From assembly GCF_000156335.1 (NCBI RefSeq), contig NZ_DS999214.1, forward strand, positions 210,883-274,882: a stretch of DNA of 64,000 nt. The letters run 5' to 3'. The notes beneath the pieces were generated by a model. The model did not search any database and had not been told where the DNA came from. It was given only the letters and a program-made list of their open reading frames with translations. Source of the DNA: Roseobacter sp. GAI101 (GTDB lineage: Bacteria > Pseudomonadota > Alphaproteobacteria > Rhodobacterales > Rhodobacteraceae). A program made the translations under genes and the position numbers. Positions 1-64,000 of the stretch are shown in pieces. Positions within the stretch are counted from its first letter, which is position 1. Every line of letters begins with the position of its first letter.

Positions 1-2331
1 CGCCGTGTTCTCAAGGCTCGCCGCCGTGCCACCGTCGAGGTTCACCGTCCCGCCGCTGTTCTGCACCGCGCCCGAGGTCCCCGCCGTCTGCGTGAATGTC
101 CCCGTCCCCGAGGTGCTGGTCTGTCCGGTCAGCGTCGCACCCGCGTTCGTCACCGTGCCGTCGGCCACCGTGGTGGTGCCTGTGATAGAACCCCCATTCA
201 GATCAGCCGTGCCACCGTTATTCTCAAGGCTGCCCACGCTACCACCATCCAGATCGAAATCGGCGCTGTTGATCACCGCACCGTTGATGACGCCCGTGGT
301 AAGCACGCCGGCATCATCGTTGACGATCAACTGCGCGCCATTCTGGTTGGTCACCGACGTGACCGTTAGCGTCCCGTCAACGGTTATGATGGCACCGGCA
401 CCATCACTGACAATCGTATCCCCCGTCGCGTCCATCGTCGCGCCATTGTCAACGTTGATCGTGCCGCCTGCATTGTTCTGGATGGCACCGCCAGCCGAAT
501 TCACCGTCGTTGTGCCGGCGTTGAAGTTCAAAGCGCCTTCATTGGTGATGACCCCGGTTTGAACGTCGAAAGTCTTGGCACCCGCATCGTTGAAGTTCAC
601 GATACCTGTCGACAGGTTGTTGTAATTGCCGGTCGTTTCAACCAACGAGCCGCCGCCAAAAACGTTGACGATACCCGAGTTATTGGTGGTGTTCCCCGTC
701 CCCGTCAGCGTCGAATTGGCGTTGACGTTGATCGTCGCACCATCTTGGTTGGTGATCGCAGAGGCGCTTAGGCTGGCACCCGCGCCCCCCGCACCGATCT
801 CTGACAGACCATCGTTCGTGAAGGTCCCGATATTCGTCAAGGCATCGCCGTCATCGATATCGACTGTACCGGTGATATCGGCTCCATCAAGATCACCACT
901 GCCTGCAACCGCGCCGTCGAACGTGACGTCGCCCGTGACCGTGTTACCGGCACCGATTGTGATGTTGTTCGCCTGAATGGTTACCGCACCAGTGCCGGCG
1001 TTGACCGCGCCGGTGTTTTCAAAGGTGTCCCCGAAACTAAGCGTGGACGTGCTATTACCGGTGTTCGTGATACCGTTGACGTTGGTATAAGACAGCGCAA
1101 TTGTCGTGGTATTGCCGTTGGCGTTGATGATGCCGTCAGCGGTCAGCCCGCCGCTCAATTGACCACCGCCCGCATTGACGGTGCCGGTGTTGGTCACAAG
1201 ACCGGAAATCGTGCCCCCCGAAATGTCGACCGTACCACCGTTCGACACGGTTGCGACAGAGCCGCTGTTCAGGTCAAGCACCCCGGTCGCATCGACGGTG
1301 GTATTCCCGCTCATCGTTCCGCCAGCGACAGTTACCGTGCCTGTCGTCACCGTGGTGGTGCCCGCGACCGTGCCGCCGTTCAGCAAAGTCTCGCCCGATG
1401 TGTTCGTCAGGCTGGCCACATTGCCAGCCGTCACCGTGATATCCGTGGTGCCGTCCGTTGCCGCGCTGTTGACGAGTGCATCGATATCGCCCTTGGTCAG
1501 CGTAAACGTGCCTGCGTTGACTGTCGTGGTACCCCCAAGTTCGCGGCTGCCATTCGTAGTGCCATTCACGATAAGCGCGCCACCGTCGACGGTCGTCGCG
1601 CCCGTTACCTGGCCGGCAGTGATGGTGGTACTGGACGCTGCATTGGTAGTGTTGGTCAAAGCGGCGATCAGGCCGCCATCTATTGTGACGATCCCACCGT
1701 CGTTGGTTAAAGAGCCGGATAAAGTGCCACCATTAATGTCGATCGTGCCGAAGGTGACGGAATCGTTCTTCGCCGTGATGGCACCCGAAAGGGCACCGCT
1801 GTCAATTGTCAGCGTTCCGTCCAAAACATCGACGTTCCCGCCTGCTCCGCCGTTCAACTTCAGCTCGCCCGCCCCGATCTTGCTTACGCTGGTGGCGACG
1901 TTTGCGGTTATCGTGCCGACCAGACCGCTATCGACGGAAACGTCGCCGGCAATCGTCAATTTTTCCGCACCGCCGGAATCTGCAACCGTTATGCCATCCG
2001 CCGCAAAGGTCAGGTCATTCACCGAGATGTCGGTCGCCAAATTCAGGGTATAGCCGCCCGGTGCAGGTAATGTGGCGTCGTCGCCATCAGCAAAGTCAAC
2101 GCTCGTCCCCGTGGCATCCAACCAGTTAAGAGCGCCGCCGCCAACTTCCCATGTTCCATTTCCGCCGATTGCCGGCGCGGTGTCATCTGATGCGCGGCCG
2201 ATGTTCCATTCAAGAGAAGATTGCGCCATCGCGGTCGACGCCGACAATGTCAGCAGAAAAGTCGTGCTCAAGGCAATCGCGCGCGCGCCGCGCAGATAGA
2301 AACGACCTTCAAAAGAAATCATTGGAACCAT
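1..2331 (-). CDS. Large repetitive secreted adhesin / autotransporter-type passenger (5' part, runs off left edge)
   Basis: The minus strand is open from an ATG at 2331 (second in-frame ATG at 2322) to base 1 with no stop, about 775 residues, so the C-terminus lies outside the window. The N-terminus is a classical signal peptide (hydrophobic core ALSTTFLLTLSAS, cleavage likely after AMA-Q). The rest is low in charge and dominated by Gly, Thr, Asn, Val and Asp in irregular repeats of the type GGTxxGxxTVxxGTVT and NNGGTVDLNGGSITG. That is the pattern of beta-helical passengers of AIDA/filamentous-haemagglutinin-like adhesins. Cys is not evident. Whether it ends in an autotransporter barrel or a type I secretion signal cannot be seen. 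The AT-rich stretch 2335-2430 upstream probably holds its promoter. Family identity is inferred from composition and repeats. Confidence 0.8.
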   Translation of the reverse strand, partial: MVPMISFEGRFYLRGARAIALSTTFLLTLSASTAMAQSSLEWNIGRASDDTAPAIGGNGTWEVGGGALNWLDATGTSVDFADGDDATLPAPGGYTLNLATDISVNDLTFAADGITVADSGGAEKLTIAGDVSVDSGLVGTITANVATSVSKIGAGELKLNGGAGGNVDVLDGTLTIDSGALSGAITAKNDSVTFGTIDINGGTLSGSLTNDGGIVTIDGGLIAALTNTTNAASSTTITAGQVTGATTVDGGALIVNGTTNGSRELGGTTTVNAGTFTLTKGDIDALVNSAATDGTTDITVTAGNVASLTNTSGETLLNGGTVAGTTTVTTGTVTVAGGTMSGNTTVDATGVLDLNSGSVATVSNGGTVDISGGTISGLVTNTGTVNAGGGQLSGGLTADGIINANGNTTTIALSYTNVNGITNTGNSTSTLSFGDTFENTGAVNAGTGAVTIQANNITIGAGNTVTGDVTFDGAVAGSGDLDGADITGTVDIDDGDALTNIGTFTNDGLSEIGAGGAGASLSASAITNQDGATINVNANSTLTGTGNTTNNSGIVNVFGGGSLVETTGNYNNLSTGIVNFNDAGAKTFDVQTGVITNEGALNFNAGTTTVNSAGGAIQNNAGGTINVDNGATMDATGDTIVSDGAGAIITVDGTLTVTSVTNQNGAQLIVNDDAGVLTTGVINGAVINSADFDLDGGSVGSLENNGGTADLNGGSITGTTTVADGTVTNAGATLTGQTSTSGTGTFTQTAGTSGAVQNSGGTVNLDGGTAASLENTA

Positions 2332-2503
2332 CCCCGGGAAATATTTTTTAAAATTTTCTTACTCAAACACGGAAAATTTTGTCGATCAATTGTTATGCAA
2401 ACAAAATGACCTAGAAATTTTTAGGGCTGTGGCCTTTCTGCCCTTCATCATTCGAGGTTTCAGACGGCTCCGCACCCTATGGTGCAAGCCTCCGAAAACG
2501 GCG

Positions 2504-3397
2504 TCAGGCTTCGGTTTCTTGATCTGCGCCGAAATGTGTCCTGAACCACGCGGGCAGCGACACCCGATACTTGAAGACCCTGGATCTGCTTCTCAGGACG
2601 TTTTCTTTTTCGTCTCTCATTGGATCCGACACGATGGCGACGTGTGCCTCGTCCCGTGCCTGCACCCATGCCCGGTCTTTATACAGCGCCAGATTTGCGT
2701 AAAACCGCGCGGCATCCTTTTCGGGGTCCTTCCATGCCGCACCGGGCAGGCCTTTGCCTTCGGCATTTCCGACCTCGGTCCTGTGGCGGTTCGCGATCTC
2801 TAGCGCATCCAGATTGGCATATTTCAGGTGCATCAGATACACGCCCTTTGGCAGCTCGAACGGGGCCGATGCCAGCTTGCGGGTTCCCACCCAGATGCCG
2901 TGGCGCCACAACGCCGTGCCGCGTCTGGTCGCCCATGCCTTGCTGTAATGCCCGGAAAACACCGCCTTGGACCTGTGTCCCAACGCCATCTCTCCGGCTT
3001 TCAACACCTTGTCGTCGATCACTTCGGCAACATTCAACCCCAGGGCAAAAAGTGCCGTCGACGATGCCGCCTCGAAGACTTCTTTGATCGAGGGGTAGAT
3101 CGCTGGATCGAAACAGATCAATTCATCCGCGTCGGTACGGATCACCCAATCGTAAGAAAGGCCCAACCCGTCGGCAAAGCTGTTCAACATCTGGCCCCGC
3201 CGGCGGTCGAACCCGTCAAAAATATCGCGGGGGATCGTGATCACGCTGGCCAGCGGGCAGATTTCCGCAATCTTCGCGTCATGGCCATGGGCGACGACAT
3301 ATAGATTGTCAGGGCCCAGCAACCGTCCGTAATGGGTGTACCACTGCGATAGCGCCCAGTAGTCTTTGTAAACCATTGTGATTGCGCATATCTTCAT
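2504..3397 (-). CDS. Family-2-like glycosyltransferase
   Basis: 297 residues beginning MKICAITMVYKD. The N-terminal beta-strand, the acidic DADE motif at residues 89-92 (metal/nucleotide-sugar binding in GT-A folds) and the pattern W-Y-x-H-Y-x-x-L early in the protein match the roseobacter glycosyltransferase family 2 / DUF-type transferases that modify polysaccharides or surface glycans. No signal peptide or membrane segment is visible, so it is cytoplasmic. It lies between the adhesin and the replication block, both also on the minus strand, but with about 170 bp to the adhesin start and 80 bp to the initiator stop; an operon is not evident. Role in glycosylating the adhesin is possible but unsupported beyond adjacency. 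Confidence 0.7.
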   Translation of the reverse strand: MKICAITMVYKDYWALSQWYTHYGRLLGPDNLYVVAHGHDAKIAEICPLASVITIPRDIFDGFDRRRGQMLNSFADGLGLSYDWVIRTDADELICFDPAIYPSIKEVFEAASSTALFALGLNVAEVIDDKVLKAGEMALGHRSKAVFSGHYSKAWATRRGTALWRHGIWVGTRKLASAPFELPKGVYLMHLKYANLDALEIANRHRTEVGNAEGKGLPGAAWKDPEKDAARFYANLALYKDRAWVQARDEAHVAIVSDPMRDEKENVLRSRSRVFKYRVSLPAWFRTHFGADQETEA

Positions 3398-3479
3398 GCG
3401 GTCATTTATGCTGCTTCGCCAAAATTAGACAAGACGTTTTGCCGGTATACTCCAGTAAATCCTGCCTTTCGATAACGCG

Positions 3480-4181
3480 CTACGCCTCGAATTCCACCCG
3501 CGCAACCGGCCCCAGTTCCGTTTCGACAGCAGTGACAAGCGGGCGCATCAGATGGGTTTCGATGTACCGCTGGGCGAACTTGCTTGGGGCGCGCAGTTGC
3601 AGAATACCCTTTTCAAAGCCGATGTATTTCAATTGCGAAAACCAAGCATTGAACTGGTCCGCGTTTTCCTTGGCAAGCCGGGCCATCGCGCGTTGCCAGG
3701 TGCCGGGCGCGCTTGAGGCCGCATCGCCGCCCGCTTCGGCCGGTTTCGCATAATCACTCAGCTGTACAACCTTCACAGGGCTTTCGCCTTGATAGCGCCC
3801 CTTCATCCGAAGATCGAAATCAGGCCCTACAAGCGACCAGCAATGCTCTGACAGTCTGGCAATTTCAGCATAGTTCAACTGATAGGCTGCCACCCTGCCC
3901 CGCACGCCGCCGCGTTTGCAAATCAGGATCTTGCCGTCGATCAGCCGCTTGATCTCGCGTTTGACCGTCCGCTCGTTCACCGACCACATCCGCGCCAGAT
4001 CACGCTGGCCCACGGTCAGTTCATCGGCGCGCCAGTTGTACCGCGCTGTCACCGCCGCGATCAGCCGCATCAGCGTCGTCTGCAAAGTGGGAGATCCGTT
4101 CAGACCTGCGACGCTGAGCGCGGTCAGCAGGTCGTATTTTATCACGCTGGCTTCTGGCCCAGTCAGCCGCATTGGATTCAT
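3480..4181 (-). CDS. DnaA-like plasmid/chromid replication initiator
   Basis: 233 residues. Residues about 40-110 look like a winged-helix DNA-binding domain (ELTVGQRDLARMWSVNERTV is the helix-turn-helix). The C-terminal 70 residues (W-x10-F-N-A-W-F-x-L, then LQLRAPSKFAQRYIETH) match the fold signature of DnaA domain I, normally at the N-terminus of DnaA. There is no AAA+ ATPase domain, so it is not chromosomal DnaA. Such short DnaA-like replicases next to parAB define a plasmid class in Rhodobacterales. It is transcribed away from parA with a 393-bp repeat-bearing gap between them, the usual layout of that class. ATG at 4181 is chosen; a second ATG follows three codons later. The replicase call rests on the C-terminal motif plus context. 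Confidence 0.75.
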   Translation of the reverse strand: MNPMRLTGPEASVIKYDLLTALSVAGLNGSPTLQTTLMRLIAAVTARYNWRADELTVGQRDLARMWSVNERTVKREIKRLIDGKILICKRGGVRGRVAAYQLNYAEIARLSEHCWSLVGPDFDLRMKGRYQGESPVKVVQLSDYAKPAEAGGDAASSAPGTWQRAMARLAKENADQFNAWFSQLKYIGFEKGILQLRAPSKFAQRYIETHLMRPLVTAVETELGPVARVEFEA

Positions 4182-4574
4182 TGGTTTCTGTCCGCCCGAT
4201 TGATCGTATATTGCCTCACGGATCAGCCTCTTGTGGGCCGATTCCGTTTATGTGTTTTAGAAAGCGCTAAATCCCGTCTTCTGTCAACCCATTGGGAAAA
4301 GCGGGATTTACCTGAACCTCTTCTAAAATCTGAATAGATTAAGGTTAATAGGTTAAGGGGGACAGTTAGATGTCACCCTATAGGGGGGCTGCTGTCACCG
4401 AAACCCCTTAAAACCCAGACCATCTGTCACCAAAACAGCCCTTATCGCGAAAAGCCCTTTGATTTACGCGCAAAGGCCGCTGACCGTCTCTTTGGGGAAT
4501 CCAAAATTTAGGTTTTGCCAAATTCCCGAAATCCCGTTATTGGGAATGCGAGGATAAAAAACGCGAGTAGATAG
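4182..4574. other. Putative replication origin between initiator and parA
   Basis: No gene. The stretch holds an inverted repeat TAAATCCCG (4268-4276) / CGGGATTTA (4302-4310). An AT-rich tract at 4311-4360 has repeated GGTTAA-type words. TGTCACC occurs three times on the same strand at 4371, 4393 and 4425, and could be iterons. A second inverted repeat, ATTCCC (4522-4527) / GGGAAT (4542-4547), lies just upstream of parA and could be a partition-gene operator. The position between a divergent initiator and parAB is where origins of this replicon class sit. I found no clear DnaA box. Function is inferred. Confidence 0.5.
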
Positions 4575-5885
4575 ATGAGAGACCATAACGACCTGCTTAC
4601 CATGAACGAGCGCAGCTTGGAACAACAGGCCGCCGTGCGGCGCGCGACGTTCTCGCCGGGCGAAATCAAGGCGCTGCGCCCGTTCTCGATCTGGGAGATC
4701 AGCCAGTTCATGTTCGATGTCCCGGCCGACACCTTGCGCAAGAAACTGGCCGATGATTCCACCCTGCCCCAAGGTCTGACCGAAGAAGACGGACGTCAGC
4801 GGTGGTTCAGTCTGGAGGAGATCAACGAGTTGCGGCGACGTGCCCGGTTTCGCGGCCGCAAGTTGCTGCCCGAGCGGCCAAGGGGGCGCGCGATGCGTGT
4901 CGCCGTTTCCAACTTCAAGGGCGGTGTCGGCAAGACGGTCGTGGCCCAGCATCTGGCCCATGCCGCCGCACTTGATGGCTACCGTGTGCTGTGTATCGAC
5001 TTTGACCCGCAGGCGACCCTGACCCATTCGATGGGCCTGACCGAGGTCAAGGAAGGCAATACCGTCTGGGGCATCATGTGCCGTGATCTGTGTCGCGAGG
5101 CCAACCGGATCATGGAAAGCTACGATGACCCGGATGATTGCCCCTACCCTTCCGCGGACGAACTGCCCGAAGACGTGCAATCCATCGGTGCGCAGCGGTT
5201 TCAGGATTTCATCCAGCAGACCTGCTGGCCGACGATCGATATCATCCCGTCCTGTTCCAATGCGGCCTTCGTCGAATTTGCTTCTGCGCAGTATCGGTCC
5301 TTGCACAAGGCCTGGAGCTTTTTTGGTTGCGTCGCACGGTACCTGGATGAATTGCCGGACGATCAATACGACATCATCATCTTCGACTGTCCGCCCGCCA
5401 TTGGCTACCAGTCCTTGAACGCAGCTTTCGCGGCAGACATTCTTTATATCCCCTCGGGTCCCGGCTATTGGGAATATGACAGCACGACCAGCTATCTGGG
5501 CCAGTTGGGCGATGCGATGGCCGATATCTCCGAAGGGTTTTCCGCACTGGCAGCGGACGCCGGGATCACGCTTCCGAAACAGTTTTCAGACATCCGTTTG
5601 CTGATGACCCGCTTTGAATCCACCAACCCGCTGCACAGTGCCATGATGGATGCGTTCAAGAACGTGTTTGGTGCCGACGTCTGCGCCCACCCGATCGAGA
5701 TGACGCGCGCGGTTGAACAATCGGGCCGGTTCCAGATGTCGGTTTACGAACAGGACTATCGCCAGATGACCCGCGAAACGTGGAAACGGGCGCGGCAAAG
5801 TTTTGACCGGGCCTATGACGAATTTATCGAAACCGTCCTCGCGGCATGGAAAGAGAACGGTGCCAAGAAGGAGGCGGCAGAATGA
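4575..5885 (+). CDS. parA: ParA-type partition ATPase
   Basis: 436 residues. An N-terminal region of about 105 residues includes a MerR-like helix-turn-helix (FSIWEISQFMFDVPADTLRK), typical of plasmid ParA/RepA proteins that also repress their own promoter. The deviant Walker A motif KGGVGKT is at residues 115-121, followed by DFDPQATL (A' region) and IIFDCPPAIG (Walker B). Length fits the large plasmid ParA class rather than chromosomal Soj. It overlaps parB by 4 bp (ATGA), so the two are translationally coupled. The ATG at 4575 is used; an ATG at 4602 (MNERS) is an alternative. Together with ParB and the palindromes downstream it should segregate this replicon. Confidence 0.93.
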   Translation: MRDHNDLLTMNERSLEQQAAVRRATFSPGEIKALRPFSIWEISQFMFDVPADTLRKKLADDSTLPQGLTEEDGRQRWFSLEEINELRRRARFRGRKLLPERPRGRAMRVAVSNFKGGVGKTVVAQHLAHAAALDGYRVLCIDFDPQATLTHSMGLTEVKEGNTVWGIMCRDLCREANRIMESYDDPDDCPYPSADELPEDVQSIGAQRFQDFIQQTCWPTIDIIPSCSNAAFVEFASAQYRSLHKAWSFFGCVARYLDELPDDQYDIIIFDCPPAIGYQSLNAAFAADILYIPSGPGYWEYDSTTSYLGQLGDAMADISEGFSALAADAGITLPKQFSDIRLLMTRFESTNPLHSAMMDAFKNVFGADVCAHPIEMTRAVEQSGRFQMSVYEQDYRQMTRETWKRARQSFDRAYDEFIETVLAAWKENGAKKEAAE

Positions 5886-6946
5886 GCAGCAAGAACAAAT
5901 TCGGATTTGCGCCCGTCGATGCGACAGCACCCGTGAAACGCCGGACCCGCGAACCGGGGCCGATGGGCGCTGCGGTGCGTGATGTGGCCGAAAACCTGCA
6001 AGAGGCGACAGAAGCCAAGATCGAACAGCGCCGCCAGAACGCCAGTGACGCCAAAACCTTCCGCGAGGCAGAGGCCCAAGGGCGTGTGCTGTATCAGATC
6101 GCCCTTGCCGAAATCTTTACCGATGATCTGCCGCGCGACCGCCTCGCGCTTGAAGAGGTCGCACAGTCGGACGAGATGGAGGAGCTCAAGGCGTCAATCC
6201 GTGCGCGCGGTCAACGCGAACCCGTCGAAGTCTATGTCGGACCAAGCGGGCGGTATCAGCTGAAGAAGGGCTGGCGCCGGTTCACCGCGCTTTCGCAGCT
6301 TTTCACCGAGACGAAAGACGACCGCTTTGGCACGATCACTGCCCGGATCGAGGCGGGCGGCGAAGATCGCATGTCGCGCTATGTCGACATGGTCGAAGAA
6401 AACGTGGTGCGCGAAGATCTGACCTTTGCCGAGATGGCGCAGGTTGCGATCACGGCGGCACAGGACGAAAGCGTTGATGAAATCGATCCGGCGGAATTGG
6501 TCAGCAGGCTGTACAGCGCGTTGCACAAGACCAAGAGGTCCTACATCAAAAGCTTCGTATTCTTGCTGAGCGCGCTTGGCGAGAGCGTCCAGTTCCCCAA
6601 GGCGATCCCCCGCAATCTGGGTGTCGATGTCGCGCGTGCCTTGCGCGCGCCGGAGCAAGCGCAAGAATTGCGTGCGAAGCTTGACGCGTGCAGCACGGCG
6701 GAAGAGCAGAACGAAGCGCTGAAGTCGTTCATCGACGTGACGCAAAAGCAGGGCAGGGCACCTGCAGCAAGGTCGGAGCCGAAGCAGAAGTTCGAGTTCT
6801 TCGTTGGCAAGACGAAGGTTACCGCGCGTCAGGGTGAATGCCGGTTGGTGAGCGAGTATGACTTTGCCACGATGCCGAAGAAGCAGCTTGAAGACGCGGT
6901 GCGCGCTTTCGAAGAAGTACTGAATGGCGGCCCGCGCATTCGGTAA
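5882..6946 (+). CDS. parB: ParB-type centromere-binding protein
   Basis: 354 residues from the ATG that overlaps the parA stop; an earlier in-frame ATG at 5846 lies inside parA and is less likely. A ParB/Spo0J-like N-terminal domain is seen around residues 70-160: the segment IRARGQREPVEVY, the variant KGWRRFTA in place of GERRxxA, then VEENVVREDLTFAEMAQ. A helix-turn-helix region with the following KRSYIKSFVFLLSAL stretch is typical of RepB-like plasmid ParB. The stop codon TAA (6944-6946) is embedded in the first GGTAACC half-site of the palindrome cluster immediately downstream, so the gene runs directly into its likely binding sites. Confidence 0.92.
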   Translation: MSSKNKFGFAPVDATAPVKRRTREPGPMGAAVRDVAENLQEATEAKIEQRRQNASDAKTFREAEAQGRVLYQIALAEIFTDDLPRDRLALEEVAQSDEMEELKASIRARGQREPVEVYVGPSGRYQLKKGWRRFTALSQLFTETKDDRFGTITARIEAGGEDRMSRYVDMVEENVVREDLTFAEMAQVAITAAQDESVDEIDPAELVSRLYSALHKTKRSYIKSFVFLLSALGESVQFPKAIPRNLGVDVARALRAPEQAQELRAKLDACSTAEEQNEALKSFIDVTQKQGRAPAARSEPKQKFEFFVGKTKVTARQGECRLVSEYDFATMPKKQLEDAVRAFEEVLNGGPRIR

Positions 6947-6997
6947 CCCGGCGGTTACCCATGGGTAACACTGCATCAGGTGTTACCCATGGGTAAC
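6942..6997. promoter_or_regulatory. parS: Putative parS centromere: two perfect 16-bp palindromes
   Basis: GTTACCCATGGGTAAC occurs twice, at 6954-6969 and 6982-6997, with start points 28 bp apart. Each copy is a perfect inverted repeat. A further inverted pair GGTAACC (6942-6948) / GGTTACC (6953-6959) precedes and overlaps the first copy. The outer bases GTT...AAC and the inner C/G positions agree with the GTTnnC....GnnAAC skeleton I know for RepABC-type parS. Location directly after parB supports ParB binding; this is inference. Confidence 0.75.
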
Positions 6998-7520
6998 CGG
7001 GTAATCCAGCGCTGCGGCGGTCTGCAAACATACAAAACCTGCCAAGCTGCGGCTTTTGGGGTTGCGAAAATTCGTAGCATCACTGTTAAAGCCTGAAGCG
7101 TGCTGCTTAAGCTGTTTTGCGCCCTAAAAACCAACCAACCTATTGAAATAAATGAATATTTGGCGAAATTGGGCTCGTGGTGAGCGTATTCGCCCCGCAA
7201 ACGGCGTCATCCCCTTGAAAGGCCGCCAACCCGGTGTATTTCAACCACGGTAAGGGGGGTAAAACTTTGTTCATTTGCGCGCGCCGCGCCTTTGTATTGA
7301 CAGTGGCGATGGAACGTCGGCAATGGCGCAACTTGACGGAAACAAAGCGAACCCCCAAAGTAACGCTCAAAGAGCAGCAATTGGTAGCCCCGAAGCGATT
7401 TTCGGAATCTGCGAGCGGGGTGTAAAAACCGAAATTAGGTGAGAGAATTACAATGTTGGCGCATCCGCACAAAAGGCCGGTTCTTCGGGTGCATCCAACG
7501 CAGCACGCCGGGCGGTCGAA
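6998..7520. other. Intergenic region between parS and tssL
   Basis: About 520 bp without a convincing long gene. A TTGACA hexamer lies at 7297-7302 but no good -10 follows. A 23-codon reading frame at 7453-7524 (MLAHPHKRPVLRVH...) has an AGGTGAGAG-like ribosome site. Its stop overlaps the ATG of the tssL-like gene as ATGA, so it could be a coupling leader peptide; chance is also possible. Confidence 0.4.
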
Positions 7521-8957
7521 ATGACGTCCGACAAAGAAAATCCTGACAAGGGCAGCCGGCCGGCCGCAGGGCAGGTGCCGTCAGGCCAGACCGCAAGCAG
7601 CCAGCGTCCGCGCCCAACGTCGAAAACCAAGACATCATTGGGCGACGATGAACGCACGATTGTCGGGCCGCGCCCTGTATCGCCTGCAAAGCCTGCCTCC
7701 CGGAAACTGACGCTGTCCGACGTCCTTGGGCGTCAGGCGCGCAGCGGGGGGAGCGCATCCAACCCGATGATCGCCGCCGCGAACGGGGTGCTCGAGCTTT
7801 TGGGTCTGTTGCGCACGGGGCTGGTCGAGATGGACGCGCTGAGGTTGCAACGCCATCTTCATGCCGCGCTGACCCAATTTGAAGCAGATGCGCGGGATGC
7901 CGGGCTTTCGGACGCGGATATAAACGATGCCCGCTATGCGCTTGCAGCCACCTGCGACGACATTGCGCAGAACCTTCCGGGCGCGAACCAGGTCTATTGG
8001 AAGCGCCACAGCCTGACGGCCCATTTCTTTGCGGACCCGAATCCGGGCGTCGGGTTTTTCATTCGTCTGCACCGGATGTCCGGCAATCCGTCCCGGCACG
8101 CCATGACCCTTGAGCTGATGTTCGTATGCCTTGGATTGGGCTTCGAGGGGCAATACCGCAGCGCACGCGACGGGCAGGTTGCCTTGTCGAACCTGAGGAC
8201 GGACCTGTATCACCGGATCCGCAGCGTCGTGCCGCGGGCCTATCCCGACATGTCCTGCAACTGGGCCCCCGTCGTGCTGAACGGTGCGCGGCGGCATCAT
8301 CGTGTTCCGTTGTGGATCATCACCGGCATCGGGGCGTCGATGGTGGTGGTGCTTTACGGCGTGCTGGCCTGGACGTTGACAAAGGAAGCGCAAGCCGCGC
8401 AATCGGCAATCATCGCCCTGCATGACCCGACCGACCCCATTGCGATTGAACGGGTTGCCCTTCCCGATGTGCCGGTCGAACCGCAGGTGACCGTATATGA
8501 AGCGCCCAAGACCGGACAGGTTGATCGGGTCCGCGACCAGTTGGCAGACGAGATCGCAGCCGGTCTGACCACTGTCAGCGAAGAGGGCGACTTTATCGCT
8601 GTGCGTTTGGGGGAGGCCTTGCAGTTTGGCGAGGGGGCCGCTGTTCTTGCCAGCGAAAGCCCGATCATCGCGCGTATCGCCACAGTGCTTGAGAATGAAC
8701 CCGGTTCGATCATTGTCGAGGGGCACAGTGACAACATCCCGCTAAGCGGACGGGGCCGGTACAAGACCAACGAAGAGCTGTCGGCCGCCCGCGCAGCCGC
8801 TGTGTCCGATGTGCTTGCGCAATACATGTCCGATCCTGACCGCATGACGGTCGAGGGGGCAGGGGCGTCAAAGCCTCTGGTCCGGGCCGATACCCCCGAG
8901 GCGCGATCCCGGAACCGCCGCGTCGATATTCTTTTGCTCAAGGAGCAGCGGTTGTGA
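7521..8957 (+). CDS. tssL: TssL / DotU-family type VI secretion membrane protein with OmpA domain
   Basis: 478 residues. Residues 1-60 are a Pro/Ser-rich disordered head holding GDDERTIVGP (Thr46), a possible phospho-threonine docking site. Residues about 80-260 are the DotU/IcmH cytoplasmic domain (LLRTGLVEMDALRLQRHL..., ARYALAATCDDIAQN, LMFVCLGLGFEGQYR are hallmark segments). A single membrane helix follows at about 268-293. The C-terminus is an OmpA-like peptidoglycan-binding domain (GHSDNIPLSGRGRYKTNEELSAARA). This evolved TssL with fused OmpA anchors the T6SS membrane complex to the cell wall. It overlaps tssM by GTGA. No other core T6SS gene apart from tssM is in the window. Confidence 0.93.
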   Translation: MTSDKENPDKGSRPAAGQVPSGQTASSQRPRPTSKTKTSLGDDERTIVGPRPVSPAKPASRKLTLSDVLGRQARSGGSASNPMIAAANGVLELLGLLRTGLVEMDALRLQRHLHAALTQFEADARDAGLSDADINDARYALAATCDDIAQNLPGANQVYWKRHSLTAHFFADPNPGVGFFIRLHRMSGNPSRHAMTLELMFVCLGLGFEGQYRSARDGQVALSNLRTDLYHRIRSVVPRAYPDMSCNWAPVVLNGARRHHRVPLWIITGIGASMVVVLYGVLAWTLTKEAQAAQSAIIALHDPTDPIAIERVALPDVPVEPQVTVYEAPKTGQVDRVRDQLADEIAAGLTTVSEEGDFIAVRLGEALQFGEGAAVLASESPIIARIATVLENEPGSIIVEGHSDNIPLSGRGRYKTNEELSAARAAAVSDVLAQYMSDPDRMTVEGAGASKPLVRADTPEARSRNRRVDILLLKEQRL

Positions 8958-11900
8958 GGACCTTGACCAAAGCCGTGTCGACCTCTGTGTACCTTCTGGG
9001 TGCGGCAGCACTTTGTGCCGCGATCTGGTTCGGCCTGCCGATCCTTGGCGTCGACATGCTGGCCATGCCAGAACTGCGCGCCGGGCTGATCGGGGCGGTC
9101 TTGCTGGTCCTGCTGGTGGCCATGGTGCTGCGCCGCCGCAAGCGCAAGCGGGCGGCACGGTCACTTGAACAAAGCCTTGTCGCCAGCCAGGTCGGCGACG
9201 GCGAAGTGCTGGCGGAACGCATGCAGGATGCTTTGGCCCAGCTGAAGAAATCAGGCGGGGCGACCGCGCTCTATGATTTGCCGTGGTATGTCATGATCGG
9301 CCCACCGGGGGCCGGCAAGACAACGGCGCTGGTGCATTCAGGTCTCGATTTCCCCGGCACCGATCCACGATCCGTCGCGGGGTTCGGCGGCACGCGGAAT
9401 TGCGATTTCTGGTTCGCAAAGGACGCCGTTCTGGTTGATACCGCAGGGCGCTATACGACGCAGGACAGCGACGCGCAGGCGGACCGCGCCAGCTGGGGGG
9501 CGTTCCTGGGGCAGCTCAAGGCCGCGCGGTCGGACCAGCCGATCAATGGCATCATCCTTGCCTTTTCGTGCACGGACCTGATGACCGCAGAAGAGGCCGA
9601 GCTGAACGCCCATGCCGACACCATCCGCGCCCGTCTTGCTGAGGTTCATGAAACCTTGCGCACCCATGTGCCGGTCTACGTCATTTTCACCAAGGCAGAT
9701 ATCATCGCCGGTTTCCGTCAGTACTTTGGCGGGTTTGAGGAAGCCCGCCGCCGGGGTGTCTGGGGCGTCACGTTCCAGACCCGCAGCCGCAAGGAACAGA
9801 CGTGGCAAACCGTGCCGGATGAATACGCCCGTCTGATGACCCGTCTGTCGGACGAGGTCAGCGACCGGATGGCCGAAGAACTGGACAGTGCCACGCGGAT
9901 CGCGATTTACGGGTTCCCGAACCAGATGGAGATGCTTGAGCCCAAAATCACCGGCTTTCTGCGCGGTGTGTTCGAAGGGGCGTCGCAGACCAAGGCGATC
10001 TTGCGCGGGTTCTACTTTACATCCGGTACCCAGGAAGGAACGCCGATCGATCAGGTCCTGGGGTCGATCGCGGCCAATGGGGCAGGGGGGATGCAACCTG
10101 CCTTCATGTCCGGTCGTGGGCGCAGTTTCTTTTTGCACGACCTGTTGAAAAAGGTCATTTTCGCCGAACGTGACTGGGTCGGCTATGACCGCAGGCGGAT
10201 GGTGCGCCGCACCATTTTCAGGGGGCTTGCCAAGACGGCCATCGCGACGGCCTGTATCGCGGCGGCGGGCGCTTTCGGCTACAGCTTCTGGAACAACGCG
10301 TCCCTTGTCCGCGAGGCGAACGCGCAGACCCAGGCCTATGCGCAGCGCGCCGATCTGCTGTTGAACAACCGCTATATCGAAAACGCGGCGACGCGTCCTT
10401 TGTTGCCAGCCCTTGCCGCTGTCCGTGCCATTCCCGCCGGCTATGCCGACCCAAGGCCGCAGACCGCGCTGGAACAGTTTGGCCTGTCGCGGCGCGATGT
10501 CCTGCGCGGTGCCGCAGTCGAGGCGTATTCGGACAGTCTTGAGCGATTGTTGCGGCCGCGCATGATGCTGCTGGCCGAACGGCGCTTGGCGGATGCCTTG
10601 ATCAGGGAAGATCACGCCGAAGCCTACCGCGCGCTCAAGGTGTATATCCTGCTGGCCAAGGAACAGAACGGCCGTGACGATGATCTGGCGATCCAAAGCT
10701 ATTTCGCGCAGGCATGGACCGAAGAATATCAGGTCTCTGGGTCGGACAAGGATTACCGCGCGATCAATGCGCATCTGGCGGCAATGCTGGCCCTGGACGA
10801 CCGTGTTTCGCCCCCGATCAAGCCGAACAAGGCCCTGGTGGACCGCGCGCGCGAGGAACTGTTCGATCTGCCGCTGGCTGTACAGGTTTTGACCGTCGCC
10901 CGCAGCGAGGCCGCAGTGTTGCCGCAATGGCATCTGGCCGATGTGCTGGCCGAGGCGGACAGGCTGCGCCTGACGGATGGCCGCGCTGCCAAGACGCTTG
11001 TGTTGCCCGGGCTTTTTACCTTTGACGGGTATTGGGATACCTTTCAGAAAGCACTTTCCAGGGCGCAGGAAACTGTTGACGCCGAAGCGTGGGTATTGGC
11101 CAAGGCAATTACAGCCGCGTCCGAGCGTGCGCGCCTGACCGAAGACGTGCATACGCTATACGCCCAGCAATTTGCCGCAGAATGGAACGGGATGCTGGGC
11201 CTTGTGGCAGGCAATAGCGACGTGACCATGCTGGCCGCCTTGGCCGATGTGATCGCGACCCAAGCACAGGTGGCGCGTTTTCTGGATCCTGACCCCGATA
11301 CGGGCCAAGAGTCCGATGCCCTGCGGACTGTCAAGGGCATGTGGCCGCAGCTGAGTTCGATTGATCTTCGGCGGCGGGCAGAGGAGATCGCGCAAGGTTT
11401 CAAACCCTGGCTTGGGCTGGTGCAGGGTACCATGGGCGCGCGGCCGGTCGATACGGTCATCAAGGATCTGACCGCCCTGTCGACCGATCCCGAAAGATTG
11501 CAAGAGGTGGCCACCCGCGTCGCGGCATTGCCGCCGCTGGTGGGGCGCATGGCGGGCTATGCGGGGCTGGCGGGCGCAGAGACCGTTTTGACGCGTGATG
11601 TTACCGACGTGTGCCACGAGAAGATTGCGCCGTTTTACCCGTTCGGGGGCGAAACGGCAAAGCCGCTGCCTGTTGCCGATTTCGGCGCTTTCTTTGGCTA
11701 TGGCGGGCAGGTTGACCGTTTCTGGCAGACATATGGGGGGAAAGGCAGTGTCGTGCTGCCGGTCTCTGAATCGGTGCAGGCGGAATTCGGCAAGCTGGAT
11801 GCGTTGCGCGCCGGTCTTTTCGAGGCGGGATCAAGCGTGCCCAAGATGGCGCTGAACCTGCGTCTGGGGGGCGTGACCAAAGGCGTTACGTCCGTGGACG

Positions 11901-12226
11901 TCGATCTGGGCAATGGCGTGCAGCGCCTTGTGTCGGGCGGACCCGGCATCGTCATCGACTGGCCTGCGAACATCAATGGCATGGTCTGGACGGTGAACGG
12001 CGATCTGGACGACGTCGGGACGCTGACGCTTGATGCTGGTCCCTGGTCGGTGATCGACCTGATACGGCGTGGCGGGGATGTGCAGACCGAAGGGGCCAAC
12101 GTGGACATGACCCACCGTGCAGGGTGGCACGCGTTCCGGATATCCCTTGGCGTTGAAGGCGGGACGAAGATGCCGTTCCTTGATCCGATCTGGCAGGATT
12201 TCACCTGTCCCGACCGGTTGGAGTGA
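8954..12226 (+). CDS. tssM: TssM / IcmF-family type VI secretion inner-membrane protein
   Basis: 1090 residues from a GTG that overlaps the tssL stop. Two N-terminal membrane helices are seen (VYLLGAAALCAAIWFGL and GLIGAVLLVLLVAMVL). A cytoplasmic GTPase-like domain with intact Walker A GPPGAGKTT (residues 116-124) and DTAGRY follows. A third helix near residue 425 (ATACIAAAGAFGYSFW) leads to a long periplasmic part ending in the IcmF-related beta domain. Size and layout match the family (about 1100-1200). In known T6SS, TssM with TssL and the lipoprotein TssJ spans the envelope; no TssJ is seen here. It lies upstream of the PP2C phosphatase and kinase, a frequent T6SS regulatory neighbourhood. 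Confidence 0.93.
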   Translation: MRTLTKAVSTSVYLLGAAALCAAIWFGLPILGVDMLAMPELRAGLIGAVLLVLLVAMVLRRRKRKRAARSLEQSLVASQVGDGEVLAERMQDALAQLKKSGGATALYDLPWYVMIGPPGAGKTTALVHSGLDFPGTDPRSVAGFGGTRNCDFWFAKDAVLVDTAGRYTTQDSDAQADRASWGAFLGQLKAARSDQPINGIILAFSCTDLMTAEEAELNAHADTIRARLAEVHETLRTHVPVYVIFTKADIIAGFRQYFGGFEEARRRGVWGVTFQTRSRKEQTWQTVPDEYARLMTRLSDEVSDRMAEELDSATRIAIYGFPNQMEMLEPKITGFLRGVFEGASQTKAILRGFYFTSGTQEGTPIDQVLGSIAANGAGGMQPAFMSGRGRSFFLHDLLKKVIFAERDWVGYDRRRMVRRTIFRGLAKTAIATACIAAAGAFGYSFWNNASLVREANAQTQAYAQRADLLLNNRYIENAATRPLLPALAAVRAIPAGYADPRPQTALEQFGLSRRDVLRGAAVEAYSDSLERLLRPRMMLLAERRLADALIREDHAEAYRALKVYILLAKEQNGRDDDLAIQSYFAQAWTEEYQVSGSDKDYRAINAHLAAMLALDDRVSPPIKPNKALVDRAREELFDLPLAVQVLTVARSEAAVLPQWHLADVLAEADRLRLTDGRAAKTLVLPGLFTFDGYWDTFQKALSRAQETVDAEAWVLAKAITAASERARLTEDVHTLYAQQFAAEWNGMLGLVAGNSDVTMLAALADVIATQAQVARFLDPDPDTGQESDALRTVKGMWPQLSSIDLRRRAEEIAQGFKPWLGLVQGTMGARPVDTVIKDLTALSTDPERLQEVATRVAALPPLVGRMAGYAGLAGAETVLTRDVTDVCHEKIAPFYPFGGETAKPLPVADFGAFFGYGGQVDRFWQTYGGKGSVVLPVSESVQAEFGKLDALRAGLFEAGSSVPKMALNLRLGGVTKGVTSVDVDLGNGVQRLVSGGPGIVIDWPANINGMVWTVNGDLDDVGTLTLDAGPWSVIDLIRRGGDVQTEGANVDMTHRAGWHAFRISLGVEGGTKMPFLDPIWQDFTCPDRLE

Positions 12227-12394
12227 CCGGCAACCGGCCTAGCCACAGGGGGGGCCAGGGGCAGGGTGGTTGACCGCATCAGGATCGCGGGCGGAAAGAG
12301 GGTATCGCGATGCCCCTTTCGATGCCAAAGTGACATGATCTGATTGCGCGTGGGTCAGGTGACGGACGAAATGCCTTGAGGAGGGCCGGCAGAA

Positions 12395-13210
12395 ATGAAC
12401 GCAAAGATGGTGGCGTCGGTCGATGGCATGATGGCCTTTGAAACCAGCACGCGCACGGACGTCGGTCGTGTCCGCAAGTTGAACGAAGACAGCTTGCTGG
12501 CCTTGCCTGAATCCGGACTGTGGGTGGTTGCAGACGGGATGGGCGGACATACGGCGGGCGATTTCGCAAGCCAGACGATCGTGGCCCAGATGAAGACGAT
12601 CGGCCTGCCGACAGGGGCCATGGATTTGCGGGCCCGGTTCATGGACCGGCTGACAAAGGCCAATGCCCGTATCCATGCCCATGCTGCCGAAATTGGTCAG
12701 AAGACGATCGGGGCCACCGTCGTGGGGCTGTTGATCCAGCAGGATCATTTCGCCTGCATCTGGTCGGGTGACAGCCGCATCTACCGGATGCGGGGCCGCA
12801 AGCTGACCCGCGTCACCCGCGACCACACCGAGGTGCAGGCGCTTTTGGATGCCGGTTCCATCACCGCCGAACAGGCAGAGGCATGGCCCCGCAAAAACGT
12901 GATTACCCGCGCGATTGGCGTGACGGACCTGCCCGAATGTGACATGGTCGAAGGGAAGCTGGCTGATGGTGACGTTTTTCTTTTGTGTTCCGACGGTTTG
13001 ACTGAATATTTTGACGACTCCGAATTGGCAGATGTATTATACGAAGGTGTGGATTTCCCGCTTGAGGGGATGTGCGCCCATTTGGTTGGCACCGCGCTTG
13101 CGCGGGGGGGGAAAGACAATGTTTCCGTTGTCATGGTCCGCTGCCAACAGCTGGATTTACCGGGATTTGCCGTTGATGGCGATTATCCCGAGCTTAGAGG
13201 ATTGCAATGA
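12395..13210 (+). CDS. pppA: PP2C-family Ser/Thr phosphatase (PppA-like)
   Basis: 271 residues. The metal-binding PP2C motifs are all present: RKLNEDS, VADGMGGH, SGDSRIYRMR, LLCSDGLTEYF and KDNVSVVMVR, so it should be an active manganese/magnesium-dependent phosphatase. No membrane segment is present. A GAGGAG element lies about 17 bp before the first ATG; a second ATG four codons on and another at MMAFETST are alternatives. The stop overlaps the start of the kinase gene (ATGA), a strong sign that kinase and phosphatase form an antagonistic pair. In T6SS of Pseudomonas, PppA and PpkA set the phosphorylation state of the FHA protein; the same role here is inferred and the FHA partner is not in view. 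Confidence 0.9.
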   Translation: MNAKMVASVDGMMAFETSTRTDVGRVRKLNEDSLLALPESGLWVVADGMGGHTAGDFASQTIVAQMKTIGLPTGAMDLRARFMDRLTKANARIHAHAAEIGQKTIGATVVGLLIQQDHFACIWSGDSRIYRMRGRKLTRVTRDHTEVQALLDAGSITAEQAEAWPRKNVITRAIGVTDLPECDMVEGKLADGDVFLLCSDGLTEYFDDSELADVLYEGVDFPLEGMCAHLVGTALARGGKDNVSVVMVRCQQLDLPGFAVDGDYPELRGLQ

Positions 13211-15303
13211 GCGACGAGAAAAAGACGTCTGACAAGACACCGGACACGGGTGCAGACGACGATGACAAGACAATCCTGTTCAGTCCTCAGCCTGCCGCAC
13301 CTGCGCCCGCGCCAGACGTGCCCGAGGACGATGACGACCGCACCATCGTCGTGCGCGATACGCCAAGCGCGCCTGCACCTGTCGCCGAAGACGACGCCGG
13401 CGCTAGCGTTGAAGAGATGCCCCAAAGCGAAGTTCAGACCGTTCCGGTCGAACCTGCGGCCCCCGAGCCGGCCAGCGCGGCCCCGGTAACGGAAACGCCG
13501 TCCGTTGTGGCCCCGAATGCAGGGATCGTCAGCTCTCCGATCACCTCGCTTGAACCGGGGATGGTCATCAACAACATGTACCGGGTCGAAGAAAGTCTGG
13601 ACCAGGGCGGCATGGGCCGGGTGTTTCGCGGCGAGGAGATCGGCACCGGTGAATCCGTAGCGATCAAGGTCATTCTGCCCGAGATGGCAGAGGACACCAA
13701 GGTTGCCGACATGTTCCGCCGCGAGGCGCGCGTCTTGCGCCAGCTGCACCATGACGCGATCGTCCGCTATTTTGCCTATGTGCCGCCGGATGAGAACCTG
13801 AGCTTTCACGCGCTGGTCATGGGGTTCATTCAAGGCACCAAACTGTCGGACACGCTGAAAGAAGGTGGCCCGCTGAAGCGGAGCGATGTCATCAAGCTGA
13901 CCATGCGGTTGGCCGACGGGCTGGAACGGGCGCATAGCATCGGCGTGGTGCACCGCGATCTGTCGCCGGATAACGTGATGCTGCAAGACGGCGATATCGG
14001 CAAGGCGGTGTTGATCGACTTCGGAATCTCGCGGTCGTCGACCGTCAAGGACGTCACCATCGGCAACGAATTTGCGGGCAAGCTGAAATATGTATCGCCC
14101 GAACAGCTGGGATCGTTCGGGGGACAGGCCGAGGGCCCCAGCGATGTCTATTCGCTGGGTCTGCTGATGATCGCGATGCTGATGGGCAAGCCCTACAACA
14201 TGGGTGGCAACTTTGCCGAAGCGGTGCAGCTGCGGATGAGCGTGCCTGACATCAGCATGGTGCCCGAGGAATTCCAGCCGATGCTGCACGCGATGTTGCA
14301 GCCCGACCCCAAGCTGCGCATGTCCGGCATGACCGAGGTCAAGGATGAGCTGCGCGCCATGATGGACGGAGAGGGCATGACGACGCGGTCGCGTTTGACG
14401 ATGCCCGTAACGGAGACGGCGCAGGACCGGTCCGTGCCCGGTTTGCAAGCGGTGCCATTCGCGTCGACCAGCACCGGGGGGCAGACCAGTTCACCGCGCA
14501 CCATGGCACCCACGCGTTTGCCTGATCTTCCGGCAAAGTCCAGTCGCGGGCTTGTCGCGACACTGATGGTCGCCGGGTTGGCGGCAGTTGGCGGGGCTGC
14601 GGTGTTTTTCGCCGGTGATTTCATGGCCGGTGGCAGCACTGATGGCGGCAGCACAGCGTCTGATCCAGTCGCCGCCGGGCTTGAGCGTACGGTGGGCAGC
14701 CGCGCCACGTTTCTGGCGGAAACCGTGCCGCAGGACTGCGCCTATGCCGCGCGCCGGACACACGGGGATGTGGCGGGTCTGATCGAAGGGTTTGCCCAGA
14801 ACCTGACGCCCTTGCAGGGCATTGGCGACGCGTATGGGGCCGCATTTGGCAGTACGCCCGATGTCGTGCCGCGCAATGTGACGGCACCGCAATGTGCCGT
14901 GCTTGATTTTGCACGCAGCCTTCAGGGCACCAACGGCGGCGGGGTCGAACTTTCCCTGACGCAAAGCACGCTTTCGCGGTCCGAAGGGGTGCAAGGCACC
15001 TTGCATGGCAGTGCGGGACGGCAAAACTGGCTGGCGCTTGTTGATCCGAACGGGCAGGTCTTTTCCCTGATGCGGCAGTTCGATGACGCCATCGGGGACG
15101 AGCGGCGGTTTGCATTCCGGCTGCCCTCGGCGGCACCGGGTATCTATATGCTGGTGGCCACGGCGTCAGACAGCCCGTTGGTACGCGCTGGTGCCATGCG
15201 GGACGGAACGCAAGCCTCTGACATCCTGCCGTTGATGACCCGCGAGCTTGCAACCGACGGGCAGGGGGCGGCGGATGTCGCCTTTCTCGAGCTGACGCGA
15301 TAA
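13207..15303 (+). CDS. ppkA: Transmembrane Ser/Thr protein kinase (PpkA-like) with periplasmic Cys-pair domain
   Basis: 698 residues. The acidic head carries two near-identical threonine motifs, DDDDKTIL (Thr22) and DDDDRTIV (Thr46). The Hanks-type kinase domain (about 118-400) is complete: LDQGGMGRVFRG loop, Lys154 in VAIKV, HRD at 249-251, DFG at 271-273. A Pro/Thr linker leads to one membrane helix at about 447-468. The periplasmic C-terminus (about 495-698) has Cys511 and Cys563. From Cys563 it aligns without gaps to the end domain of the TonB-like protein encoded convergently at 15399-16982. It is not the usual PpkA C-terminus known to me. The head motifs may be autophosphorylation or FHA-docking sites. 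Confidence 0.9.
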   Translation: MSDEKKTSDKTPDTGADDDDKTILFSPQPAAPAPAPDVPEDDDDRTIVVRDTPSAPAPVAEDDAGASVEEMPQSEVQTVPVEPAAPEPASAAPVTETPSVVAPNAGIVSSPITSLEPGMVINNMYRVEESLDQGGMGRVFRGEEIGTGESVAIKVILPEMAEDTKVADMFRREARVLRQLHHDAIVRYFAYVPPDENLSFHALVMGFIQGTKLSDTLKEGGPLKRSDVIKLTMRLADGLERAHSIGVVHRDLSPDNVMLQDGDIGKAVLIDFGISRSSTVKDVTIGNEFAGKLKYVSPEQLGSFGGQAEGPSDVYSLGLLMIAMLMGKPYNMGGNFAEAVQLRMSVPDISMVPEEFQPMLHAMLQPDPKLRMSGMTEVKDELRAMMDGEGMTTRSRLTMPVTETAQDRSVPGLQAVPFASTSTGGQTSSPRTMAPTRLPDLPAKSSRGLVATLMVAGLAAVGGAAVFFAGDFMAGGSTDGGSTASDPVAAGLERTVGSRATFLAETVPQDCAYAARRTHGDVAGLIEGFAQNLTPLQGIGDAYGAAFGSTPDVVPRNVTAPQCAVLDFARSLQGTNGGGVELSLTQSTLSRSEGVQGTLHGSAGRQNWLALVDPNGQVFSLMRQFDDAIGDERRFAFRLPSAAPGIYMLVATASDSPLVRAGAMRDGTQASDILPLMTRELATDGQGAADVAFLELTR

Positions 15304-15309
15304 GGATAA

Positions 15310-15331
15310 ATGCGCCTCGTGCGGGGCGCAT
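15310..15331. terminator. Hairpin between convergent kinase and TonB-like genes
   Basis: ATGCGCC (15310-15316) pairs with GGCGCAT (15325-15331), 7 bp with an 8-base loop. It stands in the 95-bp gap between two converging genes and could end transcription from both sides. There is no clear T-run, so it is a weak candidate. Confidence 0.4.
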
Positions 15332-15398
15332 CCCTGTGTTTACGGCAGCGGAATGGGCTGAAAACCAGCGTCCCGATAAGCGCCTGATCAGCGCCCGA

Positions 15399-16982
15399 TC
15401 AACGGACGTCGAAGGTCGCGACCCCGAATACCATGTTGCGCAGGGTATCACCGGGGATTGGCGCGAAGACGGTTTGCGAAACATTCCCGATGCGGGCTTC
15501 GATATCCAGGGGAGCGGCCTGCGTCCCCAAGGCGAGCAGGATTTGACGGGTGGCACGCACTGGCCCCGACCGTGCGACGGGGGCGGCAAATACCGGTACA
15601 TCATCTTCAAGACGAACGAAGGGTGTCATGTCCTGCACGACGCCATTGTCATCAATCAGCAACAGCGTCACGAACAGCCCGCCCGCGCCGATAACACGGC
15701 CGTTCAGCGTGTCCCCGCTTGCGAGAGACGTGCTTTCCAGGGCCAGGCCGATGCGGCTGGCAGGATAACTTTCGGCCTGACGCAGAATATCAAGCGTGGC
15801 GCATTGGCGGGGGTCGATCTCTTCTCGGGTTTGCACTGGCTCGAAGCCGAGGTTTGCCGTCACGCGTTCTGCCAGATCATCCAGAACGTCCAGATCTGTC
15901 CCGATCAGAGAGATGCCAGCGCCTGGATTTCCACTTGCCCGTCGCGGCAGGATCAGCGTGCATTGGGTTTGCGGCAATGCGCGGATGCGACGCAGCAACT
16001 GACCGATGGCGATATCCGAGGCTGTCGGATTGGGCAACGCGCGCGGTGCCGGGGGAGGGGAGGCTGCCGGTGTTTCGTCCGCTTCTGGTGCGGTCGCTTC
16101 TGGCTCGGTTGTTTCCGGCGGGGTGGCTTCGGGTTCGGGCAGCACAACGGGTTCCGGCGCGGCGACGGCTGGCGTGTCGAGCGGAATTTCCGGCACCGGT
16201 TCAGGCGTCAAAAGAGCGAGAACATCAGGCTCGGGCGAGGCTTCGGGGGTTAGCAGCAGGGCGCTGTCCTGCTCCGGCCCGACATCGGCAACAAGGCCGC
16301 CACGGCTTTCGGCCAAGGGGTTCAACACCGTGTCGTCAATCGGGCTGATCCCCTCGATCGCGAGCAGCGACGGTGTTTCGGGTTCGGGTTCAGCGACTGT
16401 CGGAAGGGGCAGGGGGGCTGGTTCCGGCTCTGGCACAGGTGCAATCACCGTTTCTTCCGGCTGCAATGCTGCGACCTCTTGCGGGGCGGGCTCTGGTTCG
16501 ATCGGCCGCTGTTCGACCACCTCCGGCTCCACTGGTTCGGGTTCAGCCGCCTCGGGTTCTATGGCTTCCGGTTCGGTGACATCCGGTTCCGTCAGCGCAA
16601 GATCATCCGGCTGGGTGACGTCTTGCTCTGGCGCAAGGGCAGTGTCATCGGGCGCGAGCGCTTCCTGATCCGGGTCCAGTGCCGTCAGGCTGTCAGGCAG
16701 TTCTGCTTCGGTCCGGGTATCCGGTTCCAGCGGGATCGCATCCGGCGGGATCAGCATGCTTTCGTCGATCACATCGGTTTCGCCCACGATCTCGGCATCC
16801 AGAATTTCCAGACTGACGGCAAACTCGGGCTCGGGCCGTTCGGATTCCACCGGATCAGGCAGAAACGCGACCGCCCCCGACAGCATGAAAAAGGCAATGA
16901 CCCCGGCATGAGTGGCCGCCGATGCGGTCATCGAACCGTACCATGCCAGCCCTTTTGCGTCAGCGTGCGGTAGAAAGCTCAT
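15399..16982 (-). CDS. TonB-like Pro/Glu-rich energy-transducer protein with Cys-pair periplasmic domain
   Basis: 527 residues. A short cytoplasmic head is followed by one membrane helix (about residues 22-43, THAGVIAFFMLSGAVAFL). A very acidic Pro/Glu/Val-rich linker of about 270 residues comes next, long enough to span the periplasm as in TonB/TolA. A globular C-terminal domain follows from about 330. That domain has Cys341 and Cys394. From Cys394 through IDDNG it aligns gaplessly over about 55 residues with the kinase C-terminus next door. It lacks a recognisable TonB C-terminal motif such as YP, so TonB-like refers to architecture and to the overlapping ExbD and ExbB genes (ATGA overlap with the second ExbD). 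It may deliver proton-motive work to an outer-envelope partner; that is inference. Confidence 0.75.
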   Translation of the reverse strand: MSFLPHADAKGLAWYGSMTASAATHAGVIAFFMLSGAVAFLPDPVESERPEPEFAVSLEILDAEIVGETDVIDESMLIPPDAIPLEPDTRTEAELPDSLTALDPDQEALAPDDTALAPEQDVTQPDDLALTEPDVTEPEAIEPEAAEPEPVEPEVVEQRPIEPEPAPQEVAALQPEETVIAPVPEPEPAPLPLPTVAEPEPETPSLLAIEGISPIDDTVLNPLAESRGGLVADVGPEQDSALLLTPEASPEPDVLALLTPEPVPEIPLDTPAVAAPEPVVLPEPEATPPETTEPEATAPEADETPAASPPPAPRALPNPTASDIAIGQLLRRIRALPQTQCTLILPRRASGNPGAGISLIGTDLDVLDDLAERVTANLGFEPVQTREEIDPRQCATLDILRQAESYPASRIGLALESTSLASGDTLNGRVIGAGGLFVTLLLIDDNGVVQDMTPFVRLEDDVPVFAAPVARSGPVRATRQILLALGTQAAPLDIEARIGNVSQTVFAPIPGDTLRNMVFGVATFDVR

Positions 16983-17383
16983 TCCTCATCGCCCCCCGCA
17001 TTGAGGTGGAGGGTGACAAGCCGGACTTCGACCGCGATCAGGGCTTCTTCGTCAAGGATGGTCAAGAGGTTCGCTGCCGTCATTTCCCGGTCGGTCAGGA
17101 CATGCACCGTGGGGCTGTCGATCAGGGCGTCGGCCAAGGCCCCTTTTTCAATGACCTCACCGTCAAGCAACATTGCGCCGTCGGCCTGGATGATCAGCAG
17201 GGGATCGGGCAACAGGTCAAGCGGCAGGCGGGTGGTTTCCGGCAAGCTTACCTCGACTGTTCTCGAGCTCATCAGCGAACCGGTGGTGATGAAGAAAAAG
17301 ATGAGCAGAAGCACGATGTTGATGATCGCCAGCGAGCTGTCGAATTGCGCACCCTTGCGGCGTTGAGGAAGGCGCGACTGCAT
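16979..17383 (-). CDS. ExbD/TolR-like protein 2 (Asn in place of the conserved Asp)
   Basis: 134 residues from the ATG at 17383, two bases after the first ExbD stop; an upstream in-frame ATG would overlap that gene heavily. One membrane helix (LAIINIVLLLIFFFITTG) and an ExbD-like periplasmic domain with conserved TDR near residue 95. The proton-pathway Asp of ExbD/TolR, normally in P-x-I-D, is replaced by Asn22 here (AIIN). The partner ExbD upstream keeps Asp24. The stop overlaps the start of the TonB-like gene. A heteromeric stator with one protonatable subunit is the likely arrangement. Confidence 0.85.
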   Translation of the reverse strand: MQSRLPQRRKGAQFDSSLAIINIVLLLIFFFITTGSLMSSRTVEVSLPETTRLPLDLLPDPLLIIQADGAMLLDGEVIEKGALADALIDSPTVHVLTDREMTAANLLTILDEEALIAVEVRLVTLHLNAGGDEE

Positions 17384-17384
17384 A

Positions 17385-17855
17385 TCAGGCCCCTTCGCGG
17401 GTGATTTGGACACCGGCGACATTGGCACCTTCAAGCGCCTCCAGCGCTTGGGCAACGTCCTGGACGCGCGCGGTATCGCCGACGATCAGAACGACCTGGC
17501 CAGGGGTGTCCTGGCTGCCGATGGCGTCAGCCAAGGACCCGAGTTGCGTGATGTCGTAATCCTGTCCTGCCGTGCGGACCGACCCGTTGCTGATCGTCCA
17601 AAGCGTGACATCCACAGTGTCGGAACGCGGCGGCGGCGCTGGCTTCGTCTCGTCTATGCCGGCACCGGCGGTCTGGTCATCGTTCGGGTCAGGGGCTGCG
17701 GCGGACGCGGTTTTCAGCGTGATCAGCGAATAGGGCGTCAGGCTTGTCGACAGCATGAAGAAGATCAACAGCTGAAACATGGCATCCGCCAATGGGGTCA
17801 AAACAAATCGGTAGCTGCGTTTGCGTTCCGGCAGCGGGACTTTTTTAGAGGCCAT
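17385..17855 (-). CDS. ExbD/TolR-like protein 1 (conserved Asp present)
   Basis: 156 residues. The single membrane helix carries the expected TPLADAMFQLLIFFMLST with Asp24 in the proton-conducting position. A Pro/Asp-rich linker (about 55-80) leads to a C-terminal ExbD-like periplasmic domain with the pattern VxLIVGDTARVQDVAQALEAL. It begins 15 bp after the ExbB-like gene and ends 1 bp before the second ExbD, so the four genes ExbB-ExbD-ExbD-TonB-like are one operon on the minus strand. Function: stator subunit of a proton-driven complex in the inner membrane. Confidence 0.88.
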   Translation of the reverse strand: MASKKVPLPERKRSYRFVLTPLADAMFQLLIFFMLSTSLTPYSLITLKTASAAAPDPNDDQTAGAGIDETKPAPPPRSDTVDVTLWTISNGSVRTAGQDYDITQLGSLADAIGSQDTPGQVVLIVGDTARVQDVAQALEALEGANVAGVQITREGA

Positions 17856-17870
17856 GCGATGCGGCCCCGA

Positions 17871-18497
17871 TTATTTCGCCGCGTTCGGATCAACCCGCCC
17901 GTGGATCGCGGCAGACATGAGGGCCTCGATCATGTTGCGTTCGCGGTCGATCCGCCCTTCGAGCCATGTGGCAAGAAAGAAGGCGAAAAGCGCGAGCACG
18001 AGACCGGCGGCAGTGGTGGTCAAGGCGACGTAGATACCGCCCGCGAGGGTCGTCGGGTCAACGGCACCTTCGGTAACGGCCAGCACCGAAAACGCATCGA
18101 TCATGCCGACGACGGTGCCAAGCAGGCCCAACATCGGGGCTGCCTGCACGACCATGTCCAGGGCACGCATCCGTTCGCTCATCGTGGCAAGTTCGATCAT
18201 CGCGGTTTGGCGGCTCAGTTCCTCAGCATAGCTGACGTCGGTGGGACGCGCCTGAATGCCCGAAAATACGGCCTGAAGGATGCGGGACAGAACCGATTTG
18301 CGTTTGCCCGCTTCGCTGATTGCGTCATCGACGCGGCCGTTCAGCCAGTCATCAAGGATCTTTTCCGCCTGATTGCGTTTCCCCACGCCCATCCGTGCGA
18401 ATTGGCCGGTCTTGTACAGGCCGATGCCCAAGGCAACGAGCGACAGCAAGCCAAGAAGCCCGTAGACAGTAAGGGTAGCGAGGTCAAAAATGGTCAT
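17871..18497 (-). CDS. MotA/TolQ/ExbB-family proton channel subunit
   Basis: 208 residues with an N-terminal helix (LTVYGLLGLLSLVALGIGLY), a cytoplasmic segment, and two further helices. The family signature APMLGLLGTVVGMIDAF and the threonine/alanine-rich third helix (LAGGIYVALTTTAAGLVLALFAFFL) are clear, including the ALTTTAAGL motif that lines the proton path. Length suits ExbB/TolQ rather than MotA. It heads the ExbD-ExbD-TonB-like set and follows a small secreted protein gene by 24 bp. With the two ExbD proteins it should form a proton-motive-force motor; what it drives is unknown. Confidence 0.9.
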   Translation of the reverse strand: MTIFDLATLTVYGLLGLLSLVALGIGLYKTGQFARMGVGKRNQAEKILDDWLNGRVDDAISEAGKRKSVLSRILQAVFSGIQARPTDVSYAEELSRQTAMIELATMSERMRALDMVVQAAPMLGLLGTVVGMIDAFSVLAVTEGAVDPTTLAGGIYVALTTTAAGLVLALFAFFLATWLEGRIDRERNMIEALMSAAIHGRVDPNAAK

Positions 18498-18521
18498 GAC
18501 AGTTCCTGTTTGGAGCTTGGA

Positions 18522-18953
18522 TTACAGGCCAAAGGCAATATCGGTGCGCGATGTCACGATCAACTTGGACAGACATACATCGCTCTCGTCAGAGCCACCA
18601 TCGGCGATGATGCAACTGGCCACGTCATTTACGATGATTTCGGACAAGTCTGCGCAATTTGAGGGAAGGTTGTATTGAACCACCCGCCGCTTGCCCGCGC
18701 TAAGCGATCCCAAGGGCAAGGCGAGAAGGTTGCGAAACACACCGTCTGCGCCGAAAACGGCAAGCCGCCAGGTGACTTCTTCAAAGTCCTGATCCAGACC
18801 GTTTTCACCGAAGAAAACGACCTGGCAAACACCTTCCGAAGACTGGATGGTACGGTTCAATTCCAATGATATACTGGGTTCGGCGTTCTGTGCAAAGGCC
18901 ATTGACGCCGAAAGAAAAAGTGAAGCGGCCGCGGTTGATGTGAATTTCCCCAT
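18522..18953 (-). CDS. Small secreted protein at the head of the ExbB operon (unknown)
   Basis: 143 residues from ATG 18953 (another ATG at 18965). A clear signal peptide, MGKFTSTAAASLFLSASMAFA-Q, precedes a soluble periplasmic domain with four Cys (GVCQVVF, SNCADL, SCIIAD, DVCLSK), probably two disulfides. I do not recognise the family. The 24-bp gap to the ExbB gene suggests co-transcription, so it is a likely periplasmic partner of the proton-driven complex. The AT-rich stretch 18965-19010 upstream probably carries the operon promoter. Confidence 0.7.
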   Translation of the reverse strand: MGKFTSTAAASLFLSASMAFAQNAEPSISLELNRTIQSSEGVCQVVFFGENGLDQDFEEVTWRLAVFGADGVFRNLLALPLGSLSAGKRRVVQYNLPSNCADLSEIIVNDVASCIIADGGSDESDVCLSKLIVTSRTDIAFGL

Positions 18954-19066
18954 GCACCCTCGCAAATGTATGTTTTAAATTTATCTATACATTAGCGGTA
19001 TTGGTCTTGGGCCTGTCAACTGTGAATTCAATAAAACCCCCGACGACTGCGCGACGGAGGAACCGC

Positions 19067-19564
19067 TTAGCGGTAAACGCCAACCACGTATTTAGGGGCG
19101 TTTTTCGGAACGAATTCTTCAAAATCGTTGAAGGCCTGAGGTCCGGATGCAGCAACGGTTGACGCGCTTGCTGCCTGTGGTTTGGCCTGCCGGATGAATT
19201 TCGGTGCGCTCTCCTGCTTGACGAAGCTCTTTTTCGGGGCGGCCAAGGGGGCGATCGTTTCTGCATCCACCGCTGGACCGGTAAGGGCGGCGAGCGTGGG
19301 TTGTTCAGTTTGCGAGCTCAAGTCTGGCGTCTTGAACACTGCAGGGCGTGTCGGTGCCGCAAGGACCGATGCCGACATCGAAGCATTGATGGCCGGAACA
19401 TAATTCGGAATGACAAAGCCGGAGGATCCATCGTTGATGATTTCAGGCTGCTCGAGCGATGCGGATTGTACCGATGTCGAGAAGTCATGGTAGGCAGAAA
19501 GGCCAAGGCCTGCACCGCCGGAAAAAGCGACGAGCGATAATGAGAGCGCAAATGTACTTTTCAT
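19067..19564 (-). CDS. Hypothetical secreted Ala/Pro/Ser-rich protein
   Basis: 165 residues. An N-terminal signal-like segment (MKSTFALSLSLVAFSGGAGLGLSAYHD) is followed by a low-complexity region rich in Ala, Pro, Ser and Thr, then a Lys/Pro-rich part and a short C-terminus EEFVPKNAPKYVVGVYR. No domain recognised. It sits about 110 bp upstream of the ExbB-operon head on the same strand, and diverges from the secreted gene at 19855. A GTATATAAGG-like element upstream (19585-19600, minus strand) may be its promoter. Membership of the envelope locus is by position only. Confidence 0.6.
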   Translation of the reverse strand: MKSTFALSLSLVAFSGGAGLGLSAYHDFSTSVQSASLEQPEIINDGSSGFVIPNYVPAINASMSASVLAAPTRPAVFKTPDLSSQTEQPTLAALTGPAVDAETIAPLAAPKKSFVKQESAPKFIRQAKPQAASASTVAASGPQAFNDFEEFVPKNAPKYVVGVYR

Positions 19565-19854
19565 AGAATCAGCCTACCTTGCTTTGATCCTTATATACAT
19601 AGCATGAAGTTTGACTAATTTCACCTCAACAAGCGAAAAACTGCCGCATCCTGCAGATTTTAAGCAACACTGACGCTGATTTTGTGCCGTTTCCCGCGCC
19701 GGTGACCAATTATGGTAGGTGTGAGCGGCTTAAATATAAAAGGAATTTTAGCGGTCCACCCTCTAGGATGCCTTTGTCGAAGATGAATTGCTTGCGGCAC
19801 GTCTGTCCCAGCGGGTAGAGTTTCGTCAAGCGACGTTATTTACCGGGACGTTAA

Positions 19855-20652
19855 TTGATGAGCGGGTTTCGCAAAAGCTTTTTGTTCGGACTGATCCTTG
19901 GCCCTTTGGGGGCAATCGGGGCGTCTGCGCAAGGGCTCGATATCCAGCCGATCGGGATTGAACTGGCCGAAGAGGGGGATCAACTGATCCTTGCGGCGAT
20001 GCCGGTCGCGGGGCAAGCGCCCGTTTTCAACAGCGTCCTGATTGAATCCGCGACCGTGACGCGGGCGGCCGTGCGCCAGACCGGAACCTTGCCGAAACCG
20101 TCGATCATTCTGGGGCTGATCGCGCCGGGCCAGGAAAAAACCTTCGGCGTCGAAAGGCTTTTGCCTGCAACGGTCGAGCAGATCATTTTCGCATTGGACG
20201 ATCTGGCTGCGCGCGAGGCATTGCGCGCAGACAACCCAGATCTTTTCCGCCGGCTTGTCGAAGAAGGTCATATCGATCCCGATCCCGACCAGTTGAACCG
20301 CGTGCTGCAAACCGAACTGAAGCGGATGAATTGCTATCGTGCGGGTGTCGATGGCGCGTGGGGCCGGGGGTCGCGCGGGTCAGTGGACGAATATTTCAGT
20401 CAACTTGCCTCTGTGGAATGGGATGATCCCGCGCCGACAAACAGCCTGTTCCGGTCGATCATCCTGAATGGCGACGTCGCCTGCCCAACGCCCGCTGCGG
20501 CGGCAGTGGCTCCAAGGGCCACGTCATCTGCACCGAAACGGGCCACGACCACCCGCCGCACCACCACGACAAACCGCGCACCGGCGACACCAAAGGCGGC
20601 ACCGGCCGCCAAGCCCAAGATGTCGATCGGGGCACAGGGCGTGTTCCGGTAG
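19855..20652 (+). CDS. Secreted protein with peptidoglycan-binding-like repeat
   Basis: 265 residues, signal peptide (FRKSFLFGLILGPLGAIGASA-Q). Residues about 140-190 read LQTELKRMNCYRAGVDGAWG-x-GSR followed by VDEYF. That matches the PG-binding-1-like motif (QxxLxxLGCYxGxIDGxWGxxSRxA) common in alphaproteobacterial envelope and caspase-like proteins. The tail is a Thr/Arg/Ala/Pro-rich basic linker ending KPKMSIGAQGVFR. It is transcribed away from the ExbB operon. A role in cell-wall attachment beside the OmpA-bearing TssL is plausible; the family itself is not one I can name. Confidence 0.65.
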   Translation: MMSGFRKSFLFGLILGPLGAIGASAQGLDIQPIGIELAEEGDQLILAAMPVAGQAPVFNSVLIESATVTRAAVRQTGTLPKPSIILGLIAPGQEKTFGVERLLPATVEQIIFALDDLAAREALRADNPDLFRRLVEEGHIDPDPDQLNRVLQTELKRMNCYRAGVDGAWGRGSRGSVDEYFSQLASVEWDDPAPTNSLFRSIILNGDVACPTPAAAAVAPRATSSAPKRATTTRRTTTTNRAPATPKAAPAAKPKMSIGAQGVFR

Positions 20653-21001
20653 GGGCTAACGCTTCTTTCGTTACACAGGCAAATTTGTCGTGAATCCGGA
20701 CGGACGTCGGATTGCGCCGCATAAAAAGGCAATCCAGTGATGCTTGTCATGCCAGCTTCAAGAAGTTGATCGGGACAGGATTGACATCTGGGCGGCACAA
20801 AATATGTAACCGATGTAATAAGCCTAACTTAGTAAATTGCATTGCACCGATGAACTTCATGATCAACTTGGACCGCTCCGGAATTCTGATGAAAGCCGGG
20901 CCAGATACGGTAATGAGCCGTTCATGATGTTTTGCAGCGCTGCCGTAATTAATACGCCCTTCCAGTTTGTCATCCATATCGCCTGACGGGACCTTCAAAC
21001 C
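20653..21001. promoter_or_regulatory. Intergenic region with candidate promoter for the RND operon
   Basis: TTGACA at 20781-20786, a 16-bp spacer and TATGTA at 20803-20808 form a plausible promoter pointing at the efflux genes. ATGTAA is directly repeated at 20804 and 20813, overlapping the -10, and could be a regulator site. No regulator gene is adjacent and no other gene is apparent in the 349 bp. Confidence 0.35.
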
Positions 21002-22210
21002 ATGCATTCGATTTACCCCACCCGGCGTCTGCCGTTTCTTTGCCTTATGCTTGCCTGTCTTGCCTTTCCGGCGGCGGCCCAACAGCAAGGGCGTCCACCG
21101 CCAGCCGTCACTGTGGCGACGCTCCAGCCTCAGGACGTGACCCTGACGACAACCCTGCCGGGCCGGGTCGTGGCATCCGCCATGGCAGAGGTGCGCCCGC
21201 AGGTTGCGGGCATCGTCATCGAACGGTTGTTTCAGGAGGGCGGGTCCGTAAAGGCGGGCGATGTGCTTTATAAGATCGACCCGGCCAGCTACGAGGCCGC
21301 TGTGGCACAGGCAGATGCGGCGGTGGCGCAAGCGCAGGCGCAGCTGGACGCCGCCCAGAAAGAGGAAGCGCGGCAGCAGGAGCTTGCCTCGCGGAATGTT
21401 GCCAGCACGGCATCGCTTGATACTGCCATTGCAGGACGGGACGCGGCACTGGCCAGTCTTCAGGCCGCGCAGGCGCAGCGAAACGCCGCCCAGATCGAAC
21501 TGGACCGAACCGAAATCACGGCGCGTCTGTCGGGTGAGATTGGTCGTTCCTTGGCCAGTCAGGGTGCTTTGGTGACCGCAAGCCAGGCCAGCCCGATGGC
21601 GGTGATCCGCAACATCGACACCGTTTACGTGGACGTGACGCAATCGGCCGCCGAAATCATTGAGTGGCGGCGCGGCAACATGGGCGAACGGATTGGCGAC
21701 ACCATGCAGCGGGTCACTTTGACGCTTGCCGACGGCAGCCTCTACGACCAGACCGGCACCCTTACTGCGGCAGAACCCGACGTGAACGAACAGACCGGCG
21801 TCGTGGTGCTGCGGATGTCGTTCGACAATCCCGGCAAGCTGCTGCTTCCCGGAATGTACGTGCAGGTCGAAATGCCGACCCGCACCGCGCAGGATGTGTT
21901 TGTCATTCCTCAGGAAGCGGTAAGCCGGAACCGGCGTGGACAGCCCATCGCGATGGTCGTGGGCGCGGAAAACGTGGTCGAGGCGCGGCCGCTGACAGTC
22001 CTGCAGGATATGGGCAGCGACTGGGTGGTCAGCGAAGGGCTGAACCCCGGCGACCGGATCGTGACCGTGGGCCTGCAAAAGGCCAGCCCCGGCGCGACGG
22101 TAACGCCCGAAGAACAGGTTGCCGCAACAACGACTGACGGAAATGCCGCAGTCGCCGATGCGTCGGCAGAACCTGCGGCGACAGAGCCGTCCGACACAAA
22201 AACCGAATAA
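21002..22210 (+). CDS. RND efflux periplasmic adaptor (AcrA/MexA family)
   Basis: 402 residues with a signal peptide (LPFLCLMLACLAFPAAA-Q). A barrel-sandwich (lipoyl-like) half GRVVASAMAEVRPQVAGIV is followed by an Ala/Gln-rich coiled-coil hairpin (about 95-165), a beta-barrel and a membrane-proximal domain ending in an acidic low-complexity tail. No lipobox Cys follows the signal peptide, unlike many AcrA. It is 18 bp upstream of the RND pump, forming a two-gene operon; the outer-membrane channel must be supplied from elsewhere. It links pump and channel and is needed for export of hydrophobic toxicants. Confidence 0.92.
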   Translation: MHSIYPTRRLPFLCLMLACLAFPAAAQQQGRPPPAVTVATLQPQDVTLTTTLPGRVVASAMAEVRPQVAGIVIERLFQEGGSVKAGDVLYKIDPASYEAAVAQADAAVAQAQAQLDAAQKEEARQQELASRNVASTASLDTAIAGRDAALASLQAAQAQRNAAQIELDRTEITARLSGEIGRSLASQGALVTASQASPMAVIRNIDTVYVDVTQSAAEIIEWRRGNMGERIGDTMQRVTLTLADGSLYDQTGTLTAAEPDVNEQTGVVVLRMSFDNPGKLLLPGMYVQVEMPTRTAQDVFVIPQEAVSRNRRGQPIAMVVGAENVVEARPLTVLQDMGSDWVVSEGLNPGDRIVTVGLQKASPGATVTPEEQVAATTTDGNAAVADASAEPAATEPSDTKTE

Positions 22211-22228
22211 TTCAGAACCGGAATATCC

Positions 22229-25200
22229 ATGGCCCGCTTTTTCATCGACCGCCCGATTTTTGCCTGGGTCATCGCGATCTTCATCATGGGCGTCGGGGTG
22301 CTTTCCATCCTGTCGCTTCCCGTCGCGCAATACCCGCAGATCGCGCCGCCGACCGTTTCGGTCAGCGCCGTCTATCCTGGGGCCTCAGCCGATACGGTTG
22401 CAAATACCGTCACGCAGGTGATCGAACAGCAGATGACGGGGCTGGACGGGTTGCGCTATATCTCGTCCAGTTCGACGTCGTCGGGCAGCGCCAGCGTGAC
22501 CCTGACATTCGAGACCGGGACCGACCCCGACATTGCCCAAGTGCAGGTGCAGAACAAGTTGGCGCAGGCGACCGCTTTGCTGCCCGAAACCGTGCAGCGG
22601 CAGGGCGTAACGGTTCAAAAATCGTCTGCCGGCTTCTTGATGGTGATCTCGCTTATCTCCGAGGATGGTAAGCTGGATGCAACCGACCTTGGCGATTACC
22701 TGTCCACCAACCTTGTTAATGAACTCAGCCGGGTCGAAGGTGTCGGCAGCGTGCGGGTCTTTGGTGCGCAATACGCCATGCGCATCTGGCTGGACCCGGC
22801 CAAGCTGGCGGCGTTCGAACTGACCCCGTCGGATGTGGTTGCGGCCGTATCCGCAGAGAACGCGCAGATATCGGCCGGGGCCTTCGGGTCGCGCCCCTCG
22901 GTCGAGGGTCAGCAGCTTTCGGCGACGATCACGGCGCAATCCTTGCTGCGCACACCCGAGGACTTCCGCCAGATCGTTCTGCGCGCTGAAACCGACGGCG
23001 GGCTGGTGCTGGTCAATGATGTGGCCCGGGTCGAGATTGGCGCGGAAAGCTATGCCACCGTATCGCGTTTCAACCGCAACCCGTCGACGGGTATGGCGAT
23101 CAGTCTGGCACCCGGTGCCAACGCGCTGGATACCGCAAGTGCGGTAGAGAGCCGGATGGAGGAACTGGCACAGTTCTTCCCCGAAGGCGTGACCTATGTC
23201 GTGCCATTCGACACGACGCCCTTTGTCACGATCTCGATCGAAGAGGTGATCAAGACCCTGATCGAGGCGATCATTCTTGTATTCCTTGTGATGTATTTGT
23301 TCCTCCAGAACTTCCGCGCAACCTTGATCCCGACACTGGCGGTCCCCGTCGTGTTGCTGGGCACCTTCGGCGTGATGGCCGTATTGGGGTTTTCGATCAA
23401 TACGCTGACGATGCTGGCGATGGTGCTGGCGATCGGCCTGCTTGTGGATGATGCGATTGTCGTTGTCGAAAACGTCGAGCGGATCATGGAGCAGGAGGGC
23501 CTTGGCCCGGTCGAGGCGACGCGCAAGTCGATGGACCAGATCACCGGCGCGCTGGTGGGTATTGCCGTCGTGCTGTCCGCCGTGTTTGTTCCGGTCGCGT
23601 TCTTTCCCGGCTCTACGGGTGTGATCTACAAGCAGTTTGCGGTTACGATCATCTCGGCGATGACGCTGTCGGTGGTGGTGGCGCTGACGCTGACCCCCGC
23701 GCTCTGCGCGACAATGCTCAAGGCGAAGAAACACGAGCAAAAGCGCGGGCCGTTCAAGTGGTTCAACACCGGGTTTGACAAGCTGCGCGGCGGTTATGCC
23801 GGCCTTGTCGGCGGGATCGTGCGGCATCCGTTCATCAGCGGTATCTTCTATCTGGCAATCATCGCCGCGATGGGCGCGCTGTTCCTGCGCACACCACAAG
23901 GCTTCCTGCCGGACGAGGATCAGGGCATTCTCTTTACGCTGGTTCAGACCCCGACGGGGGCCACCGCCGAACGTACGCTGGATGTGATCAAGCAGGTCGA
24001 GGATTACTATCTGGATCAGGAAGGCGACATGGTCCAATCGGTCTTTGGCGTTGTCGGCTTCAGCTTTGCGGGGCAGGGGCAGAACCTTGGTCTGGTCTTT
24101 GTCCGTCTCAAGGATTGGGAAGAACGCACCACCCCGAACCTCAGCGCGAAGGCGCTGGCGGGGCGGGCATTCGGGGCCTTCAGCCAGATCAAGGATGCGC
24201 AGGTGTTCCCGGTCGTGCCGCCGTCTGTCATCGAACTGGGCAACGTGTCCGGATTTGATTTCTACCTTCAGGCGCGGGGCGGGCAGACCCACGAACAGCT
24301 TCTGGATGCGCGCAACCAACTGCTTGGCGCTGCGGCCCAAAGTCCGCTGATCGCCTCGCTTCGCCCAAGTGGGCTGGAAGATGCTGCACAATTCAAACTT
24401 GATATCGACTGGCGGCGCGCCGGTGCGATGGGGGTGACGGCCACCGATGTCGGCAACCTGCTGACCATCGCCTGGGCAGGCCGCTACGTGAATGACTTCA
24501 TCGACGAGGGCCGGATCAAGCGCGTCTACGTTCAGGGAGAGGCCGACGCCCGCGCGTTGCCGTCAGACCTGCAAAAGTGGCGCGTGCGCAATGCAAGCGG
24601 TGGCATGGTGCCGTTCTCGAATTTCACCGAGGCGAACTGGACCTTCGGACCCCAAGGCGTGAACCGCTACAACGGTGTCCCGGCGATGCAGATGCAGGGT
24701 TCCTCTGCACCAGGGACGAGCACCGGCGAGGGGCTTGCCGAAATGGTACGGCTTGCCAAAGAGCTGCCGCCGGGCTTTGTGATCGCGCCCACGGGGTTGT
24801 CGCTTGAGGAACAGGAATCCGGCAATCAGGCCCCGTTGCTCTATGCGCTGTCTTTGGCCGCCATCTTCCTGTCCCTTGCGGCGCTGTACGAAAGCTGGTC
24901 GATCCCCTTTGCGGTCATGCTTGCCATGCCGATCGGTGTTCTGGGGGCGTTGACCGGGGCCTATCTGGGCGGGTTTGAAAATGGCGTCTTCTTTCAGGTC
25001 GGCCTGCTGACGGTGATCGGCCTGACCGGCAAGAACGCGATCCTGATCGTGGAATTTGCACGTGACCGGCATGCAGAGGGCGAGAGCATGGTCAATGCGG
25101 CCCTTGATGCCGCACGTCAGCGGTTCCGACCGATCATCATGACCTCGATGGCATTCTCGCTGGGGGTCTTGCCGCTGCTGCTGAGCAGTGGTGCAGGGTC

Positions 25201-25360
25201 GGGCGGTCGGACGGCCATCGGCAGCGGCGTGCTGTCGGGCACCATCGCGGCGACCGTGCTTGGCGTGTTGTTCGTGCCGTTCTTCTTTGTGATGATCGCC
25301 CGTCTGACCGGCGGCAAAGCCTCGCAGAAGGGTGACGTTTCGGCGAGCGAGAAGGCTTAG
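22229..25360 (+). CDS. RND multidrug efflux pump (AcrB/MexB, HAE-1 family)
   Basis: 1043 residues, the normal size. N-terminal MARFFIDRPIFAWVIAIFIM is family-typical. The fourth helix carries GLLVDDAIVVVENVER with the paired Asp residues for proton translocation, and Gly/Pro-rich motifs (GQGQNLGLVFV; SLAALYESWSIPFAVMLAMPIGV) are intact. Two large periplasmic loops and 12 helices are expected. Together with the adaptor upstream it forms a proton-driven tripartite exporter. Substrate cannot be inferred. It converges on the ABC operon at 25465. Confidence 0.95.
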   Translation: MARFFIDRPIFAWVIAIFIMGVGVLSILSLPVAQYPQIAPPTVSVSAVYPGASADTVANTVTQVIEQQMTGLDGLRYISSSSTSSGSASVTLTFETGTDPDIAQVQVQNKLAQATALLPETVQRQGVTVQKSSAGFLMVISLISEDGKLDATDLGDYLSTNLVNELSRVEGVGSVRVFGAQYAMRIWLDPAKLAAFELTPSDVVAAVSAENAQISAGAFGSRPSVEGQQLSATITAQSLLRTPEDFRQIVLRAETDGGLVLVNDVARVEIGAESYATVSRFNRNPSTGMAISLAPGANALDTASAVESRMEELAQFFPEGVTYVVPFDTTPFVTISIEEVIKTLIEAIILVFLVMYLFLQNFRATLIPTLAVPVVLLGTFGVMAVLGFSINTLTMLAMVLAIGLLVDDAIVVVENVERIMEQEGLGPVEATRKSMDQITGALVGIAVVLSAVFVPVAFFPGSTGVIYKQFAVTIISAMTLSVVVALTLTPALCATMLKAKKHEQKRGPFKWFNTGFDKLRGGYAGLVGGIVRHPFISGIFYLAIIAAMGALFLRTPQGFLPDEDQGILFTLVQTPTGATAERTLDVIKQVEDYYLDQEGDMVQSVFGVVGFSFAGQGQNLGLVFVRLKDWEERTTPNLSAKALAGRAFGAFSQIKDAQVFPVVPPSVIELGNVSGFDFYLQARGGQTHEQLLDARNQLLGAAAQSPLIASLRPSGLEDAAQFKLDIDWRRAGAMGVTATDVGNLLTIAWAGRYVNDFIDEGRIKRVYVQGEADARALPSDLQKWRVRNASGGMVPFSNFTEANWTFGPQGVNRYNGVPAMQMQGSSAPGTSTGEGLAEMVRLAKELPPGFVIAPTGLSLEEQESGNQAPLLYALSLAAIFLSLAALYESWSIPFAVMLAMPIGVLGALTGAYLGGFENGVFFQVGLLTVIGLTGKNAILIVEFARDRHAEGESMVNAALDAARQRFRPIIMTSMAFSLGVLPLLLSSGAGSGGRTAIGSGVLSGTIAATVLGVLFVPFFFVMIARLTGGKASQKGDVSASEKA

Positions 25361-25371
25361 ACGCTTTCGAA

Positions 25372-25416
25372 GGCGGAGAAACCGGATAGCAGTTTATAGC
25401 GTGTCCATTCTCCGCC
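25372..25416. terminator. Inverted repeat between convergent pump and ABC genes
   Basis: GGCGGAGAA (25372-25380) and TTCTCCGCC (25408-25416) form a 9-bp perfect stem with a 27-base loop, in the 104-bp gap between two converging genes. It may be a shared terminator, but there is no T-run. Confidence 0.35.
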
Positions 25417-25464
25417 GCTAGGCGACCAAGTTTGCCCGCAGATCTTGCGCGATACGGTTGAAAA

Positions 25465-26514
25465 TCACTGTCCCGGAATGACGATCGTGTGGACTGCTTT
25501 CCAACTGAGCCAGACTTTTTGCCCCAAGGCCACCTCGGGAATGTCCAGATCGCGACCGATCACCTTGTAGGTGTTGCCGTCACCTTCTGCGATACATGTG
25601 GACATGGCACCCGCAAACATCCGTTGAACAAGTGTCGCGTTTACCTTCGATATTCCGTCCTGAATAGGCTCGAACGTTGAAATGCTGATGCTTTCAGGGC
25701 GCACTGCAAGGGCGCTGGCGGTATCGGACCCCGGCGGGACAAGGATGCCGCCGGCCTGCGGACGTTCCAGACGCTGCCCTTGGCCACGGCCTGCGATGAT
25801 ATTGGCGTCGCCCAAAAACTCTGCGGTGAACACGTCTACCGGATTATTGTAGACGTCGCGCGGCGGTCCGGACTGGATCATCCGACCCTCGCGCAAGATC
25901 CCGATCTTGTCTGACAACGTCAGCGCCTCTTCCTGATCATGCGTGACGAAGATTGTCGTGATCCCGATCTCGCGCTGGATGCGCTTGAGTTCGATCTGCA
26001 TGTCGACCCGCAAGGATTTGTCCAGCGCAGACAGGGGTTCATCCAGAAGCAGCACACGCGGACGGGTGACGATCGCACGGGCCAAAGCCACCCGTTGCCG
26101 TTGCCCGCCGGACAGCTGATGTGGTTTGCGATCCCCCAGATGGCCCAGCTGAACCAGATCAAGCGCCTCGCCGATGCGCCGCCGCTCTTCGCTGGCACCG
26201 ACTTTGCGGACCCGCAGGCCAAACCCGACATTGTCGGCAACGGTCATATTCGGAAACAGCGCGTAGTTTTGAAACATCAAGCCAATTTCGCGCTTTTCGA
26301 CAGGAATATCGTCGACAACCTGCTGGCCGATGCGGATGGTGCCGCCATCCGTGAACAAAAAGCCCGCAATCGTTCTGAGCAGGGTTGTCTTGCAGCTTCC
26401 CGAAGGGCCGAGCAGCGCAAAGAACCCGCCATCTGGAAACTCCATGGACACATCGGACAAGGCCGTGAATTTGCCGAAGCGCTTTGTGACGTTATGAACG
26501 GAAACTTCAGCCAT
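25465..26514 (-). CDS. Spermidine/putrescine-type ABC transporter ATPase with altered Walker A
   Basis: 349 residues, PotA/FbpC-like: ABC domain, signature LSGGQRQR, Walker B RVLLLDEPLSALD, H-loop FVTHDQEEALTLSD, and a TOBE-type C-terminus. The Walker A reads GPSGSCKTT: residue 41, the Gly just before the catalytic Lys, is Cys (codon TGC, one base from GGC). That glycine is invariant in the family, so ATP binding is likely impaired. The gene overlaps the permease gene by one base and ends the GntR/ADP-ribosylglycohydrolase operon, whose kinase and binding-protein genes are already broken. It is counted as a CDS, but it may be a dying gene. Confidence 0.85.
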   Translation of the reverse strand: MAEVSVHNVTKRFGKFTALSDVSMEFPDGGFFALLGPSGSCKTTLLRTIAGFLFTDGGTIRIGQQVVDDIPVEKREIGLMFQNYALFPNMTVADNVGFGLRVRKVGASEERRRIGEALDLVQLGHLGDRKPHQLSGGQRQRVALARAIVTRPRVLLLDEPLSALDKSLRVDMQIELKRIQREIGITTIFVTHDQEEALTLSDKIGILREGRMIQSGPPRDVYNNPVDVFTAEFLGDANIIAGRGQGQRLERPQAGGILVPPGSDTASALAVRPESISISTFEPIQDGISKVNATLVQRMFAGAMSTCIAEGDGNTYKVIGRDLDIPEVALGQKVWLSWKAVHTIVIPGQ

Positions 26515-27299
26515 TAGCGTTCTCCTCCGAAGTTTGAAAAGCGTGCCGCAATCAGCATGACGACCATCGAAACGGTTATGATAATGGTCGAGATTGCGTT
26601 GATTTCGGGCGTGAAACCCTTGCGGATTGACGTGTATATCAGGACCGGCAAAGTGCTGTCGCCCGGTTCAGACAGAAAATAAGAGACCACGAACTGGTCA
26701 AAACTGACGGCAAAGGCAAAGAGCGCACCGGCGATGATGCCCGGCGCAATCCATGGCATTGTGACGCGGCGTGTGACGGTCCAGCCGCTTGCTCCCATGG
26801 ACCGTGCGGCCTCTTCGAGGGTGTGGTCAAATGTGGCCAGACGCGCGCTGACCACCACAATCACATACGGGATCGCAAGGGCGACATGACCGATGATGAC
26901 AGACGGGGTGCCGCGCCCCAGACCGATGCCATAGAAGAAGATCAGCATGGCCGTGCCGGTGATGAGCCATGGAATTGCAATGGGCGGGAACAGCATGACC
27001 TGAAGGAAACGCTTGCCGCGAAATTCAAAACGGAACAATGCGACGGAAGCGGCCGTTCCCAGAACCGTGGCGATCACGGTCGTGACCAGTGCGATCAGGA
27101 TCGACCGTGTTGCGGCGTCCAGAATTTCAGCGTTTCCGGCCAGCTTTTCATACCATTTCAATGAAAATTCGAACGGCAGTTGATAATATTGCGAGGCGTT
27201 GAAGGACATGAACGCCATCACCAGAATTGGCGCATAAAGAAAGACAAGGATGCAGAACAGCCAGATTTTCCCAAGCCGGGCCAGCAATAGACCACTCAT
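26514..27299 (-). CDS. ABC transporter permease (PotC-like)
   Basis: 261 residues from the ATG at 27299, which overlaps the stop of the other permease (ATGA); a longer upstream frame is inside that gene. Six helices are expected. The EAA loop LEEAARSMGASGWTVTRRVTMP is intact, and the first helix starts IWLFCILVFLYAPILVMAFMSFN as in PotC. It pairs with the permease at 27296-28159 as the membrane part of a polyamine/2-aminoethylphosphonate-type importer. The substrate is unknown and the cognate binding protein is truncated. Confidence 0.88.
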   Translation of the reverse strand: MSGLLLARLGKIWLFCILVFLYAPILVMAFMSFNASQYYQLPFEFSLKWYEKLAGNAEILDAATRSILIALVTTVIATVLGTAASVALFRFEFRGKRFLQVMLFPPIAIPWLITGTAMLIFFYGIGLGRGTPSVIIGHVALAIPYVIVVVSARLATFDHTLEEAARSMGASGWTVTRRVTMPWIAPGIIAGALFAFAVSFDQFVVSYFLSEPGDSTLPVLIYTSIRKGFTPEINAISTIIITVSMVVMLIAARFSNFGGER

Positions 27300-28159
27300 G
27301 TTTGGGCCCTCCGCAAGATGGGACTGGAAAGGGCGAGGATAACGAGAACCACCGCCAACAGAATAAAGGAAAGCGCTGCACCAAGCGGCCAGTTGAAGAC
27401 GGCGACAAACTGGTCTTCGATCACGGTGCCGAAATAGGTGCCGACACGCCCGCCCAGAATACGCGGCTCCATGAAAGAGCCGACGACAGGCACAAAGATC
27501 AGGACCGCGCCGGCCAGCAGGCCCGGCAGGGACAGCGGCAAGATGATGCGCCACAGGATCGTGTGCTTGCCAGCCCCCATGGACCGGGCCGCATCAATCA
27601 GATTGTCGTCAATCGCCTGCAACGCCAGATAGGACGTCAGGATGACGTAGGGCAGATAGGAATGGACAAGCCCGATCACGATGGCAGGCGTCGAGAACAT
27701 CAGGTTCACATCTACCTCGAACGGTAAAATGGCATTCAGGCCGATTTCCAGCACGCCATTGCCGCGCAGGACGATCGCCCAGGAGAAAATGCGCACCAGG
27801 GAATTTGACCAGAACGGCAGGATGACAAGAAGAAACAGGGCTTCGCGGGCGCGGCCCTGGATCACTTTGGCCAGCACATAGGCACAGGGAAACCCGACAA
27901 GCACGGCAAACCCCGTCACGATCAAACCCAGCTTTATCGATTTCCAAAGCAGTTTTGCGTAGGTCGTCGTCTGAAAGAAGGCTTGGTAGTTCTCGGTCGT
28001 CAGATGCCATTCTGTCTGTCCGAACGGGACATCAGACAGAAAGCTGAAGTAAAGCATGGCTGACAGGGGCAGGAAGATTGCCACCGTCAGCCAAAGATAG
28101 GCCGGGGAAAGCAGGCTGATGATCTTAGATCGCTGTTGATTGGCGAGTGTCGTCGACAT
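27296..28159 (-). CDS. ABC transporter permease (PotB-like)
   Basis: 287 residues with six predicted helices and the EAA motif IDAARSMGAGKHTILWRIILPLSLPG. The N-terminal part (LLSPAYLWLTVAIFLPLSAMLYFSFL) matches PotB/HisM-type permeases of the spermidine/putrescine/iron family. Starts 22 bp downstream of the binding-protein remnant and overlaps the second permease. No inactivating lesion seen, although upstream genes in the operon are broken. Confidence 0.88.
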   Translation of the reverse strand: MSTTLANQQRSKIISLLSPAYLWLTVAIFLPLSAMLYFSFLSDVPFGQTEWHLTTENYQAFFQTTTYAKLLWKSIKLGLIVTGFAVLVGFPCAYVLAKVIQGRAREALFLLVILPFWSNSLVRIFSWAIVLRGNGVLEIGLNAILPFEVDVNLMFSTPAIVIGLVHSYLPYVILTSYLALQAIDDNLIDAARSMGAGKHTILWRIILPLSLPGLLAGAVLIFVPVVGSFMEPRILGGRVGTYFGTVIEDQFVAVFNWPLGAALSFILLAVVLVILALSSPILRRAQT

Positions 28160-28181
28160 CAGAGCATTCCCTGTTCGCTGG

Positions 28182-28804
28182 TTACTGTGCGGCTTTCAGT
28201 TCTTGCCAAAGGGCAAGATAGGCCTCGCGGTTTTCGTCGGACACTGGGCGCTGGAACTGGACGCGCGCCACGACTTCGGGATCACTTAGAATGCGCTTGT
28301 TGAATGCGTCATCGGGCAAGGCTGCGGCAGCCTTGGCATTTGCCGAAGCCGGGGCACCGTCTGCGGCCCATTTCACATAGAAGGCGGGGTCGATTATCCA
28401 GTTGATGAACGCGTGGGCCGCGTCCTGTTTGGTGGAAGAAACTGGAATGGACAGGCCGTCAAGCCAGCCAATGGCACCTTCGGAGGGGACGACGAATTCA
28501 ACCGGCAGGCCCGCTGACATCGAACGGCTGGCCGATCCCGACCAGATTGTTGCGACCTCAAGATCGCCAGCGGCCATGAACTGGTTCCAGTCGTTTTCAG
28601 ACCCCCAGTAGGTTTTGATCTGCGGCATCAGCGCCGTAAGTTTGCTTTTGACCGCGTCCATATCCGCGATGTCATTGATGTCCTGATCGGTGGCGATCGC
28701 GGCGAACTGGACGGCTTCCAGCGCGTCGTCGCGGATTGACACCTTGCCTGCATGGGCGCTGTCCCAGAAGACCTCGATCGAGGTCGGCGCTTCTTCGAAG
28801 GCCT
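28182..28804 (-). pseudogene. Remnant of ABC periplasmic binding protein (PotD-like), 5' end deleted
   Basis: The frame encodes about 207 residues equivalent to the C-terminal two thirds of a polyamine-type binding protein (EEAPTSIEVFWD, TYWGSENDWNQFMAAGDLEVATIW, PSEGAIGWLDGLSIP, KQDAAHAFINWIIDP). The signal peptide and roughly the first 130 residues are missing. Directly upstream is an intact-looking ribosome site AAGGAG (28812-28817, minus strand) followed by AACACTC. Where the start codon should come, the sequence jumps into the interior of the coding region at about 28804. A deletion starting at the start codon is the simplest reading. The product cannot be exported, so the importer has lost its receptor. 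Confidence 0.85.
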
Positions 28805-28845
28805 GAGTGTTCTCCTTGTGGATATTGATCGGCCTTTTCGGCGCA

Positions 28846-29775
28846 TTATAAGTTGGATCGTTGGCGGGCTGCTGCGATCTGTTCTGCTGTCGGTGCGGAT
28901 GCAGGGCCTTTGACGGTCGTGGAAAGCGCCGCGGCGACATTGGCAAAGGACGCGGCACTGCTTGGATCCCCGGTCTGGGAGAGATGAGCGATAAAGCTGC
29001 CGATATGGGCGTCACCGGCCCCGTTGGTATCAATGGCCTGCACGTTGAAGGGTGGGATTTCGACGCAGGTTTCTGCGGTGCAAAGGACACATCCCGCCGC
29101 GCCGTTCCGAACGATAGCCCCGCCAGCGCGGTTCGCGGCAAGCGCCTTGGCCGCTGCGGTCGGGTCGGAACAGCCTGTCAGAATGGTTGCTTCATGCAGG
29201 TTTGCGCTGACCCATTCGGCACGCGCCAGCGCAGCCTGCACAACGTCCTGTGCCAAAGCCGCGACAATCGGGGCCGGGTCAAAAACCAGACGCAAGGGGC
29301 CGGTATCCTTGCGCAACTAGTCCGACAATGCGCCCCGTGAATTGGGATAGTGCAGGGCATAGCCCGACAGCAGGGCCCACTCGAAATCAGCGAAGTTTAT
29401 GTCGGACAGATCCTTTTGCGTAACATGACCTTCGGCACCATCGCTGGCGATAAAGGTGCGTTCACCGTCCTGATCGATCAAAACGGTGCAGCATACCTGA
29501 TCCCGCGCCGTGTCGTGTCGTGCGGGCGCAAGACGTCGATCTGTTCGGCCGCAAGTCCTTCAAGCGCGACGTTCGCAAAAGGCCCGGTCCTGATCGACCC
29601 GCCATAGCTGACGGACATGCCCGCGCGTTTCGCGGCGACCATCGCGTTGAAGCCGCCACCGGGGGGCAATTTGAAACCCGCTGACAATCGCTTCCTTGCC
29701 CGCAGCGGGGACTTGCTTAACATCGTAAAGCAAATCGGCGACGATGCCGGACATTTGCAGCAGACGACCGTTCAT
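28846..29775 (-). pseudogene. Broken PfkB/ribokinase-family sugar kinase
   Basis: The ATG at 29775 overlaps the stop of the ADP-ribosylglycohydrolase gene (ATGA), the native operon junction. Reading on, three lesions appear. First, a run of six C (29661-29666) where five keep the frame IAPGGGFNA. Second, a 5-bp tandem duplication CACGA (about 29509-29523) shifts the frame after DVLRPHD. Third, an in-frame TAG lies at 29317-29319 after ALSD. With these corrected, a full PfkB protein results: N-terminal GGGFNAM, and C-terminal signature IDTNGAGDAHIGSF holding the catalytic Asp. It should have phosphorylated a sugar or nucleoside released by the neighbouring hydrolase. Confidence 0.88.
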
Positions 29776-30809
29776 ATGGCAACACCATCGGCGACAGGTG
29801 TACTGCTGCCCACGCGGTGGCGCAGCGCAAGCAGATTGGTGGCAATCTGTTCGATGGCCAGCGGGTTGGCCCGGCGCACCTGCTCGACCTTTTCAACCGG
29901 GAAGCCGGAACAGCCGATGCAGGCCCCGGCCATGGCCCCGGAAATCGCGCCGATCGTATCTGTATCATCGCCAATATTAGCGGCGATCACCGCGGCCTTC
30001 CACGGGTCACCGCCCGCCAGCAAGACAACGCCAAATGCCGCCGGAACCGATTCATGGGACGCGACCGAGGTCTCTATCTTGTCCGCAAACTCCTGTACCG
30101 AAACCCCGCTGCCGGCGAGGGCGATGGCCTTCGTTATTTTCTGTGCCATGTCGCTGTGGCCTTCGGGGTAGCCCCGCTGTTGCCCAAGCTTTGCGGCATC
30201 AATCGCCAGGGGGAGCGACGACCGAAAATCGGCACCTGCGATGCCTGAACTGACGACTGCCGCCACGGCACAGGCCGCCGCAATCGCTTCACCCGTGTTA
30301 TGTGTCAGGCGGCACGCACGCTCCACCTGGTCGATCAGACTGGTCATCGGGGTCAGATGTGTGGAAATGCCGACCGGCGTGATCCGCATCGCGGCACCGT
30401 TGGTCGTCCCGTTGCGCCCCGTATGTGCCGGATCGGTGCCTGCCAACATGGCTTCCAAGGCGGCCTTGGTCGAGGGGCCAAGCAGATCGCGCAGGCCGCG
30501 GTCCCTGACATCGGCTTCCCATGCGATCAAATCCTGCGCCCACAGGGTTTCATCAAGCAGGCCGTCGCCCTGTATCAGCCGCGCGGCCAATAATAACGTC
30601 TGTTCGGTGTCATCGGTGACCTTTGCGGCGGCCAGCCCATGAGACACGGGATGATCGTCGATCGGGGGCATGAAATCGGTGATCTGGCCGTAGTGACGCA
30701 TGATGTCCCCCCGAGAGAGGGTTTGCGAGGGCATGCCTAGCGCGTCGCCGACGGCCATCCCGATCAGGGCAGCGCAAGCGCGGTCAAATTCAGAACCTTG
30801 GTGTGTCAC
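29772..30809 (-). CDS. ADP-ribosylglycohydrolase-family protein (DraG-like)
   Basis: 345 residues from a GTG at 30809, 4 bp after the regulator stop; a longer frame upstream overlaps the regulator. Metal-binding motifs of the family are intact: GMAVGDALGMP near the N-terminus, TDDTEQTL, NGAAMRITPVG, and IGDDTDTIGAISGAMAGA near the C-terminus with the paired Asp residues. These enzymes cleave N- or O-glycosidic ADP-ribose bonds or related N-ribosides. Co-occurrence with a PfkB kinase and an ABC importer suggests catabolism of an imported ribosylated compound rather than protein de-ADP-ribosylation. Unlike its operon partners, this gene shows no lesion. Confidence 0.85.
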   Translation of the reverse strand: MTHQGSEFDRACAALIGMAVGDALGMPSQTLSRGDIMRHYGQITDFMPPIDDHPVSHGLAAAKVTDDTEQTLLLAARLIQGDGLLDETLWAQDLIAWEADVRDRGLRDLLGPSTKAALEAMLAGTDPAHTGRNGTTNGAAMRITPVGISTHLTPMTSLIDQVERACRLTHNTGEAIAAACAVAAVVSSGIAGADFRSSLPLAIDAAKLGQQRGYPEGHSDMAQKITKAIALAGSGVSVQEFADKIETSVASHESVPAAFGVVLLAGGDPWKAAVIAANIGDDTDTIGAISGAMAGACIGCSGFPVEKVEQVRRANPLAIEQIATNLLALRHRVGSSTPVADGVAI

Positions 30810-30813
30810 GCCG

Positions 30814-31551
30814 TCAAAACTCCATGTGCAATCCGAAGAGGTCGGGATCCAGGATGCTCTCGACACATTCGATGATGGTCCTGTCCGTCTGGCGGGTCAG
30901 CCTGCGCAACCGCAGCATCGCATCACCGGCATTGCGCCCCATTACGGTGGCATCTTCGGACGAAAGTGCGGGGATCACCCCAGCCCATTCCGCTCCACTT
31001 GCGATCGACAGCCCATGGTTCAGCAACGTCGTATTCAGCGACCCGTCGACTAGCCCCGTTTGCAGAACATCCTCAAGCGTATCGCGCCAAGGCACTCTGC
31101 TGCGCTCAAGCGAGACGCCCTTGCCGGTGGTTTCCAAAAACCGCAGGCGGTCAACGATGAGGCAATCGACACCAAGCGCAACTTCGGTTCCGGGCAGATC
31201 CATGCCGCCGCGTTCAAGGCGCAACACACGGGTAGAGAGCTGCACATCAGAAGAGGAGAGCGCCAAGGTCCACCCCGCCTGATCATCAATCGTCTTGCCG
31301 CCGAATGTCACGAACGACCCGATCCCGCTTTTGGTGGTGATCATGCCCTTGCTCGACAACAGCTCAAGGCTTTTGCGGACGGTGCTGCGGCTTACCGAGA
31401 ACCGTTTGACCAAATCATTTTCGCTTGCCAGCGCGTCGCCACGATTAAGCACGCCTGACCGGATTTCGCTTTCCAGCGTGTGCGCGATGCGCACGGATTT
31501 CGTTGCACCGATCAATGCGTGTCTTGTTTCGTCATGTTTAATCCTGTCCAT
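30814..31551 (-). CDS. GntR-family regulator with UTRA domain (HutC type)
   Basis: 245 residues from ATG 31551 (MDRIKHDETRH); a TTG 12 codons upstream is possible. Residues about 20-90 are the winged helix (ASENDLVKRFSVSRSTVRKSLELLSSKGMI), followed by a UTRA effector domain. It is first in the operon with the glycohydrolase, so it is probably its repressor, with the transported compound or its product as ligand. A TTGACA box on the minus strand at 31582-31587 would place the transcription start near the ATG, so a very short leader or leaderless message is possible. Confidence 0.88.
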   Translation of the reverse strand: MDRIKHDETRHALIGATKSVRIAHTLESEIRSGVLNRGDALASENDLVKRFSVSRSTVRKSLELLSSKGMITTKSGIGSFVTFGGKTIDDQAGWTLALSSSDVQLSTRVLRLERGGMDLPGTEVALGVDCLIVDRLRFLETTGKGVSLERSRVPWRDTLEDVLQTGLVDGSLNTTLLNHGLSIASGAEWAGVIPALSSEDATVMGRNAGDAMLRLRRLTRQTDRTIIECVESILDPDLFGLHMEF

Positions 31552-31933
31552 ACCTGTATGCTTTGCTTGTAAATCGCGCTGTGTCAATATCGAATTTGTG
31601 CAGGCATTCAGATAAGGGCGGCGGTCGGGTTACGCTGGGCAGCTCTTTGCGCAAGTTCTCCGGCGACAGGCATCAAAGCTGAGAAGCAATCAGAAGGAGA
31701 GACCCGAACGTTTTATGTGGTCGCGGCGTCGCTCCGAGATGGTCCGTTAACTGGCCTACAGCACCGCCTGTTCACTCAAGCCGGCAAAGTTCCGCCGTTG
31801 CATCGGTCGTGCTGGGGAACCTTGTCGGTAACATCTGCGTTAAGTGATCAGGACATCGGGCCCTTTGTGGGCCTCCCTGATGTTTCCCTGAAGATGTTCG
31901 TGTTTTAAGTGCCCTATTACAGGAGAGCCCCCA
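31552..31933. other. Intergenic region, GntR operon / lysine-rich protein
   Basis: 382 bp without a supported gene. It holds the TTGACA-type element for the regulator (minus strand). An imperfect hairpin at about 31847-31882 (ATCAGG...CCTGAT enclosing GGGCCC/GGGCC) lies just upstream of the gene at 31934. An AGGAGAG ribosome site lies at 31921-31927. Confidence 0.35.
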
Positions 31934-33028
31934 ATGCCTACGAAAAGTATTCTGCTTGTCACCGCCCTGTCGATCACGGCGATATACCCCGCCAACGCAG
32001 CGACCCAGATGACACCTGTCTGGTCATCCCTGGCCGACACGCATGTCGACGTCAGTGATTTTGCTATCAATGATTTCGATGCAAACATCGTGCACGTCAA
32101 GAACGACAAGGACAAAGGCGGCGGCCACAAGAATGCTGGCAAGGGCACCGAAAAGAAAAAGGGCCACGGCAAGCCGAACGACAAGAAGGTCGGTAAAAAG
32201 GCCGAGGGAAACCCTGGAAAGGGCAACAAGCCCGCCAAGGCCAATGATCACAAAGGCAACGACCACAAGGTGGTCAAGAATAACGGCAAAGCCGATCACA
32301 AGAACGAAAAGCACGACAAAAGGGTCAAGCGGTCGCAAGAAGACCGCGTTATCGCGTCGCAGCAACTGCTTGAGGTCCAGCCGCCCCAGGGTCGCGACAT
32401 GGTAACTCTGCTGTCGGCTGTGCCTTTGGCGCTGCTGGGGCAGGATGTAATTTTCCAGGACATCGACGATGACCGTCTTCTGACCTATCGCAACTGCCCT
32501 CCCGGCCTTGCGAAAAAAGATCCCCCCTGCGTGCCCCCCGGTCTTGCGAAAGACGGTGTGACTTATGATCAATGGGTATCCTATGACGATGACGAGCTGG
32601 AGCGTGTCTATGTCGACCGTCGAGACCATTATCTGCGGACCCAGAACATCGAAGTGCGAAATATTGATGAAATCGATGACTCCGGTCTTTTGCTGAACTC
32701 CGATCAGGTTGCCCGGCTCTACGATCTTGCGCCCGCCCCACGCGGCAGCCGCTATGCGCTGATCGATGGCATGCCGGTGCTTCTTGAAGATCGCAACTAT
32801 ACCGCACTTGCCCGGATCAATGACATGGCCCGCGTGCCAATTCTGGACAACGGCGTGCAGGTGGCACCGACCGCAGCGCTGACGCAGGCCGAACTGATGC
32901 AAGCGTATCGCCTTCCGCCGCTTGACCCAGGCTACAGCTATACCGTCATGAACGGAGAGGTTCTGGCGCTGGAGAATGATGCATTCGAAACACTTCAACT
33001 GATCCGCATCGCACGGGCCGTATTCTGA
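31934..33028 (+). CDS. Secreted lysine/histidine-rich protein with CPPGLAK repeats (RcnB-like C-terminus)
   Basis: 364 residues. Signal peptide (SILLVTALSITAIYPANA-A), then residues about 55-135 are an extremely basic low-complexity tract of Lys, Gly, Asn and His (HGKPNDKK, NDHKGNDHKVVKNNG). Around residue 190 the motif NCPPGLAKKDPPCVPPGLAK appears, seen in RcnB-like and related periplasmic proteins. Two similar C-terminal segments follow, each pairing RLY/AYRLPPL with GYSY/GSRYALIDG-x-PVLLED. It could bind metal or anions, and lies beside the copper cluster, but RcnB-like is only a resemblance. Confidence 0.65.
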   Translation: MPTKSILLVTALSITAIYPANAATQMTPVWSSLADTHVDVSDFAINDFDANIVHVKNDKDKGGGHKNAGKGTEKKKGHGKPNDKKVGKKAEGNPGKGNKPAKANDHKGNDHKVVKNNGKADHKNEKHDKRVKRSQEDRVIASQQLLEVQPPQGRDMVTLLSAVPLALLGQDVIFQDIDDDRLLTYRNCPPGLAKKDPPCVPPGLAKDGVTYDQWVSYDDDELERVYVDRRDHYLRTQNIEVRNIDEIDDSGLLLNSDQVARLYDLAPAPRGSRYALIDGMPVLLEDRNYTALARINDMARVPILDNGVQVAPTAALTQAELMQAYRLPPLDPGYSYTVMNGEVLALENDAFETLQLIRIARAVF

Positions 33029-33386
33029 TCGCGATAGGTTGAGTTTGATAAACATCTTGAGGAGCTGGATGCACGTCCGGCCCCTCGACTTATGACGCAT
33101 CGGCAGCGCGTTCTGGCATGCCGCCCAGAACATGCACGTAGCAGATCCGCGCCTGGCGGGGCTTGCTATCGGGTGAGGGTTCATTTTGTACAGTGTCTCA
33201 CTGCGAGCCCTTAAATAAAAAAAAGACCTTGGATGCCGGGCCATGACTGCATAGCTTCTGGGATGACGACACAGGCCGGACCTTGGAACAGACTGCCCGC
33301 TGACCGATATTCTTGGTTGGCGTTGCGGTGACCTAAATCGCCCCCTGAACGCGGTCCGGAGTTGCGTCCCCTGAAAGGACATCACA
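33029..33386. promoter_or_regulatory. Intergenic region upstream of the copper ATPase
   Basis: 358 bp, no gene seen. An A-tract after TTAAAT at 33211-33224 and a direct repeat GACCTTGGA (33225-33233 and 33279-33287) stand out and may be regulator sites. They do not form the inverted CueR/MerR operator I know. A short ribosome site GAAAGGA precedes the ATG at 33387. Confidence 0.3.
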
Positions 33387-35858
33387 ATGACCGATACGCA
33401 TTCCGAACATCCTGCAACATCGCCGACGGCGTCAAAGATCACTCGTGATCCGGTCTGCGGAATGACTGTCGACCCGAAGGCGGGCAAGCCGACGGCAGAG
33501 CATGACGGCCACACCTATCATTTCTGTTCGGACGGTTGCCGGAAAAAATTTGTATCAAATCCCGACACCTATCTGACCGCCAAGGATCCTGTCTGTGGCA
33601 TGACCGTAGATCGCGCCACGGCGGCGCATATGTCAAAGCACGAGGGGCAGCGTTTCTATTTCTGCTCCTCCGGATGCCAGTCCAAGTTCGACACCGAGTC
33701 CGAGAAATACCTTGGCGACCAGCCCGCGCCGGAACCGATGCCCGAGGGCACGCAATATACCTGCCCGATGCACCCTGAAATCATCCAGGACCATCCGGGC
33801 GACTGCCCTAAATGCGGTATGGCGCTCGAGCCGATGACGCCGTCGGCAGACGCAGGGCCCAACCCCGAATTTGTGGATTTCAAACGCCGTCTCTGGATCA
33901 CCGCGCCTCTTGCTTTCATGGTGTTTGCGCTAGAGATGGGCAGCCATGTGGGCATCCCGTTTGCGGACTGGATCGGCCACACCGCGTTTGGCTGGGTGCA
34001 ATTCGTGCTGGCAACGCCGGTGGTCCTGATCTGCTGGCCGTTCTTCAAGCGCGGCTGGTCCTCTGTGGTGAACCGCAGCCCCAACATGTGGACGCTGATC
34101 GCGCTTGGCACCGGGGCGGCCTATCTGTTTTCGGTCATATCGCTGATCGCGCCGCAGTTGTTTCCCGATAGCATGCGCGACGATATGGGCATGGCCCCGG
34201 TCTATTTCGAAGCCGCCGCCGTGATCCTTGTGCTGGTATTGATGGGGCAGGTCATGGAACTGGCAGCCCGCGAACGCACGGGCGACGCGATCCGCGCGCT
34301 GATGGACCTTGCCCCCAAGACGGCGCGCAGGGTCAGCGCGGATGGCACGGAAAGGGACGTGCCGCTTGAGGATCTGCGCACAGACGACGTGCTGCGGGTC
34401 CGCCCCGGTGAAAGCGTGCCGGTGGACGGTGTCGTGACCGAGGGGCGGTCGTCTGTCGATGAAAGCATGATCTCAGGCGAACCGGTGCCGGTGGAAAAGG
34501 TCGAAGGAGAGCCGGTCACGGGTGGAACGATTAACAAGACCGGCAGCTTTCTGATGAAGGCGCAGAATGTCGGTGCCGACACCACGTTGAACCGGATTGT
34601 CGAGATGGTCGCCAAGGCGCAGCGGTCCCGCGCGCCTATTCAGGCGATGGCAGACAGGGTCGCCGTTTATTTCGTGCCCGCCGTCGTAGGTGTGTCACTG
34701 CTTTCCTTTGCCGCATGGGCAATCTTCGGCCCGACGCCTGCGCTGTCCTATGCCTTTGTCGCGGCGGTTTCCGTCCTGATCATCGCGTGCCCCTGTGCGC
34801 TTGGCCTTGCCACGCCGATGTCGATCATGGTCGCCACAGGGCGCGGCGCGGGGGCAGGGGTTCTGATCCGCGATGCGGAGGCGTTGGAGCGTTTTGCAAA
34901 GATTGACGTGCTGATCGTCGACAAGACAGGCACCCTGACCGAAGGCAAGCCTGCCCTGACGGATGCAGAACCTGCTGACGGGATGGATGAAACCACGCTT
35001 TTGTCGCTTGCTGCGGCTTTGGAGCGTGGATCAGAGCACCCGCTGGCCGAGGCCATCGTCGCCGGAGCGCAGGAGCGCGGCGCGCCGAAGCAGGACAGTT
35101 CCGATTTCGAGGCCATCACCGGAAAAGGCGTCACCGGCGTTGTCGATGGACGCAAGGTTGCCCTTGGCAACGCTGCGCTGATGCAGGATCTTGGCATTGA
35201 TACGGGGGCATTTGCCGACCGTGCCAAAGCGCTTCAGTCAGAGGGCAAAACTGCGATGTTCGTTGCCGGTGACGGAAAACCGGCAGGCCTGATCGGGGTG
35301 GCGGACCGGATCAAGGACACCACACCGGACGCCATTCGCGCCCTGCATGACCTTGGAATGCGGATCATCATGGCGACGGGCGATGCAAAAGCCACCGCCG
35401 AGGCTGTTGGCAAGACGCTCAAGATCGACGAAATCCACGCCGAGGTCAGCCCCGAGGATAAAAACGCGTTGGTCCGGAAACTGAAAGGCGAGGGGATGTC
35501 GGTGGCCATGGCGGGGGACGGCGTGAACGACGCGCCCGCCTTGGCCGAGGCGGATGTCGGCATTGCCATGGGCACCGGCGCGGATGTCGCCGTTGAAAGC
35601 GCGGGCATCACGCTGGTGAAAGGGGATCTGGGCGGGATCGTCCGTGCGCGGCGGCTGGCCGAAGCGACCATGCGCAACATCCGCCAGAACCTGTTTTTCG
35701 CCTTCGTCTACAACACTGCGGGCGTTCCGCTGGCTGCAGGGATTCTGTACCCCTTCTTCGGTATTCTGCTGTCGCCCGTCGTGGCCGCCGCGGCGATGAG
35801 CCTGTCGTCGGTGTCCGTGATCACCAATGCGCTTCGCTTGCGCAGTGAAAAGCTGTAG
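33387..35858 (+). CDS. Copper-translocating P1B-type ATPase with two YHS domains
   Basis: 823 residues. Two N-terminal YHS/TRASH-like metal domains (DPVCGMTVD at about 25 and 71, each with the CxxxF-type cysteines) are followed by a heavy-metal-binding segment YTCPMHPEI...CPKCGMAL. Eight helices are expected, with the CPC ion-binding motif at 468-470 (IACPCALG). DKTGT phosphorylation starts at Asp512, SEHPLA gives the HP motif, and [10 protein letters not shown] the hinge. It uses ATP to export copper from the cytoplasm; YHS-bearing forms are often called CopF/PacS type. No CueR-type gene is next to it. Confidence 0.94.
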
Positions 35859-35978
35859 CTGGGATTTGCAATGCCACACGGTTGCCTGCGGCAGTCAGGA
35901 CTTGATAACCCCTTGGTGATTTTGCCTTGGATCTGTTATCGGGTATGAACCTGGGACATGTGGTATCATAAGGTGAAC

Positions 35979-36284
35979 ATGCGCAAAATATTCCTCATTC
36001 TGACGCTGGGCTTTTTCGCGGTCGCGATCTTGCTTGGGCAGAATGCGGGTCATGACATGCAGCATGGTCATCCCTGTTCGGGATGTGTCGATAGCGCCGA
36101 TGTGGCAGGTGATATGTCGCTGCCAATGTGTTCGCATGGTGCACTTTGCGTGGTTGCCGCGATGCCAGACGGCTTTACTGGCCTTGGCCACTCGGTCCGA
36201 CGACCGATGCAATATCCTTGGCCCGTCGCCAGCTTTTCTGATCCTGTAACAGTGACCTTCGACCTTCCGCCGCCGCGCGCCTGA
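35979..36284 (+). CDS. Small secreted/membrane-anchored Cys-His-Met-rich protein
   Basis: 101 residues from the ATG at 35979 (MRKIFLILTLGFF...); an upstream in-frame ATG at 35958 is possible. An N-terminal hydrophobic segment acts as signal or anchor. The short mature part has GHDMQHGHPCSGC, then DMSLPMCSHGALC, a Cys/His/Met-rich composition expected of a copper-binding peptide, and ends with a Pro-rich tail. Position between a copper ATPase and a c-type cytochrome fits a periplasmic copper-binding accessory. The family is not one I can name. Confidence 0.6.
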   Translation: MRKIFLILTLGFFAVAILLGQNAGHDMQHGHPCSGCVDSADVAGDMSLPMCSHGALCVVAAMPDGFTGLGHSVRRPMQYPWPVASFSDPVTVTFDLPPPRA

Positions 36285-36371
36285 ACGGGTCTCAAGATAT
36301 CCACCGGCGGATCGCTTCCGCCAGAACGACCACGCGCGGCCCCGGTGCCGTGCGCCCTTCAGGAATTCGAA

Positions 36372-36800
36372 ATGAACAAAATCGCTATCGTTGCCGCCGC
36401 TGCCATCCTCGCAGGCGGAGCATATTACGTCACGCAGCTGCAAACGTCCGACACTGCTGCATCTGAACCAAAGCAGGGTGACCCGATCGTCTCGGTCGCC
36501 TTGCCCGAGACGCTTTCAGCGGAGGCGACGATGGGCAAGCGCGCCTTTGACGCCACCTGTGCCGACTGTCACGGGACAAATGCTGCTGGCAAGGCGGGCT
36601 TTGGCCCACCGCTTGTCCACAAGATTTATGAGCCATCCCATCACGGCGACATGGCCTTTGTGCTGGCCGTCCAGCAAGGGGCCAGAGCGCATCACTGGAC
36701 CTTTGGCGATATGCCTGCGCAATCCGGCCTGACGCAGGCGGATGTGAAGGCCATCACCGCCTATGTCCGTACGCTGCAGCGCGCCAACGGGATCAACTGA
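36372..36800 (+). CDS. Small c-type cytochrome
   Basis: 142 residues from ATG 36372. An N-terminal uncleaved or cleaved hydrophobic segment (IAIVAAAAILAGGAYYV) is followed by one CADCH haem-c motif and a distal Met candidate in FGDMPAQSGL. The stop is 1 bp before the multicopper oxidase start, so they are co-transcribed. It probably shuttles electrons in the periplasm, and may be the electron donor or acceptor of the oxidase. Confidence 0.88.
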   Translation: MNKIAIVAAAAILAGGAYYVTQLQTSDTAASEPKQGDPIVSVALPETLSAEATMGKRAFDATCADCHGTNAAGKAGFGPPLVHKIYEPSHHGDMAFVLAVQQGARAHHWTFGDMPAQSGLTQADVKAITAYVRTLQRANGIN

Positions 36801-36801
36801 G

Positions 36802-38190
36802 ATGGCCGGTATTCCCCTGTCGCGCCGCGGCTTTTGCGCGGGCCTTGCTGCGGGTGCCATCCTTGGCAGACCTGCGTTCGCCGCCGCACCGACCCCGCTT
36901 ACCGCACGTCCGGCGACCGTTCAGCTTGCCCCTGAAGGCTATGCCGCGACCAAGGTCTGGAGCTATGACGGCACCGTTCCAGGCACCACCTTGCGCGCGA
37001 AACAGGGCGGGCGGCTGACACGGCGGCTGGTCAACGAACTTCCGGTACCGACCTCTGTGCACTGGCATGGCATCCGGATCGACAATGCCATGGACGGCGT
37101 TGCCGGGCTGACGCAAGAACCGGTTCCCGCTGGCGGCAGTTTTGACTATGACTTCGTTCTGCCCGATGCAGGCACCTACTGGTACCACGCTCACACCAAT
37201 TCGATGGAGCAGGTGGCCCGCGGGCTGTCCGGACCGTTGATCATCGAAGAAGCCGACGCCTATGACGTGGACCGCGACGAGGTGCTGATGCTGGACGACT
37301 GGCTTCTTGATCCTGAGACCGGCGCGTTCCGGGGCGGCGACCACCCCGTGACCCTCAGCCACGCAGGGCGTACCGGTAATCTGGTCGGGACGAACGGACA
37401 ATTTGCTTTCAGCCTTCCTGCCAAGCGCCATGAACGTCTGCGCCTGCGTCTGATCAACGCCGCCAATGCGCGTATCTTCGTCTTGCGCCTGGCGGGGCTT
37501 GAGGGGTGGACCGTCGCAGTTGACGGGATGCCGTTGCCAGAACCCGAACCCCTCTCTGACGAACTGGTCCTGGCCCCTGCGCAGCGCATTGATCTGGTGG
37601 TCGATGTGACCGCCGAGGAAGGGGAAACCGCCGGTCTTTTGCGGCGGGACACGGACGGCACATGGCAGCCGCAGGCGATGGTTCCGGTCACCGGCCAAGC
37701 CTCGATCGCGCGGCGCGGTGTTCCGGCTGCCTTGCCGCCCAACCCCAAGATGGAGGTTAGCGGCCTGAAAGACGCGCGGCGCTTGACGATGGCACTGGAA
37801 GGGGGCGCGATGAGCGGTCTGGAAAGCGCCCGTTACAAGGGACGCGAACTTGGGTTCAGGGGCTTGATGCAGGAAGGGCAGTTCTGGGCGCTTGCCGGTC
37901 AAGCCGGTATGGCCGACGTCCCCTTTGCCCGCCTGTCGCGGGGCGAGACGGTGCGACTGGGTTTGACCAACCAGACAATGTTTCCGCACGCCATGCATTT
38001 GCACGGGATGCATTTTCGCACGGTTGGTGCGGACGGTACCCTAGGCCCGATGCGCGACACGGTCCTTACGTTCCCGAACGAGACGGTCGAGATTGCCTTT
38101 GTCGCGGATAACCCCGGCAAATGGCTTTTGCATTGCCACATGCTGGGCCATGCGGCATCGGGTATGACAACATGGATCGAGGTTGCGTGA
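36802..38190 (+). CDS. Multicopper oxidase (CopA/CueO-like)
   Basis: 462 residues from ATG 36802, with a Tat signal peptide ([16 protein letters not shown]). The four copper-ligand segments are present: HWHG (87-90), HAH (129-131), HAMHLHG near the C-terminus and [12 protein letters not shown] with the T1 Cys and Met. Three cupredoxin domains are expected. No long Met-rich insert is seen. In bacteria such enzymes oxidise Cu(I) in the periplasm. Flanked on both sides by c-type cytochrome genes, overlapping the downstream one (ATGA). Electrons may pass to those cytochromes rather than only to oxygen; that is inference. Confidence 0.93.
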
Positions 38191-38735
38191 TGATACGTCA
38201 GAAAACGATACACAGATTTGCGGTGCTGCAGGGGCGGTGCGACGATGGTTGTCATGCAAGGCCCAAGCCACGCGAATGCCACGAGGGGTCGATCCTGCGC
38301 AGGGTCATTTTCGCGACCCTGCTGGCGCTTGCGCCGATTGCGACACAAGCGGATCATGCATTTCAGGGGCGTGATCTGGACCGGGGGGCACAGCTCTATG
38401 CCGGGAATTGCGCGGCGTGCCACGGTGCAAACCTTGAAGGTCAGCCCGACTGGCGGTCGCCCGGCCCTGATGGGGTCCTGCCCGCGCCACCGCATGATGC
38501 ATCCGGCCACACCTGGCACCACGACACACCGCTGTTGCTGGAATATACGCGGCTGGGTGGACAGGCCGCCTTGAATGCGCGCGGTGTCACGGGATTTAAC
38601 AGCGGCATGCCCGCATTCGGCGACATTCTTTCTGACGCGGAAATCATGGATATCCTTGCCTACATCCGGTCGACCTGGCCCGAACAGGCCCGCCAAGTTC
38701 AAGCAGAACGGACCCACGCGCTACCCGCGGAGTGA
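38190..38735 (+). CDS. c-type cytochrome with unusual N-terminal extension
   Basis: 181 residues from the ATG that overlaps the oxidase stop. A haem motif CAACH lies at about residue 72 and a distal Met in [11 protein letters not shown]. The obvious signal peptide ([18 protein letters not shown]) begins only near residue 38. The first 37 residues hold a Cys-rich stretch ([16 protein letters not shown]) that would precede it. Either translation starts downstream at a non-ATG codon, or the extension is real. The fold is otherwise a standard class-I cytochrome c. Confidence 0.8.
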
Positions 38736-38801
38736 TGAGCGCTCCGGCTGTCTTTTCTATCCTCCTGTCGGTCGCGCGCAATGGATCCTGCTGACAGGGG
38801 A

Positions 38802-38921
38802 TTACTTGAGCAGGTATTTGATCAAGGCGGCAATCGCCAAGGCAACCAGCACAATCAGCAGGATCGCCCAGATCTAGCCAAACCCCATCCCATAACCCAT
38901 ACCGTAACCGTCCATCGTCAT
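38802..38921 (-). pseudogene. Small single-helix membrane protein interrupted by an amber codon
   Basis: ATG 38921 reads MTMDGYGMGYGMGFG, then TAG (38876-38874), then IWAILLIVLVALAIAALIKY and LLK, stop. Without the TAG this would be a 39-residue protein of the small Met/Gly-rich plus one-helix type often found beside copper genes. TGG to TAG (Trp to stop) is the likely change, because such proteins usually have GWIW there. A ribosome site GGAG precedes the ATG. Could be a pseudogene, a readthrough gene, or a sequencing error. Confidence 0.6.
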
Positions 38922-39010
38922 TCTCCTTGTTCCAATGGGGCGGGCGCGTCTGGCGGCCCCGTGCCCCCGCCCCGAACACCCTGACCCGAGGTGTATTGTC
39001 TCAACCGGGC

Positions 39011-39508
39011 TTAAGCGGTGACAGTCAAAAGCATCCACATTCTCGCCGCGAAATGCCCCGGAAGATTACAGTAAAGAATATAGGTGCCGGGCCGCAGCGT
39101 CAGGGTCAGCGCACCTGCTTGTCCGGGGTTCAGCTCGGCCACTTCGCCAAGATGCCCGGCCGCATCTTCGTCGATCCTTTGCGCGTCACGGATATACGGC
39201 AGCGGCGTCGAAAGGCTGCGCATCGGAGTGACCACCATCTCGTGGATCATGTCCGCAGAGTTATTGGTAACACGAAAGGTCACGACGCCCGTTGGGACCT
39301 GCGTCCGATTGACCGTGATCCCCATCATCACCATAGGCATATCCGCACCCATCAGGCCCATGTGCTGCTGGCCGTACATCATGGGCGTGTGACCCCTGTC
39401 CCAAAGCGATACGTGGACCACTGTTTCGGCAGCCCCGGCGGGCAAGGCGAAAAATCCGGCCATGACGCACCCCGAAAGAGCGAGCGCCATTCGTCTGGCA
39501 AAGGTCAT
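39011..39508 (-). CDS. Cupredoxin-like periplasmic copper protein
   Basis: 165 residues from ATG 39508, chosen because AAGGAG precedes it by 9 bp; a second in-frame ATG lies 27 bp upstream. Signal peptide RMALALSGCVMAGFFALPAGA-A. The type-1 copper ligand set is visible: His in MIHEMV and the loop YCNLPGHFAARMW with Cys, His and Met. Met-rich strand MGLMGADMPMVMM precedes. These proteins carry copper or electrons in the periplasm (plastocyanin/sulfocyanin-like). It is the minus-strand end of the copper region, divergent from nothing known. Confidence 0.85.
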   Translation of the reverse strand: MTFARRMALALSGCVMAGFFALPAGAAETVVHVSLWDRGHTPMMYGQQHMGLMGADMPMVMMGITVNRTQVPTGVVTFRVTNNSADMIHEMVVTPMRSLSTPLPYIRDAQRIDEDAAGHLGEVAELNPGQAGALTLTLRPGTYILYCNLPGHFAARMWMLLTVTA

Positions 39509-39797
39509 CTTCCAGCTCCTTCTGGTGATTGGCATGGTGGTGACGGTATGACCCTAGGCCAGTCATTGCCGCGGGGATTGACATGGATCATCCTGTTCAC
39601 AGCCGCGGGTGGTGGCGCTGTGATGGATGGACGTCAGTGCCCATCCGACCGAATAGATAACCTCTTGCAGCGCGGATCGTGGTTTAAGCCGGGAAAACGC
39701 GCCTATCCGGAACGGTCTGGCGATACTTCCCTGAAGGTGCAGCCTCGGGATGTGGTCTGATAGTCCTGAAACTGTACTGTTCGATTGGCCGATAGGT

Positions 39798-40490
39798 TCA
39801 GTGCACCAGTTTCCTCTGCGCGCTGAACGGGCTGAGGCCAAGCCAGGTTTGCATCGTGCGCGCAATCGCGGGATCGCCGTCAAGCTGGATCTTGTCTCCG
39901 GCATCGAAAACCCGCGTCAGCCCCATCCAGATCGAAGTCATTGTCCGCAGGTCGGTCGTTACCCACAGATCGACGTCATAGCCCGGATCGGAGGAACACA
40001 GATCAACTGCGGCATGGGGATCGACGACCAGCCACCAGTGCCGGCGCGCTTCCGCAAGCTCGGGATATCTGAACTTCACAACCGTCCGCTGCGGCGGCAG
40101 CGGGACCGGATCAAGGTTGCGGCGCATGTCCCACATCAGCAGCGACGGATCGAGGTTCTTCAGCGTCGCCTGCGTTTCGATCCACTTTTGCCCCCAGATG
40201 CCAAATGCTTCGACGACCGACTTAAGGTCACGGCCTGCTTCCGTCAGGCGGTATTCATGTACGTTCGGTTCGTTCGCGACGGGGGTGCGCGTGACGATCC
40301 CGGCGACTTCCAGTTCATTAAGCCGCTGTGACAACAGGCTTGGGGACATGCGCGGAACGCCCCGTCTGAGATCGTTGAACCGGGTCGAACCCGCCACCAT
40401 TTCGCGCACCAGAACCATGGTCCAGCGCGTGCAGAGCGTTTCGGCTGCCATCGCCACAGGGCAGAATTGTCCGTAACTTCCAAGTGTCAT
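39798..40490 (-). CDS. HxlR-family transcriptional regulator
   Basis: 230 residues from ATG 40490. The first 100 residues hold the HxlR winged helix (CPVAMAAETLCTRWTMVLVREMVAGSTRFNDLRRGVPRMSPSLLSQRL with Cys11 in the usual place). The remaining half is an extra domain seen in some members. It diverges from the FAD oxidase gene with a 160-bp shared control region, which makes it the likely regulator of that gene. Redox or aldehyde/quinone sensing via the Cys is known for some HxlR proteins; here it is inferred. Confidence 0.85.
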   Translation of the reverse strand: MTLGSYGQFCPVAMAAETLCTRWTMVLVREMVAGSTRFNDLRRGVPRMSPSLLSQRLNELEVAGIVTRTPVANEPNVHEYRLTEAGRDLKSVVEAFGIWGQKWIETQATLKNLDPSLLMWDMRRNLDPVPLPPQRTVVKFRYPELAEARRHWWLVVDPHAAVDLCSSDPGYDVDLWVTTDLRTMTSIWMGLTRVFDAGDKIQLDGDPAIARTMQTWLGLSPFSAQRKLVH

Positions 40491-40650
40491 AGCGATTCTC
40501 CCTGATGGCAAATTTGGTTTTGCAAATATTCATCATACCACGTTTCGCCCCAATCCGGCAGGAAAAGGCCGGTTCAGTTTCAGGACTAGTGCGGCTGCCG
40601 CCAGGGGCGCAGCCTAAACGCAGGATCAAACTTTTTTGGGAGAGCTTGCC

Positions 40651-42057
40651 ATGACGGAAACATTCAAAGCACTGAACGGTGGGACCACCGACGTTACAAA
40701 GGCGAAACTGGCGGACTTCAACGCGTCGCTCAGCGGTGACCTGATCGGCAAGGGGGACGGCGGTTACGATGATGCCCGCAGCTTGTGGAACGGCATGATC
40801 GACCGGTATCCCAGTCAGATCGTTCGCGCGCGGAACACGAATGACATTCGGCTGGCGGTGGACTTTGCGCGCGAGAATGGCCTTTTGCTGGCGGTCAAAA
40901 GCGGCGGCCACCAGATTGCAGGTCACGCGGTTGCCGACGACGCGCTTTTGCTAGACCTTTCGCAGATGCGGGCGGTCGATGTCGATCTCGACAAGGCGAC
41001 CGCAATCGTGCAGCCCGGCTGCCTTCTGTCCGACGTGGATCAAGCTACACAGGTTCACGGCCTTGCCGTGCCGCTTGGCATCAACTCGACCACGGGCGTT
41101 TCTGGGCTGACCTTGGGGGGCGGGTTTGGCTGGATCACGGGCAAGCATGGCTTGACGATCGACAATCTGCTGTCGGCGGACGTGGTCTGTGCCGATGGTG
41201 TCGTGCGCGTCGCGAGCGAGATGGAGAACAGCGATCTGTTCTGGGCCATTCGCGGTGGCGGCGGTAACTTTGGCGTCGTCTCCTCTTTTGAATTTGCGCT
41301 GCACCCGATCGGGCCAGAGGTGCTTTCGGGTCTGATTGTGCACCCCTTGGCGGATGCGCGCGCCCTGCTGCAAAGCTATCGTGACATCTGTGCCCGCGCG
41401 CCCGATGCGCTGACCGTCTGGGCGGTCATGCGGCAGGCACCGCCGCTGCCATTTCTCCCCGAAGAGTGGCATGGCAAGGAAGTGCTGATCTTTGCTGCGT
41501 GCTATGCGGGCGATATGAAGGAAGGCGAGAAAGCGCTGGAAGAGTTGCGCGATCTGGGACATCCGATTGCAGACGTGATCGGTCCTAACCCTTATGCGGG
41601 CTGGCAACAGGCCTTTGATCCGCTTTTGACGCCCGGCGCGCGCAACTATTGGAAAAGCAATGATTTTCTGGAGCTTTCAGACGAGGTTATTGATATCTCC
41701 CTTGCGGCGGTTGCGGCCCTGCCGGACCCGCAGTCGGAAATCTTTATCGCCCATCTTGGGGGGGGCATGGCCCGCGTTGACGCCGCGGCCACACCGTTCC
41801 CGCAACGGAACCGGCACTTCGTGATGAACGTCCACACGCGGTGGTCGGATCCTGCGCTGGACAAGACGTGCATCGATTGGGCGCGCGATCTTTCCGATCG
41901 GACAGAACCCAAATCCGCAGGCAGCGTCTATGTCAATTTCATGCCGTCTGACGATGGCCGGATGGCCGAGGCCTATGGCCCCAACATTGAAAAACTGCGT
42001 CGGATCAAGGCAACCTATGATCCCAACAACCAGTTCCGTCTGAATCACAACCTATAA
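40651..42057 (+). CDS. Berberine-bridge-type FAD-dependent oxidase
   Basis: 468 residues from ATG 40651 (a TTG 15 bp earlier is possible; the ribosome site GGGAG favours the ATG). The PCMH/FAD-4 domain carries SGGHQIAGHA, where the His is the site of 8-alpha FAD attachment. GLTLGGGFGWITGKHGLTIDN follows, with no Cys, so bicovalent flavin is unlikely. The C-terminal berberine-bridge motif is seen (YVNFMPSDD, then IKATYDPNNQFRLNHNL). No signal peptide. Substrate unknown, probably an alcohol or sugar. Divergent from an HxlR regulator. Confidence 0.88.
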   Translation: MTETFKALNGGTTDVTKAKLADFNASLSGDLIGKGDGGYDDARSLWNGMIDRYPSQIVRARNTNDIRLAVDFARENGLLLAVKSGGHQIAGHAVADDALLLDLSQMRAVDVDLDKATAIVQPGCLLSDVDQATQVHGLAVPLGINSTTGVSGLTLGGGFGWITGKHGLTIDNLLSADVVCADGVVRVASEMENSDLFWAIRGGGGNFGVVSSFEFALHPIGPEVLSGLIVHPLADARALLQSYRDICARAPDALTVWAVMRQAPPLPFLPEEWHGKEVLIFAACYAGDMKEGEKALEELRDLGHPIADVIGPNPYAGWQQAFDPLLTPGARNYWKSNDFLELSDEVIDISLAAVAALPDPQSEIFIAHLGGGMARVDAAATPFPQRNRHFVMNVHTRWSDPALDKTCIDWARDLSDRTEPKSAGSVYVNFMPSDDGRMAEAYGPNIEKLRRIKATYDPNNQFRLNHNL

Positions 42058-42219
42058 TGACGCGGACGCCTGGCACGGTACATTGTGGTCTTTGTGTCAG
42101 GCAATCTGTTGTGTTTTTGGGTGCGGTGATCGGCTTTGGAAGTGGAAAAGAAGCTTGGGGGCCTTGGGGCTGTTGAAGCGGTAGCGGTTGGAATTTATGG
42201 TTATTCCCTGCTGCATCAA

Positions 42220-42440
42220 GCTTCTCTTGCCTATGGCGAAGCGTTCTTTCCAGTGGATTCCTTGCTGCGACCGAAGTCATGCGGGTATCACGCGAAGAGA
42301 TTGTCGAGCCCTGCGCCGCAGTCATCAAGGCTGCCGGTTTGGATGCGGCGTAAGCCATCGCCAATGAGACGGAATTCGGCCTTTCGTCCGACATCTGCAC
42401 GTCATCTCTCCTGCACATACGCACCCGATAGACAAGTAGA
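42220..42440 (+). pseudogene. Relic of an aldehyde dehydrogenase
   Basis: One frame reads SGFLAATEVMRVSREEIVEP, then CAAVIKAAGLDAA, stop, AIANETEFGLSSDICTSSL. That is the C-terminal region of NAD-dependent aldehyde dehydrogenases (EEIFGPV, then ANDTEFGLSAGICT). Both flanks degrade, and the stop TAA falls in the middle. The 496-bp gap between the oxidase and the ThDP enzyme holds no intact gene. No ribosome site or start belongs to it. Confidence 0.75.
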
Positions 42441-42553
42441 GCTTGTCTATGGCCTGCTTTTCTTGATTTCGCAGATATGCGAACACAGGCACTGTAAGCA
42501 TAAACGGGCGTGATCGGTTGATCGGCGTCACATTCAAGCAAGGATAAACGATA

Positions 42554-44227
42554 ATGGCGCGACACGGTGGTCAACTTCTGGTCGAAAGTCTTGTGGCACT
42601 TGGCGCAAAGAAAAGTTTCGGTGTTCCGGGTGAAAGCTATCTGGCGGTGCTTGATGCGCTGCATGACACCAAGGGCAAGCTGGATTTTGTCCTGTGCCGC
42701 AATGAAGGCGGTGCCGCGTTCATGGCTGCGGCCTATGGCAAGCTGACCGGCATTCCCGGCATCTGCCTCGTGACACGCGGACCCGGGGTTACCAACGCGT
42801 CGATCGGCATTCACACCGCGATGCAAGACAGCTGCCCCATGCTGGTTTTCGTGGGCCAGGTCGGTACCGACATGAGGGGCCGCGAGGCGTTTCAGGAAAT
42901 CGACTATCGCGCGATGTTCGGATCGGTGGCGAAATGGGCCGTCGAAATCGACGACGTTGACCGCATCCCTGAAATTCTGGCAAGGGCCTGGAAGACGGCG
43001 ACGACAGGCCGCCCTGGTCCCGTGGTCATCGCACTGCCCGAAGACATGCTGACCAGCGCCACGGACGTGGCCCCGCTGCGCGGACCTGCTGCGTACCCCG
43101 AGCCTGAGCCCGCAGCACAGGCGCTGGCACAGGCCCGCGAGATGCTTGCAGGAGCCGCACGGCCATTGATCATCTATGGCGGGTGCAACTGGACGGCCCA
43201 AGGCAGCGCCGCGCTGCAATCCTTTGCCGAAGCCTCTGATATTCCTGTCGTCTCGGTATTCCGCTATCAGGATCAATACGACAACTTCTCGCCGACATTC
43301 TGTGGCGAGGCTGGGGTCGGCATGGTGGCGTCGGTCAAGAAACTGATCGTCGAGGCCGATGTTATCCTGGCCGTCAACAACCGCTTTGGCGAGAACTCGA
43401 CTGATGGCTACACGCTGCTGGATGTGCCGCTGCCGAAACAGCGCCTGATCCACGTGCACGGGTCCGATCTGGAACTAGGCAAGGTTTATCAGCCCGAACT
43501 GGGCATTCAGGCGGGGCCGAACGCATTTGCCAAGGCATTGGCGGCGGCACCTGTGTCGGGCGATTGGGCCGCTTGGCGGGCAGAAGGGCGCGCGGCGTTC
43601 GAGGCCGGTTTCGATCTGGGCGATCTGCCATCACCCGTTGACATGGGCAAGGTCACCGCGCACCTGCGCGATATCCTGCCCGACGACGTAATCCTGACCA
43701 ACGGGGCCGGAAACTTTACGGTCTGGCCCAACAAGTTCTTCAAATTCGGCCCCGATGCGCGGCTGCTGGCTCCGCAATCTGGCGCGATGGGGTACGGCGT
43801 GCCTGCGGCGGTGGCGGCCAAACTCGCCCATCCTGACCGGGCTGTCGTCTGTTTCGCGGGGGATGGCGATTTCCAGATGAATTGTCAGGAACTGGCCACC
43901 GCGGCACAGGCAGGCGCACAGCCGATCATTCTGATCCTGAACAACGGCATCTACGGTACAATCCGTGCCCACCAAGAACGTCACTATCCGGCCCGCGTGT
44001 CCGGGACCGAGATGGTAAACCCCGATTTCGTGGCGCTGGCCAAGGCCTATGGCTTTCATGCCGAACATGTCGCGACAACGGACGCATTCGCAGCCGCCTT
44101 TGACCGCGCGCTGGCTTCGAACACCGGTGCTGTGCTTGATCTTGATATCTCGCCCGAGGCGCTGACCCCGCGGGTCACGTTGTCCCAGATGCGCGACGCC
44201 GCGCTGAAAGCAAAGGAAAACGCATGA
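42554..44227 (+). CDS. Thiamine-diphosphate-dependent enzyme (acetolactate-synthase superfamily)
   Basis: 557 residues. Three-domain POX/ALS layout: pyrimidine domain with the catalytic Glu51 (RNEGGAAFMAAAYGKLTG), central Rossmann-like domain, and the ThDP-binding motif GDGDFQMNCQELATAAQ...NNGIYG near 430-470. Key ALS residues for acetohydroxyacid synthesis are not diagnostic here, and no regulatory subunit is adjacent, so a catabolic decarboxylase or lyase is more likely. The stop overlaps hyuA (ATGA). First gene of the catabolic operon. Confidence 0.85.
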   Translation: MARHGGQLLVESLVALGAKKSFGVPGESYLAVLDALHDTKGKLDFVLCRNEGGAAFMAAAYGKLTGIPGICLVTRGPGVTNASIGIHTAMQDSCPMLVFVGQVGTDMRGREAFQEIDYRAMFGSVAKWAVEIDDVDRIPEILARAWKTATTGRPGPVVIALPEDMLTSATDVAPLRGPAAYPEPEPAAQALAQAREMLAGAARPLIIYGGCNWTAQGSAALQSFAEASDIPVVSVFRYQDQYDNFSPTFCGEAGVGMVASVKKLIVEADVILAVNNRFGENSTDGYTLLDVPLPKQRLIHVHGSDLELGKVYQPELGIQAGPNAFAKALAAAPVSGDWAAWRAEGRAAFEAGFDLGDLPSPVDMGKVTAHLRDILPDDVILTNGAGNFTVWPNKFFKFGPDARLLAPQSGAMGYGVPAAVAAKLAHPDRAVVCFAGDGDFQMNCQELATAAQAGAQPIILILNNGIYGTIRAHQERHYPARVSGTEMVNPDFVALAKAYGFHAEHVATTDAFAAAFDRALASNTGAVLDLDISPEALTPRVTLSQMRDAALKAKENA

Positions 44228-46302
44228 CGCAGGCACAGGAAATCCGCCTTGGTGCGGATATTGGCGGCACCTTTACCGACATCGCGCTGGACGTGGGGGG
44301 CGTCATGCATTCGTCCAAAGTGCTGACCAACTATAAGGCCCCCGAACAGGCCATTCTTGACGGCATTGCCATCGTGACCGAACAGGCGGGCATCGCGCTG
44401 TCGGACATCGACATCATCATTCACGGCACCACCCTTGCGACCAATGCGCTGATTGAGCGGCGCGGCGCACGGACCGCCCTGGTGACGACGGAAGGTTTCC
44501 GGGATGTGATCGAAATGCGGTCGGAAAACCGCTTTGCCCAATATGACCTGAACATCCAGTTGCCCCCGCCGCTGATCCCGCGCGAGGACCGGTTTCCCGT
44601 CAAGGGCCGGATCGGCGCGCAAGGTCAAGAGCTTCAACCGCTGGATGAAGCGGCGCTTGAAGCGCTCGCCGACACGCTCAAGGCCGAAGGCTTTGCCGCC
44701 GTGGCGATCGGGTTCATCCATTCCTATCTGAACGGCACGCACGAGGAACGCGCGCGCGAGATTCTGGCGGCAAAACTTGACGTGCCGATCTCGATCTCGT
44801 CCGAAGTATCCCCGCAGATGCGCGAGTTCGAGCGGTTCAACACCGTCTGCGCCAACGCCTATGTGCGCCCGCAGATGGAAAGCTATCTGGCACGGCTGCA
44901 AACACGCGTCAAAGAGATGGGGGCGACCTGTCCGGTATTCATGATCCACTCGGGGGGCGGGTTGATCTCGGTCGAAACGGCGTCGGCCTTTCCGGTGCGT
45001 CTGATTGAATCCGGTCCTGCCGGGGGGGCGATCTTTGCCGCAGATGTGGCGCAGCGCTTCGGGCTGGAAAACGTCGTCAGCTTTGACATGGGTGGCACCA
45101 CTGCCAAGATCTGCCTGATCGAGGATTTCCAGCCCCAGACGGCCCGGACCTTTGAAGTTGCGCGCACCTACCGTTTTGCCAAAGGATCGGGCATGCCGAT
45201 TTCCATTCCTGTGATCGAAATGATCGAGATCGGGGCAGGGGGCGGGTCCATCGCCTGGGTCGACGCCATGGGACGCATCCAGACCGGGCCGGAATCTGCC
45301 GGGTCGGAACCGGGACCCGCCTGTTATGGGCGCGGGGGTGCGCGCCCCGCGATCACCGACGCCGATCTGGTTCTGGGCAAGATCGATCCCGACAACTTTG
45401 CCGGCGGCAAGATCAAGCTGTCGGTCGATGCCGCCCGCGCTGCCATCGGCCGCGAAGTGGGTGACAAGCTTCAGATTGACCCGCAGGCGGCAGCCTTTGG
45501 CATCGCCGAGGTGGTTGACGAGAACATGGCCAATGCGGCCCGCGTGCACGCGGTCGAAAACGGCAAGAACATCGGTGACAACGTGATGATCGCCTTTGGG
45601 GGGGCCGCCCCGCTGCACGCTGCGCGGTTGTGCGAAAAGCTGTCGATCGACATGTGTCTGATCCCGCAAGGGGCGGGCGTCGGGTCTGCCATCGGCTTTC
45701 TCAAGGCACCGTTCGGCTACGAGGCGCTTGCCTCGCAGATCGCACGCCTGAGCGAATTTGATCCGGACGCGACCAACGCGATGCTGGCAGGGTTGAAGAC
45801 CACCGCGGAAAGCTTTGTGCGCGCCGGTACCGCCGGCGAGATTGTGCGCGAGATCACGGCCTTTATGCGCTACGCGGGGCAGGGCTGGGAAATTCCGGTC
45901 ACCATGCCGGACCGCGCCTTTACCGCAGATGACAAGGCCATGATCGAAGAGACGTTCCGCGCCCGCTATGCGCAGTTCTTTGGCCGTGCGGTCGAAGGCC
46001 CCGAGATTGAGTTCGTCACTTGGTCCGTCAAGGCGCACGACATTCGTCCCGCACCTGCGCCGGTAACCCTGACCGATGATGGTGCGGTGGCGGGTGCTGC
46101 CCTGACCCGCGCCGTGTTCGACCCCGCCACCGGCGCAGAGTTGACCACAACGATCGTTGAACGTGACAGCCTGCAAAGCGGCGCGCGTGTCACCGGCCCG
46201 GCCGTCATCGTCGAGAGTGAAACCTCGACTGTCGTCACCTCGCCCTTTGATGCCGTGATCCAGCCCGACGGCACGATTCTGTTGATCCGGAAAGGACACT
46301 GA
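44224..46302 (+). CDS. hyuA: Hydantoinase/oxoprolinase subunit A
   Basis: 692 residues. N-terminal ATP-binding-like motif LGADIGGTFTDIALD, middle Gly-rich HSGGGLISVETA and GPAGGAIFAADVA, FDMGGTTAK, then IEIGAGGGSIAWVDA. All are typical of the HyuA/N-methylhydantoinase A family (680-720 residues). Usually works with HyuB to hydrolyse cyclic amides, or in carboxylation of ketones (acetone/acetophenone carboxylase relatives). It overlaps the ThDP gene and lies 1 bp from hyuB, so a complex with HyuB is expected. Confidence 0.9.
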   Translation: MTQAQEIRLGADIGGTFTDIALDVGGVMHSSKVLTNYKAPEQAILDGIAIVTEQAGIALSDIDIIIHGTTLATNALIERRGARTALVTTEGFRDVIEMRSENRFAQYDLNIQLPPPLIPREDRFPVKGRIGAQGQELQPLDEAALEALADTLKAEGFAAVAIGFIHSYLNGTHEERAREILAAKLDVPISISSEVSPQMREFERFNTVCANAYVRPQMESYLARLQTRVKEMGATCPVFMIHSGGGLISVETASAFPVRLIESGPAGGAIFAADVAQRFGLENVVSFDMGGTTAKICLIEDFQPQTARTFEVARTYRFAKGSGMPISIPVIEMIEIGAGGGSIAWVDAMGRIQTGPESAGSEPGPACYGRGGARPAITDADLVLGKIDPDNFAGGKIKLSVDAARAAIGREVGDKLQIDPQAAAFGIAEVVDENMANAARVHAVENGKNIGDNVMIAFGGAAPLHAARLCEKLSIDMCLIPQGAGVGSAIGFLKAPFGYEALASQIARLSEFDPDATNAMLAGLKTTAESFVRAGTAGEIVREITAFMRYAGQGWEIPVTMPDRAFTADDKAMIEETFRARYAQFFGRAVEGPEIEFVTWSVKAHDIRPAPAPVTLTDDGAVAGAALTRAVFDPATGAELTTTIVERDSLQSGARVTGPAVIVESETSTVVTSPFDAVIQPDGTILLIRKGH

Positions 46303-46303
46303 T

Positions 46304-47923
46304 ATGTCTCAAGTCGATGAAATTCGCATGCAGGTGATGTGGAACCGCCTGATCTCCGTGGTCGAGGAACAGGCAATGACGCTATTGCGCACCGCCTTTT
46401 CCACCAGTGTACGCGAGGCAGGCGACCTGTCGGCCGGTGTGTACAATGCCAAAGGCGCAATGCTGGCGCAGGCGGTGACCGGCACGCCGGGTCATGTGAA
46501 CACGATGGCCGAAGCGGTCGGCAACTTTCTGGCAGCGATTCCGCGTCAGAACATGTTTCCCGGTGACACCTACGTTACCAACGACCCGTGGTTGGGCACG
46601 GGCCACCTGCATGACATCACCATGGTCACGCCCGTATTCAACGGCGAAGAGCTGATCGGCTTTTTTGCCTGCACGGCCCATGTGGTTGACGTGGGCGGGC
46701 GCGGGTTTGGTGCCGATGGCAAATCAGTCTACGAAGAAGGCATCCAGATCCCGATCATGAAGTTCGCCGAACGCGGCGTGGTGAACGAGGTGCTGGTCAG
46801 CCTTCTGCGGGCCAACGTGCGCGAGGCAAATCAGGTGGTCGGTGACCTCTATTCACTGGCGGCCTGCAACGACGTGGGTCTTAAACGCCTTTTGGAGATG
46901 CTTGACGAAATCGGTCTGCCGAACCTCGACAAGCTGGGTGATTTCATCCTGTCGCGGACCCACGCGGCGGTGATGGAGCGTATTGCGGCGCTGCCCAAAG
47001 GCGCATGGTCGAATGAATTGCTGACCGATGGCTATGACGAGCCCGTCAATCTGGTTGCCAAGGTGACAATCGAAGAGTCCCGCGTTCATGTGGATTTCGA
47101 CGGCTCTTCGGCGATCAGCCGCTGGGGCATCAACTGTCCGATGATCTACGCCAAAGCCTATGCCTGCTATGCGATCAAATGCGTGGTGGCCCCCGACATT
47201 CCGAACAATGCAGCTTCGTTGGCGGCATTCGAGGTGACATCCCCCGTCAACATCGTGAATGCCGAACGGCCTGCACCGGTCAGCTTGCGCCATGTCATCG
47301 GGCATATGGTGCCCGACGTGGTCTTGGGTGCGTTGGCTCAGGCCCTGCCGGGGCAAATCCAGGCCGAAGGGGCCGGGGCGCTGTGGAACATCCATATCTC
47401 CGCTCGGCCTGCTGCGGGTCATGAGGGACGGCGGTCCGAAGTGCTGATGTTCAACTCGGGCGGCATGGGCGCGCGGCCCACGCTGGACGGTCTTAGCGCG
47501 ACCGCCTTCCCGTCGGGGGTGCACACCATGCCGATCGAGGCGACGGAACATGCCGGCCCGGTCGTGATCTGGCGCAAGGAACTGCGTCCGGATTCCGGCG
47601 GTGACGGTACATTCAGGGGCGGTCTGGGCCAGCGCATCGAAATCGCACCCGCCGACGGGCACGAGTTCGAATTTTCGGCGATGTTCGACCGCGTCGGCAC
47701 CGCGCCTTTGGGGCGTGAGGGCGGGTTGCCGGGGGCCACGGGCAGCGTGGCGCTGGATGACGGCACAAAACTGCGGCCCAAGGGCTGGCAGTTCGTCCCG
47801 GCGGGCAAACGCCTTGTCCTGAACGCGCCGGGGGGCGGCGGCTATGGTGATCCGGCCAATCGGACCGCCGAAAGCCGCGCGGAAGATCTGCGCAAGGGCT
47901 ATGTCACGGAGCCAGGCAAATGA
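46304..47923 (+). CDS. hyuB: Hydantoinase/oxoprolinase subunit B
   Basis: 539 residues. Family blocks visible: MQVMWNRLISVVEEQAMTLLRTAFS, NDPWLGTGHLHDITMVTPVF, a His-rich CTAHVVDVGGRGFGADGKSVYEEGI, and the C-terminal GGGGYGDP. Subunit length is normal (540-570). Overlaps the aminotransferase start. Together with HyuA it forms the core hydrolase or carboxylase of the operon, presumably in the cytoplasm. Confidence 0.9.
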   Translation: MSQVDEIRMQVMWNRLISVVEEQAMTLLRTAFSTSVREAGDLSAGVYNAKGAMLAQAVTGTPGHVNTMAEAVGNFLAAIPRQNMFPGDTYVTNDPWLGTGHLHDITMVTPVFNGEELIGFFACTAHVVDVGGRGFGADGKSVYEEGIQIPIMKFAERGVVNEVLVSLLRANVREANQVVGDLYSLAACNDVGLKRLLEMLDEIGLPNLDKLGDFILSRTHAAVMERIAALPKGAWSNELLTDGYDEPVNLVAKVTIEESRVHVDFDGSSAISRWGINCPMIYAKAYACYAIKCVVAPDIPNNAASLAAFEVTSPVNIVNAERPAPVSLRHVIGHMVPDVVLGALAQALPGQIQAEGAGALWNIHISARPAAGHEGRRSEVLMFNSGGMGARPTLDGLSATAFPSGVHTMPIEATEHAGPVVIWRKELRPDSGGDGTFRGGLGQRIEIAPADGHEFEFSAMFDRVGTAPLGREGGLPGATGSVALDDGTKLRPKGWQFVPAGKRLVLNAPGGGGYGDPANRTAESRAEDLRKGYVTEPGK

Positions 47924-49125
47924 CTCATATCGCAAACCGGCTTTCAGTCGTGAAGCCATCGGCTTCCATGGCCGTCAGCCAGGCCGCGAAGGACCTTGCG
48001 GCGACGGGCGTGGATGTCTGTAATCTGGGATTGGGAGAACCCGATTTCCCGACGCCCGCCCACATCACCGAAGCCGCCTTTGCTGCCGCCCGGTCCGAAC
48101 GCATGCTGTACACAGCGGCGGTCGGCACGGCCGATTGCCGCAAATCCGTGGCGGACAAGTTCCAGCGGGAAAACGGGCTGGACTACGGGATAGACGAGAT
48201 TGCGGTGGCCAACGGGGCCAAGCAGATCATCTTCAACGCGCTGATGGCCACGGTGGAAGATGGGGATGAACTGATCTTGCCCGCACCCTATTTCGTGTCC
48301 TATCCCGAAATGGCCAAGCTGTTCGGCGGTGTTCCCGTGACGCCTGCCTGCCCGGCCGAAAACGGTTTCCGCCTGACGCCAGAGGTGCTGGAGGCCGCAA
48401 TCACCGACAAGACCCGCTGGCTGTTCCTCAACATGCCGGGCAACCCGTCGGGGGCGGTCTATTCGCGCGCGCAGCTCGAAGCGCTTGGCGCAGTGCTTGA
48501 AAAGCATCCGCAGGTGATGATCCTGTCCGATGAAATCTACGAGCACATTGTTTTCGACGGACGGTCCTTTGTGTCGTTCGGCGCGGCATGTCCGCAGTTG
48601 CGCGACCGGACGCTGATCGTCAACGGCGTGTCGAAAGCCTATGCAATGACTGGCTGGCGCGTTGGGTACGCCGCAGGGCCAAAAGATTTGATCAAGGCGA
48701 TGGCCACGATCCAGAGCCAGTCCTGCACGTCGGTCTGCACCCCCGCGCAGATCGCGACGCAGGCGGCGCTTGACGGTCCGCAGGACGAAGTGCTGCGTTT
48801 TCGCGCCGCGTTCGAGCGCCGCAGGGATCTGGTCGTTGCCGGCATTCAGGGGATCGAAGGACTGACGCTCGATCCGCCCGAGGGTGCCTTTTACGCCTAT
48901 ATCGGGTGCGCGGCCCTGATCGGGGCGACCACAGGACAGGGCGAGGTTCTGAAAGACGACATCGCCGTCACGCAATATCTGCTGAACGAAGGCCGGGTGG
49001 CCGCCGTGCCGGGCACCGCCTACGGGCTGTCGCCGTTCTTTCGTATTTCGACGGCCACATCCGAAGCAGAACTGACAAAGGCTGTTACCCGCATTGCGGA
49101 CGCGGTGGGCAAACTGAGTTTCTGA
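47920..49125 (+). CDS. Class I pyridoxal-phosphate aminotransferase
   Basis: 401 residues. N-terminal LGLGEPDFPTPAHI, middle PGNPSGAVYSRAQLEAL and LSDEIYEHIVFDG, and the PLP lysine Lys239 in NGVSKAYAMTGWRVGYAAGP. Aspartate-aminotransferase-like fold (subgroup Ib). The start overlaps hyuB by 4 bp, so it is part of the catabolic operon. It probably transaminates an amino acid released by the hydantoinase or feeds the ThDP enzyme with a 2-oxo acid. Specific substrate not deducible. Confidence 0.92.
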   Translation: MTHIANRLSVVKPSASMAVSQAAKDLAATGVDVCNLGLGEPDFPTPAHITEAAFAAARSERMLYTAAVGTADCRKSVADKFQRENGLDYGIDEIAVANGAKQIIFNALMATVEDGDELILPAPYFVSYPEMAKLFGGVPVTPACPAENGFRLTPEVLEAAITDKTRWLFLNMPGNPSGAVYSRAQLEALGAVLEKHPQVMILSDEIYEHIVFDGRSFVSFGAACPQLRDRTLIVNGVSKAYAMTGWRVGYAAGPKDLIKAMATIQSQSCTSVCTPAQIATQAALDGPQDEVLRFRAAFERRRDLVVAGIQGIEGLTLDPPEGAFYAYIGCAALIGATTGQGEVLKDDIAVTQYLLNEGRVAAVPGTAYGLSPFFRISTATSEAELTKAVTRIADAVGKLSF

Positions 49126-49133
49126 GGCACCTC

Positions 49134-49952
49134 ATGACCAAACCTTTCAAAAAGATACTGATCACCGGGGCGGCGGGACGTCTGGGAACGGAACTGCGGC
49201 ATGGGCTTGCACCACTTGCCGAAACTCTTCGTCTTTCTGACCGCGTGGCCTGCGAAAACCTGTCCAGCCATGAAGAAATGGTGGTTTGCGATCTGTCCGA
49301 CGAAAAGGCCACCATGGCGCTTCTGGAGGGCTGCGATGCGGTCGTGCACATGGGCGGCGCGCCACTTGAACGACCCTGGCAGGAAATCCTTGATAGCAAC
49401 ATTCGCGGTTCCTACCACATTTTTGAAGGGGCACGGAAACACGGCGTCAAGCGCGTCATCTATGCGTCTTCGGTTCATGCCATCGGCTATCACAAGATTG
49501 ACGATGGCATCAAAGGCGATGCAACAGGGCGGCCTGACAGCCTGTATGGCGTGTCCAAATGCTTTGTCGAAGCCCTTGCCAGCCTTTACTATGACAAATT
49601 CGGGATCGAGAGCAGCTGCGTGCGCATATTCTCGTCCTTCCCGGAACCTGCGGACCGGCGCATGCTGTGGTCCTGGCTTAGCTTTGGCGACTGCATCCGG
49701 ATGATCAGCGCCTGTCTGACCGCCCCGCATCTGGGGGCCACCGTGATGGCAGGGATGTCGGACAATACCGTCAAGCCAGTCGACACCTCGAGCGCTGGCC
49801 ATGTCGGCTATGTGCCACAGGACAGCGCCGAGAGTTTTCGCGCTTCTGTCGAGGCAAAAACAGAACCCGCGGACCCCAATGCAGCATCGACGCGCTGCAT
49901 CGGCGGTTGGTTCGTCGACCTTGGTCATCAAGACGATGCGGCCGCGGCGTGA
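49134..49952 (+). CDS. NAD-dependent epimerase/dehydrogenase (uronate-dehydrogenase-like)
   Basis: 272 residues from ATG 49134, 8 bp after the aminotransferase stop. Rossmann motif ITGAAGRLGTEL, conserved Ser in YASSVHAIGYH, and catalytic YGVSK. The size and the motif KRVIYASSVHAIGYH are like uronate dehydrogenases and related extended SDRs. Its stop overlaps the next gene's GTG (GTGA). A sugar-acid or aldehyde oxidation step is expected, which is unusual next to hydantoinase genes. Confidence 0.85.
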   Translation: MTKPFKKILITGAAGRLGTELRHGLAPLAETLRLSDRVACENLSSHEEMVVCDLSDEKATMALLEGCDAVVHMGGAPLERPWQEILDSNIRGSYHIFEGARKHGVKRVIYASSVHAIGYHKIDDGIKGDATGRPDSLYGVSKCFVEALASLYYDKFGIESSCVRIFSSFPEPADRRMLWSWLSFGDCIRMISACLTAPHLGATVMAGMSDNTVKPVDTSSAGHVGYVPQDSAESFRASVEAKTEPADPNAASTRCIGGWFVDLGHQDDAAAA

Positions 49953-51154
49953 AGCGATCATATGACGTCGTGATCATAGGGGGTGCCGTCATCGGATCGG
50001 CCGTCGCCTATTACCTGACCGCGAACCCTGATTTTACAGGCTCCGTTCTGGTGGTCGAGCGTGACCCGACCTATGGACAGGCTTCCACGGCGCTGTCAGC
50101 TTCTTCGATCCGGACACAGTTTTCCAATCCGATCAACGTGAAAATCAGCCAATACGGTTCTGAAGTGATCCGAAATTTCGGCGAAATGATGGAAGTCGAT
50201 GGCGACAAGCCTGACCTTAACTTTCACTCTGGCGGCTATCTGTTTCTGGCCCGCACAGACGAGCAGGTCCAGATTCTGCGCGAAAACCATGCAGCACAGA
50301 AATCTTGCAACGCGGATGTGGTCTTGTGGGACCGCGACCAGTTGGCTGACGCTTTCCCGCACATCCGGGTGGATGACATCGCCCTGGCGTCCTACGGCCA
50401 ATCCGGCGAAGGCTGGTTCAACAACACCGGCCTGATGATGGGGTTCAAGACCAAGGCCCGCGCGCAAGGGGCCGAATTCGTGACGGACGAGGTGATCGAG
50501 ATCGCACGCGAAGGCGACCGCGTCACATCGGTCTTGCTTAAATCCGGTGCCACCATCCAGACGGGCACTGTGGTCAATGCCTCGGGCCCCCGTGCGGCGC
50601 GGACGGCCCGGATGGCGGGGCTGGATATCCCGGTGGAGCCGCGCAAGCGGACGCTTTTCGTATTCGACTGCGCAAAGACGCCCGAAGGCACTGCGCGCGT
50701 CAACGCCGGGCGGCTGCCGTTGATGATCGACCCGTCAGGCGTTTTCTGCCGCCCCGAAGGGAAATATTTCCTGACGGCTTGGGCCCCTGCGCACGATCCT
50801 TGCGTCGACTGGGATGATTTCGATCCGCGCTATGAGGAATTCGAAGACGAGATCTGGCCCGCCCTTGCCGAACGGTCGCAATCATTCGAGGCGATCAAGG
50901 TGATCAACCAGTGGGCTGGCCACTATGCCTTCAACACGCTGGATCACAATATGGTTGTCGGTCGGCATCCCGAGGTGGAAAACTTCATTTTCGCCAACGG
51001 ATTTTCCGGCCACGGCCTGCAGCAGGCACCCGCCACGGGGCGCGGTGTTTCCGAGTTGATCATTCACGGGGAATTTCGCACGCTCGACATGACACAACTG
51101 GGCTACGAACGCATCGTCGAGAACCGTCCATTCCTGGAAAGAGCCGTGATCTGA
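49949..51154 (+). CDS. FAD-dependent amine/amino-acid oxidase (DAO family)
   Basis: 401 residues from the GTG that overlaps the epimerase stop (VKRSYDVVIIGGAVIGSAVAYYL). Dinucleotide-binding GGAVIGS, adenine/ribose Glu in VLVVERD, DAO blocks SIRTQFSNP, GYLFLARTDEQ, VVNASGPRA, and the C-terminal FIFANGFSGHGLQQAPATGRGVSELI. Glycine/sarcosine-oxidase-like; probably oxidises a secondary amine or N-methyl amino acid. Operon position suggests it acts on a product or precursor of the hydantoinase reaction. Confidence 0.9.
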   Translation: MKRSYDVVIIGGAVIGSAVAYYLTANPDFTGSVLVVERDPTYGQASTALSASSIRTQFSNPINVKISQYGSEVIRNFGEMMEVDGDKPDLNFHSGGYLFLARTDEQVQILRENHAAQKSCNADVVLWDRDQLADAFPHIRVDDIALASYGQSGEGWFNNTGLMMGFKTKARAQGAEFVTDEVIEIAREGDRVTSVLLKSGATIQTGTVVNASGPRAARTARMAGLDIPVEPRKRTLFVFDCAKTPEGTARVNAGRLPLMIDPSGVFCRPEGKYFLTAWAPAHDPCVDWDDFDPRYEEFEDEIWPALAERSQSFEAIKVINQWAGHYAFNTLDHNMVVGRHPEVENFIFANGFSGHGLQQAPATGRGVSELIIHGEFRTLDMTQLGYERIVENRPFLERAVI

Positions 51155-51196
51155 CGCTGCTGCTCGCGTCAACACTGCGGCAAGCAAAGGCTACAT

Positions 51197-52120
51197 ATGT
51201 CGGACCAGACCTTTCGACTGCCCCCCCTGAACGCGCTGCGGGTGTTCTGGGCGGTGATGCGCAAGGGCAGCTTTCGCAGCGCGGCCGATGATCTGTTGGT
51301 GACACCTCAGGCAGTGAGCCAGCAGATCAAATTGCTGGAGGATATTCTTGGGGTGCACCTGTTTGAACGCAAGGGCCGTGTGGTCGAGCCGACCGAACAG
51401 GCGATAGTCCTGTCGCATTTCGTCGAGGCCGGCTTTGACGAATTCAAGGAAGGCGTGAGGCGTGTCACCAAGGCCACCGGCCGAAACCGCATCAACATCA
51501 ACATCAGCCCCTATTTCGCCACCCGCTATCTGATGCAGGGCCTTGTGCGCCTGCGTGAACGCATGCCGGGCGTCGATCTGCGCATGACGACGATGGTCGA
51601 GACGCCCGACTTTGCGCGTGACGAGGTGGACGTTTCGATCCAGTGGGGCTTTGGCGGCTGGAAAGATTACGACACGGCGTTGCTGGTGCGCGATCCCAAG
51701 ATCATCTGCTGCACCCCCGAAATCGCCGAAAAGCTTCGGTCCCCGCAAGATTTGATCAAGCAGACGTTGCTGCACCCCGTGCTGTCACGTGATCTCTGGC
51801 TCCGTGTCTTGCGGCATCTGAAGCTGGAGGGTGTCGAAGCAGCCAGCGTGATAGAATTCCATGACGCCGCCACGATGCGCCGTGCGGCCATTTCCGGCAT
51901 TGGCGTCGGTCTGATCTCTCGGATTGATGCCATTCAGGATATTCGGGATGGCAATCTGGTTGCCCCATTCGGGATAGATGCGTTAACAGATCTGCCCAGC
52001 GAAGACGTGCCGGGCTTTTTCCTCATCGTGCCTCGGTCTCACAAACGTGTCAAAATGATCGCCACATTTTGCGAGTGGATCATCACGGAAGATTGGGACG
52101 CCCTGCTTGACGCGTCGTGA
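51197..52120 (+). CDS. LysR-family regulator (GcvA-like)
   Basis: 307 residues. N-terminal helix-turn-helix LPPLNALRVFWAVMRKGSFRSAADDLLVTPQAVSQQIKLLE followed by the linker and a periplasmic-binding-like effector domain. The LNALR/F opening is typical of the GcvA subgroup. It lies 42 bp downstream of the DAO gene on the same strand, at the end of the operon, which is less usual than divergent placement; it may regulate the operon in trans or from a promoter of its own. Confidence 0.9.
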   Translation: MSDQTFRLPPLNALRVFWAVMRKGSFRSAADDLLVTPQAVSQQIKLLEDILGVHLFERKGRVVEPTEQAIVLSHFVEAGFDEFKEGVRRVTKATGRNRININISPYFATRYLMQGLVRLRERMPGVDLRMTTMVETPDFARDEVDVSIQWGFGGWKDYDTALLVRDPKIICCTPEIAEKLRSPQDLIKQTLLHPVLSRDLWLRVLRHLKLEGVEAASVIEFHDAATMRRAAISGIGVGLISRIDAIQDIRDGNLVAPFGIDALTDLPSEDVPGFFLIVPRSHKRVKMIATFCEWIITEDWDALLDAS

Positions 52121-52347
52121 GCGCGGTCTCGCAAAGCAAATCCTGTTGATATTCTATCGAGCTTGATTTGGGTCGCTGCCCGACTGCCCACAGTGGCTCC
52201 GGGCAGATTGAGAGCGCGACCAAATACGCCCCCTCCGGTTTCGCCGCGTCCCTGCGTCAGGACCTTCCCGGCAGCGGTCTGCGCGCGACCCATTCCGACC
52301 CGCGCGCATCTGCAGCGTTCAAACGCGCTACTGTGTCTTCAGCTGGT

Positions 52348-52809
52348 TCAACCTCTGCCGCGGTACGGTGGCACGCCCTGGTCGGGTATCCAGACGTTTT
52401 CAGGCGTCGCACCGGTCTGCCAGAAGACGTCGATCGGAATGCCGCCACGTGGATACCAATAGCCGCCGATCCGCAGCCACTGCGGGTCAAGAAAATCGAC
52501 CAGACGCCGCGCAATCGAGATTGTGCAGTCTTCGTGAAACGCACCGTGATTGCGAAACGCACCAAGAAACAGCTTGAGCGATTTCGACTCAACCAGCCAT
52601 TCACCGGGCACATAGTCGATCACGAGATGCGCAAAATCGGGCTGGCCCGTCATCGGACACAGCGATGTGAATTCGGGTGCCGTGAAACGCACGCAAAAGG
52701 CAATGTCCGCCTGCGGGTTTTTCACCCGTTCAAGCGTTGCCTGTTCAGGCGAGGCGGGCAATTCGGTCTGGCCGCCCAATTGCGTCAGATCACTATAGAT
52801 CGTTTCCAT
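52348..52809 (-). CDS. queF: NADPH-dependent 7-cyano-7-deazaguanine reductase
   Basis: 153 residues, the unimodular (short) QueF type. Catalytic Cys51 in [12 protein letters not shown], acid-base Asp58, and the NADPH/substrate motif [23 protein letters not shown] are intact. It reduces preQ0 to preQ1 in the queuosine pathway. Last gene of the que set, 19 bp after queE. The 227 bp beyond its stop hold no convincing gene. Confidence 0.95.
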
Positions 52810-52828
52810 GATTACTCCTTTTTACGGG

Positions 52829-53548
52829 TCAGACCCCGCGTTTATTGCCCCAAAGAAGGACGTGAAGTTGCGGCAGCACGCGAGGTGCAAACCAACCATC
52901 GTTCATTGTCTTGTCCACCAGCCAAAGCAGACGATCCGACAGCCGTTGCGGGTCGACCGGTACATCGGGATCAACCTCGGGGTTGCCCGGTTGAAGGTAA
53001 AGCGGCAGTGCGGGGTATCTGTCTGCCGCTGCACGCGCCCAGTCGTAATCGGCATCATCGAAAATGACGATCTTCATGACGATGTTTGCTGTTGCCTTGG
53101 CCCCTTTCGCTGCCGACAGGCAGGCGTCGAAGGCATCCCAGTCAACAACTTCGCCACTGGACGGCGGTTTGGGACTGAGGACCAAAGTATCGAGGTCCGC
53201 AAACCACGGCTTTGCGATCGAGCCTTGGGTTTCACAGGCGAACCGATAGCCTTGCGCCTGACCGCGTGCGATCAGCGCGGTGAAATCCTGAATGGCGGGA
53301 TTGCCGCCGGACAGGGACACCGTCAGCGGTCGCCCCTTGGACAGACGCACCACATCGGCCCATACTGCTTCGGTTGTCATCGGTGCCCAAGTGTGGCGAA
53401 AGGCGGAATCCACCGCATGAAGACTGTCGCACCAACTGCACCGGTAGTCGCAGCCACCGGTCCGCACGAAAACCGTGGGTTCCCCGATCAGCGCCCCTTC
53501 GCCCTGAATGGTGGGGCCGAATATTTCAGCGATCCGCAACTGGGTCAT
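52829..53548 (-). CDS. queE: 7-carboxy-7-deazaguanine synthase (radical SAM)
   Basis: 239 residues from ATG 53548, which overlaps the queD stop; a longer upstream frame lies inside queD. The radical-SAM cluster motif is Cys33-x3-Cys37-x2-Cys40 (CDYRCSWC), preceded by [23 protein letters not shown], the usual QueE start. LSGGNPA and the SAM-binding region follow. It converts carboxy-tetrahydropterin to carboxy-deazaguanine. Confidence 0.95.
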
Positions 53549-53898
53549 GGCCGGTATTCCGCCCATGTCTTGGGTGTCTCGCTGACCTTGACGGCAGTCG
53601 TCTCGGGCCACAGCGCAACGCACCAGTCATAGAAGTGCCGTGCCATGTTTTCACCGGTCGATGCCACGTCCATCACATCGTTCAAATGGCGATGGTCGAA
53701 GGTATCGTCGATATAGGTCTTGAGCGGTTTCAATTCGCCGTAATCGCGCACGAACCCGTCGGCATTCAAGTCTGCTGCGGCCAGTTCAACCACGACGATG
53801 TAATTGTGCCCGTGCAGCCGCGCGCATTGATGCCCGTCAGGCAAATGCGACAGTTGGTGCGACGCTGAAAAGTGAAATTCCTTTGTGATCCGGTACAT
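53545..53898 (-). CDS. queD: 6-carboxy-5,6,7,8-tetrahydropterin synthase
   Basis: 117 residues, normal for QueD. Zinc ligands are His14 (FHFSASHQL region), His29 and His31 in CARLHGHNY, and the catalytic Cys25. DYGELKPL gives the Glu/Asp of the family and the C-terminal [13 protein letters not shown] is standard. It shares its first base with the queC stop and overlaps queE. Confidence 0.95.
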
Positions 53899-54599
53899 CA
53901 GCCATGGTCCTTTCTGGCGATGGCCTCGGCCCAGAAATCGGGGTCCTCATAGGTCGTGGGGTCGGTGACGCCTGCCAGATGAAACGCCTCGCGACGCTCC
54001 ACGCAGGTACCGCAGCGGCCACAATGATGGGTCCCCCCTTTGTAGCACGACCATGTCTGTGCGAATGGCGTGTCGCAGCGTGCGCCTTCGGTCACGATAT
54101 CGGCTTTGGTCCGGTTCACGAAGGGCGTATAGAGCGACACATCAGCATAGCCCTCAAGTGCTGCCTTTTGCATGGCTTCAAAGGCCTGTGTGAAGGCCGG
54201 GCGACAGTCGGGATAGATGAAATGGTCGCCGCCATGCACCGCCGTGGCGACCGCCTGATCGCCGCGCGCTGCCGCGACGCCGAATGCCACGGTCAGCATG
54301 ATCGCGTTGCGGTTCGGCACGACGGTGATGCGCATGCTTTCTTCGGCATAGTGGCCATCAGGCACATCAATGTCATCCGTCAGGGCGGATCCGGTCAGCG
54401 CCGCCCCGATGGCGCGCAGATCGATGATGTCATGCGGCACCTCAAGACGCGCGGCGCACAGGGCCGCATAGTCAAGTTCCTTGCGATGCCGTTGGCCGTA
54501 GTCGAAAGAAACAAGGCGGGTCAGTTCATGTTCCTGCGCCACCATATGCGCAAGCGATACAGAATCCAAACCGCCGGAGCAGATTACGATAGTCTTCAT
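53898..54599 (-). CDS. queC: 7-cyano-7-deazaguanine (preQ0) synthase
   Basis: 233 residues from ATG 54599. PP-loop ATPase motif SGGLDS at residues 8-13, then FDYGQRHRKEL. The C-terminal zinc site is intact (SCYKGGTHHCGRCGTCVERREAF, four Cys). It uses ATP and ammonia to make preQ0. It is first in the minus-strand order queC-queD-queE-queF, so these four genes supply the whole route from CPH4 to preQ1; queA/tgt are not in the window. A longer in-frame ORF upstream has no support. Confidence 0.95.
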   Translation of the reverse strand: MKTIVICSGGLDSVSLAHMVAQEHELTRLVSFDYGQRHRKELDYAALCAARLEVPHDIIDLRAIGAALTGSALTDDIDVPDGHYAEESMRITVVPNRNAIMLTVAFGVAAARGDQAVATAVHGGDHFIYPDCRPAFTQAFEAMQKAALEGYADVSLYTPFVNRTKADIVTEGARCDTPFAQTWSCYKGGTHHCGRCGTCVERREAFHLAGVTDPTTYEDPDFWAEAIARKDHG

Positions 54600-54790
54600 T
54601 TTTTTACCCTTGTTTTGGTGCCCGGGTAGGCTGCGACCGGGAAACCGGTACATAGCGAAGGTTTTCTTTGATGCCAAGAGGGGGGCGCGCATGAAACAAC
54701 CACGCATGGGCATTGGGTCGGGTGGGCCGTGCAGACGCTACGCTGTGGATGGTTCACTGAACCATCAGATGGTCTGATACGGCACGCTCT
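54600..54790 (-). promoter_or_regulatory. Leader region of the que operon (unassigned)
   Basis: 191 bp between the thiX-like stop and queC. On the minus strand there is a small hairpin ACCGG-TTTC-CCGGT (54641-54654) and a TACCC/GGGTA pair just before queC. A preQ1 riboswitch would be expected in some bacteria, but I cannot match this to the preQ1-I consensus. Confidence 0.25.
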
Positions 54791-55522
54791 TTACCTGCGC
54801 CCCAGGCTGTCAGCCGCTTTGGTGATGGCCAGATGCAAAAGCAAGGTCATGACGACCAGGGCCAAGAGACTTGCGAACATCAGATCCGTCTTGGCGCGGC
54901 CATTGGCCAACAGCATCAAGTACCCCAAACCCTTGGATGCGCCGACCCATTCACCGATCACCGCGCCAATTGGCGCATAGACAGCGGCGAGCCTGAGCCC
55001 GGTGCCCAGCGACGGCAAGGCATGGGGGATCTTGATCCGGCGCATGATCTGCCCCTTGGTGCCGCCCATTGTTCTGGCCATGTCCAGAATATCCGCAGGT
55101 ACCCGCGTCAGCCCGTCGTAGAACGCCGAGGTCACGGGAAAATAGATAATCAAAACCGCCATCACGACCTTGGACGCGACGCCATAGCCCAACCAAAGCG
55201 TCAAGATCGGGGCCAATGCAAAGACCGGCACCGCCTGGGTAAAGATCAGCAGGGGCATGACCACGCGGTGAAGTCGTGCCGAGCCTGCCAATGGGACTGC
55301 CGTGATCGCCCCCAGCACAGTGCCGATCATCAGCCCCAGGATCACTTCGGTCGCGGTCACCAGCGCGTTTTCAGCGATCAGCGCGCGGTTGGCGATCGCG
55401 GCCTGTGCGACCCGCAGGGGAGAGGGCAGGATAAACGCGGGCACGCCGGTGATCCACACCACGCCTTGCCAAAGCAAAAGCGCAAATGCGGTTGCCCCCA
55501 CTGCGTAGCGCAACTGGATCAC
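54791..55522 (-). CDS. thiX: ABC transporter permease (ThiX-like, SsuC family)
   Basis: 243 residues from a GTG at 55522 that overlaps the ATPase stop (GTGA). A 33-codon longer frame upstream lies inside the ATPase gene. Six helices; EAA loop ILDMARTMGGTKGQIMRRIKIPHALP. The BPD family of nitrate/taurine/thiamine-precursor permeases. As the last gene of the thiamine operon it should import the pyrimidine precursor captured by ThiY. Confidence 0.88.
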   Translation of the reverse strand: MIQLRYAVGATAFALLLWQGVVWITGVPAFILPSPLRVAQAAIANRALIAENALVTATEVILGLMIGTVLGAITAVPLAGSARLHRVVMPLLIFTQAVPVFALAPILTLWLGYGVASKVVMAVLIIYFPVTSAFYDGLTRVPADILDMARTMGGTKGQIMRRIKIPHALPSLGTGLRLAAVYAPIGAVIGEWVGASKGLGYLMLLANGRAKTDLMFASLLALVVMTLLLHLAITKAADSLGRR

Positions 55523-56244
55523 GGGCTTTGCCTCAGACGCGCCAGCAATCCGGCCTGACAAGATATCGTCGCGACCGCGTATTGATCGCGGATAGGCATT
55601 TCGGGCGGGGTTGGCCATTTTTCGGCAGCATCAGGGGTCAGTACAATGATCTGATGCCCAAGCCGGACAGCCTCTGCGGGGTCGTGGGTGACCAAAAGCA
55701 CGGTCTTGTCTGCCAGCACCTCGGCGGCAAGTTCCTGCATGTCGGCGCGCAAGCTTGCGTCCAGTGCACCGAAGGGCTCGTCCAGCAATGCGACGGGCCG
55801 ATCCTCCATCAAGGTGCGCGCGAGGGCTGTCCGCTGCCGCATCCCCCCCGACAGGGCGCTTGGTTTCTTATGCAGGTGCGCAGAAAGCCCGACACGGTCC
55901 AGCAAACCTTGCGCCTTTTGGATATCGGGCGCTTGGCCCCGCAGGCGGGCACCCAGCACCGTGTTTTCCAGAACGCTAAGCCAGGGCAGCAGCAAATCGG
56001 ACTGCGCCATGAAACTGACGCGCTCGGCCAAGTCGGCACCGTCAGATGCGGTAATCTGCCCGTCGAACTCTCCGGTACAGGGCAGGCCCGCGCACAACCG
56101 GACCAACGTCGACTTACCCACGCCAGAGCGTCCCAGGACGCAGGTCCATTGCCCCGCAGGCAAGGTCACATCGATTGGCCCGAACAACTGCTGACCCTCA
56201 ATGTGGTAGGTGCCGCGTAGACGGATCGTCGGGGCCGGTGTCAT
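55519..56244 (-). CDS. thiZ: ABC transporter ATPase (ThiZ-like)
   Basis: 241 residues from ATG 56244, overlapping the tenA stop. Walker A GRSGVGKST, signature LSGGMRQR, Walker B PVALLDEPFGALD, and H-loop LLVTHDPAEAVRLGH are all normal. SsuB/TauB-like size. Pairs with the ThiX permease and ThiY binding protein. Confidence 0.9.
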   Translation of the reverse strand: MTPAPTIRLRGTYHIEGQQLFGPIDVTLPAGQWTCVLGRSGVGKSTLVRLCAGLPCTGEFDGQITASDGADLAERVSFMAQSDLLLPWLSVLENTVLGARLRGQAPDIQKAQGLLDRVGLSAHLHKKPSALSGGMRQRTALARTLMEDRPVALLDEPFGALDASLRADMQELAAEVLADKTVLLVTHDPAEAVRLGHQIIVLTPDAAEKWPTPPEMPIRDQYAVATISCQAGLLARLRQSP

Positions 56245-56927
56245 GCCCCGCGCAGCCCCATGTCCCAAAACGCAACCTCAAGTCGGGTGGCGGTGGTAAA
56301 GCGCCCCTGCAATTGCGCCCACCGCGCGGCGTTCGACGGGTCAGCCCCCAGTCGGCGCGTGACGGCTGCGTCGATCATCTGTCCGACGGACACCATGACC
56401 GTCTGATATCCGTCATCTGCATAGGTATCGATCCAGGGCCGATAGGGCGTTTCGGAGGCGGCGGACCCCGCCAACCGCAGGCCGATTTCGCCGTAGCCGA
56501 AACAACATGGTGCAAGGGCTGCCATCAGATCCAGGAAATCGCCTTGCAGTCCCGCATCCATCACATATCGCGTGTAGGCCAGATTTTCGAACGCCTCGCT
56601 GGCGGTAAACAGGGTTGCTTCGTCGATCCCTTCGGCAGCGCAGGTTTCGACGTGCAGCGCCATTTCATGATTGACCAACGCGTCGACGGTCCCCGCGCAG
56701 ATCTTCATTTCATCCAGCGTTTCGGCCTTGACCACGCCCAATGACCAGGCCCGCGCGAAATGCACCAGAAAAACGTAGTCCTGGACAAGGTAATGCACGA
56801 AGGATTTGCGCGGCAATGTTCCATCCCGCAGACCCTCGACAAAAGCGTGACGGGTATAGGCATGCCACGGGTCGGCGCACCCCGCGCGCCATAGCGCGAA
56901 TGTCGTGCCGTAGGGTGATCCGGTCAT
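56241..56927 (-). CDS. tenA: Thiaminase II / aminopyrimidine aminohydrolase
   Basis: 228 residues. Active-site Cys in LAPCCFGYGEIG (Cys141/142), plus the family motifs HPWxAY-like PWHAYTRHAF, YLVQDYVFLVHFARA, and the C-terminal Glu region. TenA salvages the pyrimidine moiety by hydrolysing aminopyrimidine (and degraded thiamine). Located between the binding-protein and ATPase genes; overlaps both (ATGA). Fits the ThiY-TenA-ThiZ-ThiX salvage set. Confidence 0.93.
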   Translation of the reverse strand: MTGSPYGTTFALWRAGCADPWHAYTRHAFVEGLRDGTLPRKSFVHYLVQDYVFLVHFARAWSLGVVKAETLDEMKICAGTVDALVNHEMALHVETCAAEGIDEATLFTASEAFENLAYTRYVMDAGLQGDFLDLMAALAPCCFGYGEIGLRLAGSAASETPYRPWIDTYADDGYQTVMVSVGQMIDAAVTRRLGADPSNAARWAQLQGRFTTATRLEVAFWDMGLRGA

Positions 56928-57862
56928 CGGGCGGTCACGTCAATGGCGATGTCGCTGACCGGATTGACTACGGGGATCAACCCCGCATCGTAAAGGAAAG
57001 CCTCGAACGTTGCATAGCGACCGGCGTCCATTGCGGTGGGGCGCAGCGCAAAACGGGGCTGTGTATCGGCCCAGGCGCGCCTGTTCAGGTCATCATTCAG
57101 TTCCGGTGCGGTATTTGCAAACATCTCCCAACTTTCGGCGGGGTGGTTGATGATGAATTGGGTGGCCTTTTCCGTGGCGGCAAGGAAACGCCGGATCTTG
57201 TCGACGTTCATGGTGTTTTTGTTGGCGACGTAAATCAGCTCATCATAGGGCGGCAGGCCTTCTTCTTCGACGTAGAAACAACGGCCGGGCACGCCTTCGA
57301 TATCCATCTGGTTCAGCTCGAAATTCCGGAACGCGCCAATGACGGCATCGACCTGGCCCGACATCAGGGCAGGCGACAGGGACCAGTTCACATTGATCAG
57401 CTCGACATCATCCAGCGCCAATCCATGGGTCTTGAGCATTTGCCCAAGCACTGCCTCTTCGACGCCGCCCACGGAATAACCGACCTTGCGCCCTTTCAGG
57501 TCGGCGGGCGTCTTGATCGGGCCATCTGCCAGAACCAAAAGGCAGTTAAGGGGTGTTGCGACCAAAGTCCCGACGCGCTGCAGTGGCAGTCCTTCGTGAA
57601 TTTGAAGATGCAATTGCGGCTGGTAGGAAAGCGCCAGATCGGCCTGACCTGCCGCCACCATCTTGGGCGGGGCCGAGGGATCAGCCGGGGCGATCACCGT
57701 AACCGCAAGGTTCTGGTCGGCAAAGTAGCCCTTTTCCTGTGCGATGATGACGGGGCCGTGGTCGGGGTTGACGAACCAGTCCAGCAGCAAGGTGACTTGA
57801 TCCTGCGCCCAAAGTGGGGCCGCAAAAAGCGATAGGATCGTGGCAAAGACAACGGGTTTCAT
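56924..57862 (-). CDS. thiY: Thiamine-pyrimidine-precursor binding protein (ThiY, NMT1/THI5 family)
   Basis: 312 residues from ATG 57862. Signal peptide MKPVVFATILSLFAAPLWA-Q, then LLLDWFVNPDHGPVIIAQEKGYFADQNL, a strong NMT1/THI5-like start. It lacks the yeast CCCFC catalytic motif, as expected for a binding protein. It should deliver N-formyl-4-amino-5-aminomethyl-2-methylpyrimidine to the ThiXZ importer, feeding TenA and ThiD. Overlaps tenA. Confidence 0.92.
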   Translation of the reverse strand: MKPVVFATILSLFAAPLWAQDQVTLLLDWFVNPDHGPVIIAQEKGYFADQNLAVTVIAPADPSAPPKMVAAGQADLALSYQPQLHLQIHEGLPLQRVGTLVATPLNCLLVLADGPIKTPADLKGRKVGYSVGGVEEAVLGQMLKTHGLALDDVELINVNWSLSPALMSGQVDAVIGAFRNFELNQMDIEGVPGRCFYVEEEGLPPYDELIYVANKNTMNVDKIRRFLAATEKATQFIINHPAESWEMFANTAPELNDDLNRRAWADTQPRFALRPTAMDAGRYATFEAFLYDAGLIPVVNPVSDIAIDVTAR

Positions 57863-57869
57863 AAGGCGT

Positions 57870-58679
57870 TCACTTTCTATTGGCATAGAGGGCGGCAAAG
57901 TGGTGGGTCGGACCATGGCCGGAACCGACGGATAAGGCGTCGGCATTGGCAATCGCCTTGGCGACATAGGACTTGGCCACAGCGACGGCCCGGGCCGGGG
58001 CCAGACCGTGGGCCAGCCCGGCGGCCACAGCGGATGACAATGTGCAGCCGGTGCCGTGGGTGTTCGCGGTCGGGGTGCGTTCAGCTTCGAACCATGTGGT
58101 GCCGTGCGGCGTGACCAGACAATCGGGGCTGTCGGGTCCGTTCAGATGGCCACCTTTCATCAGCACCGCCTGCGGACCAAGGGCACAAAGTGCGCGACCC
58201 TGCGCGACCATCTCGGCCCGCGTCGTGGCGGTGCGCGTGCCAAGCAGATGCGCCGCCTCGGGCAAGTTCGGGGTCAGCAGCGTGGCCAGTGGTAAAAGGG
58301 CATCGCGCAGGGTCATCATGGCGTCTGGTTGCAGCAGGTCGGCACCACCCTTGGCGATCATCACCGGATCAAGCACGACCGGGATGCCGCCATGTTCTTG
58401 CAGCGATTGTGCGACAGCCGCTGCAATTTCCGCGTTCGCGATCATGCCGATCTTGACGGCATCCACGCGGATATCGGCAAAGACCGCGTCAATCTGGCTT
58501 TGCACAAAATCGGGTGGCACCAGATGAACGCCAGTGACGCCCTGCGTGTTCTGCGCAGTCAATGCGGTGATCACCGCCATGGCAAAGGCCCCGTTCGCGG
58601 AAATCGCCTTGATATCGGCCTGAATGCCCGCGCCGCCGGACGGATCAGAGCCTGCAATGCTCAGCACGTTCGGGATCAT
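57870..58679 (-). CDS. thiD: Hydroxymethylpyrimidine (phosphate) kinase
   Basis: 269 residues from ATG 58679, overlapping the thiE stop (ATGA). N-terminal VLSIAGSDPSGGAGIQADIKA, anion-hole GTGCTLSSAVAA near the C-terminus, and LDPVMIAKGG are the ribokinase-superfamily ThiD hallmarks. It phosphorylates HMP to HMP-PP for ThiE. 7 bp ahead of thiY. Confidence 0.95.
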   Translation of the reverse strand: MIPNVLSIAGSDPSGGAGIQADIKAISANGAFAMAVITALTAQNTQGVTGVHLVPPDFVQSQIDAVFADIRVDAVKIGMIANAEIAAAVAQSLQEHGGIPVVLDPVMIAKGGADLLQPDAMMTLRDALLPLATLLTPNLPEAAHLLGTRTATTRAEMVAQGRALCALGPQAVLMKGGHLNGPDSPDCLVTPHGTTWFEAERTPTANTHGTGCTLSSAVAAGLAHGLAPARAVAVAKSYVAKAIANADALSVGSGHGPTHHFAALYANRK

Positions 58680-59317
58680 GTGGGAACCTGTGTTTTCGTG
58701 CTGCCGAACGCCAGTGCTGCCGCGCACGGATCAGGCTGCCCGCAGATGGCTGACACGACGGCCATGCCATCCGCACCGCTGGCCTGTACATCGCGCAGAT
58801 GTGCCGATTTCAATCCACCGATGGCAACAGTGGGCAACCGGGTCAGCGCCACCAAATCAGCCAGACCTTCAAAACCGACAGGCTTGGCATGGTCCGTTTT
58901 TGTTGCCGTTCCAAACACCGGGCCGAGCCCGAGGTAGTCCACAATCAAGGGGTCCGCCGCCCGCACGGTTTGGGGCGTTTCACACGACAGCCCAAGGATC
59001 TTGTCCGGCCCGAGTAATGCGCGCGCCCGTTCCGGCGACATGTCGCCCTGTCCTATATGCGCGCCATCCACATCCGCTGCAACCGCTGCGGCCACGTCAT
59101 CGTTGATGACCAGCGGCACGCCACTGCCCTCCAATGCGTGTCTGAGCCTGATCGCTAGTGCACGTCGTTCGGCGGTGGTCGCGGTCTTGTCGCGCAGTTG
59201 CACCATGGTGACGCCGCCTGCCACGGCGCGGCGCACAGTCTCGACAACGCCCAGCCTTGCGCAGAGGTCGGCATCTGTTACCAGATAGAGGCGAAGCTGC
59301 GCCTTCAGATCCCGCAT
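58676..59317 (-). CDS. thiE: Thiamine-phosphate synthase
   Basis: 213 residues from ATG 59317, sharing TGATG with the thiM stop (a GTG one codon earlier is possible). LYLVTD, TMVQLRDK, LVINDD, GAHIGQGD and the Gly-rich phosphate loop (VAIGGL) are in order, and the length is usual. It joins HMP-PP and the thiazole phosphate to thiamine phosphate. Confidence 0.95.
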   Translation of the reverse strand: MRDLKAQLRLYLVTDADLCARLGVVETVRRAVAGGVTMVQLRDKTATTAERRALAIRLRHALEGSGVPLVINDDVAAAVAADVDGAHIGQGDMSPERARALLGPDKILGLSCETPQTVRAADPLIVDYLGLGPVFGTATKTDHAKPVGFEGLADLVALTRLPTVAIGGLKSAHLRDVQASGADGMAVVSAICGQPDPCAAALAFGSTKTQVPT

Positions 59318-60090
59318 CACGCGATGACCTGTGCCAAATCCTCGGGCTGGGTCGCAGCAAGCGCGTCTAGAAAATGCATCTGAAAGCTGCCCGGACCTTT
59401 CGCCAGTCCATCAGCCGCACCTCCCGCCACCTTGAAATGCGCAAGACATGCCAAGGCGGCGTCAAATGCGGGCCCTGTTGCAGCGTAGGCCCCCATCAAC
59501 GCGCTCTGCGCACACCCCAAGGCGGTCACCTGCGGCATCAAAGATGATCCCCCGGTGATGCGGGCCTCTTGCGTGCCATCGGTCACGTAATCCACGGGTC
59601 CGGTGATCGCGACAACGCTGCCGAACCGTGCAGCCAGCGCCCTTGCGGCCCCCTGCGCGGCCTCGACGCTGTCACCGCTATCAGCCCCTTTACCTGCGCC
59701 GGCCTCGCCCGCGAGGGCCAATATTTCCGAAGCATTCCCGCGCAGGATCGTCGGGCGCAGGGCCAGCAATTCCTGTGCCGCCTCTTTGCGGTAACCCGAA
59801 ATGAAATGCGCAACCGGGTCCAGTACCCAAGGAATATCATGCGCCTGCGCGGCCTTGGCCGCCGCCGCCATGCTGGCCAGCCAAGGTGCAGAAAGCGTCC
59901 CGATGTTCAGGGTCAGCGCGCTGCAAATTGGCGTGAAATCATCGACCTCTTCCAAGGCATGTACCATCGCGGGCGAAGCCCCCGCCGCAAGAACGACATT
60001 CGCCGCGATATTCATCGCCACATAGTTCGTCATGCAGTGCACAAGCGGCTTTTGGTCACGCAGTTCAATCAGCAGATCCGAGGGGGCCAT
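59317..60090 (-). CDS. thiM: Hydroxyethylthiazole kinase
   Basis: 257 residues from ATG 60090, preceded by AAAGGAGACAGA. Ligand motifs PLVHCMTNYVAMNIAANVVLAAGASP and the catalytic Cys/Gly loop VTALGCAQSALMGAY are present. It salvages thiazole. First gene of the seven-gene operon (thiM-thiE-thiD-thiY-tenA-thiZ-thiX), all linked by short or overlapping junctions; the TPP riboswitch lies just upstream. No thiC or thiG is seen, so this operon does salvage only. Confidence 0.95.
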   Translation of the reverse strand: MAPSDLLIELRDQKPLVHCMTNYVAMNIAANVVLAAGASPAMVHALEEVDDFTPICSALTLNIGTLSAPWLASMAAAAKAAQAHDIPWVLDPVAHFISGYRKEAAQELLALRPTILRGNASEILALAGEAGAGKGADSGDSVEAAQGAARALAARFGSVVAITGPVDYVTDGTQEARITGGSSLMPQVTALGCAQSALMGAYAATGPAFDAALACLAHFKVAGGAADGLAKGPGSFQMHFLDALAATQPEDLAQVIA

Positions 60091-60150
60091 TCTGTCTCCT
60101 TTTTCGGGCGAAAAAAGAGACAACGCATGTGCAAATACAAGACATACGAC

Positions 60151-60220
60151 CTCCCTCCGCCAGCATTATCTGGTTCAGGTTCAAAGGGTACATCTCAGCT
60201 TTTCAGCGCCCCTGGTAAGG
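60151..60220 (-). ncRNA. TPP (thiamine pyrophosphate) riboswitch
   Basis: Read on the minus strand from about 60220: GGGGCGCTG, then CTGAGATGTACCCTTTGAAC, then CTGAACCAGATAATGCTGGCG and GGAGGG. The CTGAGA...ACCCTTTGAACCTGA and GATAATGCTGGCG blocks are the invariant TPP-binding core. It ends about 60 bp before thiM, so it should shut off the salvage operon when TPP is plentiful. Confidence 0.95.
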
Positions 60221-60541
60221 TGATGGCTAGTCGCTTCGGATCGCCGCGTCAAATGTAATGATGTCGGGGAACAGAGTTTTGGGCGAGCCACGTGTGACTG
60301 GTGTCGACGGTAGTGCTTGGAAAATAGGTCAGGTTGAACTGTGTTTCAGGCGCTATTCACGGGTGGTCGCGCGGTATCACCACAGTTTGCCTGGATCCTT
60401 TTGCCTGATGGTGACACCCAATAATTCCGCTCTCATCTGCCGGAATTAACATCAGTGAAAGGTGTGCGCTTTAATGAACTTTCATTCGGCTCTGCAAATC
60501 GGGTGGTTTGCAGACCTCCTTTTAACCTGAAAGTGGCTCCG
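60221..60541. other. Intergenic region, riboswitch / chemoreceptor
   Basis: About 320 bp. Contains the promoter region of the thiamine operon (minus strand) and the start region of the chemoreceptor. I see no additional gene. The GTG at 60455 could be an alternative start for the receptor. Confidence 0.35.
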
Positions 60542-61297
60542 GTGAACACGAAAAGAGCATCCAACCTTGGCAGCATTGCGGTAAAATTCAGCGCGATGTT
60601 GATCGTCATGGCGTCCTTGACCGGCTTCGCAATATGGGTCGGAAAATCCGTATTTCAGGATTTTTCGCAGTCCCTCAGAACATTTGAGACAGAGTTCGTG
60701 CCAAATCTGAAGCAAAGTTCGACACTGATCGAAACTGCAGGTGCGTTGGGTGAAAGTCTGTCTTCGATCCTGGTCGCAGAAAGTGCCGATGAAATGTCGT
60801 CAAAGGCAACCGATGCAGACCGGCTGTTAGACGCGTTACGTGACGCAGCCTCCGGCTTGAATGGTGATGATGAACGATTGCTTCTCGAAGCAATCGCCTC
60901 TGCATCTGCCAGTATAGGATTGCTAGTCGAGACGCGGGCGCAAGAAATCAACTACGATGAATTGACGTTGTCGGGTTCTGATGTCCTGAACGCAGCGGCG
61001 GTGACGGCACATCTGGCGCTTACGGAACGTGGCCGGTCAATGTTGCAGCAGGTCACCATGTCGCCAGCCGACACCACCGTTCAATCCATTGCCCCGAAAC
61101 TTGAAGAAGTGAACAATATCACGGACCTTGATGGTGCAATCGGCGGATTGCTCTCTGTTATTCTGACTGGCAGTTCCGCGGATGACAAAGCGGGTCTTCA
61201 ATCTGCAATCGTTTCCTCGCGGAACTGGTCAACCAGATTGAATCGTTTTAGAAAATTGGTTTTGGATTCCACCGTGTCGCGTCAGTTCAAACCATGA
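60542..61297 (+). pseudogene. Methyl-accepting chemotaxis protein, N-terminal part (split by frameshift)
   Basis: About 251 residues from GTG 60542; a GTG at 60455 gives a longer but less credible N-terminus. One membrane helix (VKFSAMLIVMASLTGFAIWVG) and a helical periplasmic sensor rich in Ala/Ser/Leu. It stops at TGA 61295-61297. The next frame (-1) begins with an ATG sharing that stop (ATGA) and continues the same receptor. A 1-base deletion near 61290 (AAACC where AAAnCC would read through as K-x-M-I-E-Q) accounts for the split. Confidence 0.7.
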
Positions 61298-62910
61298 TTG
61301 AACAGGCCGATCCATCGACCGGTGTTCTTGCCGCGCGCCAGATCGTGATCGAGGCGCGCGAAGTTGCCGGGACTGCGGCTAAGGCCGCTGCTGACGAAGT
61401 GGCGTTGATCACCGAAGCCGCCCGCGGTCTCGGGCGAAGATCCGTTTCCGCGATCGACGGGGCAAGCGGCCGTCTGGACCAGTCCGCAACTGAGGGGAAC
61501 GCACGAATGACGACAATTGCCGTGATCAGTGCACCGCTCGCCATTATGTCGATTTTGGGGGCATTTCTTTTGGTCGTGCGTCCCTTGATCGCCGTCACCA
61601 AGGTGACAGAGCGCCTGGCGGATGGGGATATGGCACCGGTCACGGGTTTCGAAAGGACAGGGGGCGAAATCGGACGAATGGCGCAAGCCCTGAGCGTATT
61701 CAGAGACGGCATGATCTCTCAAAGACGCCTCGAAGAAGAAGACCGTGCCCGCGAAAGCGCTGCAAAGGAGAAAGCCGCGCGCCAAGAGCACGAGGCGCGC
61801 ATGCGGGATGAAACCGAACGCGACCGCATCGCTGAAATCGAGGCACGAGAGCGGGACCGCGAAGCGAAGGTAACGAAGGAACGTGCGCTGCTTCAGGCAC
61901 AGGCTGAGGCAGAAAGAAAAGCGCGGTCAGATGAACAAGCGCTGGTTGTCGAGACGTTGGGGAAATCTTTGAAACGTCTGTCTGACGGCGATCTGACCAG
62001 CGACATCGAAGCCGCTTTTCCGATCGAATATGAAAAAATCAGACATGATTTCAACGCTGCGGTCCGGGCGCTACGCGAAACCATCGGTGCGGTGACACTG
62101 AACGCAGTCTCCATTCGGAATGAGACTTCGTATATCAGCAGTGCCGCAGATGATTTGGCGCGGCGCACCGAGAAGCAGGCGGCGACGCTTGAACAGACCG
62201 CCGCCGCAATGGATGAGCTGAACAGTTCGGTGCGATCAGCGGCGGAGGGCGCAACCCAGGCCAGCGAGATGTCCAAACAGGCCAAGCGCAATGCGGAAGA
62301 CGGGGGCGAAGTTGCCCGTTCTGCGGCCCGTGCGATGGACGGAATAAAGACGTCCTCACAGGAAATTTCTAAAATCACATCGGTGATCGAGAATATCGCG
62401 TTTCAAACCAATCTGCTTGCCCTGAATGCAGGGGTGGAAGCCGCCAGAGCTGGTGAAGCAGGGCGCGGATTTGCCGTGGTCGCCACCGAAGTGCGGGCCT
62501 TGGCGCAACGGTCTTCGGAAGCCGCCGGGGAAATTAATGCGCTGATCCAAAGGTCTGGTGATCAGGTTCAACAAGGTGTGGATCTTGTGGACAAGACTGG
62601 AAGCTCGTTGTCTTTGATCGTCGAGGCAGTTTCGGAAATATCACAGCGGATCGCCGCCATTGCCGTTTCTTCAAAAGAGCAGGCTACGGGGATCAGCGAA
62701 ATCAATACGGCTGTGAACCAGCTTGATCAAGTGACGCAACAAAACGCAGCGATGTTCGAAGAAACCACGGCAGCAAGCCATTCTTTGAGATCTGAAGCCG
62801 ATGCATTGGCCGCAGCTGTGTCAAAGTTTCGATCAGGTACGGCGACCGGAGACCCAGCAAAAAACCAAGTTTCCAATTCCCGACACGTAACGGCCAGAAG
62901 AAAAGCCTAA
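61294..62910 (+). CDS. Methyl-accepting chemotaxis protein, C-terminal part (HAMP and signalling domain)
   Basis: 538 residues. The first 65 finish the periplasmic domain; the second helix [23 protein letters not shown] is at about 70-93, followed by HAMP, a long charged coiled coil, a second HAMP-like region ([29 protein letters not shown]), and the MCP hairpin tip [40 protein letters not shown]. Sites for methylation flank the tip. Translational coupling through ATGA might give some product, but without TM1 topology would be wrong. Confidence 0.9.
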
Positions 62911-63202
62911 AGCCAGGACCAACAAGTAGAAAATGGCAAAGGGAAATACTCAGGGGTTTTGATCTTGAGGGGCAGGCCGCTACCGTCAATCTGCTGGACC
63001 ATCCGGCTGCGCGCCTTTCGTTACGCTTTTACCGTCCGTTCGCCCTTTGTGGTCTTGCCCGACCAAAGCGAAGACCAATGGGCGGGCGACGGGATCACAG
63101 GCGCGCTTTGACGCCGCGCGATTAGAGGACGGCCTTGATCAAAGGCTTTGCCGCAGCGGTCAATATCTGGGCGGCATCCCTCATCTGGACTGATGGCACC
63201 TT

Positions 63203-64000
63203 TTAGAAGATCAGTTCCTTCCAGCGATGGCAGGCGACATTATGCTCGACCCCTGCGCTTTCTAAAACTGGTTCTTCAACACGGCAGCGATCCATCGCGT
63301 GGGGACAACGGGTTTGGAATTTACATCCAGGTGGCGGGTTGGTGGGCGAAGGGATTTCCCCCTCAAGCTTTTGCGCCTTGCCCCGGTCATCAGGGTCCAA
63401 TGACGGGATCGCGGACAGCAAGGCCTTGGTATAAGGATGGCGCGGACCAGAGAATAAAGTGCGCGTGGGCGCGGTTTCAACGAGGCGTCCCAGATACATG
63501 ACGGCCACATGATCGCAGACGTGCGCGACCACGCTCAGATCGTGGCTGATGAAGAGAAACGTCAGCCCCATATCGTGCTGTATCGCCTTCAGAAGATTCA
63601 GCACGTCCGCCTGAATGGACACGTCCAGCGCTGCGACGCTTTCATCTGCCACGATGAATTTCGGCCCCGATACCAAGGCCCGCGCGATGGATATGCGCTG
63701 CCGCTGGCCGCCTGAAAAAGCGTGCGGAAACCGGCGCAGGTGTTCCACGTTCAGCCGGCATTTCGCGGCAATTTCGCGCACGCGTTCATCGGTATCGGCG
63801 CGTGATCTGGTCAGGCCCATCACCTCGAGCGGCTCGGCGACGATGTCGCGCACCGTCATGCGCGGGCTCAATGCGGCATAGGGGTCTTGAAAGATCAACT
63901 GGGCGCGTTTGCGGTAATCCTTCAGCTCTTTTTTCCCGAGGTTCTTAAGAGAATAGGCAACTTCACCATCATCAAAATGCACGTCCCCTTTGCTGATTGG
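63203..64000 (-). CDS. Oligopeptide/dipeptide ABC transporter ATPase (OppF/DppF-like), partial
   Basis: The frame is open to the window edge, so the N-terminus with Walker A is outside. Seen are the Q-loop LIFQDPYAALSPRMTVRDIVAEPL, signature FSGGQRQR, Walker B FIVADESVAALD, H-loop FLFISHDLSVVAHVCD, and the C-terminal oligopeptide-type extension with CKFQTRCPHAMDRC and HPYTKALLSAIPSLDP. At least 265 residues. The 292 bp between the chemoreceptor and this stop hold no supported gene. Confidence 0.92.
   Translation of the reverse strand, partial: PISKGDVHFDDGEVAYSLKNLGKKELKDYRKRAQLIFQDPYAALSPRMTVRDIVAEPLEVMGLTRSRADTDERVREIAAKCRLNVEHLRRFPHAFSGGQRQRISIARALVSGPKFIVADESVAALDVSIQADVLNLLKAIQHDMGLTFLFISHDLSVVAHVCDHVAVMYLGRLVETAPTRTLFSGPRHPYTKALLSAIPSLDPDDRGKAQKLEGEIPSPTNPPPGCKFQTRCPHAMDRCRVEEPVLESAGVEHNVACHRWKELIF

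What the first reader, a model, noticed from the sequence alone, without database searches (positions are those of the whole stretch)
7521..18953. TssL/TssM membrane complex joined to an ExbB-ExbD-ExbD-TonB-like motor and a kinase/phosphatase pair: candidate undescribed envelope system
The plus-strand genes give the inner-membrane half of a type VI apparatus (TssL with OmpA, TssM) plus PP2C phosphatase and membrane kinase. The minus-strand genes converge on them and encode a proton-channel subunit, two ExbD, a TonB-length transducer and a secreted Cys protein. No sheath, Hcp, VgrG, baseplate, ClpV or TssJ is in the window. The shared kinase/transducer C-terminal domain argues that both halves act together. 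A proton-driven use of TssLM, rather than ATP-driven sheath contraction, would be new to my knowledge. A distant remainder of a normal T6SS on the replicon would weaken this.
Basis: partly seen in the sequence, partly recalled or inferred. Interest (0 to 1): 0.82.

Follow-up and report, generated by a model that had tools for sequence, protein, structure and literature searches.

The report
Proton motor inside a secretion weapon
A TonB-type proton motor, related to the one bacteria use for heme uptake, has been built into a type VI secretion system together with a matching sensor kinase; the window holds a trimmed version of that set beside a full secretion system.

Summary
The sheath-free interpretation fails. 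A T6SS with every core part except TssJ, including its own TssL and TssM, ends 5.3 kb before the window on the same contig. In relatives the same block (TssL-TssM-[TagF]-PP2C-kinase, converging on transducer-ExbD2-ExbD1-ExbB-Cys protein) sits inside or beside T6SS clusters. So this is the retained part of a Rhodobacteraceae T6SS subtype that carries a TonB-like proton motor. None of my ten paper searches showed such a subtype.

The window's reduced form (no sheath, TssK, TagF or ClpV of its own) recurs in one other genus under purifying selection, again beside a T6SS. The nearest non-T6SS relatives of the motor that I found are TonB systems, some beside heme-uptake genes. In the T6SS form TonB's C-terminal domain is replaced by a periplasmic domain that the neighbouring kinase shares. 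The two ExbDs are unequal (Asp in one, Asn in the other). A large autotransporter-like protein accompanies the module.

Best reading: motor and kinase/phosphatase couple proton flow and a surface partner to T6SS control. Linkage is shown; mechanism is inferred. Sheath-free use of TssLM in the reduced form is unlikely but not excluded.

The parts
1..2331 (-). N-terminal 777 aa of an autotransporter-like surface protein (1619 aa; C8:208354-213213): signal peptide and repeats by eye; C-terminal barrel-like region lies outside the window
   Evidence: homologues beside tssK or the kinase in relatives; one relative's C-terminus matches TIGR01414 E 2e-11, three others tested do not, the window's own among them
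7521..8957 (+). TssL2 (DotU domain + OmpA domain), second TssL of the genome
   Evidence: DotU 176 bits, OmpA 54 bits
8954..12226 (+). TssM2, 1090 aa, Walker A intact (GPPGAGKTTA at 116), about 117 aa shorter than full-cluster relatives, mostly after residue ~750
12395..13210 (+). PP2C phosphatase
13207..15303 (+). Ser/Thr kinase, TM 449-467, periplasmic C-terminal domain (its only two Cys, 511 and 563, lie there)
15399..16982 (-). TonB-like transducer: TM 23-41 with SxxxH, Pro/Glu/Ala-rich linker, C-terminal domain shared with the kinase
16979..17455 (-). ExbD2, Asn in place of the channel Asp; the real start is probably near 17383
17385..17855 (-). ExbD1, channel Asp kept
17871..18497 (-). 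ExbB proton-channel subunit
18522..18965 (-). Secreted four-Cys protein (CysSec), Ig-like model, nearest solved structure IrmA
19067..19564 (-). 165-aa secreted-looking protein; partial homologue at the same place in G298 and L057
19855..20652 (+). 265-aa secreted-looking protein; part of it (about residues 70-207) conserved in T6SS-2 clusters

Best explanation
The window holds the membrane, kinase and motor part of a Rhodobacteraceae T6SS subtype ('T6SS-2') after loss of its own sheath, tube, baseplate and ATPase, kept beside a second T6SS ('T6SS-1'). Shown: the ExbB-ExbD1-ExbD2-transducer-CysSec module is a recurrent companion of T6SS in this family and is related to TonB energisers, some of them beside heme-uptake genes. 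Inferred: protons passing ExbB and the Asp of ExbD1 (ExbD2 has Asn) move the TonB-like arm. Its periplasmic domain, the twin of the kinase's sensor domain, acts on an outer-membrane or surface partner (CysSec and/or the autotransporter-like protein). Motor and kinase read the same partner, and kinase, phosphatase and FHA protein pass its state to T6SS assembly or firing. In this genome the retained unit serves the neighbouring T6SS-1.
For: T6SS-1 on the same contig. Same block within T6SS clusters in 4 of 4 genus relatives with the closest TssM. Named plasmids: 16 of 16 records with this ExbB also hold this TssM; I read 6 of the 16, and 5 of the 6 show sheath genes in the stretch fetched. CysSec within 70 kb of VipB at 55 of 150 listed loci, rough chance 1.4. 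T6SS-2-range CysSec genomes with a sheath gene: 32 of 34, against 102 of 394 overall. Same reduced unit beside T6SS-1 in G298. dN/dS 0.06-0.30 for 9 of the 10 unit genes tested, the tenth (CysSec) not computable. Shared kinase/transducer domain. Kinase motifs invariant in 16 of 16. Asp in ExbD1 27 of 27, Asn in ExbD2 26 of 26. ExbB tree: TonB-type and tssA-adjacent groups each one side of a branch, reduced pair nested among full clusters. TonB domain in the fourth gene of 5 of 5 standalone modules tested.
Against: No experiment. That the motor acts on CysSec or the autotransporter-like protein is inferred from neighbourhood only. G322 keeps motor, CysSec and a weakly autotransporter-like stretch beside T6SS-1 but no kinase or PP2C of the unit in the 40 kb read, so kinase and motor are separable. 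G085, G233 and G449 carry the module without TssLM and unlinked to their T6SS. The transducer C-terminal domain is not TonB_C, so the TonB analogy covers only its N-terminal half and its partners. Two of the six plasmid records read (Tritonibacter, Thioclava) gave no CysSec hit. 19 of the 102 T6SS-positive genomes have no CysSec match, and 66 genomes have CysSec without a VipB match, so neither requires the other. Two of the 32 T6SS-2-range genomes with a sheath gene (G066, G311) showed CysSec without ExbB in the stretch annotated.
Confidence: 0.55

Rival explanations
1. A free-standing, sheath-independent envelope machine: TssL2/TssM2 together with the ExbBDD motor now do work of their own, powered by protons.
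For: The reduced unit is kept in two genera with intact ORFs and purifying selection. Its TssM has diverged far more than ExbB predicts (50% against 76% expected, residual -4.1 SD), as if freed from sheath and baseplate docking. It has no TssK, TagF or sheath of its own.
Against: Both genomes carry a T6SS on the same contig, with remaining T6SS-2 parts (FHA2, DUF6931-2) beside its tssA. T6SS-2-range genomes mostly have a sheath gene (32 of 34). The unit is nested inside full T6SS-2 clusters. TssLM of this type was not seen near the module in G085, G233, G449 and G322.
Confidence: 0.14
2. The motor energises the outer-membrane step of the autotransporter-like protein (or another receptor), and its T6SS association is mainly shared residence on plasmids.
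For: Autotransporter-like protein, PP2C, kinase and motor stay together without TssLM in G085, G233 and G449. Related standalone motors lie beside heme receptors in three annotated plasmids.
Against: Association with T6SS is also seen on multi-megabase contigs and for the tssA-adjacent class, in which no autotransporter-like hit appeared in the seven loci annotated. The kinase of the cluster carries the transducer's own domain. Genomes with the unlinked module still have a sheath gene, 3 of 3.
Confidence: 0.17
3. Decaying remnant of T6SS-2 with no present function.
For: Loss of sheath, baseplate, ClpV, TssK and TagF; TssM2 dN/dS 0.30 against 0.08 for TssM1.
Against: No stops, catalytic motifs kept, dN/dS well below 1 where computable, same gene set kept in two genera at saturated dS.
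Confidence: 0.08

Closest known systems
Type VI secretion system (proteobacterial, long-form TssL with OmpA, with FHA/kinase/PP2C genes)
   Same: TssL, TssM, PP2C, kinase and FHA; in relatives the core genes and VgrG/PAAR
   Different: Carries an ExbB-ExbD-ExbD-TonB-like motor and CysSec, with M23 peptidase, DUF1036 and autotransporter-like genes in several relatives; no TssJ hit in the window's genome
TonB-ExbB-ExbD system beside heme-uptake genes (e.g. Phaeobacter inhibens pP66_c)
   Same: Gene order CysSec-ExbB-ExbD-ExbD-transducer; Asp in the first and Asn in the second ExbD in all three annotated heme plasmids and Asn in 6 of 6 readable standalone loci
   Different: TonB_C domain replaced by the kinase-shared domain; no receptor or heme ABC genes annotated in the motor operon's surroundings in the T6SS plasmids read, except an iron ABC/TonB-dependent receptor set about 25 kb away in P. 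aminophilus
Kinase/phosphatase/FHA post-translational control of T6SS (PpkA-PppA-Fha; recalled)
   Same: Membrane kinase with intact motifs, PP2C, FHA protein
   Different: Periplasmic kinase domain is the transducer's; a TagQRST-like arm was not looked for
Other pmf-driven trans-envelope motors (TolQRA, GldLM of type IX secretion, AglRQS; recalled; PMC8986121 seen as search listing only)
   Same: ExbB/TolQ-type stator with ExbD/TolR partners powering an envelope machine
   Different: Tied to T6SS; Asp/Asn ExbD pair and kinase-twin transducer domain

Membership tests
T6SS (the window unit by itself) | Sheath TssB/TssC, tube Hcp, baseplate TssK and others, ClpV belonging to the unit | tested here: not met
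   Genome has VipB only at C8:202878 and in a TssB-TssC fusion at 188738, one TssK at 182270, all in T6SS-1; window scan against T6SS-1 proteins
T6SS (the window unit by itself) | TssL/TssM inner-membrane pair | tested here: met
T6SS (the relatives' T6SS-2 clusters) | Core genes next to the same TssL-TssM-PP2C-kinase/ExbBDD block | tested here: met
TonB system | TonB_C / TonB_2 C-terminal domain in the transducer | tested here: not met
   no Pfam match; hhalign against the standalone TonB alignment E 0.26; standalone fourth genes match TonB_C/TonB_2 in 5 of 5
TonB system | Single N-terminal TM with SxxxH, Pro-rich linker, ExbB/ExbD partners | tested here: met
   His in 22 of 22, Ser four before it in 15 of 22 (Ala in 7); linker 52% P+E+A. 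SxxxH motif recalled
TonB system | Energises a TonB-dependent receptor | not testable with these tools
   needs experiment
DUF4384 transducer (tssA-adjacent class) | DUF4384 C-terminal domain | tested here: inconclusive
   4 of 4 tssA-adjacent transducers tested match DUF4384; window transducer does not; hhalign E 0.1
Ser/Thr kinase-PP2C-FHA T6SS control | Active-site Lys, HRD, DFG; PP2C; FHA protein | tested here: met
   motifs invariant in 16 of 16; PP2C; FHA2 gene C8:206521-208293
Ser/Thr kinase-PP2C-FHA T6SS control | Phosphorylation switches T6SS | not testable with these tools
   needs experiment
Type Va autotransporter (neighbour gene) | Signal peptide, repeat passenger, C-terminal beta-barrel ending in an aromatic | tested here: inconclusive
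   9 of 9 end in F or W, signal peptide by eye only; 1 of 4 C-termini matches TIGR01414; no Pfam match in 3 of 4 whole proteins, PATR in one

The most novel reading that the evidence does not exclude
A T6SS subtype uses proton motive force through a converted TonB system as a mechanical input to secretion: an asymmetric ExbB-ExbD(Asp)/ExbD(Asn) motor works a transducer that is a structural twin of the T6SS kinase sensor, arming or opening the envelope for the T6SS. In the reduced lineage the motor has been transferred to a different T6SS, or works with TssLM without a sheath.
Probability: 0.25. Interest if true: 0.87.

Novelty: new variant of a known kind. Interest (0 to 1): 0.66.

Why it matters
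T6SS energetics are described (from general knowledge) as sheath contraction plus ClpV ATP recycling. A T6SS class with a conserved TonB-type motor, found in many genera of one family, would add a second energy source and a testable envelope-sensing step. The Asp/Asn ExbD pair is also a natural test of how many proton-carrying sites an ExbB-type motor needs.

Tried and rejected
Sheath-free machine as the main reading: rejected after a T6SS was found on the same contig and the block inside T6SS clusters.

TssM C-terminus replaced by a foreign domain: rejected; it matches C-terminal parts of other TssM-length frames in 48 of 394 family genomes (its own included), mostly at 22-32% identity, with deletions against full-cluster relatives.

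Window transducer as TonB or DUF4384: no Pfam match, hhalign E 0.26 and 0.1; the DUF4384-class alignment against the kinase domain is not significant either, E 0.069. The transducer model's residues 91-210 resemble many Ig-like domains (best DUF4785, 4kh9, Z 9.0, 93 aligned, rmsd 2.6) with no clear single relative, and its first 90 residues were barely tested.

Kinase complementation (T6SS-1 has no adjacent kinase in G000 and G298, but has one in G008, G015, G022, G025, G032 and G035): suggestive, but G322 shows none in the stretch read.

Spread: the transducer-domain profile over 337 genomes of the class matched only G000 and G352, both of the same family.

Rows dropped: L175 from the tssA-adjacent alignment (wrong frame); G443 from the ExbB alignment (it spans two stretches); rows of plasmid records from the structure jobs.

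Papers: 10 searches, seen as listings and abstract starts; passages of PMC4337385 and PMC11837500 seen. None of what I saw described ExbB/ExbD in a T6SS cluster. The library holds open-licence papers only, so this is not proof of absence.
Full report
Observation. The transducer and the Cys protein match no Pfam or NCBIfam family. The kinase and transducer C-terminal domains are homologous (hhalign probability 99.05, E 2e-18, 180 columns). In each protein the only two cysteines lie in that domain.

Surroundings. The window is C8:210,883-274,882 of a 4.52-Mb, nine-contig assembly, 96.5% complete. On the same contig at 175.8-205.6 kb lies 'T6SS-1': TssA, B, C, Hcp, E, F, G, H, K, L, M, VgrG, PAAR, TagJ, FHA, PP2C and TagF, and a TssB-TssC fusion protein beside an ion-channel gene. 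It has its own TssL (469 aa) and TssM (1194 aa with IcmF_C). The genome has one TssK and no TssJ hit. Between T6SS-1 and the window's tssL lie a second DUF6931 gene, a second FHA gene and an autotransporter-like gene, then rep and parAB (named by sequence look).

The parent system. In the four genus members whose TssM is closest (G008, G019, G023, G029; 48-50% over the N-terminal two thirds; 35 genus members among the 60 genomes searched) the same block occurs with TssK before TssL, and with TssF (part of it in G023), TssG and TssH further on; G008 and G019 also show TssB, TssC and Hcp in the stretch, and G008 TssA. TagF, between TssM and PP2C, was seen in three of the four (not G023). In plasmids, 16 of 16 records with this ExbB also hold this TssM; one further record with a close TssM had no ExbB match. 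I read six of the 16: Rhodovulum, Sagittula, P. aminophilus, Tritonibacter and Leisingera S132 show the sheath genes; the Thioclava stretch begins inside the autotransporter-like gene, so its sheath was not seen.

The reduced unit. G298, another genus, has the window's arrangement without TssK and TagF between its parts, on a contig that also carries T6SS-1 (with TssE) and the second FHA, second DUF6931 and autotransporter-like genes. Between the two genomes dN/dS is 0.06-0.30 for nine of ten unit genes (CysSec not computable) with no stops; dS is saturated, so ratios are rough. TssM2 identity is 50%, where 76% is expected from ExbB identity in 190 pairs of the other loci (the pairs are not independent). 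The ExbB tree places the reduced pair inside a five-row group with two T6SS-2 clusters and G322 (support 100/99). So the unit looks like a derived, selected reduction, not random decay.

Three contexts for the motor. CysSec hits occur in 149 of 394 family genomes (150 rows listed, more not shown). Of the 150, 55 lie within 70 kb of VipB (rough chance 1.4), and 34 of these lie 2.4-5.3 kb away. By genome: 83 have both, 66 CysSec only, 19 VipB only, 226 neither (one search gave 80/44/22/248 from the listed rows only). Class one sits beside tssA of T6SS-1: 7 of the 20 loci fetched, plus G022. Its transducer carries DUF4384 (4 of 4 tested); 3 of 4 nearby proteins tested for it in this class are caspase-like. 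Class two is the window's type. Class three is a standalone TonB system: three annotated plasmids have it next to or within about 10 kb of heme ABC, ChuX/HutX and TonB-dependent receptor genes, and the fourth gene is a true TonB in 5 of 5 tested, one of them an Acuticoccus record without heme genes in view. In the tree I labelled 11 rows as this class: three with annotated heme genes, three more by their TonB domain, five only because no T6SS was seen in their 20 kb. The ExbB tree separates the tssA-adjacent and the standalone groups, each on one side of a branch; long branches and an arbitrary root mean that direction is not proven.

Co-occurrence. Of the 34 genomes with CysSec in the T6SS-2 score range, 32 have a sheath gene, against 102 of 394 overall. 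The two exceptions: G183, where no ExbB was seen in the 20 kb annotated, and G087, on a 3.3-kb contig. Two of the 32, G066 and G311, also showed CysSec without ExbB there. G085, G233 and G449 carry autotransporter-like protein, PP2C, kinase and motor without TssLM nearby, unlinked to their T6SS. G207 has its T6SS-2-like cluster about 170 kb from the motor.

Motor details. ExbB keeps invariant Thr residues in its second and third TM segments. ExbD1 has Asp at the channel position in 27 of 27 sequences (one of them the tssA-adjacent G022), ExbD2 Asn in 26 of 26. The standalone class shows Asn in 6 of 6 readable second ExbDs, and Asp then Asn in all three annotated heme plasmids and in Acuticoccus; the tssA-adjacent class has Asp in the second ExbD too (8 of 8; also Pseudosulfitobacter). 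The transducer TM has an invariant His (22 of 22) with Ser four residues before it in 15 of 22, as recalled for TonB. CysSec models as an Ig-like sandwich (pLDDT 88.9) nearest IrmA (Z 11.3, 109 aligned, rmsd 3.3). The transducer domain (pLDDT 93.1) has an alpha/beta half and an Ig-like half.

Mechanism. Shown: genomic linkage, shared domain, kept active-site residues, selection. Inferred: proton-driven movement, a common partner for kinase and transducer, control of T6SS. The autotransporter-like protein is the best candidate partner because it stays with the module when TssLM does not, but nothing here shows contact.

Limits. Genomes of the family survey were drawn about one per genus; relatedness makes the P values optimistic. 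Ten paper searches of an open-licence library do not prove that the subtype is undescribed.

Noticed in passing
G000:C8:188432-192583 (L003/L004), outside the window: TssB-like N-terminus and TssC-like region joined in one 1383-aa protein beside an ion-channel gene, between TssH and VgrG; similar proteins in G298, G008, G015, G025, and a partial one in G322.
   Followed up: partly
C8:208354-213213 (window 1-2331): Autotransporter-like proteins of 1.3-4.0 thousand residues accompany the T6SS-2-type motor, with a conserved C-terminal ~300 aa and variable repeats.
   Followed up: partly
window 3480-6946: rep and parAB (by sequence look) sit inside the T6SS-2 remnant; G139 and the Rhodovulum plasmid also have parAB right beside T6SS genes.
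   Followed up: no
L158, L161, L172; L206: Caspase-domain proteins near tssA-adjacent motors; in Pseudosulfitobacter also a two-partner secretion pair with a 2118-aa exoprotein.
   Followed up: no
window 21002-25360: RND efflux pair (membrane fusion protein and pump, by sequence look only) directly after the unit.
   Followed up: no
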